Part shown: piece after piece, positions 1 through 35,491 of the stretch | Layout: the number at the start of each line of letters is the position of its first letter | Position numbering within the stretch: position 1 is the first letter of the stretch | Notes under the pieces: model-generated | Database searches by the model: none | What the model was told of the DNA's origin: nothing | The model's input: only the letters and a program-made list of their open reading frames with translations | IMG/VR virus record: IMGVR_UViG_3300008516_000251 | Location: 1 to 35,491 of that record | Source of the DNA: a virus | Reading direction: 5' to 3' (one strand) | Length of the DNA: 35,491 bases | Position numbers and translations under genes: made by a program

Positions 1-1234
1 CTCTTGATATTGGCGGTGCTGCCATCCTGCCTTGAGTCATCGCTGGAGCGACTGGGGCTGCGGGCGTCGGAGGAAGAGCCGTAGCGGTCGGTGGCATAGC
101 CATTCGTGCTGGAGTTGGTCCCGTGACTGGAGCAGTCATAGGGGAAACTGGTTGCGTAGCCATTTGAGTAGCCGAAGGAGTGGCAGTCAAAGGAGCGGTC
201 ATAGGAGCAACATTTTGTTTCGCGCTAATATCTGAACTTACAAACATATTAGAACCAACTGGTTCGGACATATAAAGATCAGCGGCAATAGGCAGATCCA
301 CATAACTAGGTCCAGATAATTTGCTGATATTAGTTTTTCCTCTAATGTCGGAACCAGCAGATTCAGCCGCAGCAACAGCACCAACAGACTGAATGCCAGA
401 ACTAATCAGTCCCATCCAAGCAGCATTTTCTTGTTGGCTCATTTGATCCTTGTGCTGTAGATGCTTGTTCTGGATTTCCGCTATCAACCTTTGATAATCC
501 ATTCTGGCTCTTCGTTCTGCTTCCTTATCACTCAAACCAAGAGCGAGATATTTGGCAAAGACCTCTTTTTTAACGCGTTCCCAATCTGCTTTCATACCCC
601 ACCATTGCTGTTCTGCTTGCTGTTGTTTAAGAGCATCGCCTCTCATTCCAGAAGCGGCAGCGAAGTATGCTTTCTCGGCAGCCAAGCGTTCTTTGGTTTC
701 GGCTTCGGCTATCTTGCCAGAAATCATCTGACCCGCTTGAGAAGTTTGCATTAAAGCGGTTCGTGAGGCGGCAGGGCCTCTACGACCGCTTCTTGCGGTT
801 GAGAGAATCTGTCTTTGCGTTGCCTCTCGTTCTCGCTGCCCAACCTGACGAGCAACAGAGTCTTCGCCAGACGCTCTACGACGAAGCATACCGAGACCCA
901 TACGCTGTTCTCCTGTCGCCTCTCCACCTAGACCTCGCGCATGCTGGATAGGTTTGCTGACTGGTGCTTGCATACCAGTCCCATATTGGACATACAGCGG
1001 TGGAGGTCCCCAAATATCCGATGATTTTTGACCCCCAGTTACTGGACTCATCCAGCCATAGCCAGATGGCATCATCGGGGCATCATCACTATCGTCGCCA
1101 CCTCCGAATAACCAACCGCCGAGGGCACCAAGACCTCCTCCTATCACTGTTCCTGCTGGGCCAAATACAGAGCCGACGCCCGCTCCTACTGCTGCGCCAG
1201 TTCCGACATCTTTGCCTGATCCGCCTCCTACCAT
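1..1234 (-). CDS. S74-chaperone virion protein, 5' part (gene continues at 35491)
   Basis: This is the N-terminal 411 codons of a gene that leaves the window at position 1 with one base of the next codon. It starts at ATG 1234 behind a strong GGAGGAAA ribosome site. Residues about 10-45 form a glycine/alanine zipper (AAVGAGVGSVFGPAG...), typical of membrane-interacting virion proteins. The middle is a charged helical region. Two motifs resembling the start of the phage intramolecular chaperone (peptidase S74) domain follow: SDIRGKTNI at about residue 295 and SDISAKQNV at about 334. After these comes a linker of about 70 residues rich in Pro, Thr, Ala and Met. Joined to the fragment at 35061-35491 the frame stays open and gives about 554 residues. 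I infer a tail or internal virion protein assembled with the help of its C-terminal chaperone. The exact role is unknown. Confidence 0.75.
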   Translation of the reverse strand, partial: MVGGGSGKDVGTGAAVGAGVGSVFGPAGTVIGGGLGALGGWLFGGGDDSDDAPMMPSGYGWMSPVTGGQKSSDIWGPPPLYVQYGTGMQAPVSKPIQHARGLGGEATGEQRMGLGMLRRRASGEDSVARQVGQREREATQRQILSTARSGRRGPAASRTALMQTSQAGQMISGKIAEAETKERLAAEKAYFAAASGMRGDALKQQQAEQQWWGMKADWERVKKEVFAKYLALGLSDKEAERRARMDYQRLIAEIQNKHLQHKDQMSQQENAAWMGLISSGIQSVGAVAAAESAGSDIRGKTNISKLSGPSYVDLPIAADLYMSEPVGSNMFVSSDISAKQNVAPMTAPLTATPSATQMATQPVSPMTAPVTGPTPARMAMPPTATALPPTPAAPVAPAMTQGRMAAPPISR

Positions 1235-1249
1235 TGTAGTTTCCTCCGT

Positions 1250-4200
1250 TTAAGTAACTCTATTGTTGCCAATACGATATGGGCCTTCTTTTTTGCCGAC
1301 CTCAAAAGCAATTCCAGCAATCTCGAATGAGGCACCAGTGCTTGTTCTGGGCGACTCGGATATGCTGATTCTTACGCTAGTTATTTTCTGTCTCGAACAT
1401 GGAACTTCCAAAACATATGCCTGATCAACATAACTTGCGTCGAGACCCTCGCCATAGTACTCCGAGGCATCAAATGCCGTCAGATCTGTGGAGTCGTATG
1501 TGTTTACATCTGTCCAATATGGGTCGAAGTTGTAACCGACTTTCACCAGAAGTTTGTGCGTGCTTATGTTTTGAGCCACTATCAAGATGCGTTTTAATCT
1601 GGCAAATCCTGCTATCCCAGCAAAAGAATACCAGCCAGTTTCAATCGCCAATTCTGGGCTATATCCGTCAACGCCATCGACATACCCAGTATTTTGATAA
1701 TGGACACTTCCATCATCTTTTTTGAGAATATATGAATCACTATCTTGTCGCCACATTATATCGGTTCCTTGGTGTTGGCTCCAAGTGCTCCACATACCAT
1801 AGTGCCAATCGAAAACAAGAGAATATCCGTCTGCCAAATTAGACAGCCAAAGAACCTGATCATTCTCTGGCATAACAACACCAGATGTCAACCAATCGCC
1901 ACTGTGCCAGTTCTGAACTGGGTCACCAAATGCGCTAATCTGTAGTTTTCTATTTATCAAATAGAAATTCTCATCAGAGGCAGCAAATACAACTCCTTGC
2001 GGAGTTTGCAGGATGAGTTTAGGATTACTACAACCAACAGTATTAGACAATAAACTAGGATCATAGTAGTTGTTTCCAGTCCCAAGATTATCATAGCCAA
2101 GCCCATAAGTCATATAGATGCTATTCTCTTTAAATATCAGCAGTCTGTCTTGAAACTCTTCTAATGCATATATTCTGCCACCGTCGGCATTACACTCAAG
2201 AGTTAAATAATCAGAATGCTCAATGCCAAAACCCTTATCAATCGGCTTTGAATATCTTATTAAAACTCCTGGCCTTCTTTCATCAACCACAAAATGCCTA
2301 TTTTGGTATAGTTCATGAACTCTAAACTGCGGCGGCTGAATGTTTTCTAAAATGCCTCCAGTAGTATAAAGTGCTTCCTGTTCTGCCAAGTCAACATCAG
2401 AGATGCTATCTACTATAGAATCTGCCCGTGCTGTGCTATCGTTTCTTGAAGTCACACACCTATACCAAATGGTGCCATTGCCTGTCGTTCTGTATATGAC
2501 TATCGCAACGCTTGATCGTTTGGTAAAAGTCAGCGTCGGCACACTTATCAGAGTTTTTGTGTTTCCAGCAGATGTGGCGATGGTCACCGCTGGAGATGGA
2601 CTAGATTGATGTCTGTTATCTTTTCTATCAGTCCACTCATATACGGCAACATAAGAATATGTTTTATCAGCAGTTAAGTTTCCAGCCCCATTAAGCGCCA
2701 CAACTAATTTGTGCGGATAAGTTAAGAATCCTTGTTCATATGTTTCTTGACCGTCAAACTCCCAAGGCATAGAGCCAGGGAAAATCAGCACATCTTCGGT
2801 CTCTACTGTCTTAACATTTGATGTAGCGGTTGCGATTAGCACTCTGTCTTGTGCTACATATTCCGCCTGATTATCGTAAATAGATTCTGCCTTCAACGCG
2901 CCAACCATCGCACTCCAGTCAGTAATGGCAGCAGAGCCAGTTACAAAAGATGCTGGGTTTTGATAATGAGCACCATTAACAAGAAACTTACCAAACAGTT
3001 GAGACGACTTTTCTATAATGATATAAGTCCATTGAGATGAGATGTCAACGCCAGCGTGACCATTGTGTGGCAATAGTATTATGAAATCGTTTGTTCCGTC
3101 TGTCCACGGCTTACCATAAATCTGTGCGCCCATCTTAAGATCGATTGTAGAACCACCCGCACTACCTGTTCCGCCAGAATCCTCAAACGAGTTATATTGA
3201 ACCTCTCTGTCCCAAGCAGGAGAGTTTTGTGATTGATCTTCCAAAGTCCAGTAAACATACGCGTTTGTGGCGTCATGTGCCGCACCAGTCATATTGACAA
3301 TGACATAACTAGCAACTCCAACAGTCCACACCGTATCTTCGGTGACTGTCAAATTACACTGCTCATCAAAGCCAAGAGCATAAATAATACGAGTTGCCGC
3401 ACCAGACTCTTCGTAAGTTAACAGAACTCCCTTGTCATCATCCCACTGAAAACAGGCCACCAATTGCGGAGAGGTTGAGGCAGCCAGTGCCTCGTCATAA
3501 TAGGCAGCCACTGCTGATGTGGTTTTAAAACAAATAACCGCTGGAACATCGTTTCCATTATTGACTATATATGAGATGGCAATAGTTCTGTTTGAGCCAC
3601 CAATATAACAGGCGTCCAGGACATCGCGGAAACCTGCTGCAGCGACTCTAATTGAGCCGTTAAGAGAGTTTAATGTGACAGCAGCACCTATTGCTCCAGT
3701 TGTGGTGTTTATTGAGCGATATACAACATGTTTGGTAGAGTCATCAATGTAAATTAAAAATAGCCCGTTACTCCCAGTAGCGATTACTCTTGGGGTGCAG
3801 TCAGAATCTCCATCCAGATCTTCATTATCAAGCGGTCTATCAGTCGCAGACGCCCAAGTTCTGGCATAGATGCCAGAGCCGCCAGCCACCTCATCAGCCC
3901 TATATGCTGACGCAAAGACCTCGTCGCTCAAAGCAACTTCAACAGTTGTGGTTGTAACATCAGCCCTAGCATAGAATGGCTCATTGAATACTGTAGAGTA
4001 ACCGATATAGTCAACTACATCAAAATCAGAGCCATCATATACTTTAACCTGGAATGTATTCCCATGTAGAACGGGGATATCATCATACGAGGATAACCAC
4101 TCTTCACTGTGGGCTGCTATTTCTGTAGTTCCGTGTCTTTTACTAATTACTCCAGCCTTTTCGTAGATACCATCCTCTACGCGAGTTAGCCCCTTTGGCC

Positions 4201-4273
4201 CAAGTTTTGGGTCGGTATCTGTATCTAGTCCACTTGCCAAAGATGCTGGAACTAAAGATTTTGTAATCGCCAT
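1250..4273 (-). CDS. Tail nozzle-like (stabilisation) protein, 1007 aa
   Basis: Large beta-rich protein. Residues about 670-790 match the pattern of short-tailed phage nozzle/tail-tube B-type proteins: a RYSKP segment, then a block of the form ALEEFQDRLLIFKENSIYM, then NTVGCSNPKLILQTPQGVVF and a propeller-like VFDWHYGMWSTW stretch. In podoviruses such proteins form the distal nozzle below the adaptor ring, through which DNA leaves. Its place in the tail block next to the adaptor and a fibre fits. The start ATG has GGAG upstream, and the gene lies 15 nt after the fibre gene and 15 nt before the S74 gene. It contains two Asp-Gly-Tyr tripeptides. The fold assignment is by motif resemblance only. 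A generic tail beta-propeller protein is the alternative. Confidence 0.6.
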   Translation of the reverse strand: MAITKSLVPASLASGLDTDTDPKLGPKGLTRVEDGIYEKAGVISKRHGTTEIAAHSEEWLSSYDDIPVLHGNTFQVKVYDGSDFDVVDYIGYSTVFNEPFYARADVTTTTVEVALSDEVFASAYRADEVAGGSGIYARTWASATDRPLDNEDLDGDSDCTPRVIATGSNGLFLIYIDDSTKHVVYRSINTTTGAIGAAVTLNSLNGSIRVAAAGFRDVLDACYIGGSNRTIAISYIVNNGNDVPAVICFKTTSAVAAYYDEALAASTSPQLVACFQWDDDKGVLLTYEESGAATRIIYALGFDEQCNLTVTEDTVWTVGVASYVIVNMTGAAHDATNAYVYWTLEDQSQNSPAWDREVQYNSFEDSGGTGSAGGSTIDLKMGAQIYGKPWTDGTNDFIILLPHNGHAGVDISSQWTYIIIEKSSQLFGKFLVNGAHYQNPASFVTGSAAITDWSAMVGALKAESIYDNQAEYVAQDRVLIATATSNVKTVETEDVLIFPGSMPWEFDGQETYEQGFLTYPHKLVVALNGAGNLTADKTYSYVAVYEWTDRKDNRHQSSPSPAVTIATSAGNTKTLISVPTLTFTKRSSVAIVIYRTTGNGTIWYRCVTSRNDSTARADSIVDSISDVDLAEQEALYTTGGILENIQPPQFRVHELYQNRHFVVDERRPGVLIRYSKPIDKGFGIEHSDYLTLECNADGGRIYALEEFQDRLLIFKENSIYMTYGLGYDNLGTGNNYYDPSLLSNTVGCSNPKLILQTPQGVVFAASDENFYLINRKLQISAFGDPVQNWHSGDWLTSGVVMPENDQVLWLSNLADGYSLVFDWHYGMWSTWSQHQGTDIMWRQDSDSYILKKDDGSVHYQNTGYVDGVDGYSPELAIETGWYSFAGIAGFARLKRILIVAQNISTHKLLVKVGYNFDPYWTDVNTYDSTDLTAFDASEYYGEGLDASYVDQAYVLEVPCSRQKITSVRISISESPRTSTGASFEIAGIAFEVGKKEGPYRIGNNRVT

Positions 4274-4288
4274 ATAATCAATTCTCCG

Positions 4289-7200
4289 TTAGTCGCCAAT
4301 TCTTTCTATATACACATGCGCACACGCCATATCAAATGTTGTGTCTGTTGTGTTCTTTCTGTATACAATTAAGTGTCCAGTATCGCTGGCGGCCATATAG
4401 TCTACCCACTCAAATGAGTTACCAGTATATGTGCCCGCTGTTATATAACCAGAGTGTGACGCATAGAATGTTCCGCCAGCAACGCTGGCTTGCGTCACAT
4501 TTTTCCACCTAATATAAAATCTGCCAGCGTCGTCCGTTGGCGATTTGAAAAGCGCTCCGAGCGATATGCGATATGTGCCAGCCACAGCAAATGTAAATGT
4601 TCCATCGGAAGCGACAGAAATATCTTTAGATCCCCTATCAGCCACGGAATTCTCAAAACTGAGCTGATAGGGCGTATTATCAGCAACTATACCAGTTGTT
4701 GTTCTTTCTAGTCTCTCGCTGTCTGTGGCGATATATGCTTGAGCATATGCGTCTAGATCTGGGGCAGCATAGCCGTCCAGATCGACACCAATTACCAGAC
4801 TTTCATCCCCACCAGGATCGTCAACAGATACATCTATCAGCCCGCCACCTATTATTTTTCCTTCAAGGTAGTCTACTGTAGAGTCATCTACAGAGACCAT
4901 CACTTGATATGAGTCTGCCCCTCCACCACCACCTCCTGGTATTGCCCAATTACCCTTACCATCTAAAAAGTGTGTCGCTATGTTATCAAGTTTTGGTAGT
5001 AAGCCGTGCTCTGAAGTTGTAGCATCTAAATCCGTATTATCGTCGGGAGTTGCCAGATCGTCTAACTTAATCGCGTCAGCACCACCGCTCTCGTGGCGTG
5101 TATTATGATTGTTAAATGTCGCCTGATCTACATACCCATCTTCGACCCAATCCATTGTAGCATATGCGTCTAGATCTTGGGCACCAGAAGGCACTGCCCA
5201 GTTTCCCTGTCCGTCGAGGAAATGAGTATCATCGTTATCTAGTTTTCTTAACAAGCCGTGCTTTGAAGTTGTAGCATTTAAATCTGTATTATCATCAGGA
5301 GTTGCCAAATCGTCTAACTTAATAGCGTCTCCGCCACCACTTTGATGGTCGGCAGCATGAGTTTTTGGAGGCTGATTGTCAGCCAACTCTCCGCTTAAAC
5401 CAGCAACAGAGATTTCATCTCCGCCACCATTCTCGTGAGACGAGGCATGGGCAATAGGAGCACCAGAAGGCACCGTCCAACCACCCTGGCCATCTAAATA
5501 ATGAGTAGCATCATTGTCTAGTTTTTTTAACAAGCCGTGCCTTGAAGTTGTAGAATCTAAATCTGTATTATCATCGGGGGTTCTTAAATCGTCTAGTTTT
5601 ATAGCATCTGAACCAGCAGCCTGATGATCTGCAGCATGATTAACGGGGTATTGCCTCTGGCCCAACAGACCAGTAAGACCAGTAACACTTATTTCATCAT
5701 GCCAACCACTTTCATGGGAAGTATGATGCTGCTTCGGATTCTGTTGATCGGCCAATAATCCGCTTAAATTGCTAACATTTATTTCATCGGCTCCTCCGTT
5801 TTCGTGTCTGCCACTATGATCGTTAAAATCTATCAACGGTGTATAGCCATCTGCCAACGGCCTTGTCCAGTTCCCTTCCCCATCTAAATAATGATCGCCA
5901 TCATTATCGAGTTTTGGTAGCAAACCATGTTCTGTAGTTGTAGAGTTTAAATCTGTATTATCATCGGGAGTATCTAGATCGTCTAGTTTTGGTTTTACCC
6001 AGTTGCCCTGCCCATTAAGATAACGACCAGGATTATTGTCCAATCTTCTCAACAGCCCGTGCTCTGAAGTTGTAGCATTTAAATCTGTATTATCATCGGG
6101 AGTTCTTAAATCGTCTAACTTTATAGTATCTCCACCACCCTGTTGATGATCTGCGGCATGATTAACGGGGTTTTGGTCATCGGCCAATAGGCCAGACAGA
6201 CCAGTTACCAAGATATCATCTCCGCCACCATTCTCGTGCCACAGATGATGTGGGCTTGGTGGTTGCCACTCGGCCAACTGACCAGACAAACCATCAACAG
6301 AGATTTCATCTGCTCCACCATTTTCGTGTCTGGCACTATGATTGTTAAAATCTGCCAACGGAGCATAGCCATCTTCAACCCAATCCATTGTGGCATATGC
6401 ATCTAGATCTGGAGTACCAGGGGGCTCTGACCAGTTTCCCTGTCCATCAAGATAGTGACTGTCATCATTATCGAGTTTCCTTAAAAGCCCATGTTCTGTA
6501 GTTGTAGAGTCTAAATCCGTATTATCATCGGGAGTTCTTAAATCGTCTAACTTTATAGTATCTCCGCCACCCTGTTGGTGATCTGCGGCGTGAGCATCCA
6601 TAGCGATTTGTAAATCCTCATCCGCAGCAGGATTTAGTGTAGAAACAGTTATTCTGTTGCCACCAACCACTTTATCTTCAAGCCAGTTTGGTGTACTATC
6701 ATCGGCAGAGATCATAGATTTGTATGATTGGATTGACGGCACAATGTTTGTAGCACTTACACTACCAATCCTATGAATGTGAAGGCCACCCACACTCGGA
6801 ATCCCCGCACCACCCACGGAGATATACATCACATTGTATGATGTCGGATAGTTATCTGGCGCGTTGCCCAAAAATCCATATGATATAACATCGGACACCT
6901 CTAAAAATACAACGACTGGGACCCCTCTTAAGTTAGCATTTCCCCAGGTGCTTTTTACCTTAAACTCTTCAAGCGGCACGCCATTTTTCATTACAGAAAC
7001 TTCTGAATGGCCTCCACCATATGGGACTATAGTGGCGAGTGCTCTTATAAACGCATTTGGCGCTATAACATAATAGCCGTCCATATCTATGGTTATGGTT
7101 CCATAACCTGTTGAAATTGGACCATGAACGCCATATCCTTCCCATGTCATTTCCCCAATAGGCACATCGGCGGAAGACACATATGTATTTTGTGGAATAT

Positions 7201-7849
7201 AACCATAATAGCCATCTCTGGTATATAGTGTAGCACTAGCGATGTATCCGTCATTTGGTGGAGGACAAGATGGCACACTAAACCTTACGGTTTCGACATT
7301 AGCAGCAGACAGTTTGGTGATACTAACGCCCGCTCCAGCGACCAATTTTGAATATAGATAGTTAGGCTCTATGTCGTGGGTACTAACTTTCACTATAAAT
7401 CTTGAGTCAGTATAGTCTAAAACTGACGCTGTGAACGGGAACATATTCCAGTTTAGGTCTGATCTCGGCATAAACATAGCCGATTGCCCAGCAGTTAGTG
7501 TTATGTATGGCGCACCATTTATTGTTTTATCGTCTGCCTGCGGATAAACGCCTACATATGAGTCCATATCATAGGCGTCTTCGTTTCTAATAATTATAGT
7601 TTTGCCCTGATCAGCAACCGTAATGTTCTGTAAAGTAACCTTTGCGATATTGCCATAGCCTGGCGTAAGAACATATACGCCGCCAGTTTTGGCAATAATA
7701 TCACCTATAACATTTGTTTGTGGCAAGCCAAACGGGATCTCCGTATTTCTGGAGACAACATCAATTGCCTGTCCTATACCATCGTTAAGATCAACGAGTT
7801 CTTCAACATCGGAGAGAACTCGTTTAATCCTAACCCTACGGTTGCTCAT
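4289..7849 (-). CDS. Tail fibre / receptor-binding protein with tandem fibre modules, 1186 aa
   Basis: ATG 7849 (MSNRRVRIKR) is preferred over an in-frame GTG four codons upstream, because AGGTGG lies in front of it and it follows the adaptor stop by two bases. Residues 1 to about 375 are beta-rich. At about 378-420 there is a linker module (DDST..WLEDKVVGG) common in phage fibres. Residues about 420-980 hold six copies of a KLDDL.TPDDNTDL...HGLL.KLDN...LDGQGNW unit interleaved with HENGGADEI.V.GLSG.LAD units. A second DDST..YLEGKIIGG linker follows at about 986. The last 140 residues look like a C1q/TNF-type jelly-roll head. It is likely a trimeric fibre that recognises the host surface. Seven Asp-Gly-Tyr tripeptides are present. 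Which receptor it binds cannot be read from the sequence. Confidence 0.8.
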   Translation of the reverse strand: MSNRRVRIKRVLSDVEELVDLNDGIGQAIDVVSRNTEIPFGLPQTNVIGDIIAKTGGVYVLTPGYGNIAKVTLQNITVADQGKTIIIRNEDAYDMDSYVGVYPQADDKTINGAPYITLTAGQSAMFMPRSDLNWNMFPFTASVLDYTDSRFIVKVSTHDIEPNYLYSKLVAGAGVSITKLSAANVETVRFSVPSCPPPNDGYIASATLYTRDGYYGYIPQNTYVSSADVPIGEMTWEGYGVHGPISTGYGTITIDMDGYYVIAPNAFIRALATIVPYGGGHSEVSVMKNGVPLEEFKVKSTWGNANLRGVPVVVFLEVSDVISYGFLGNAPDNYPTSYNVMYISVGGAGIPSVGGLHIHRIGSVSATNIVPSIQSYKSMISADDSTPNWLEDKVVGGNRITVSTLNPAADEDLQIAMDAHAADHQQGGGDTIKLDDLRTPDDNTDLDSTTTEHGLLRKLDNDDSHYLDGQGNWSEPPGTPDLDAYATMDWVEDGYAPLADFNNHSARHENGGADEISVDGLSGQLAEWQPPSPHHLWHENGGGDDILVTGLSGLLADDQNPVNHAADHQQGGGDTIKLDDLRTPDDNTDLNATTSEHGLLRRLDNNPGRYLNGQGNWVKPKLDDLDTPDDNTDLNSTTTEHGLLPKLDNDGDHYLDGEGNWTRPLADGYTPLIDFNDHSGRHENGGADEINVSNLSGLLADQQNPKQHHTSHESGWHDEISVTGLTGLLGQRQYPVNHAADHQAAGSDAIKLDDLRTPDDNTDLDSTTSRHGLLKKLDNDATHYLDGQGGWTVPSGAPIAHASSHENGGGDEISVAGLSGELADNQPPKTHAADHQSGGGDAIKLDDLATPDDNTDLNATTSKHGLLRKLDNDDTHFLDGQGNWAVPSGAQDLDAYATMDWVEDGYVDQATFNNHNTRHESGGADAIKLDDLATPDDNTDLDATTSEHGLLPKLDNIATHFLDGKGNWAIPGGGGGGADSYQVMVSVDDSTVDYLEGKIIGGGLIDVSVDDPGGDESLVIGVDLDGYAAPDLDAYAQAYIATDSERLERTTTGIVADNTPYQLSFENSVADRGSKDISVASDGTFTFAVAGTYRISLGALFKSPTDDAGRFYIRWKNVTQASVAGGTFYASHSGYITAGTYTGNSFEWVDYMAASDTGHLIVYRKNTTDTTFDMACAHVYIERIGD
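4910..6592 (-). repeat. Interleaved tandem modules inside tail fibre gene
   Basis: At least six copies of a TPDDNTDL/HGLL/GQGNW module, of roughly 45-50 residues each, alternate with HENGGADEI/GLSG modules. Copies differ at many silent and non-silent positions, so this is an old protein-level repeat and not a recent DNA amplification. Confidence 0.75.
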
Positions 7850-7851
7850 TA

Positions 7852-10800
7852 CTACCACCACCTATGTTTGGAGCCACGATAAACATCTACCACAGTTTTT
7901 GGTTTTCCTACATCTTGCTCGGCAGAGCGTGTGATCCTCTTCTCTACCTCTCGCAACTGCATCATGTAAGCAGAAGGATCTTCTTTCTTTAGCGCACATG
8001 CTTTGACTGCGGCTGAAAGTATAACATACTCCTGCCAATGGTTGACAAACCTAAATGTATCAGCAGGATCATCCATAGCCGTTGGCAGTGGTATATATTC
8101 CAATCTGACAGTATCTGACCAATTGGGGATCGGATGAAACTCAATATTCTGACCAAGCACAATATATCTGGTATTCCAATTATTGGTAACATATGAGTGA
8201 TCATAGCGTTCGTCATAATTGTAGCGCTCGATTATAGCATATCCGTCTGGGTTTGAACTGTCTCTAACAGCAACACCCTTTATCTTGTAGAAATCGCTAG
8301 GGAGACTATAGCCCTTTGTTCCAGAAACAATGCTAATGTCACCATAATTAATGAAATGTGAATCATCATGCATAATTACCAGATCATAGAAAGCGGCTAT
8401 CGAAGATTCAATCCACTCTGTTAACTGGGCATCGTTGAAGTCATCTCTTGCCCAATCACCTCTGTTTCTCACAGCAAACTGAAGATTGCGTAGGGTTTCA
8501 GAAGTTGGGGCAGTCAGTTGTTTCGAGATATCTCGTTTGTTGAGATATCTAACGAAACTCTCTTCAACCTCTTTCTTCTCCATCACGAATGCCGACGGAT
8601 CTTGTTTCATAGTAGTTGACAGTTTACCACAAACATCTGCCAGAATCCAACCATAGAAGAAAAAGTGTTGTCCATAGATGCCATCGTCCAAGTGATGTGA
8701 ATAATTTGGATCGCTTGTCGGTGTGTCTCCGAAAAATGCCGCCGAGTCAGAAAGCGTTTGATAGCCATCTGTAACTAATTGTGGTTTGCTCACATAGTCT
8801 AACTTGATGGTTCCTGACCAAGTTGGCGTCGGCTGGAGCCAAAGGCTCCTCGCCCCTTGTAGCGCATACCTTGTTGAATTCTCGTCAGAAACATATGAAA
8901 CATCATATCTTTCGTTCCAGTTAAAACTAGAAAGTGCTTGATATTCGTCTGCCAGCGCAGCATCGTATACAGCCACGCCAAGAAGTTTATAGAAATCGCG
9001 TGGCAGACTATATTCTCTATCTCCACTAGACACAGATATGATAGACTCTTTATAAAAATACGATGGATCATGAATGGTAATAAAATCGTGAAGATTCAAC
9101 ATAGAGGTGTTTATCATAGATGTGATTAGATCGTTCGTAATTTGATCTACTGACCACCCTCCGCGACCCCTAATAGCCTTACGCATACCACCTACGGTTT
9201 CAATGCTTCCATTCCAAGTAGTTGGTTTGGTACGATTTCTTTCAGCAAATGCTTTTATTCTTTCCTCACATCTCTGTTGTTGAGCCATAAAGACTTGAGG
9301 ATCTGTTTTCATAAAAGCCGCAGCCTTCTGCGCCACATCAAGCACAAGCCACTCGATCCAACGATTTGGAAAACTAACAGTATCGCTTGGATTCACCAAC
9401 AATTCTGGTGAGGCAATATACTCAAGTCTTGCTTGTAGACTACCATATGGGTTGGGAGTAATGTATATATAATCCCCTCTAATGGTAAATCGCCTGTCCG
9501 TTACGGCCTTCGTTGCGTCTGCGCTGGTTTTAAGAAACCTAGAAAACTCTTGCCAAGTACACTCTTCTATGGAATAATACCCATCTTGATAATCTGAAGA
9601 AGAATCGTAATTAACAGACATTCCAATCGCTTTATAGAAATCGGAAGGTAGGGCAAACTCTGCGCCACCTGTCATCGTAAAATAGTGAAATGATAAGAAA
9701 TGAGAGTCGTCATTTAGCGACATAACATCTACCAGCGCACCCATACTACCATTAACCCACTCTGTGAGTTGTGAATCTACAATATCAGTTCTTAACCAGC
9801 CACCACGATTCCTGACGGCCAACTGTATGTTTTCTAAAGTATCTACGGCTGAAGTGCGTTTTTGCTCATGTATATCTTGTACGGCGAAGTTGGCAATCCT
9901 ATTTTCCGCCTCTGATTTTAAAGCAACGAAAGCGGCAGGATCTTTGCCAAGTGAAACGCTGGTTTTTACACAAGTGTTTAGCACAATGTGCTCTTGCCAA
10001 TGATTAAAAGTATCGAAAGTATCAGTAGGATCAACTAAAGCCGTATATGTGGGGATATACTCAAGACGAACGACGGCTGTCCATGTGGGAGTCGGATGAA
10101 AGTGTATCTCGTCCCCACGGATATGATATCTGGTATTTGCTTTTGTGCCAGTATAGGTGTCATCATAACGCTCTGTCCAATTGAATTGCTTCATTGTGGC
10201 ATAGCCGTCAGTATATGAGGCGTCGTAGGCATCCGCTCCAACACACTTATAGAAACCTGCTGGGAGACTATAAGAGCGAGTTCCAGAAACGACAGAGATA
10301 TCTTCAAACTCGACAAAATGCGATGGATCTGATTTGGCGACCAGATCTCTCAATTCTGCTATGCTACTGTTAATTGACTCTGTGAGTTGAGAATCTGTTA
10401 CATCAGTCCTACGCCATCCTCCACGGTTTCTGATGGCGACTTGTAGATCTTCAAGCGTGCCAGATGTTGAACTGGTCTTTTGCTCGTGGATATCTACAAT
10501 ACCAAATGTAGAAATACGCTCTTCAGCCTTTTGTAACTGTGCTGCGTAAATCTGTGGGTCAGTGCCTTTAAAGGCACTGGCTTTCATACACACATCAAGC
10601 ATCAGCCATTCGTGCCAATGGTTAAATGTCTCAAAAGTGTCGGTAGGGCTAACTAGAGCCGTATATTTAGGAATATATTCAAGACGAACCACATCAATGT
10701 AATCTGGGGTAGGATGTAGATGGATTTGGTTTCCACGGATATGATATCTGGTATTAGCCTTTGTTACGGCATAGGTATCATCATAACGCTCTGTCCAATT

Positions 10801-12975
10801 GAATTGCTTCATTGTTGCGTAACCATCCGAATATCCAGCATCATGCATATCAACACCAACGCATTTATAGAAATCTGCTGGCAGATCATATGCTCTTGTT
10901 CCAGAGGCGGTGGTAATATCTTCATATTCAACGAAGTGAGATGGATCGGTCTTGGCAACCAAGTCTCTCAATGCTGCTAGAGATCCATTAATCCACGCTG
11001 TTAGTTGGCTATCATTTATCTTATCTTTAGCCCAGCCACCTCTCGCCCTTACAGCAAGTCGTAGGTTGCCCAGCGTGCCATCGGTACTTGGAGTCGTTTG
11101 GTCTATAGCATTTTGTACAGCGATTGCTTTAATTCTTTCCTCAACCTTCTGCTGTTGTGCCATATATACTTGAGGGTCTGTTCCCTTAAGAGCAGAACAC
11201 TTCATAGCACAGTCAAGCACCACCCATTCCTGCCAGTTGTCATACAGGGATACTGTATCCGTTGGATTTGTCAATCCAGCAAATGTCGGAATATACTCTA
11301 ACCTTACAGTCCCAGTCCAAGTTGGCGTAGGATGTAGATATAGGTTTCCGCCTCTTAAATGATACCTTGTCTCCAATTTAGACGAGGTTGCCACATCGTA
11401 GCGCTCTTCCCAGTTAAAGTGATTTATTGCCTGATATCCGTCATCAATGGCAGCGTCATAAACATCTACACCAACGGCTTTCAAAAAGTCTGAAGGCAGC
11501 GCATATTCTCTATCACCAGAACTTACGGCAATATCTTCATAGGTTACGAAGTAGGTCGGGTCAATCTGGATGAGAACATTTCTCAAGCCAGAAATAGATG
11601 AGTTGATCCATTCGGTCAGTTGCGAGTCAGTCATATCGGTTCTTAACCAATTACCCCTATTTCTGATAGCCAGTTGTAAGTTTTCTAGGGTTCCAGCGGT
11701 CGAAGTACGCTTTTGATCATGGATATCTACTATAGCAAGGCTGGCAATACGCTTTTCTGCCTCGACCTTTTGAGCCATATAAGCAGCAGGATCTTTGTCA
11801 ACAGAAATGGTTGTTTTAATGCACGCATCCAACACAATATACTCGTGCCAGTGATTAAAGGTGTCGAAAGTATCTGTAGGATTAACTAAAGCAGTATATT
11901 TAGGGATGTATTCAACCCTAACCATATTTGTCCAGTCTGGAGTAGGGTGGAAGTGTATCTTGTTGCCACGGATGTGATATCTCGTGTTTGATTGGCTTAC
12001 GGCATATGTGTCGTCGTATCTTTCTTCCCACGAAAACTGTTTCATTAGTGCGTAGCCGTCGCTTGCTGCGGCATCTACCACATCTACGCCGACGCACTTA
12101 TAGAAATCTGATACCAAATCATATGATCTCGTTCCAGATGCTACAGGAATCTCATCGTATTCTACAAAGTGAGACGGGTCTGTTTTACATACAAGATCTC
12201 TCAAGGCCGCTATAGAACCATTGATGAACTCGGTCAGTTTGGCGTCTGGAACATCACTACGACTCCAAGTGCCACGGTTTCTGACGGCAAGTTGTAGGTC
12301 TCGTAGAGTTTCCGCAGTTGAAGAGGGTCTTGGTGATGTGGCGTCTTGAACACCAGTTTTTACCAGCAACTTCTCTGCTTCAGTCTTTTGAGCGGCATAA
12401 ACAGCAGGATCAGTCTCCTCTTTGGCACATGCTTTAATTGCCACATCACAGACGATCCACTCTTCTCCGAGACCATTAATGGTGTCGAAGTCGTCCGAAT
12501 CACCAACTAAATCATCAAACTGGGGAACATATTCTACTCTAACAGTGCCACTCCAATCTGGCTCTGGCTGGAATTCTATGACATAGTTGCCTTCTTGCGT
12601 GTGTGTAGCGCCAGTTGAGCCATGAATCATATATCTGGTGGAGGCTTTTTCCGCAACATACATATCGTCGTAGCGCTCTTCCCATGAAAAAGATTCTAAA
12701 AGACTATAGCCGTCTGCGGTCGCATCGGACAATGCTACGCCCGACAGGCGGTAAAAGTCCGTTGGTAGCGCATATTCCTTTGTGCCCGACGAAATTGTTA
12801 TGTCCGTTCGTTCTAAATATCTCCACGGATCCACTTCGGACATAAGCGAATAAAACTTAAAGCAGGCGTCGTTTATCCAAGCATCTAACTGGGTATCGGT
12901 AATATAGTCGCCTCTCCATTCGCCACGATCCCTAATAAGGGTGCGAAGATCCCCAAGCGCAAGTCGTCTGGCCAT
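7852..12975 (-). CDS. Head-tail adaptor-like polyprotein with eight tandem adaptor domains, 1707 aa
   Basis: Eight consecutive units of 205-234 residues fill the whole chain, at residues 1-219, 220-425, 426-630, 631-836, 837-1042, 1043-1258, 1259-1492 and 1493-1707. Each repeats the same order: an LRxLxxAVRxRGxW helix, LTEWINxSI, SGTREYxLPxDFYK, FNWxERYDD, a beta strand ending HPTPxW, VRLEYIPxxTxLVxPTDT, then HWxEW and a C-terminal helix. One unit has the length and order of the single-domain adaptor (SU10-adaptor type) that normally forms a dodecameric ring under the portal. Its position after the capsid genes is the usual adaptor position. Units 2, 4 and 5 are the most alike. Units 1, 6, 7 and 8 are more divergent, and unit 7 has an insertion. 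ATG 12975 follows GAGGTG. Eight domains in one chain is highly unusual. The domain call is strong; the assembled architecture is unknown. Confidence 0.8.
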   Translation of the reverse strand: MARRLALGDLRTLIRDRGEWRGDYITDTQLDAWINDACFKFYSLMSEVDPWRYLERTDITISSGTKEYALPTDFYRLSGVALSDATADGYSLLESFSWEERYDDMYVAEKASTRYMIHGSTGATHTQEGNYVIEFQPEPDWSGTVRVEYVPQFDDLVGDSDDFDTINGLGEEWIVCDVAIKACAKEETDPAVYAAQKTEAEKLLVKTGVQDATSPRPSSTAETLRDLQLAVRNRGTWSRSDVPDAKLTEFINGSIAALRDLVCKTDPSHFVEYDEIPVASGTRSYDLVSDFYKCVGVDVVDAAASDGYALMKQFSWEERYDDTYAVSQSNTRYHIRGNKIHFHPTPDWTNMVRVEYIPKYTALVNPTDTFDTFNHWHEYIVLDACIKTTISVDKDPAAYMAQKVEAEKRIASLAIVDIHDQKRTSTAGTLENLQLAIRNRGNWLRTDMTDSQLTEWINSSISGLRNVLIQIDPTYFVTYEDIAVSSGDREYALPSDFLKAVGVDVYDAAIDDGYQAINHFNWEERYDVATSSKLETRYHLRGGNLYLHPTPTWTGTVRLEYIPTFAGLTNPTDTVSLYDNWQEWVVLDCAMKCSALKGTDPQVYMAQQQKVEERIKAIAVQNAIDQTTPSTDGTLGNLRLAVRARGGWAKDKINDSQLTAWINGSLAALRDLVAKTDPSHFVEYEDITTASGTRAYDLPADFYKCVGVDMHDAGYSDGYATMKQFNWTERYDDTYAVTKANTRYHIRGNQIHLHPTPDYIDVVRLEYIPKYTALVSPTDTFETFNHWHEWLMLDVCMKASAFKGTDPQIYAAQLQKAEERISTFGIVDIHEQKTSSTSGTLEDLQVAIRNRGGWRRTDVTDSQLTESINSSIAELRDLVAKSDPSHFVEFEDISVVSGTRSYSLPAGFYKCVGADAYDASYTDGYATMKQFNWTERYDDTYTGTKANTRYHIRGDEIHFHPTPTWTAVVRLEYIPTYTALVDPTDTFDTFNHWQEHIVLNTCVKTSVSLGKDPAAFVALKSEAENRIANFAVQDIHEQKRTSAVDTLENIQLAVRNRGGWLRTDIVDSQLTEWVNGSMGALVDVMSLNDDSHFLSFHYFTMTGGAEFALPSDFYKAIGMSVNYDSSSDYQDGYYSIEECTWQEFSRFLKTSADATKAVTDRRFTIRGDYIYITPNPYGSLQARLEYIASPELLVNPSDTVSFPNRWIEWLVLDVAQKAAAFMKTDPQVFMAQQQRCEERIKAFAERNRTKPTTWNGSIETVGGMRKAIRGRGGWSVDQITNDLITSMINTSMLNLHDFITIHDPSYFYKESIISVSSGDREYSLPRDFYKLLGVAVYDAALADEYQALSSFNWNERYDVSYVSDENSTRYALQGARSLWLQPTPTWSGTIKLDYVSKPQLVTDGYQTLSDSAAFFGDTPTSDPNYSHHLDDGIYGQHFFFYGWILADVCGKLSTTMKQDPSAFVMEKKEVEESFVRYLNKRDISKQLTAPTSETLRNLQFAVRNRGDWARDDFNDAQLTEWIESSIAAFYDLVIMHDDSHFINYGDISIVSGTKGYSLPSDFYKIKGVAVRDSSNPDGYAIIERYNYDERYDHSYVTNNWNTRYIVLGQNIEFHPIPNWSDTVRLEYIPLPTAMDDPADTFRFVNHWQEYVILSAAVKACALKKEDPSAYMMQLREVEKRITRSAEQDVGKPKTVVDVYRGSKHRWW
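7855..12975 (-). repeat. Eight in-frame tandem repeats of about 620 bp (adaptor domains)
   Basis: Unit starts on the minus strand are at about 12975, 12318, 11700, 11085, 10467, 9849, 9201 and 8499. Six of the eight units are 615-657 bp long. Unit 7 is about 702 bp because of an extra 30-40 codons. DNA identity between units is visible but interrupted, so this is a real coding duplication and not an assembly stutter. Confidence 0.85.
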
Positions 12976-13000
12976 AGATTACACCTCAAATAGATTTTAT

Positions 13001-13026
13001 GGAGCCCCCCAAAAAGGAGGGCGTCC
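13001..13026 (-). terminator. Imperfect GC-rich hairpin before adaptor gene
   Basis: On the minus strand a stem of the form GGA..CCCTCC / GGGGGG.TCC closes over a TTTTT loop, with one asymmetric mismatch. It lies in the gap between the 66-residue gene and the adaptor gene. The tail after it is ATAAAATC and not a clean U-run, so it may be an attenuator or RNA processing site and not a full terminator. Confidence 0.3.
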
Positions 13027-13040
13027 ATTATTTTCCCACG

Positions 13041-13241
13041 CTACACAGATTGTGCGCATGTTTTCACGAAATCTTTAAGAAGCATACCAAGTTTTTTAGC
13101 GTCTTTGTCTTCTACGGCTTCAAGAATCTCGCCAGCCATCTCGGCATACATTTTGTCGTGATCTTTCTCCTTGCCTTTCATCTTCTCCTTTGCCTTCAAA
13201 GCGATGAGAACGCCAACAGAAGGCTTTTCATTCTTTTCCAT
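13041..13241 (-). CDS. Small hypothetical protein of head region, 66 aa
   Basis: Lys/Glu-rich, all-helical small protein ending in EAVEDKDAKKLGMLLKDF. I chose ATG 13241 because GGAGGGCAAA sits just in front of it. A TAATG-overlapping ATG at 13253 would add four residues and is also possible. Small proteins with a similar helical ending (an ILEA..KDAK.L...LK.F pattern) occur beside capsid genes in other tailed phages. I know of no assigned function. It lies between the capsid-auxiliary gene and the adaptor, so a head-completion role is a guess. Confidence 0.6.
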   Translation of the reverse strand: MEKNEKPSVGVLIALKAKEKMKGKEKDHDKMYAEMAGEILEAVEDKDAKKLGMLLKDFVKTCAQSV

Positions 13242-13252
13242 TTTGCCCTCCA

Positions 13253-13651
13253 TTACCTATCGGCAGACGATGTGGAGACCTTGAACGACAAGAATACAGT
13301 AGCATCGATCATCTCATCAGCACCAGTATCCTGACCTACTTCCACCTTGACATAGCCATCGCCACCTAGAATGCCAGATAATCCAACGGTCTGATCCTCA
13401 ACCATCCAGACCTTATATCCATCAACAGATTCGTGAAGTACGCCGCCACTAAAAGAATTCAATCTGCGAAATGGTTGATCAAATCTGATCTGATACTGTC
13501 CAGCAGAAAGCCTGGTAATGCTGGTAACACCTGGAAAATTGGTTGAGGCGGCTACAAGTTCTCCACCTGTGGTCGTTACAAACTTACCGTTTAGTTCTAA
13601 CTCACCTGGTCTAACAGAATACTTAAATTGCTGTCGTAGTTTTCTTGGCAT
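13253..13651 (-). CDS. Putative capsid-auxiliary (decoration-type) protein, 132 aa
   Basis: ATG 13651 (MPRKLRQQFKYSVRPGELEL) is chosen because GAGAGGATAAAATT precedes it. An upstream in-frame extension would read back into the terminator and lacks a ribosome site. The protein is predicted all beta, with GVTSITRLSAGQYQIRF near residue 45. That pattern is recurrent in small proteins encoded right after major capsid genes. It has two Asp-Gly-Tyr tripeptides near its middle. It is probably a head decoration or accessory protein. This rests on position and a loose motif and not on a firm family match. Confidence 0.5.
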   Translation of the reverse strand: MPRKLRQQFKYSVRPGELELNGKFVTTTGGELVAASTNFPGVTSITRLSAGQYQIRFDQPFRRLNSFSGGVLHESVDGYKVWMVEDQTVGLSGILGGDGYVKVEVGQDTGADEMIDATVFLSFKVSTSSADR

Positions 13652-13712
13652 AATTTTATCCTCTCTCTCAAGTATGAGAATGCTCGTATGGTTTTTACGA
13701 GGTCTTAAAAAT

Positions 13713-13741
13713 AGCCCTTCCCCCATTAAGAGGGAAGGGCT
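13713..13741 (-). terminator. Rho-independent terminator after major capsid gene
   Basis: There is a perfect 10-bp stem (AGCCCTTCCC / GGGAAGGGCT) with a 9-nt loop. In the leftward direction ATTTTTAAG follows immediately. It lies 12 nt after the capsid stop codon and before the decoration-type gene. It probably lets only part of the transcription through, so that capsid mRNA exceeds tail mRNA. Confidence 0.85.
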
Positions 13742-13752
13742 TCTTTATCCTA

Positions 13753-14982
13753 TTAGGAAATTGCGATTCTTACATTGTGCCCTGGTGCTCGGCAAGCAAG
13801 TTGCGAGTAGGATCCAATACGACACTCTAGAGCGTCAGCATTGTAAACTCTCGAAACTCTCAAACCGTCATCGTCGATGATACGGACAGGCTTATCCATC
13901 GAGATGAGTTCCCAAGAATTAAGTTCTAGCAACCAGATTACTCCAGTTGGGCACTTGGTGCATGGAACACAATCGACAGGACCACCTGGTCCATATACCT
14001 GGATGGCGTCGTAGCCAGCCTTTGCCAGACCACCTGGGGCCCTTTGAACCTTGGAACCTAGTTCATTTACTAGTTGTCTCCAAGTATTAAAAGCCATCAG
14101 AGCGACATCTGGACGACCAGCACCTTGCTCGCCAACTTCGGCAGCAGCATTTACGATTGCTTCCTCGTAAGTGCTTCCGCTTCCATCATAACGAATACCA
14201 CCGAGACGCAAGACATCAACAGTTCTGTCAACGCCGAAGAAAGAACCCGCGCCAGGAGCGGTGGACGGAACCCACGCATCCAGACCCGAAACCTTTACAT
14301 TCGTGCTACCATTAGCAGCATCACTTTCTCTACAAATGTAGTCTCCAGCAGTTACGCCAGATCCCGTATCAATGGCCGTAAGCGCATCAACGGTCATCTC
14401 GCCAGTCTCGCGGTCGATATCGGTTACAGTAACATGGCCAGCAAGCACTGATCCGCCATCAGTATTGGAGAATACAAGTTCCATACCAGCGGAGAAGTTA
14501 TTGATGTCCTTTACAGTAGCCAACTGTAGGGAAGTACCAGAGGTTGTGGCATCACAACGACCGATAGAGCCAGTTCCACCTCTGAAAAGGTGAGTCTCTA
14601 GATCATTTGCCAAACCATTAATGGCTCTGTCTACAGAGTACTGAAGCCCCTTAATAAAGGCTCCTCTTTCTGACTTTGCGGCCAACACTGCCTCGGTTTC
14701 AATCCGACCAACTGAATAAGACTTAACAGTTGCGACCTGAAACTGTGCCAGTTCGGATGTACTTACATTTGCTTGTGCCGTTGCGAACGCGGCACCGATT
14801 CCTTGCGAATCTTCTACGATAACTGGGAAAGGAGTGAACCTACCTTCCGCAGGGGCTTTCTTTAGCATCGACAAAAACGGACGAGTGTTTTTATTGAATG
14901 CCAATTCTTCGATCTTTTGACCTCGATACAACTCTTTAAGAGCAGCATCAATAGCCGATCGTGTCATATTTCCAGCAGCCAT
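13753..14982 (-). CDS. Major capsid protein, 409 aa
   Basis: HK97-fold-type coat protein by pattern and context. The N-terminus (MTRSAIDAALKELYRGQKIEE, residues 5 onward) resembles an N-arm. The P-domain region includes QFQVATVKSYSVGRIETEAVLAA and FIKGLQYSVDRAINGLANDLE. The C-terminal part has RVYNADALECRIGSYSQLACRAPGHN. A 409-residue coat downstream of a scaffold gene is normal for this phage type. AGGAGG lies in front of ATG 14982. Hundreds of copies would build the head, and a strong terminator follows the gene. It contains no Asp-Gly-Tyr tripeptide, unlike the tail genes downstream. The exact subfamily is not determined. Confidence 0.85.
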   Translation of the reverse strand: MAAGNMTRSAIDAALKELYRGQKIEELAFNKNTRPFLSMLKKAPAEGRFTPFPVIVEDSQGIGAAFATAQANVSTSELAQFQVATVKSYSVGRIETEAVLAAKSERGAFIKGLQYSVDRAINGLANDLETHLFRGGTGSIGRCDATTSGTSLQLATVKDINNFSAGMELVFSNTDGGSVLAGHVTVTDIDRETGEMTVDALTAIDTGSGVTAGDYICRESDAANGSTNVKVSGLDAWVPSTAPGAGSFFGVDRTVDVLRLGGIRYDGSGSTYEEAIVNAAAEVGEQGAGRPDVALMAFNTWRQLVNELGSKVQRAPGGLAKAGYDAIQVYGPGGPVDCVPCTKCPTGVIWLLELNSWELISMDKPVRIIDDDGLRVSRVYNADALECRIGSYSQLACRAPGHNVRIAIS

Positions 14983-15070
14983 TTTTAAATAGCCTCCTAT
15001 GTTTTATTTTTAACGCTAGGAGAACCCATGTGCCTGCTCAAGTTTATTATCTGCTCCTCGTTCTCAATAG

Positions 15071-15099
15071 AACAGTTATGCGCGTCATCGATAACTGTT
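15071..15099. repeat. 9-bp inverted repeat at the end of the scaffold gene
   Basis: AACAGTTAT and ATAACTGTT are separated by 11 nt. They straddle the scaffold stop codon in the 115-nt gap before the capsid gene. No U-run follows in the leftward direction. It is therefore more likely an mRNA-stability or translation-insulating hairpin than a terminator. Confidence 0.5.
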
Positions 15100-16063
15100 A
15101 ATCGTTCTCTTGCTTCGCTATCACCGCGTCTAAAGCCGCCATAGCATTTTTCTTACGCTCTTCATCGTTGGGCTCATGAGGCGATGCTGTATCGTTCCAT
15201 GAACTCGTTATAGTTGCCGATGGTTTCTTCGGCATTTCCTGCTCTTTTGGTTTCTTCTCCTGTTGCTTTCCGCTATCGGAAAAATAGTGCTTGAACTTTT
15301 CAATACCAGACATGGTCTGGATCATCTGCTCCATATTCTTAAAGTAATAATCTTCTACCATATCAAGCACCACAGAATATTGTGGAAGTGCTTCCTGTCC
15401 TGCTTTTGGACTCTCTTCCAAGTTTTGCTGGTAAATAGCCATTGCGGTGTCCAGCACATCTTTATAACTTCCCTTCGGCGACAACGCCTTTACGATAGGC
15501 CACTTATCATCTTTATTGACAACCTCATTAATACGCTGGTGTTCGCTATTAATATGAGCAGTATATTCTTTCTGTTGCTGCGCGGTTTCCATAGCGTCAA
15601 TCTTCTTTTGTAGTGACACCAACTCTTCATTGGTCTTTGGCTCTTGTAGTTCTGGCTCTGTAGCCTCGCTATCGTCGCTACCAACAAACATATCAAGCGC
15701 CTGATCTAAACCTATTCCAAGAGACTGTAGAACTTCTTTTGGATTCTCACCGACCTTTTTCTTCAACTCTTCCATCGGATCTGGTTGCGAACCTTTTTGC
15801 TTCAACTGCTTTTTGAGACCTTGAAGTTCGAAATCTTGTTCTGCCAGCCTAGAATATAAAGAAGATTTACTATCTTCCTTTTCAGGTTGTTCTTGTTGCT
15901 TTGGCACGACAACTTCTACCTCTTCTTCTGCCACTTCACCTTCATTCTCAATTAAAGCCTCTGTTGCTGCTTCTACTCTGCTTCTCTCTGATACGGCTTT
16001 TTCTTGTTCTCGCTCTTGGTACTCCTGCTGTCTAACAGCGGGATCTAAATTTTCGCTACTCAT
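15098..16063 (-). CDS. Capsid scaffolding protein, 321 aa
   Basis: Very acidic, Gln/Glu/Lys-rich and predicted almost wholly helical. It has a coiled coil (SRLAEQDFELQGLKKQLKQKG) near residues 70-90, the motif NPKEVLQSLGIGLDQALD after it, and a charged C-terminal helix. It lies exactly between portal and major capsid, the standard scaffold position in podoviruses. It would direct procapsid assembly inside the head and then leave. No protease domain is visible in it or nearby. Ribosome site AAAAGGAG precedes ATG 16063. Sequence conservation in this class is low, so the call rests on composition, helicity, size and position. Confidence 0.75.
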   Translation of the reverse strand: MSSENLDPAVRQQEYQEREQEKAVSERSRVEAATEALIENEGEVAEEEVEVVVPKQQEQPEKEDSKSSLYSRLAEQDFELQGLKKQLKQKGSQPDPMEELKKKVGENPKEVLQSLGIGLDQALDMFVGSDDSEATEPELQEPKTNEELVSLQKKIDAMETAQQQKEYTAHINSEHQRINEVVNKDDKWPIVKALSPKGSYKDVLDTAMAIYQQNLEESPKAGQEALPQYSVVLDMVEDYYFKNMEQMIQTMSGIEKFKHYFSDSGKQQEKKPKEQEMPKKPSATITSSWNDTASPHEPNDEERKKNAMAALDAVIAKQEND

Positions 16064-16083
16064 ATCTTTTTTCTCCTTTTATA

Positions 16084-17967
16084 TTATCCCTGTGGTAGGG
16101 GTGCTTGAGGCGGTGCTTCAATTCCTCCCGCTGCGCCAGGAACTCCACCTAATGGAGACTGAACTTCTTGAGGAGCGGTTGTTGGACCCATGCCGCCAAC
16201 GGCTCCTGCTAAAGTTTCCTCTAACATCTCTGGCTGTGGAGGATTAAGTATCTCATCAGCATCTGCCAACCATCTTAAAATCAAATCCAATCTTGCCTGT
16301 TTCTCTCCGCGCAATTTAGCCCTCAAATAATAATGCGTTCCTAATTTAATACCTAGTGCTAGGTTTTGATATGGAAGTGGCTCTATATACTCGCCCTTTG
16401 CCAGCATATGCTCCATAGTTGCTTCAATATCATCCATCGCGCTGTTCATTAACGAATTATATTTTTCCAAGTCTGGGAAATCTAATAGGTTTCCAGCGAC
16501 ATCTTGCGTTATTAAACCAGCCTTCATCATATCGATAATTGTTTCCAACTTACCAGCGGGAGTATTGGGCAGAGATGAAGCGGGGTATACTTTGAGTATA
16601 AACTCGTCCTCATCCATTTTGACTTTTGACCAAGAGATCCTTTCCACAAAAGATTTGCCATTGTACTTGGACGAGAGTTCTTCCCCTCTCTCTTCTAGTT
16701 GTCTGGCACATCCGATAATCTTTTTGGCAAGATCAACAAACATATCTTCCCACTGCCTCGCTACAGTTGAAAATCTTTGAGTTTCTACATCCTGAAGCGT
16801 TCTTAACGCCACGCCAGATTCGATACCAGCGGGCTTTGTGCTTGTGGCTGAAAGTTGAGAAACTCCAGCGATTTCGAACGCCCTTTTATATAGGGTTTCT
16901 AGTTGAGAAAATACTTGGGGATGAATGGCAGGCGGGATCTCGATTTTTGGGGGCACATTTCCGCTATATTCTATTACACGAGCCGTCTCGTTTGACAATA
17001 ACTGATCATCGTGAACATCGGCTCCTCTCGGCTTTAGAATGTATGGCACAGATAGTAGATGCATATTGTCTCTTACTTTATTTAAGAGGTTGTTGATTTC
17101 TCTTTGTATGCCCTCCAATTCTTCTGCCAGTCCAATGCCGTGCCAACCCATTATATCCTTGACCCATCTAATAACTACAAATGGAAAACTGTCCTCATCC
17201 CACTCTTCGTCAAGCAGGACGCCGCTCTCCACACATATAACATGTCTGCCACTAATCTCTCCGCAAGACAAATGCCAAGCCTCATATACTTCTACCATGT
17301 CTCTCGCTGAAGCGTATCCGCTTCCAGTGGACAGTTTAGCAGAATATAGGGCTTTCTCGGAATCTGGGAACATAGCCAAGAGAGCCTCACGAGATACATA
17401 TTCCTTTTGAAACAAGGACTTTGGTTCTCCATCAAGTGCGGCGTTATCGTCTATCATCATTCTGCTTGGGTGTACTTTCTCCACAAAAACCTCTCCGTTA
17501 CGCTCAAAAACTTTAAGAACTCCAATACCATATATACAGGCATCTCTCAATGCGTCTGCGGCTCTGGCATGTGCTCCACAACTATACAGAATACCATCTA
17601 CAAATTTCTCGAGATCTTTGGCTCGCTGCTGCTGTTGCTCACTACCCTCTTCTGTAAGAAACCTTGGTCTTGGTTTATTTAGACCTATTTTACTCACAAC
17701 CGTGTCGGAAGCGCTCTTGACAACATTATATGTAATGCTTGCGGGCACAGACATCTCTCCAGTATCAGCATTGATGTTTGACACCGTCCAATCTCCAGGC
17801 TCAAAACCTTGAACATTTCTGGCCTTGTATAGTTTGGCAAATCTAATATAATCATCGAGTCTTCCTTCTTGCTCATTCTCAATATTGTCCACCGTCGAGA
17901 CCAGATCGAAAACAACCTCATCTGGTTCAGAATTATACCAATATCGCGTCGTGAGAGAGTTTGCCAT
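16084..17967 (-). CDS. Portal protein, 627 aa
   Basis: Typical podovirus portal. The N-terminal region has FAKLYKARNVQGFEPGDW and a VPASITYNVVKSASDTVVSKI segment. The core has DACIYGIGVLKVF and VHPSRMMIDD, followed by WVKDIMGWHGIGLAEELEGI, GIESGVALRTLQDVETQRFS and a C-terminal FPDLEKYNSLMNSAMDDIEA barrel-like region. The tail is Pro/Gly/Ala-rich. Twelve copies would form the ring at one capsid vertex for DNA entry and exit. It lies 14 nt after the terminase gene with GGAGCG in front of ATG 17967. The length is close to the usual range for this group. Confidence 0.9.
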   Translation of the reverse strand: MANSLTTRYWYNSEPDEVVFDLVSTVDNIENEQEGRLDDYIRFAKLYKARNVQGFEPGDWTVSNINADTGEMSVPASITYNVVKSASDTVVSKIGLNKPRPRFLTEEGSEQQQQRAKDLEKFVDGILYSCGAHARAADALRDACIYGIGVLKVFERNGEVFVEKVHPSRMMIDDNAALDGEPKSLFQKEYVSREALLAMFPDSEKALYSAKLSTGSGYASARDMVEVYEAWHLSCGEISGRHVICVESGVLLDEEWDEDSFPFVVIRWVKDIMGWHGIGLAEELEGIQREINNLLNKVRDNMHLLSVPYILKPRGADVHDDQLLSNETARVIEYSGNVPPKIEIPPAIHPQVFSQLETLYKRAFEIAGVSQLSATSTKPAGIESGVALRTLQDVETQRFSTVARQWEDMFVDLAKKIIGCARQLEERGEELSSKYNGKSFVERISWSKVKMDEDEFILKVYPASSLPNTPAGKLETIIDMMKAGLITQDVAGNLLDFPDLEKYNSLMNSAMDDIEATMEHMLAKGEYIEPLPYQNLALGIKLGTHYYLRAKLRGEKQARLDLILRWLADADEILNPPQPEMLEETLAGAVGGMGPTTAPQEVQSPLGGVPGAAGGIEAPPQAPLPQG

Positions 17968-17981
17968 TTAAATCGCTCCGT

Positions 17982-19418
17982 TTAGTAAATATCTCTTTCT
18001 CGTTTCTTTCTCTCTTCCACTCTTTTAAGAGTCTGTTCAAACAGTCTCTCCTCTTCGCCTTCCCAGTATTCTTTCGAGCCAATTTCTGGCATTTCTGTTT
18101 TATAAGTCTCTTGGTAATGATATGCTTGCCTATAAGCGTATAACATCGCATCTGTCAAGTGATTTGGCAACGCTGGGTTCTCTTCCACATCGCCATTCGG
18201 CTTCACCTTCCAAGTAAGATCTGTAAGTTCCGTTACCAGATCTTCACAAGTTCTATCTAATATCTTTACTTTTCCAGCAACGAAATCTGAATTCATAACC
18301 GCTATCCACTCGTGCTTCGTGGTTTTTTCAGCCGCTTGGACAGGGATGTCGTATCTGTATGCCAGTTCCTGCGTGATTGTCTTGGCTCCAGAGCCACCAG
18401 TATCCGCTACAATATATATTCCTGGATAAGAACCTATATATGACTTCAATTGAGCGGCTATACTGTCTGGGAGCATCTGTGGTTTCTTGAAACAATCTAT
18501 AATGTAAAAATGTGGATCATACTTTCTATAACATCCAACTATAAAGGCACAATCGCTGTTCCAGCCGATGTCAACCCCTGCTATATAAGCAAATTTATTA
18601 GTAGTTTCTTGAGGTAACTTATGGCTTAAGTTAAAACTAGGATTGAACCTATACACTAATTCGCTTTGCTCCACAGCCCATTGTCCAAGATACTCTCTCT
18701 GGAATATAGGGTCGTCTTCGATCTTGGGATTAGCGGCCTTAAGTTCTCGTATCTCTTCAAGATATTGTGAGGCTATATGGGGGTTTTGATCCGTTTTCCA
18801 ATGAAACTTTTCCCAATTAGGTAGATCTTTGGTAGTGGCATCATAGAAAATGCCCTTCATGACCGTCCTGGGCGTTCCTGTGAGGTATAACCTTCCGTGG
18901 GGACGCGCATCTAACAGCGTGGGCATCAAGATAGAATCGATAAGATATCTTAAGAGAGGAAATGAGAATGAACCGCTCTCGTCTATCGCCACCAAATCAA
19001 ATGCGGCACCCAAATATCGTTCTGCCTCTTCCATAGTGCCTTTGGCACCGCCACACTCTATAGAACTTCCATTGGGAAACACAGCCGTAAGAGAAACTTT
19101 ATTGAAAGTTATATTTAGACTATGAACAGCGTCTAGTTTCTGTAATATTTCCCAAGCGATACGCTTTATGTTTTCTCTGGTTAAAGCCAGATAAAGACAT
19201 CTACTGTTAGGATTGCGTAGACATTGTATAGCCATAAGAGAGCATATAGTCCAAGACTTGCCTGCTCTCCTGCTGGTGAGGATCGCTATCTTACGATGTG
19301 TTGTAGAGGCTACTGCTCGTTGCTCTGGGAACAATGAGTCAAGAATCTCTTCGGCCTTGCGCTTTGGCGCACAACGGCGTTCAAGTTCTTGTATTACTGC
19401 TAACAGCCTCTCGTCCAA
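17982..19418 (-). CDS. terL: Terminase large subunit, 478 aa (TTG start)
   Basis: ATPase-nuclease motor that packages DNA into the head. Walker A is SRRAGKS at residues 49-55. Walker B ends FDLVAIDE with D146 and E147. The coupling motif LTGTPR is at 179-184. RNase H-like nuclease residues are D283 (GVDIGW), D339 (IVADTGG) and D423 (LTDAMLYAYR). Only TTG 19418 gives a full-length ATPase domain: AAGGAG lies 11-16 nt upstream, and the next in-frame Met is beyond Walker A. The start is three bases after the stop of the 57-residue gene, so translation is probably coupled. The partner small subunit is not recognised by sequence. Confidence 0.93.
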   Translation of the reverse strand: MDERLLAVIQELERRCAPKRKAEEILDSLFPEQRAVASTTHRKIAILTSRRAGKSWTICSLMAIQCLRNPNSRCLYLALTRENIKRIAWEILQKLDAVHSLNITFNKVSLTAVFPNGSSIECGGAKGTMEEAERYLGAAFDLVAIDESGSFSFPLLRYLIDSILMPTLLDARPHGRLYLTGTPRTVMKGIFYDATTKDLPNWEKFHWKTDQNPHIASQYLEEIRELKAANPKIEDDPIFQREYLGQWAVEQSELVYRFNPSFNLSHKLPQETTNKFAYIAGVDIGWNSDCAFIVGCYRKYDPHFYIIDCFKKPQMLPDSIAAQLKSYIGSYPGIYIVADTGGSGAKTITQELAYRYDIPVQAAEKTTKHEWIAVMNSDFVAGKVKILDRTCEDLVTELTDLTWKVKPNGDVEENPALPNHLTDAMLYAYRQAYHYQETYKTEMPEIGSKEYWEGEEERLFEQTLKRVEERKKRERDIY

Positions 19419-19420
19419 TT

Positions 19421-19594
19421 TTACTCGCTCTCCTTTCCTTCAACAAATCTCACATAGACGCCAGGAATCACTTGAATTTCAACACCATCGTGTAGCGTCA
19501 TCATTTGTATTATTCTATCAGAGTTCGGTCGTGCGTTCACCCAACTTACGAACTTCACCCAATCCTTCTCGGGAACCACACATTTAAGATCCAT
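19421..19594 (-). CDS. Small hypothetical protein, 57 aa
   Basis: Starts MDLKCVVPEKDWVKFVSWVN and ends RFVEGKESE. ATG 19594 overlaps the stop of the previous gene as TGATG, and the stop lies two bases before the terminase TTG start, so it sits inside a tightly coupled gene string. It is predicted to be a helix followed by a beta hairpin. I recognise no family. It could help packaging, but that is inferred from position alone. Confidence 0.6.
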   Translation of the reverse strand: MDLKCVVPEKDWVKFVSWVNARPNSDRIIQMMTLHDGVEIQVIPGVYVRFVEGKESE

Positions 19595-19827
19595 CAGTCG
19601 TCGTCCTTCTTCTTCGACTTGCCCACCCTGTTTTTCTCCACATCCACCTCATATGAAATCCAAATGATATTATTCATGGGGATGAAAACCGTAAGCCCAC
19701 GCTTCGTGTTGGTCATTTCCACTCCTTCCCTTACCTTCTTTAAACTTATGTGTGCCTCGTTTTTAATGTGATTATTTCCTTCATGAGAAAATATTACAGT
19801 ATGTACTCTTAAACTTTTAATATTCAT
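19594..19827 (-). CDS. Small hypothetical protein, 77 aa
   Basis: AAAGGAGAG precedes ATG 19827, which directly abuts the acetyltransferase-like gene's TAG. The first 60 residues are beta-rich (LTVFIPMNNIIWISYEVDV). The tail is strongly basic then acidic (KNRVGKSKKKDDD). No family is recognised. The string of abutting genes before terminase suggests a common mRNA. Confidence 0.6.
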   Translation of the reverse strand: MNIKSLRVHTVIFSHEGNNHIKNEAHISLKKVREGVEMTNTKRGLTVFIPMNNIIWISYEVDVEKNRVGKSKKKDDD

Positions 19828-20271
19828 CTACTCTCCTTTAGACTCTGCTAGTAAATATGGTCTGTATTGTAAATTCCACTTGTCCTCGTAATGTGGGATA
19901 GCGGATGTTCTGACCGTGTAATTAATTGGCTTGATAAATCCGTTGAACGCTTCATCCATTAACCGTGTAGCCACTTTAGCCTTACGAAATGATTTTTTTA
20001 TATATATGTAGTGTAGCACTCTTCTATCATTATTATATACTATATACCCAAAAATCTGTGAGGAGTTGGATGGATTAACGGCGACGAGCATATTCGAGGA
20101 AGCGAGGATGCGGGCTATAAGGGCGGCGGCGGCAGCGTTATACCAGTGTCTCTCTAGAACATCAAAAGGCTTATTATATCGTAGGGATGTGATCCAAGAA
20201 TTATATAGATATGACTTATCATCGGGACACGGCTCACGACATACGATATCTAGATCATATGATGTCATCAT
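19828..20271 (-). CDS. GNAT-like N-acetyltransferase, 147 aa
   Basis: The central strand-helix motif FGYIVYNNDRRVLHYIYIKK followed by SFRKAKVATRLMDEAF matches the acetyl-CoA-binding motif A region of GNAT enzymes, with a degenerate R/Q-x-x-G-x-G/A loop (FRKAKVA in place of yRgkGig). An N-terminal SYLYNSWITSLRYNKP segment resembles phage GNAT-like proteins encoded just upstream of terminase genes. The substrate is unknown. The imperfect loop means catalysis is uncertain, and it may be a structural relative. It overlaps the preceding gene by 17 bases. Confidence 0.6.
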   Translation of the reverse strand: MMTSYDLDIVCREPCPDDKSYLYNSWITSLRYNKPFDVLERHWYNAAAAALIARILASSNMLVAVNPSNSSQIFGYIVYNNDRRVLHYIYIKKSFRKAKVATRLMDEAFNGFIKPINYTVRTSAIPHYEDKWNLQYRPYLLAESKGE

Positions 20272-20548
20272 CGTCGAACATCTCTGGGGTAAATTGTATA
20301 AAGGAATCGGGCTGTTGTATGTCTGGGTCTTGATTCATGCCCAACATCCATTCCATCCACTTGGGGAACTTCACATTGATCTCGCCACCTTGCCCAAAGA
20401 AGCCTTCATCACAAAATGTCTTAAGATCTTTAAACTTATCTTTACAGTATGTCTCATATATTGGCTTAAGGAAAGAATGGATAGCGACTGTCATGTCTAT
20501 CTCGCCTCGTACCAAGTTGTCTTGTTCTATGTTGTTAATCTTATCCAT
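20255..20548 (-). CDS. Hypothetical protein, 97 aa
   Basis: ATG 20548 (MDKINNIEQDNLVRGE) has GGAG 11 nt upstream and overlaps the upstream stop by eight bases. A TTG-started extension is possible but less likely. The N-terminal half is helical (EIDMTVAIHSFLKPIYETYCK). The C-terminus is acidic, ending in four consecutive Asp. It lies three genes upstream of terminase, where a small terminase subunit often sits, but I see no DNA-binding helix-turn-helix, so I do not assign that role. Confidence 0.6.
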   Translation of the reverse strand: MDKINNIEQDNLVRGEIDMTVAIHSFLKPIYETYCKDKFKDLKTFCDEGFFGQGGEINVKFPKWMEWMLGMNQDPDIQQPDSFIQFTPEMFDDDDII

Positions 20549-20975
20549 TATGTCTTCTCCGCCACTTTTCTGCTCTGGAACTTTGTGCAGCCATCTCTTG
20601 GTCTTGCTGTGACACCCCAACGGCTTTAAGTTCTATGCTCTTCTGCTTCTCTATGCCCTCAAGATCTCTAATCAATTCATTCTTATGTGCTTGTAGTGCT
20701 ATCTCGACCTTATGACGCACGCTGTCGAGATCGTATAACACTTCCTCTTTAGCGAGTCTCAACTCATATGGAAGCAACAAAAGCAACCTGTCTACATCAT
20801 CTACAGTTACGGGAATATCATGAATAAATATCATAGGTTCTCTATCACCATCACCAAATACTGTATCCACCCTTACATCTCGATAGAATTCCCCTAACTT
20901 ATCGGCTAGTTGTTGTAGCCATAGAATTTCTAGCAGATCACTAAACTCCTCTTCATTCGGCTTCTCGTAGTCCAT
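20541..20975 (-). CDS. Hypothetical helical protein, 144 aa
   Basis: ATG 20975 (MDYEKPNEEEFSDLLE) follows AAGGAGAAGGACG and overlaps the cold-shock gene by 23 bases. A longer TTG-type start upstream would mean a much deeper overlap. The protein is acidic and helical, with a central beta segment (EPMIFIHDIPVTVDDVDRLL) and a long C-terminal coiled coil (residues about 75-125). Small terminase subunits can look like this, but there is no diagnostic motif. Unrecognised. Confidence 0.55.
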   Translation of the reverse strand: MDYEKPNEEEFSDLLEILWLQQLADKLGEFYRDVRVDTVFGDGDREPMIFIHDIPVTVDDVDRLLLLLPYELRLAKEEVLYDLDSVRHKVEIALQAHKNELIRDLEGIEKQKSIELKAVGVSQQDQEMAAQSSRAEKWRRRHNG

Positions 20976-21204
20976 CGTCCTTCTCCTTAACAACCTGAAT
21001 CTGTGTTGCCATAATTCCCTGATCGTTTTTGTCCAGCATAAACGACACCATAGCATCTGCGTCTAGAGTTTTATATTCCTCTTCGCTTACGATATGTGCC
21101 CAATGACAAAATACATCCTTTGGGAAATCGGGGCACGCTAGAAATCCAAAGCCCTTCTTCGCATCAAACCATACAACTCTTCCAAAATACTTATCTTTTT
21201 CCAT
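20953..21204 (-). CDS. Cold-shock domain (CspA-like) protein, 83 aa
   Basis: Single OB-fold nucleic-acid-binding protein. RNP1 is KGFGFL at residues 17-22 and RNP2 is VFCHW at 31-35. The usual GRVVWFDAKKG opening is present. The typical end segment (VSFMLDKNDQGIMATQIQVV) completes a normal-length CSD, with a short acidic extension. It probably binds single-stranded RNA or DNA and may act as an RNA chaperone or antiterminator. AAAGGAG precedes ATG 21204. Phage-borne Csp genes are known. Here it lies early in the leftward unit, before the packaging genes. Confidence 0.9.
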   Translation of the reverse strand: MEKDKYFGRVVWFDAKKGFGFLACPDFPKDVFCHWAHIVSEEEYKTLDADAMVSFMLDKNDQGIMATQIQVVKEKDDGLREAE

Positions 21205-21207
21205 TTT

Positions 21208-21549
21208 CTATTTCTCCTTTAGAATAATATTACATACTATATCTGTACCTCTCAATAAAGATATAGTATTATCTTTGTGTTGACGCGGTGCTACACAGCG
21301 AACAAGACTGTGTGGAAACGGCATCACGATTGCTATGCGATGTTTATACGCACCTTCGCAAACTTCTTCATAATTACAATGATCTCCAATATCTTGCTGC
21401 AGTTCGAGCCAAGAATCACAACTCATAACAGCATAATCAGGGGCAGAATGCACTCCACCATCTTGTTCGTGCCACTTTACATATGCTCTTATGATTGCTT
21501 CTTCACAGGAAAGATTAACAGCATTATATTGTATACATTCTTTTTCCAT
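21208..21549 (-). CDS. Hypothetical protein, 113 aa
   Basis: AAGGAGATATAAGAA precedes ATG 21549. The protein begins MEKECIQYNAVNLSCEEAII and has five cysteines, with a beta-rich second half (HRIAIVMPFPHSLVRCVAP). No signal peptide or membrane segment is seen. No family is recognised. It is the first protein gene after the tRNA in the leftward direction. Confidence 0.55.
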   Translation of the reverse strand: MEKECIQYNAVNLSCEEAIIRAYVKWHEQDGGVHSAPDYAVMSCDSWLELQQDIGDHCNYEEVCEGAYKHRIAIVMPFPHSLVRCVAPRQHKDNTISLLRGTDIVCNIILKEK

Positions 21550-21666
21550 TTCTTATATCTCCTTGATATTATTTGATAACGCATCGCGTCTAATAGGGTT
21601 TTGCTCCCGAAGAAGTTCGGAATATGTCGTCTTAAACCATTAATTGGTTAATAGGCGGTCTTTATA

Positions 21667-21735
21667 TGCTCCACCGAGGAATCGAACCCCGCTGTATCGG
21701 GTTAGAAGCCCAACATGGCGTCCTTACCGTGGAGC
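21667..21735 (-). tRNA. tRNA-Arg (anticodon TCT), shortened D-arm
   Basis: The acceptor stem GCTCCAC/GTGGAGC is perfect (7 bp) with discriminator A. The anticodon stem is TTGGG/CCCGA with loop CTTCTAA, giving anticodon TCT, which reads AGA. The variable loop is 5 nt. The T-arm CGGGG-TTCGATT-CCTCG is complete. Only 15 nt lie between the acceptor and anticodon stems, so the D-arm is reduced compared with the usual 18-20 nt or more. CCA is not encoded. AGA is a frequent arginine codon in the phage genes, which suits a codon-supply role. Its 5' end directly touches the stop codon of the gene before it. Confidence 0.75.
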
Positions 21736-22056
21736 CTAATTGGTTAGGGATGAGATCAGACGGTTCGTGTATTCAGAGATCTCCTTATCGCTCATCTTCG
21801 CTAGATCCATAGACTTCAATTCATTCAGTTTTTCCAAACTACATATATTCGATAGGCTTCGTGTCAAGTGACCCACTATAATTGCGAGATCTTTCGCACG
21901 GATCGAGGAGTCACGAGCCTTGATTAATGAGTATGCCATTAAATTTTTAAGTTCATTTAGGAGTTTGTTTGTTGATGGGGAGGGAACAGAGCCTATAGAA
22001 GACTCTGGTGTGATGATGGTGCGGCTTACATGACCTTTTGGGCTCTTATTACCCAT
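21736..22056 (-). CDS. Hypothetical protein, 106 aa
   Basis: AAAAGGAGCAC precedes ATG 22056. The first 30 residues are Ser/Thr/Pro-rich and probably disordered (MGNKSPKGHVSRTIITPESS). The rest is predicted as several helices (NELKNLMAYSLIKARDSSIR; DLAIIVGHLTRSLS; LEKLNELKSMDLAKMSDKEI). A small-terminase or regulator role is possible from size and helicity, but no motif proves it. Its TAG stop is followed without a gap by the tRNA. Confidence 0.6.
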   Translation of the reverse strand: MGNKSPKGHVSRTIITPESSIGSVPSPSTNKLLNELKNLMAYSLIKARDSSIRAKDLAIIVGHLTRSLSNICSLEKLNELKSMDLAKMSDKEISEYTNRLISSLTN

Positions 22057-22208
22057 ACTTGTGCTCCTTTTACCACAATCCGAGGACTTTTAAGTCCATA
22101 ATCACAAAAATTCCGCTAACTTACCGCACTTCCCCGTTAATATGGGAAATTTTATGTAGAGGGCAAGAAAGAGTTAAATGTATAAATATTAAGGTCTGTG
22201 TAATACAG

Positions 22209-22300
22209 TGGCTTTATGGTTAACAGTTTCACAAACTACAGTTCGTGGCTTTATGGCTTTATGGCTTTATGACTTTATAGTTAACAGTTCGTGGCTTTAT
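22209..22300. repeat. Iteron-like GGCTTTATG repeats, candidate replication origin
   Basis: The 423-bp gene-free stretch 22057-22479 contains five copies of GGCTTTAT(G) plus a variant GACTTTATA. Three copies run directly head to tail (22246-22270). GTTAACAG occurs twice, flanking the cluster. AT-rich sequence (AAATGTATAAATATTAAGG) lies just to the left. Clusters of short direct repeats beside AT-rich DNA are usual for iteron-type origins or repressor arrays. I see no initiator gene, so the origin role is inference. Confidence 0.4.
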
Positions 22301-22321
22301 GGTTTACGACCTTAACAAAAT

Positions 22322-22368
22322 GTTGAGAGGAGAGTCTCTGGTCAACAAAACTGGACTCTCCTCTCAAC
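22322..22368 (-). terminator. 15-bp perfect inverted repeat, possible leftward terminator
   Basis: GTTGAGAGGAGAGTC and its exact complement are separated by 17 nt. In the leftward direction the stem is followed by ATTTTGTTAAGG, a short U-rich tail, and it lies 112 nt after the zinc-finger gene's stop. It may end the short early transcript from 23.5 kb. It could instead be a protein-binding site next to the repeat cluster. Confidence 0.5.
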
Positions 22369-22479
22369 GGAACTCTTTTATCTTTCGGCATAAGAAACAA
22401 TTTTACGGTGGGGATGTCTGTAATCTTGTTTTATGAAACATGGAGTTTGAATTTGGCCGATGTAGTTGAGTTCCTGGTA

Positions 22480-22782
22480 TTACACAAGATTATTGATAGT
22501 TTTCTTCTGATGAATGTCAATTAACTTTTTAAGGCAAGATCTATACTGCGGCCAATCTTCCAGAATCTCTTCATCGTAAGCACTTAAGTCTAGATCTGTT
22601 TCTTTCCACCAAGAAAAATAACTATCGTCATTTCTGTTTTGCCAATCGCCACCAGATCTTTTTGTACAACCTGATTTATATCTTTGTTGGCGATAGTGTT
22701 TAGAACATAATCGTCTACTATAAATCTTCTGCTTACAAGAAGCAACGGCACATTCGCCTTTTCTGCTTAAATGTTTAGACAT
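22480..22782 (-). CDS. Zinc-finger protein related to HNH-associated fingers, 100 aa
   Basis: The N-terminal finger C11-x4-C-x9-C-x2-H (CAVASCKQKIYSRRLCSKHY) has exactly the spacing seen at the N-terminus of the double-HNH protein at 23934. The rest holds aromatic and acidic helices (DDSYFSWWKETDLDLSAYDE) but no HNH catalytic residues. It may be a DNA-binding regulator or the remnant of a homing-type endonuclease. ATG 22782 overlaps the end of the DUF3820-like gene by eight bases. Confidence 0.65.
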   Translation of the reverse strand: MSKHLSRKGECAVASCKQKIYSRRLCSKHYRQQRYKSGCTKRSGGDWQNRNDDSYFSWWKETDLDLSAYDEEILEDWPQYRSCLKKLIDIHQKKTINNLV

Positions 22783-22993
22783 TATTACCCCGCTTTTTGC
22801 GAGACTTTTTCCTTTTAAAAAAGGTAGGTTTCTCTCCTTTGAAAATATTGGCTAAATAGCCAAGAGAACCTGTTTTACACTCACTTATGACCCAGCAGAT
22901 ATAGGCTGGATCGGTTTCCATAACCTCGGAAACCAAGACATTTTTATACTTACCACACGGCATCTTAAGCCGAGAAGCGATTAAATCTAACAT
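22775..22993 (-). CDS. DUF3820-like small protein, 72 aa
   Basis: MPCGKYKNVLVSEVMETDPA followed by YICWVIS matches the short DUF3820 / exonuclease X C-terminal pattern (MPFGKYKG...P.YL.W). Such domains occur alone in phages and are thought to bind DNA or partner proteins. ATG 22993 is chosen because AGGTGGTAAA precedes it. ATG 23032 would add 13 residues but has no ribosome site. The tail is very basic (KKSRKKRGN). It is the first gene of the leftward unit. Confidence 0.65.
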   Translation of the reverse strand: MLDLIASRLKMPCGKYKNVLVSEVMETDPAYICWVISECKTGSLGYLANIFKGEKPTFFKRKKSRKKRGNNV

Positions 22994-23072
22994 TTTACCA
23001 CCTAATACCTTTACTGGTGTTTGAATGTTCATCAACCAAGGTTGAAGAGAGAAAAAGAAAAAACTCTAACTC

Positions 23073-23360
23073 TGTTGTGTGAGGGACGAACACAACATCC
23101 CCAGCGGTTGGGATGCCTTCGGCATCTTAACCTGGAATAATATTAACTTGAAACCTTATTTGTAGAACCTAACCGTTTGCCTATATCCCCAGCGACATTT
23201 CAGTCGCAGTCTCGGATACTTTGTCCCTTCGGGACTCACCGAGCGTGAATAGTAGTGCATTTATGTAGGCCACCCCTTGGTTTCTAGAGGCAGTATTGCC
23301 ATTGCTGACAAGTTGCTCTGGGCAGTTCGTATGTTGACCAGACCCAGCGGTCCTACACAA
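23073..23360 (-). ncRNA. Multi-hairpin leader or structured RNA candidate
   Basis: No convincing gene lies here, but stable stems are dense. They include TGTTGTGT/ACACAACA (23073-23097, with an AAAAAA run to its left that would be a T-run leftward), GATGCC-TTC-GGCATC (23112-23126), TATCC/GGATA enclosing GCGAC/GTCGC (about 23184-23218), GTCCC-TTC-GGGAC (23223-23235) and GACC/GGTC near 23340. CCCAGCG occurs three times. A leftward promoter lies 120-150 bp upstream, so it would be the 5' leader or a separate RNA of that unit. The strand is inferred. No known class is recognised. Confidence 0.35.
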
Positions 23361-23458
23361 GTTGTTGAAATCCAACTTAAGTTTGAGGTTCAAAATCGTT
23401 CTCCATAATAATTACTTAACCGACCCGCTTCATTTGTCAAGACATTTCGAGTCGCCAA

Positions 23459-23540
23459 CCTATATGTTTTGGATTTAGTAGATTTTATCAGATGGATCAC
23501 GATTTTCAAACAAAATCTACTAAATCCAAAACATATAGGT
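23459..23540. repeat. Long inverted repeat between divergent operons
   Basis: A 28-bp perfect arm (23459-23486) is repeated in reverse complement at 23512-23539, with a 25-nt spacer. One further base pair (23458 with 23540) extends it to 29 bp, and a bulged GCCAAC/GTTGG continues it. It lies exactly between the leftward and rightward units. It may be a cruciform, paired operator or origin-type site. Confidence 0.85.
23482..23509 (-). promoter_or_regulatory. Leftward sigma70-like promoter in inverted-repeat loop
   Basis: On the minus strand TTGAAA (five of six to TTGACA) is followed after 16 nt by TAAAAT (five of six to TATAAT). It lies largely in the spacer of the long inverted repeat and would start transcripts near 23475 toward the structured region and the leftward genes. 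Confidence 0.55.
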
Positions 23541-23543
23541 GTT

Positions 23544-23561
23544 GGAAACAGATCTGTTTCC
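23544..23561. promoter_or_regulatory. 18-bp perfect palindrome, operator-like
   Basis: GGAAACAGATCTGTTTCC is a perfect palindrome, 35 bp before the first rightward gene and 5 bp after the long inverted repeat. Its length and symmetry fit a dimeric repressor site controlling the rightward operon. The repressor is not identified. Confidence 0.55.
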
Positions 23562-23595
23562 TAGTCCGAAATTAAATGATGGAGGTGGTAATGTC

Positions 23596-23826
23596 TTGAC
23601 AAAACTGATAAAACGCATCAAGTCGCTGGAAATAATACAGATGGAAGTTATGGCAAAAATAGACAAATTGCTTAAAAGACTAGAGGATTTAGAAAAAGAG
23701 TGGGAGACCGAGCACCTACCAGATATTGAAAACTTACTACTATTTAAGGAGGGCGATGATGAGGAATTTCAACCCGATAGCGCGTATAGTGTTGAGAGCG
23801 ATGGTTACAGCGGGGAAGAACATTGA
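23596..23826 (+). CDS. Small coiled-coil protein, 76 aa
   Basis: Read from TTG 23596, with GGAGGTGG 8 nt upstream. An ATG just before it is out of frame and meets a stop at once. A GTG at 23539 would run through the palindrome and is less likely. The protein is a continuous charged helix (LIKRIKSLEIIQMEVMAKID...LLKRLEDLEKEWETE) with an acidic tail. It may be a regulator or dimerising partner. No family is recognised. Confidence 0.5.
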   Translation: MTKLIKRIKSLEIIQMEVMAKIDKLLKRLEDLEKEWETEHLPDIENLLLFKEGDDEEFQPDSAYSVESDGYSGEEH

Positions 23827-23953
23827 CAGTTTCTTGATTTCAAATAATATTACCGATCCTGTGGAGATCTCCGAGATAAAGAAAATGTTTGGGAAAAAAA
23901 GAAGTAGAGTTGTAAACACAAGGAGGTTTAAAGATGGTTACGAGAGTCTGTAG
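23756..23953 (+). CDS. Small basic hypothetical protein, 65 aa
   Basis: AAGGAGGGCG lies right before ATG-ATG at 23756/23759. The reading frame overlaps the coiled-coil gene for 71 nt and the HNH gene for 20 nt. The product is basic, with a possible helix-turn-helix-like middle (DPVEISEIKKMFGKKRSR). The strong ribosome site is the main support. The overlaps on both sides make it less certain than its neighbours. Confidence 0.45.
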   Translation: MMRNFNPIARIVLRAMVTAGKNIDSFLISNNITDPVEISEIKKMFGKKRSRVVNTRRFKDGYESL

Positions 23954-25130
23954 CGTACCTGGATGTGGTGGGCGTTATCACGCGAAGGGATACTGCCAAA
24001 AACACTATAGCCGAAGTTGGAGAGGTAAGCCGTTGGAGGAGATGATAAGCAAATCTATAGGTGGGATACTGTGCCGTCTGTGCGACACTTGGAAACCAGC
24101 AGACGAGTTTGACATCTCGAAGAGTTGTAAGATCGGGAGGCGTTTCACTTGTAAAGTATGCGACAAGGGACTACACGGCGAGAATAATAAAAGAGTCAGT
24201 CGGGAATATTATCACGCCAATAAAGAAAAGTGTAATAAAGCCACTCAAGCGTGGCAGACAGAAAACAAAGATAAACTGCGGTTAACTCAAAAATATTGGA
24301 TCGCACACAGATACAATCACGACGAGATTTACAAGAAAGCACACCTTATCCGCACACGCACCAACAAAGCCTATAAAGTATTTCTTGACAGCGGCGTACA
24401 TATGGTATCTAGAAACGGCGATATGGACTATGAGGCAATCTTTGAGCATCTGGGTGAATGTCCTGGAGAATACGGAAGAGGATCTGGACTAATGACATTC
24501 GACCATATTATCGGATTAAGGCTACTCGACCTCACAGATCCCATAGAATGGAAAATCGCTGTTCATCCCCGCAACATTAGATGGATGTTGTGGGAAGACA
24601 ACTATCAGCGGGATCGCGGCTGGACTCAAGAAATTCTAGAACTCTATAGGGAACTACACAAAGAAGTGGCTCCTGTCGAGACGAAGAAATGCGCACGATG
24701 TAAAGAAACAAAAGAACTAACTAAAGAAAACTTTCCAATACATAAACAAACATACTGCCGAATATGTGATAGGGCTATGGCCAGAGAATATTATAATAAA
24801 GACAAAGAAAAACACAAAATACGAAAAAGGAAACAACATTTGGCATATTATGTAGCGAACGGAAAAAGACTGGTTAAGTATATCAAGGAAGTTGGTGGCT
24901 GTGAGGATTGCGGAGATGTAGACTTGCCAGTCTATTGCTATGATTTTCATCACCTAAAGCCAGAGGAAAAGAAGTTTTCAATATCTGAAAAAATGGGACG
25001 CGCTCCTTGGACTACTTTGGCAAAGGAAATTAAAAAATGTGCCCTACTTTGTTGTAACTGCCATCGCAAGAGAACAGCCGTGGCGAACAACTATCATTGG
25101 TATTTGGAGGAAGATGATGAAGATTGCTAG
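23934..25130 (+). CDS. Double-HNH endonuclease with zinc fingers, 398 aa
   Basis: AAGGAGG precedes ATG 23934. Domains in order: a C6-x4-C11-x9-C21-x2-H24 finger; a zinc ribbon C47..C50/C73..C76 with the WKPADEF pattern; a first HNH (FDH at 189-191, HPRN with N214, DNYQR near 223); a second zinc ribbon C253..C256/C275..C278; and a second HNH with structural cysteines (C323, C326, DFHH 337-340, LLCCNCHRKR 371-380). The second HNH looks complete, and the first lacks the cysteine pairs. It probably nicks or cuts DNA, either as a homing-type enzyme or as the nuclease partner of the overlapping methyltransferase. Two ribbon-HNH halves in one chain suggest an internal duplication of the architecture. 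Confidence 0.8.
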   Translation: MVTRVCSVPGCGGRYHAKGYCQKHYSRSWRGKPLEEMISKSIGGILCRLCDTWKPADEFDISKSCKIGRRFTCKVCDKGLHGENNKRVSREYYHANKEKCNKATQAWQTENKDKLRLTQKYWIAHRYNHDEIYKKAHLIRTRTNKAYKVFLDSGVHMVSRNGDMDYEAIFEHLGECPGEYGRGSGLMTFDHIIGLRLLDLTDPIEWKIAVHPRNIRWMLWEDNYQRDRGWTQEILELYRELHKEVAPVETKKCARCKETKELTKENFPIHKQTYCRICDRAMAREYYNKDKEKHKIRKRKQHLAYYVANGKRLVKYIKEVGGCEDCGDVDLPVYCYDFHHLKPEEKKFSISEKMGRAPWTTLAKEIKKCALLCCNCHRKRTAVANNYHWYLEEDDEDC

Positions 25131-26331
25131 TTTTTTCAGCGGTGCTGGTGGGATGGATTTAGGTTTTATAAATGCTGGACACGAGATAGTGTTCGCTATG
25201 GACTTCGATAAGTATGCTTGCCAATCGTATTCCAAGAATATCGGAGACATTGCTTGTATGAACTTTAATGATCTGGACGCCTCTAAAGTCCCAGAAGCGG
25301 ATGTGTGGATTGGTGGACCTCCGTGCCAAGACTTCTCGATAGCGGGCAAGGGAGCGGGCATAGAGGGCGAGAAAGGAAAGTTAATCAACAAGTATGTGGA
25401 TATGATTGGATTGCGAAAGCCTCGTTGGGTCGTGATTGAAAATGTAAAGGGTCTTATTTTCAAGAAACACAGACCAGCATTTGATGCTTTGATCGCCAAA
25501 CTGGAATCATTTGGGTATGTTGTAAGTTGGAAGGTTCTTAACTCCAAAGACTTCGGCGTCCCACAGAATAGGAACCGAGTGATTATAGTATGTGGTGATA
25601 AGGAGTTTTGTTTTCCAGAAGGTATTGAATTAGATAAGTGCGTCGGGGACATAATGGATGACTGTGTCGATGAGAAGTTCTATTTATCTGACAAGGCGAA
25701 GATTAAACTAAAGGATGTGGAAAAGAAATGTCCTGAAGATGTAGCCAGTACTGTGACGGCAGGCTACTATAAACTAGGATGGCGTGGAAACCATATTAAA
25801 GTAAACAAACTTGGCTTCGTTGGCAATGAGGGTGTGATTGGGCAAGGCGGGTTGCTGAACAGAGTATATGATGCTTATGGGTGTGCTCCCACTATGATAA
25901 CATCTGGTGGCAGACTGATCAAGGTAGGACATATTGGAGAAGCAAACTCTCAAGCCAATAGGGTGTATAATACCGAGGGCATAGCGTCCACTCAATGTGG
26001 AACTGCTGGAGGACTTGGTGGTAAGACAGGATTGTATAAAGTAAAAGAAATCTCTCCTAGATATAGAGAAGGAACAGAGAAGAGGATGCCACTATCACAG
26101 AGAGTGTATGACGGTTATGATGGCGGACTATCTATAGCGGTTATGACTGGTGGTAACCCGCCGTATAAACTTAACGAGCGAATCAGGAGACTTACTCCTA
26201 GAGAGTGTGCCAGACTACAGGGATTCCCAGAGGACTATGAACAGATAGTGAGCGACACACAATTTTACAAGCAGATGGGCAATGCTGTCACGGTTAATGT
26301 GGCGGAATGTCTAGCAAGGAGAATGAAATGA
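25117..26331 (+). CDS. DNA cytosine-C5 methyltransferase, 404 aa
   Basis: The start MKIASFFSGAGG at ATG 25117 (GGAGG upstream) puts motif I at residues 6-16. Motif IV GGPPCQDFS carries the catalytic C70. Motif VI is ENV at 108-110, motif VIII is QNRNR at 150-154, and motif X is QMGNAVTVNVA near the C-terminus. The long target-recognition part (about 200-360) holds repeated RVYD..G...T...GG units. It transfers a methyl group from SAM to cytosine in a specific site that cannot be read here. The gene overlaps the HNH stop by 14 bases. It may protect phage DNA from host restriction or from its own HNH enzyme. All key residues are present. Confidence 0.93.
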   Translation: MKIASFFSGAGGMDLGFINAGHEIVFAMDFDKYACQSYSKNIGDIACMNFNDLDASKVPEADVWIGGPPCQDFSIAGKGAGIEGEKGKLINKYVDMIGLRKPRWVVIENVKGLIFKKHRPAFDALIAKLESFGYVVSWKVLNSKDFGVPQNRNRVIIVCGDKEFCFPEGIELDKCVGDIMDDCVDEKFYLSDKAKIKLKDVEKKCPEDVASTVTAGYYKLGWRGNHIKVNKLGFVGNEGVIGQGGLLNRVYDAYGCAPTMITSGGRLIKVGHIGEANSQANRVYNTEGIASTQCGTAGGLGGKTGLYKVKEISPRYREGTEKRMPLSQRVYDGYDGGLSIAVMTGGNPPYKLNERIRRLTPRECARLQGFPEDYEQIVSDTQFYKQMGNAVTVNVAECLARRMK

Positions 26332-26870
26332 CAGAGCATTCGATCAATATGAATATGGAAGAACAAGCAAGATATGTTATTAATTCCGTTGGTGTTCGTA
26401 ACGGATTCCCAGAGAATTCTATAGAAACAACTGTCTGGCGATCGCTGATCGCCGACGAATACGAAGTCAGATTGTCATATGGAAGGAAATATGTGATTAT
26501 TACTTTGACAAGACACTTGCTAGATGCTTCGTCTGCTGGACAAGCACCTATGATTGTTGAGATGCTAGCCAATGGTGTTGAGAGATTGAGAGACGAGATT
26601 ATAAGGGCGTGGGGAGATTTGGGAGAAATACGAAGAGAAGTTACTGGGCTTGTTAGCGGCATTGGAGAGAGTATGAACCAGATGAGCACGAGAGGTTTGG
26701 CCGATTGGATCCCTCAAGAAAATCCGTTTAAACAAAAAGAGAGAATGGAAAAAGATATAGATGATATGCTAAAAGACTTTAGGGATTGGATAGTTTCGCT
26801 TGATGATTTAGATATCATTAACGAACTTGATGGTAGAATAGAGGAGTTGAAAATCAGCCTTTCTCCCTAG
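26328..26870 (+). CDS. Hypothetical protein of rightward operon, 180 aa
   Basis: ATG 26328 overlaps the methyltransferase stop as ATGA and has AAGGAGAATGA in front. The N-terminus is alpha/beta (TVWRSLIADEYEVRLSYGRK followed by YVIITLTR). The middle is helical (APMIVEMLANGVERLRDEII). The last 60 residues are a charged coiled coil. No signal peptide or membrane segment is seen. I do not recognise the family. As last gene of the operon it could be a modification accessory, replication or regulatory protein. Its end converges on and overlaps the last leftward gene by 17 bases. Confidence 0.7.
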   Translation: MTEHSINMNMEEQARYVINSVGVRNGFPENSIETTVWRSLIADEYEVRLSYGRKYVIITLTRHLLDASSAGQAPMIVEMLANGVERLRDEIIRAWGDLGEIRREVTGLVSGIGESMNQMSTRGLADWIPQENPFKQKERMEKDIDDMLKDFRDWIVSLDDLDIINELDGRIEELKISLSP

Positions 26871-27009
26871 CCCGTTTCTTACTCATACGGATGGCATACT
26901 CTTGTTTAAGTGCTTTTTGGTTTGTGGGATGGATCCCAAGTATACGATCACCCGAAGATGTATAAAGGACATATACAGTTTTACCTTTACGCTTTTCCTT
27001 TTTTATCAT
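26854..27009 (-). CDS. Small basic protein, 51 aa (paralogue of next gene)
   Basis: MIKKEKRKGKTVYVLY, then a turn, then RILGIHPT and a basic helix. It aligns with the 59-residue gene upstream at KTVxVLxxxSxxRxLGIxPTxxxA. ATG 27009 overlaps that gene by 23 bases. AAAGAG is a weak ribosome site. It is the last gene of the leftward unit, and its end overlaps the converging rightward operon. The function is unknown. The beta-hairpin-plus-helix layout with net positive charge could bind nucleic acid. Confidence 0.55.
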   Translation of the reverse strand: MIKKEKRKGKTVYVLYTSSGDRILGIHPTNQKALKQEYAIRMSKKRAREKG

Positions 27010-27166
27010 TCTCTTTAGCCTCCACCACAGCGAGTTTTTGTTTCATCTCTTTCTCTGCTTTGCGAGCCCTATACTCTGTTGGGTAAATTCCCAAGACGCG
27101 AGTTTCACTATTATTCCACAGCACCCACACAGTCTTGCTTTGTCTTGTTTCCTGTTTTACTGGCAT
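26987..27166 (-). CDS. Small basic protein, 59 aa (paralogue of previous gene)
   Basis: The product starts MPVKQETRQSKTVWVLWNNS and continues with VLGIYPTEYRARKAEKEMKQ, sharing its core pattern with the neighbouring 51-residue protein, so the two arose by tandem duplication. GAGGAGGGAGAAGCATA precedes ATG 27166, which overlaps the holin-like gene stop as TAATG. The function is unknown. Confidence 0.6.
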   Translation of the reverse strand: MPVKQETRQSKTVWVLWNNSETRVLGIYPTEYRARKAEKEMKQKLAVVEAKENDKKGKA

Positions 27167-27426
27167 TATGCTTCTCCCTCCTCATCGCCCTTGATCACCG
27201 TAATGTTAATGTCTTCAGAATTATCTGTTTGTGCCATGCCGCGATGTTGAAACACATTGCCAGCGATATAAGTGCCCAGGACAAGTCCCGCCGTAGACAC
27301 CCACAGAGCCCCTGATAGTATAACTGGTAATCCGAACAATGGGGCACATACTAAAACTGTAGCCACAAGCATTATCACACAGGATAGCCAAAACTTTCTG
27401 GACTGTAGTTTCTCAAGCAATTTCAT
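27166..27426 (-). CDS. Holin-like two-helix membrane protein, 86 aa
   Basis: Two hydrophobic segments lie at about residues 12-34 and 37-58 (FWLSCVIMLVATVLVCAPLF and VILSGALWVSTAGLVLGTYI), with a basic start and an acidic, soluble C-terminus. Size and layout suit a class II-type holin or holin accessory that permeabilises the inner membrane at lysis. The neighbour is a second small membrane protein, another hint of a lysis cassette, though no endolysin is recognised nearby. ATG 27426 overlaps the preceding stop as ATGA. Confidence 0.55.
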   Translation of the reverse strand: MKLLEKLQSRKFWLSCVIMLVATVLVCAPLFGLPVILSGALWVSTAGLVLGTYIAGNVFQHRGMAQTDNSEDINITVIKGDEEGEA

Positions 27427-27617
27427 TTTTCTAGTTTGCCAAGTATGTTGGCGATATCTTTCGAGTTCTCGTCGACCTTCTCCTCGATGCGTATAAGTGC
27501 GTGATGAAAATCATTAGTCAAAGATTTCTCTATGCTGCGCAGGTGAAGTGTAAGTTTCCATACACTTCCCGCTATTGCTATCACTAGCGTGACTGCTATT
27601 CCCAATTCAATTAACAT
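27423..27617 (-). CDS. Single-span membrane protein with coiled coil, 64 aa (holin/spanin-like)
   Basis: AGGAGACACTA precedes ATG 27617. One membrane helix at residues about 4-24 (LGIAVTLVIAIAGSVWKLTL) is followed by an amphipathic coiled coil to the end (LRSIEKSLTNDFHHALIRIE...). This is the layout of XhlA-like lysis accessory or i-spanin-type proteins. Pairing with the two-helix protein downstream supports a lysis module. The precise class is unproven. Confidence 0.55.
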   Translation of the reverse strand: MLIELGIAVTLVIAIAGSVWKLTLHLRSIEKSLTNDFHHALIRIEEKVDENSKDIANILGKLEK

Positions 27618-27631
27618 TAGTGTCTCCTATT

Positions 27632-27937
27632 TTAATCATTACCTACTACTCCTCCGCTCACAGCCCTATATAGCACAAGTAGGTTCCACACATCTTTTAT
27701 AGAAATGCTTTCAAAAGGATTTATATTGGCGACTTTATATTTGCCTATAAAATCCTTGGCACCATCCGCTGGGATTATGATACGCTTGGTAGTATCTACA
27801 ATTCTCCCATCAAGTTCAGATGACATCACTATCAAGTCTATCTGTAACTTGTATGTGGGGCCGCCGTTGGAAAAGTCGGCTATTACTTTGTAATTATTTA
27901 TGTCAAAAATATGACCATCGGGCATAATATATGTCAT
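27632..27937 (-). CDS. Hypothetical protein, 101 aa
   Basis: ATG 27937 (MTYIMPDGHIFDINNYKV) is preferred over one nine bases upstream. It has AGGATG at the right distance and overlaps the fibre gene stop as TAATG, the junction used repeatedly in this genome. The product is beta-rich, then helical (SISIKDVWNLLVLYRAVSGG). It sits between a fibre and the lysis-type genes, a common place for fibre chaperones, but I see no motif to prove that. Confidence 0.55.
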   Translation of the reverse strand: MTYIMPDGHIFDINNYKVIADFSNGGPTYKLQIDLIVMSSELDGRIVDTTKRIIIPADGAKDFIGKYKVANINPFESISIKDVWNLLVLYRAVSGGVVGND

Positions 27938-30045
27938 TAAATACATCCTATTTTTTTAACACAGACTTTCAGAAAATACAATTGAAACGCTTTTGGTAAT
28001 GGGTTCATCCCAAATGCTTCAATATAGTCTCCAGCGTTTAGCGTATCAATATATACGAGATGATTACCATATTTCTCAACTATAGGACCTCCTGGCGGCG
28101 GCTGAAAATTGATTTGATACGAGCGCGTAGAATCCAAAGTACTATTTTTGAATAAAGAAAAATACATTCTCCAACCAGAAGAGTTGTTCCAGGCTAGATT
28201 TATATTGATCTCATACAGACCAGAGACACCTGCTGTGATTCTGTTACCAGTGCTGACGGTCATATTTAGAGATCCGTCATCCACAAACGGCCCCTGTAAT
28301 TTATACCATGTTCCTGGAGACGGGTTTGTCGTGGTAGTAGCGGTTTGATTAATGTTTCCATAATACATAGCACCGTGGGCTTCACAAAATTGTGATATTT
28401 GAAGTGTCTCGTTGCCGCCGTCATTGAGTGTTGTTATTTCAATTCCAGAACCACCTACAATCTTATCTTCTAGGTATCCGTCTGTCGTATCATTACCAGA
28501 AACCTTGATAGTGTGTAGATCATCGAATGTGGCGTAAGCATCTGTAAATGCTAAATCTTCTTGTACTAAATAGGCATCTGTAAAACTCAAGTCTGGTGGT
28601 GTGTGATGAGCATTGGGATCGGCAGTATGACCACCGTATTCAATAACATCAACATAGCCGTCATCTACCCACGCCATTGTTGCATAACTATCTATATCTG
28701 AATATACGAGATAAGGTCCAGTCACTTGATAGGAGTCGAGTAGTGTCAAATCTGCTTTGAGAGCAAGTTCTTCGTTTGTGGCATAGGCATCTAATAGAAA
28801 CTTTTCAGCATAGCCATCAATATCTGAATATGTTATGTATGGCCCAGTTTCTTGGTAAGCATCAAGTAAATGTTTTTCAGCATAACCATCGATATCTGTG
28901 AATGTAATGTATGGACCAGTTTCTTGGTAAGCATCAAGTAAATGTTTCTCGGCATAACCATCGATATCTGTGAATGTAATGTATGGCCCAGTTTCTTGGT
29001 AAGCATCAAGTAAATGTTTCTCGGCATAACCATCGATATCTGTGAATGTAATGTATGGACCAGTCTCTTGGTAAGCGTCAAGTAAATGTTTTTCAGCATA
29101 GCCATCAACATCAGTAAAAGTAATGTATGGCCCAGTTTCTTGATAAGCATCAAGTAAATGTTTCTCGGCATAACCATCGATATCTGTGAATGTAATGTAT
29201 GGACCAGTTTCTTGATAAGCATCAAGTAAATGTTTCTCGGCATAACCATCGATATCTGTGAATGTAATGTATGGACCAGTCTCTTGGTAAGCATCAAGTA
29301 GAGTTAAATCTGCTTTAAGAGAAACTGCATCGGTTGTAGCATACCCATCTATATCTGTGAATGTAATGTATGGACCAGTTTCTTGGTAAGCATCAAGCAA
29401 AGTCAGATCTGCTTTAAGATCTACTTCAGCATTGGTAGCATATGAGTCCAGAAGACTTTTTTCAGCATACCCGTCGATGTCCGTGAATGTAATATATGGC
29501 CCAGTTTCTTGATAAGCGTCGAGCAGAGTTAAGTCTGCCTTAAGAGCCACAGCATCAGTTGTAGCATACCCATCGATATCTGTGAACGTAATATATGGTC
29601 CAGTCTCTTGGTAGGCGTCAAGTAAATGTTTCTCGGCATAACCATCGATATCTGTGAATGTAATGTATGGCCCAGTCTCTTGATAAGCATCCAAGAGACT
29701 TTTTTCAGCATAGGAATCAAGCAATGACTTTTCAGCATACCCATCTATATCTGTGAATGTAATGTATGGCCCAGTCTCTTGGTAAGCATCAAGTAAATGT
29801 TTTTCAGCATAGGAATCAAGCAATGACTTTTCAGCATAACCATCAACATCTGTAAAGGTAATGTATGGACCAGTTTCTTGATAACCATCACCAACCCACT
29901 TTTGAGAAGCATAGCCGTCCAAGGCGGCAGAAGACACATACGCGTCGAGAAGAATTTTCTCGGCATAGCCATCTATGTCTGTAAATGTAATGCCATCAGC
30001 AGATGCGCTGCCGACCGCGTCGTTTGTCCAGCGATCTCCAATCAT
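27937..30045 (-). CDS. Repetitive tail fibre protein with C1q-like head, 702 aa
   Basis: AGAGGTAACTA precedes ATG 30045. Residues 56 to about 455 are fourteen units based on a 24-residue repeat (QETGPYITFTDIDGYAEKHL + LDAY), some enlarged with DGYATTDAVALKADL inserts of the kind seen in phage fibre shafts. Then comes a GN..GYLEDKIVGG linker shared with the first fibre. The last 150 residues form a C1q/TNF-like beta domain (GNRITAGVSGLYEININLAW). It is probably a trimeric spike or fibre with a repetitive shaft and a receptor-binding head. It has eighteen Asp-Gly-Tyr tripeptides, the densest in the genome. Confidence 0.75.
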   Translation of the reverse strand: MIGDRWTNDAVGSASADGITFTDIDGYAEKILLDAYVSSAALDGYASQKWVGDGYQETGPYITFTDVDGYAEKSLLDSYAEKHLLDAYQETGPYITFTDIDGYAEKSLLDSYAEKSLLDAYQETGPYITFTDIDGYAEKHLLDAYQETGPYITFTDIDGYATTDAVALKADLTLLDAYQETGPYITFTDIDGYAEKSLLDSYATNAEVDLKADLTLLDAYQETGPYITFTDIDGYATTDAVSLKADLTLLDAYQETGPYITFTDIDGYAEKHLLDAYQETGPYITFTDIDGYAEKHLLDAYQETGPYITFTDVDGYAEKHLLDAYQETGPYITFTDIDGYAEKHLLDAYQETGPYITFTDIDGYAEKHLLDAYQETGPYITFTDIDGYAEKHLLDAYQETGPYITYSDIDGYAEKFLLDAYATNEELALKADLTLLDSYQVTGPYLVYSDIDSYATMAWVDDGYVDVIEYGGHTADPNAHHTPPDLSFTDAYLVQEDLAFTDAYATFDDLHTIKVSGNDTTDGYLEDKIVGGSGIEITTLNDGGNETLQISQFCEAHGAMYYGNINQTATTTTNPSPGTWYKLQGPFVDDGSLNMTVSTGNRITAGVSGLYEININLAWNNSSGWRMYFSLFKNSTLDSTRSYQINFQPPPGGPIVEKYGNHLVYIDTLNAGDYIEAFGMNPLPKAFQLYFLKVCVKKIGCI
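28685..29880 (-). repeat. 72-bp (24-codon) tandem repeat array in fibre gene
   Basis: Fourteen units begin with Q-(E/V)-TGPY. Those between about 28830 and 29290 are nearly identical at the DNA level and exactly 72 bp apart, so this part amplified recently and can expand or contract by recombination. The outer units are more diverged and carry inserts. Confidence 0.9.
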
Positions 30046-30048
30046 TAG

Positions 30049-30408
30049 TTACCTCTGTTTCTTGACACAGATGGCATAGGTCAATCCGCCCGTGCCAGAA
30101 GTTCTCTGCCACGATATCCGCATATATTTTGCAGCGACATCAGACATGTCGGCAAACCAATTAACATCGTCGCCAGCAGTTACTGTGTATCCGTCCAGAT
30201 ATTGTCTTGGACTGCTACTATCATATAAACGCATAGGTGTCCAAGACCCAAGTATATTGCCCACTTGGATTTGGATTTTGCCAGCGGCGTCTGTGTTATC
30301 AACAACAAAGTGGACACTAATATTTGCCGCATGGCTTATCATATATGGATCTGTAGTCGCACTGACACTCATGGCGAAGTAGCCATCGGGACTTATAGCA
30401 TTAGGCAT
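30049..30408 (-). CDS. Small beta-sandwich virion protein, 119 aa (paralogue A)
   Basis: AAGGTG precedes ATG 30408. It aligns end to end with the 117-residue neighbour: an N-terminal DGY..(L/M)S.(T/S)...DPY(M/V), a middle (V/Q)..G.I..Q(V/I)(G/S)N, and an end AKY(M/V)R(I/V).W....GTGGL.Y. Such short beta proteins with 'RISW.R..GTGGLTY' endings are common structural components in tailed phages. It probably forms part of the tail or head surface. It has two Asp-Gly-Tyr tripeptides. Confidence 0.6.
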   Translation of the reverse strand: MPNAISPDGYFAMSVSATTDPYMISHAANISVHFVVDNTDAAGKIQIQVGNILGSWTPMRLYDSSSPRQYLDGYTVTAGDDVNWFADMSDVAAKYMRISWQRTSGTGGLTYAICVKKQR

Positions 30409-30416
30409 TTTTCACC

Positions 30417-30770
30417 TTATTTTTTAGCACAGATATGATAGTCTAATCCGCCTGTCGAGCCACCAGATTTTACCCAGCGAACGCGTACATATTTGGCTGG
30501 TGCGTTCTCGTCAAGATTCCACATTACATTGAATGGACCACCAAGACAATCGTATCCGTCTTGTTTGGTGCCTGCCCCATCCCAATAAAACGCATCATAC
30601 CAATCACTTCCGTTGTTGGAAATCTGACAGGCGCATTCTCCTGTTGCTGCGTTATCATCATCTACAACTACCTGAATTCCTACTTTCGAACTGTGTGTCA
30701 TTACATACGGATCACTATCTATCGTTGCCGATAGCAACATATAACCGTCTGCGTTACTTCTATTGGCCAT
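30417..30770 (-). CDS. Small beta-sandwich virion protein, 117 aa (paralogue B)
   Basis: GGAGGGCACGGAATA precedes ATG 30770. It is a tandem paralogue of the preceding entry, sharing DGY near the start, DSDPYVM, QISNNGSDWYDAF and AKYVRVRWVKSGGSTGGLDY. It also has two Asp-Gly-Tyr tripeptides. The two genes are eight bases apart and presumably form a hetero- or homo-oligomeric structure. The function is inferred from the late-gene context only. Confidence 0.6.
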   Translation of the reverse strand: MANRSNADGYMLLSATIDSDPYVMTHSSKVGIQVVVDDDNAATGECACQISNNGSDWYDAFYWDGAGTKQDGYDCLGGPFNVMWNLDENAPAKYVRVRWVKSGGSTGGLDYHICAKK

Positions 30771-30786
30771 TATTCCGTGCCCTCCA

Positions 30787-33438
30787 TTAGGTTAATCGTG
30801 GTTTGCTTCCCAGTCCACCCTGCTCTATTCTTTGTATATTAGATTGTTGTATTGGCACTCCTGCGTCACCCAGAGACGAACCCTTGGCCGCATCTTCTTG
30901 AGCACCGAAAGCCAACCTATTAATATTGACATCTCTTGCTCTTAACCTTGCCTGTGGTTTTCCACCAGCAAGCAGTTCATACATCCTCTTTTGTTTTAGT
31001 GTGAGATCATACGCTTTGTTTTTCAACACAAGCCTCGCCGTATCTCTCCACGCGTTTAATTGCTCTGGGTTCAACGCTTTCATAACCGCTATGTCAATTT
31101 CGTTTAGAGTAAAGTCCGCCATCCTTTCTAATATGCGCTGTGGATTATTAATGGTATCCAGGACTTTACTATATTTGTTCCACCCAGCAGTGTCTTTTTG
31201 AGAAGACGGAAGATACGCATTCATTAACCTCATTAGTGCTGTGGCACTCTCGACCTCTTTCTGGGCGGTGACGCCATCAACTCCAGATTCCTTGAGCCCT
31301 TTCATTAGGTTCTCTTCCCAGTTATTAATGGAATCTTCTGACAGATTCTCGCGGGTATCAAACAGTTCTTCGTTTGTCATTCTAACAAAAGGAATCTTTA
31401 AGGATGCTTTCCCTCCCTTTGCCAGTTTGCCGACGACTTCACCGATTGGAGCAACACGCCCGCCAGCGGCTGACATAGAGCCAAGCCTTGAGACCATACG
31501 CCTTCCTAGCGGTTTCAACAATACACCAGATCCAGCAGCCGCAATAGCGGCAGTTTTAAGATTCCCAGTTTTGTAATATGCTGGCGCACCGCCAGTCACA
31601 ACCCCAAATGCGGAGCCAGCCACTATCCTTTTGCCCCAGTCTACACCAAGTTGTTTGATGATTCCGCCCTTCACACTTTGTGCGTTCTTTAAAGATGTCT
31701 TCGCCACCGTAAGGCCGCTATTCGCTGCGTGTTGAGCAATTAGACTATCTGCGAGAATCTTTTCTTCTCTGATCACTACAGCCTGTGCTGCCTTCGCTAT
31801 GGCACCTGCTTCTGTCATTTCTCTGGCCGCCCTTCCCGCTCCTGTCACGGCTGCGCCGAGTACTTCCGCACCCTCTGCCGTGAATTGTTGTCCTGCCTCT
31901 GCTTTTGTTATAGCATTTAATTTGGCAAGAGACGATTCAGCAGTCGCTACTCTTGTGACCAAGTTTGTTTTTGCCTCGGCAACCACACCCTCTGCTTTCA
32001 TTACAGTATCATTGGCTCTCTTGGCGTTTGACTCTGCCGCCTTCATTACAATCTTGGCTTCTCCAACATCTTTTCCTTTGACAAACAGTTCTTTTATCTT
32101 GCCAGCATATGGCACTTGGCTGGCACCCTTTTTAGCCAGCCACCCAACGCCGCTACCAGCAAGTCCGACGCCACCATAAATGGCACCGCCAATTCCAGCC
32201 TTCTTGAGTATTTTGCCAACATCATATTTACCTTCGGCAACCTGTTTGCCAAACTCCGCGCCAGCCTCTATCTCGGCTCCCAAGGCAGCCTCACCAAAAA
32301 TTCTGGTCGCTCCTTTTCTGTAAGCAGTTTTGGTCATGGCCTGTTTCAGAGTAGCACGACTACCAGCACTCAACAGTCCTCTGGCTCCAACAGCAGCAGC
32401 ACCTTTAGCCCCAAGACTAACGGGACCAGCACCAACGAAAAACCAAGGGACGGTTCCAGCGATCTCACCAGCGCCATACAAATATGGGCTCTCTTCTTGT
32501 GCTATTCCCATAGCCTTCTTATATTCTTTTGGCCCAAGGACAGCCTTGTAATAAAGGCTTGCCAGATGAAAAGAGCCGCCCATCTGTGTGCCAGCACCGA
32601 AGTGCCCGAACTCATCTTCCGAATACATCTCATGTCCCATTCTTTGGAGATATCGCTCTTTGTTTTCTGGGAAAAGCCCAGCGTCTGCGGCCTTTTGTAT
32701 TTTGTCTTTTGGAATCCACAGATATTCTTCCGTTTCTGGATTATAGAAAGATGCTCCATCAGAGCCTACATAAACTGTTTGTTTGCCAAACCCCTGTTTT
32801 TGAGCAGTACTGTAAGTATCTAAATTACCCTTTTTAATGGCCTCTCTTTTCACAAAGTCTCTGTGTGCCTGACCCTTAAGTTTGCCAGATAACCACATTG
32901 TTTTTGCTTCTGGGTGTGGCTCGAAATCTTTTGAATCAATGCGCCTACGCTCTACCTCATCGCCCACTTGGACAGGGAATGGAACATCAACATTAATTTC
33001 TTTGTCGTGTATTCTGGCTTTTAGTATCTCGGCTCTTTTCTTCGGTTGAAAGAAATAGCGAGCACCACGAAGACCAACATAACCGAATGGCTTTGGCACA
33101 ACATTTTCCAACCACTCCTGCATCGAGGCGAGTTTCTCAAATCTCTGAAGCCTCTCCTGTTCCGACATAGGTGTTGGCTCGGCTCCTTTCCACTCGCGAT
33201 AAGTTTTTGCCATAAGTTCAAGAGTTGATGGCTTTTCAACAGCAGGCTCAACAACTGCTTGTTCTCTGGTCTCTGCTTCTACGACTTCAGCATCTACCGC
33301 AGCCTGCCTTTCAGCATCTTCTTCAGCCTCTCTACGCTTATATTCTTCTAATTCGGGTTTCTTCATCCTAACCCAAGGCGGATCAAGACCCTCTATGGTT
33401 GGCCCTAATTGTTCCTGTTCTGGGATTCTAGGCGACAT
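30787..33438 (-). CDS. Internal virion / DNA-ejection-type protein, 883 aa
   Basis: Long, Ala/Gly/Lys-rich protein. Residues about 30-75 are a highly charged helix. Residues about 85-330 are mixed, with FGYVGLRGARYFF. Residues about 330-440 contain Gly/Ala-rich hydrophobic stretches (IAGTVPWFFVGAGPVSLGAK; AGIGGAIYGGVGLAGSGVGW) that could enter a membrane. Coiled coils follow to about 590, and the rest is helical. Size, composition and place after the tail genes resemble podovirus internal proteins ejected with DNA. No lytic transglycosylase motif is evident. GAGGT precedes ATG 33438. No specific family match. Confidence 0.5.
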   Translation of the reverse strand: MSPRIPEQEQLGPTIEGLDPPWVRMKKPELEEYKRREAEEDAERQAAVDAEVVEAETREQAVVEPAVEKPSTLELMAKTYREWKGAEPTPMSEQERLQRFEKLASMQEWLENVVPKPFGYVGLRGARYFFQPKKRAEILKARIHDKEINVDVPFPVQVGDEVERRRIDSKDFEPHPEAKTMWLSGKLKGQAHRDFVKREAIKKGNLDTYSTAQKQGFGKQTVYVGSDGASFYNPETEEYLWIPKDKIQKAADAGLFPENKERYLQRMGHEMYSEDEFGHFGAGTQMGGSFHLASLYYKAVLGPKEYKKAMGIAQEESPYLYGAGEIAGTVPWFFVGAGPVSLGAKGAAAVGARGLLSAGSRATLKQAMTKTAYRKGATRIFGEAALGAEIEAGAEFGKQVAEGKYDVGKILKKAGIGGAIYGGVGLAGSGVGWLAKKGASQVPYAGKIKELFVKGKDVGEAKIVMKAAESNAKRANDTVMKAEGVVAEAKTNLVTRVATAESSLAKLNAITKAEAGQQFTAEGAEVLGAAVTGAGRAAREMTEAGAIAKAAQAVVIREEKILADSLIAQHAANSGLTVAKTSLKNAQSVKGGIIKQLGVDWGKRIVAGSAFGVVTGGAPAYYKTGNLKTAAIAAAGSGVLLKPLGRRMVSRLGSMSAAGGRVAPIGEVVGKLAKGGKASLKIPFVRMTNEELFDTRENLSEDSINNWEENLMKGLKESGVDGVTAQKEVESATALMRLMNAYLPSSQKDTAGWNKYSKVLDTINNPQRILERMADFTLNEIDIAVMKALNPEQLNAWRDTARLVLKNKAYDLTLKQKRMYELLAGGKPQARLRARDVNINRLAFGAQEDAAKGSSLGDAGVPIQQSNIQRIEQGGLGSKPRLT

Positions 33439-33453
33439 AAATTTACCTCACGA

Positions 33454-35061
33454 TTATTCTTTTTGCTTTCTAGCGCCCTTTGGCGGTATCACGGCGGATG
33501 GTCCCTTTTTCATTTTCAACTCTTCTTGTAGTTGTTTCTTCCAAGGATCAATGTTATAAAGGCCCTTGTAAGATCTCAATGTTGCTGCCCCACTCTTGAT
33601 TATGTCTCTCCTAATGTTCTTTAACCTGCTAATCAACTGATCCCTTGAAATGAAGACGGCATCGGTAATCGCCTTATATCTCTGGAAATCTTGCTCGGTC
33701 ATAACACCAGTCTCTCTGGCTTTTCGCAGACTTACTGCGAGTGGAATGAGATATTGTTTTCTCAATGCCTCTGCCTCTGTATTGGGCAACCTTCTTGCTA
33801 TATGACCATACTCTTTTAATTTGCCCAAATCTTCTTGAGTCGTCTTTACAACTTCTAGTGCCTCCATCTTTCCACGCCAATGTGATACGGCGGCAGGAGA
33901 AGGAGTGCCAGCCAGTTTCGCTCCCTTGGCAACTCGTGGAACATGCCACTTAATCCCTTTGGAAACGGTGTAAGATTTCCTCTTAACATCTCTTGCTTTC
34001 TCTTCTGCGGTTAAAAGAACATTGGAAATATGAGAATCGATCTTGTCGATCTCGTTGGCTGTATCGATTTTTATTTTTGCTATATCAGATGCCAGCCCAA
34101 TCTTCGCCAGTTCCTTTTGCGATTGGCGCAGCACGGCGATTTTTCTATCCTTTTCAAGAACGCGCCACTTATCATATACGAACGCTCTTTCCGAGGCAGT
34201 GTAATTACGCTGGTTCATCATATTTTCTAGATTGGCTTTTTGGGCAGCGACATCACGATTGATGGCAGCATTTAACAAATCAAATGCTCTGTTCTTAAGC
34301 CTTCCGCCAGTATATCCTTCAGCATAACCGCCCATTGCTGCTCCTAGAACATGTAGAGCCTTGGCCCACAAAGGCATATTCCTAACATAACGATGTGGAT
34401 CTATCTTTGTATCAGCGACTTTTTTATTAATGTCTTCCAACCTTTTCTTATATGTGCCAAGTGCTGTTTTCTCTGCCTTTGATTCACCCGAGAGTCTGGA
34501 CACTTCTTCGCCCAGTTGTTTGATTTCGTCTGTTATCCTATACTCTACTTTCTTTTTAGCGGCTATCTTTTGCCCCATTAATCCCTTTTCTTGGAGCACG
34601 CCAAGTTCATATTTCCTTTTCACTTCACTCGCCTGACCTCTTAACTTGTCAGCACCAGCAAGCATTTTCCTGGATTTCGTTTCATCAGATCTCGCCGCAC
34701 GCTCTTCTAGCCTGGTAGCCTTATTCTCAAGAACCATAGCCCTATCTTCAGCGGCAGCCTTTCTCTCTGCCCATTGCTCTCTTTTAGTAATGGGGATTGG
34801 CGGGCCAAACACCTCTTCTTCTGGGATCTCTTCTTCTTGTGGCCAAGGACCAGGGATAAGTCTCTCTCCCTCTCCCTCACCAATAAGTGCTCCCCTTTGT
34901 CTTTCGGCAATGGAGAGTTGTTGTGGAGCCCAATCCGTTTTGTAATACGGCAAACCTGGAGTGACACTGGTAGATCCCGAAGACGAACGAGTCGGCAAAG
35001 GAATCGGAAGACCAGTTGCTGTGGTTGGATCTGCGCCAGCAGTTGGATCGCCATTAACCAT
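33454..35061 (-). CDS. Coiled-coil internal/tail protein, 535 aa
   Basis: GGGAGGT precedes ATG 35061, which overlaps the S74 gene stop as TAATG. The N-terminus is Pro/Thr/Ser-rich. Residues about 90-225 are a continuous coiled coil. A glycine-containing segment LHVLGAAMGGYAEGYTGGRL followed by DLLNAAINRDVAAQKANLEN resembles a pattern in proteins near the tail genes of other podovirus-like phages (a small hydrophobic hinge, then a long helix). The C-terminus is basic. Probably an internal or ejection protein acting with its neighbours. The function is unproven. Confidence 0.55.
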   Translation of the reverse strand: MVNGDPTAGADPTTATGLPIPLPTRSSSGSTSVTPGLPYYKTDWAPQQLSIAERQRGALIGEGEGERLIPGPWPQEEEIPEEEVFGPPIPITKREQWAERKAAAEDRAMVLENKATRLEERAARSDETKSRKMLAGADKLRGQASEVKRKYELGVLQEKGLMGQKIAAKKKVEYRITDEIKQLGEEVSRLSGESKAEKTALGTYKKRLEDINKKVADTKIDPHRYVRNMPLWAKALHVLGAAMGGYAEGYTGGRLKNRAFDLLNAAINRDVAAQKANLENMMNQRNYTASERAFVYDKWRVLEKDRKIAVLRQSQKELAKIGLASDIAKIKIDTANEIDKIDSHISNVLLTAEEKARDVKRKSYTVSKGIKWHVPRVAKGAKLAGTPSPAAVSHWRGKMEALEVVKTTQEDLGKLKEYGHIARRLPNTEAEALRKQYLIPLAVSLRKARETGVMTEQDFQRYKAITDAVFISRDQLISRLKNIRRDIIKSGAATLRSYKGLYNIDPWKKQLQEELKMKKGPSAVIPPKGARKQKE

Positions 35062-35491
35062 TATATTCTACCTCCCATTTGTTGCATCATTGCTCGCAAC
35101 GCTTCAATATCAGGTTTTTCTTCAGCCATTCCACCAGCCAAAGCACCCTGTTGTGGTGCTACTGGAGAAGGTCGCTGCATTTCAGCACCACCAGCGAGCA
35201 TTGAACTTCTTAAAGACCCAGGATCTTGTGCTCTAACATCTGGATATGTTCCAACATCTCCCTCAAGACCTCTAACCCTTTCGTTTAGGTTCGCTAGCGA
35301 AGCCATAGCAACTGGGTTAAATGTCTTTGGTGAGTAATCTACCATTTTTGTTCCAGCAGGACCAGTATCACTAACCATACTGGCACCTAGTGGACTTCTC
35401 TCAAGGTCTTGTGCCATTACGCCAGTTTGGCGTCCTGGAGGACCAAACCCTGGTTTATAATCAAACTCGTAAGCAGTAATGGTATCAAGCA
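35061..35491 (-). CDS. S74-chaperone virion protein, 3' part (continues from position 1)
   Basis: This is the C-terminal 142 residues of the gene whose start is at 1234. It enters at the right edge as VLDTITAYEFDYKPGFG, followed by GRQTGVMAQDLERS, GTKMVDYSPKTFNPVAMASL and a terminal helix NLNERVRGLEG. These are the hallmark blocks of the S74 intramolecular chaperone of phage tail and virion proteins, which guides trimer folding and may cut itself off. Beyond the usual end there is an extra low-complexity tail of about 80 residues (Gly/Ala/Met-rich). No start codon for a separate gene with a ribosome site is seen at its left, which supports fusion with the fragment at 1-1234. Confidence 0.8.
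   Translation of the reverse strand, partial: LDTITAYEFDYKPGFGPPGRQTGVMAQDLERSPLGASMVSDTGPAGTKMVDYSPKTFNPVAMASLANLNERVRGLEGDVGTYPDVRAQDPGSLRSSMLAGGAEMQRPSPVAPQQGALAGGMAEEKPDIEALRAMMQQMGGRI

Follow-up and report, generated by a model that had tools for sequence, protein, structure and literature searches.

The 35,491-nt virus record IMGVR_UViG_3300008516_000251, which we analysed over its whole length (the window), carries a gene that fuses eight head-tail adaptor domains into a single protein chain. We think it likely that twelve such chains would make eight covalently joined, stacked rings, a multi-ring tail barrel. The gene and its units are as follows.

7852..12975, minus strand: fused head-tail adaptor gene, eight units, 1707 aa (open reading frame, self-comparison, and PF24175)
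12316..12975, minus strand: unit 1 (aa 1-220), putative nozzle-side unit, in which the signatures of single-domain relatives are retained at the a1-a2 and a3-a4 loops
12895..12921, minus strand: a1-a2 loop of unit 1, EWRGDYITD, putatively nozzle-side by analogy with T7 gp11 (PMC6702177)
12406..12423, minus strand: a3-a4 loop of unit 1, KEETDP, the highest-scoring segment in the unbiased scan
11698..12315, minus strand: unit 2 (aa 221-426), inner (unit comparison)
11083..11697, minus strand: unit 3 (aa 427-631), inner; it shares 71% identity with its counterpart, unit 3, in L003
10465..11082, minus strand: unit 4 (aa 632-837), inner, the unit modelled with AlphaFold2
9847..10464, minus strand: unit 5 (aa 838-1043), inner (unit comparison)
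9205..9846, minus strand: unit 6 (aa 1044-1257), inner, fast-evolving (unit comparison)
8503..9204, minus strand: unit 7 (aa 1258-1491), inner, the most diverged, with about 26 residues inserted ahead of helix a3
7852..8502, minus strand: unit 8 (aa 1492-1707), putative portal-side unit; it shares 71% identity with the final unit in L003
7855..7911, minus strand: C-terminal arm VGKPKTVVDVYRGSKHRWW, restricted to the last unit and to single-domain adaptors; it corresponds to the embracing arm of SU10 and T7

The open reading frame (7852-12975, minus strand) starts with ATG and has zero internal stops. When we compared the chain with itself, identity peaked (23.5%) at an offset of 206 residues, and the units begin at aa 1, 221, 427, 632, 838, 1044, 1258, and 1492. 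These results confirm the coordinates and the unit count of an earlier sequence-only reading, which had described eight domains in a single 1707-residue frame lacking internal stops. That reading had also reported that the frame contains no ribosome-site pattern, and we found no internal ATG, GTG, or TTG with an upstream Shine-Dalgarno-like motif in the eight-unit chain or in its 5-unit relative. Its estimate that about 14% of the genome is spent on the array was accurate as well (5124 of 35,491 nt, or 14.4%). Successive units are joined by linkers of about 11-13 residues that are rich in serine and threonine and have a common composition rather than one cleavage motif.

To identify the family of the units, we compared the chain with PF24175 (SU10_adaptor), which matched it in eight separate stretches (E = 1.6e-100, 335.8 bits, against a curated cut-off of 27). 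A sequence search of the PDB with profiles of the units and of the nozzle candidate gave only chance matches, so structure comparison was needed. The AlphaFold2 model of unit 4 (built from 15 sequences; pLDDT 85) is an up-down bundle of four helices (residues 6-17, 26-47, 159-174, and 179-201) with an inserted beta domain (54-140). With this model as the query, Foldseek matched the SU10 adaptor in the PDB (7z47, E = 1e-7, TM 0.74), as well as the Pa223 tail, KHP30, GP4, and others, and also chains 7qoj_D and 7qog_B of the crAss001 tail-barrel and portal assembly. As modelled, the unit is an adaptor or ring-protein fold with a fibre-dock domain, as in T7 and SU10. The beta domain, which is the counterpart of the fibre dock, has been kept in every unit.

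The units are mutually 29-67% identical at the protein level, and the longest exact DNA repeat inside the array is 38 nt. (Ratios of dN/dS between units were uninformative because dS was saturated.) Unit 1 is 73% identical to unit 1 of L003, a relative with five units, and an extra hairpin insert is common to both. Units 6 and 7 may form rings with a special role. The assembly of metagenomes can go wrong at tandem arrays, so that a gene with a single unit or a few units might appear as a long array. However, given the divergence of the units and the short exact repeats, a collapsed or expanded assembly is unlikely, and multi-unit chains recur in four other contigs that form two independent pairs. 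We therefore consider an assembly artefact to be extremely improbable. The sequence-only reading had named two findings that would overturn it, such an artefact and unit folds that do not resemble adaptors. We found neither, and both the profile search and the fold of the unit model support its identification of the units as adaptor domains.

We sought viral relatives using the first, last, and inner units as queries. L002 and L003, which are syntenic with the window and come from two other metagenomes, carry a five-unit version of the gene (1055 aa); there are 225 differences between them in 17 kb. Another two syntenic contigs, L047 and L048 (99% identical over 8 kb), have three units (638 aa). 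More distant syntenic relatives (L024, L025, L015/L016, and L027) encode a single-domain adaptor at this locus. Because syntenic relatives carry five, three, or one unit, the count of 1, 3, 5, or 8 is a property of the group. In a third sample, a 6.1 kb contig (L004) encodes a portal and a terminase with 100% protein identity to those of the window, and it ends before the array.

Searches with the portal, terminase, and nozzle candidate yielded no additional fused arrays, and there was no match in the GTDB genome collection (84,980 species). Among the INPHARED phages, the eight-unit chain and the unit consensus had no match, and the 3-unit chain and a single-domain relative had matches at E 0.3-0.9 only. 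Several matches in BFVD of 300-410 aa, such as A0A5Q2W8Q5 (410 aa), might be two-domain fusions. In the open-access literature that we searched, no fused adaptor array is reported. We also noticed two adjacent single-domain adaptor genes of the SU10 type (228 and 206 aa) in L020 and L021 (G006:39693-40946 and G007:7203-8456); a two-ring neck is a possible role for these pairs.

The other structural genes of the window lie around the array.

17982..19418, minus strand: terminase large subunit (family matches)
16084..17967, minus strand: portal protein (SU10_portal and P22_portal)
13753..14982, minus strand: major capsid protein (weak match to SU10_MCP; PHROG 14242)
4289..7861, minus strand: tail-fibre-like protein, 1190 aa (position after the adaptor, repeats, and a weak Fibritin_C-like match)
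1250..4273, minus strand: candidate nozzle protein, 1007 aa (position and synteny only; conserved in all syntenic relatives)

The order in the window is terminase, portal, a 321-aa gene, major capsid protein, two small genes, adaptor, fibre, and the 1007-aa gene. In the numbering of SU10, portal (gp6), capsid (gp9), adaptor (gp11), long fibre (gp12), and nozzle (gp17) follow in that order (PMC9509320). The gene order of the window is SU10-like, and the fibre gene adjoins the adaptor gene as gp12 follows gp11. The portal, capsid, and adaptor proteins all match families of the SU10/P22 type. The nozzle candidate itself had no family match and no PDB sequence match; its distant syntenic homologues match virion-protein families in PHROG. 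Pfam and PHROG scans of the large genes of the window found no match to tail-tube or tape-measure genes, although divergent ones could escape such scans.

The fibre region varies among the relatives. Where the window has one fibre gene of 1190 aa, L003 (12467-16050) has two in succession (409 and 784 aa), and L047, which has three units, has no fibre of about 1190 aa between the adaptor and the nozzle candidate. Elsewhere in the window, positions 27937-30045 encode a 702-aa fibre-like protein that consists of tandem repeats of 72 to 171 bp (DIDGYAEKSLLDSYQETGPYITFT...). There are 42 occurrences of the tripeptide DGY among 9468 residues (2.7 expected), with varied codons, and almost only in tail proteins and small surface-like proteins (mainly 4289-12975 and 27937-30770). 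This excess arises partly from repeats, with 18 occurrences in the 702-aa protein and eight in the adaptor chain. On the strand opposite to the structural genes, at 23934-26331 (plus strand), a gene for an HNH endonuclease-like protein (398 aa) overlaps one for a C-5 cytosine methyltransferase (430 aa).

Judging from its ends, the record seems to cover a nearly complete circular genome: a single gene of L003 (493 aa) matches both of them (35061-35417 and 1-1234) in the correct frame and order. The homologue of this end-spanning gene in L047 matches a tail fibre family in PHROG. The C-terminal part of the end-spanning gene has the signature DSRVK.NI ... G.MAQDLE, which resembles that of a tail-fibre intramolecular chaperone.

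To see how the units of a chain differ in their likeness to single-domain adaptors, we compared each unit along its length with the single-domain relatives, using an unbiased scan of 9-residue windows. Compared with the other units, the first units stood out as closest to the single-domain relatives at exactly two sites, a3-a4 (2.29) and a1-a2 (0.96). The signature at a3-a4 is KEETD-like, the signature at a1-a2 is [YF][IV][TS]D, and both loops lie on the same side of the up-down bundle. The last units stood out in the same way at the C-terminal arm (2.28; DVGKPKTVVD...). Among the 120 ways to choose one unit per chain, (first, first, first) ranks first and (last, last, last) ranks second. The inner units, in all three fused chains, have neither the loops of the first units nor the C-terminal arm. 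In the beta domain and helix a4, the first units resemble the single-domain relatives less than the other units do, so the loop signal is local and does not reflect general conservation. (The three first units are homologous to each other, so this should not be counted as three independent events.) Overall, an ancestral two-faced adaptor has become a series whose first and last units each retain a different one of its faces.

Structures of other phages suggest what these faces contact. Where the adaptor has a single domain, the same molecule contacts the portal and the nozzle. The a1-a2 loop of T7 gp11 meets the nozzle (PMC6702177), the adaptor embraces the portal with its C-terminal arm in SU10 and in T7 (for T7, PMC6702177), and residues 15-26 of R5 in crAss001 adapt to the six-fold muzzle (PMC10172136). 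In the fused chain, the C-terminal arm of podovirus head-tail adaptors is present in the last unit alone, and we predict by analogy that it grips the portal. The orientation of the loops is likewise borrowed from distant structures and is putative.

The kinship of the units also follows their position. In a tree, the two first units, of the window and of L003, form a group (100/100), as do the two last units (96/95). The inner units mix: units 2, 4, and 5 of the window are near unit 2 of L003, and unit 3 is near unit 3. In the 3-unit chain, the final unit is most similar to the final units of the 5- and 8-unit chains (58-63%). Because the first and last units group by position and the inner units mix, it appears that the two ends are fixed and that inner units were gained or lost between them.

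These results bear on how the units are arranged in the virion. If each chain linked neighbours covalently within one 12-mer adaptor ring, as the ring-forming fold of the domain would allow, then every unit should touch both the portal and the nozzle; instead, the portal arm is found only on the last unit and the nozzle-side loops only on the first. Furthermore, five or eight units cannot tile a 12-mer ring because neither number divides 12. The linkers could connect neighbours within a ring, and their length does not decide the question because a span of up to about 40-45 Å would reach either the next ring or a neighbour in the same ring. We consider this side-by-side arrangement to be very unlikely.

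Alternatively, the last unit alone might sit in the portal ring, and the other seven might form flexible arms on the outside that carry tail fibres via their fibre-dock beta domains. Every unit has such a beta domain, T7 gp11 is monomeric off the portal (PMC6702177), and the linkers appear flexible in the AlphaFold2 model of the natural 3-unit chain. (In that model, each domain is folded, but the linkers have pLDDT below 50 and pTM is 0.35, so the arrangement of the domains is not predicted.) However, if only the last unit were in a ring, it should also have retained the nozzle-side loops, and it is the first unit that has them. We view this arrangement as unlikely. The splitting of the end signatures between the first and last units favours a linear stack over both the one-ring and the free-bead layouts.

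A protease might also cut the chain into single adaptors before assembly, and flexible linkers rich in serine and threonine do lie between all of the units. But these linkers are alike in composition alone and do not share a cleavage motif, and in the genes that we scanned we recognised no protease. Moreover, the inner units would still have neither end signature after being cut, which implies a stack of different rings in any case. Such processing seems quite unlikely to us. The stack of rings was one of three models proposed by the sequence-only reading, and it is the one favoured by the split end signatures and by unit numbers that cannot tile a 12-mer.

We infer both the 12-fold stack and its orientation, the latter by analogy with the structures of T7, SU10, and crAss001. 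In the proposed mechanism, the phage would be short-tailed and podovirus-like, and the gene product would be a covalently linked multi-ring tail barrel. The dodecameric portal would recruit twelve of the 1707-residue chains, and each adaptor domain of a chain would enter a different ring, so that the virion would have eight coaxial 12-mer rings. Unit 8 would clasp the portal through its C-terminal arm, units 7 to 2 would pile up head to tail, and the loops of unit 1 would meet the six-fold nozzle, with the linkers connecting successive rings. At 4.6 nm per ring, which is extrapolated from crAss001 (23 nm for five rings), eight rings would be about 37 nm long. The barrel would hold the nozzle and the fibres further from the head, and the number of units in the gene would set its length.

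In phages, tail length depends either on a tape-measure protein or on a fixed complement of genes for rings or tubes. The viruses described here probably lengthen the tail via extra rings within one protein chain. It is somewhat more probable than its opposite, in our judgement, that a chain contributes to as many stacked 12-mer rings as it has units (1, 3, 5, or 8), so that the gene acts as a genetic ruler in which inner units are duplicated between fixed, specialised ends and no tape-measure protein is involved. If the domain count does fix the number of rings, this would be a third solution to the control of tail length, and among relatives with 1, 3, 5, and 8 units, tail length would be expected to rise in equal steps. 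The units also suggest a route from a single adaptor to a barrel, with the nozzle face kept on one end unit and the portal face on the other.

The closest known single-domain systems are the adaptors of SU10 (Kuravirus gp11), T7 (gp11), and KP32, which share with the fused chain of the window a helix bundle with an inserted beta domain (the fibre dock) and a C-terminal arm, which in SU10 and T7 embraces the portal. SU10 also shares the gene order portal, major capsid protein, adaptor, fibre, and nozzle (in the window, the nozzle is a candidate by position). These adaptors have a single domain (about 200-250 aa) and form one 12-mer ring, whereas the window has eight domains per chain, with the end signatures on different units. 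The fused genes of L047/L048 and L002/L003 have the same locus, the same end signatures, and syntenic genomes, with three and five units instead of eight. In L020 and L021, two PF24175 domains also lie side by side, but they are in separate genes with no fusion, and in L020 no other protein of the window was matched at the threshold used.

The tail barrel of crAss001 has five stacked dodecameric rings, encoded by four paralogous genes, and measures 23 nm in length; according to the authors of that work, only one such ring had been seen in other podoviruses (PMC10172136). Its ring proteins R1-R5 (gp43, gp40, gp35, and gp34) have the same adaptor fold as the units of the window (7qoj_D and 7qog_B), and both genomes encode several such domains. 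In crAss001, the rings lie between the portal and the muzzle and form a long barrel, as proposed for the fused chain of the window. The crAss001 rings are made from separate genes with 15-31% identity, one of which serves two rings, and the window has one covalent chain. Furthermore, the portal and capsid of the window match SU10/P22-type families, and the fused chain would be an independent parallel to the crAss001 barrel. Because that barrel already has five stacked rings, the architecture proposed here is not new in kind, and the suggestion of a new kind of extended neck or tail does not hold to that extent. What appears to be new is the fusion into a single chain and the 1-3-5-8 series of copy numbers, which would set the length of the tail genetically.
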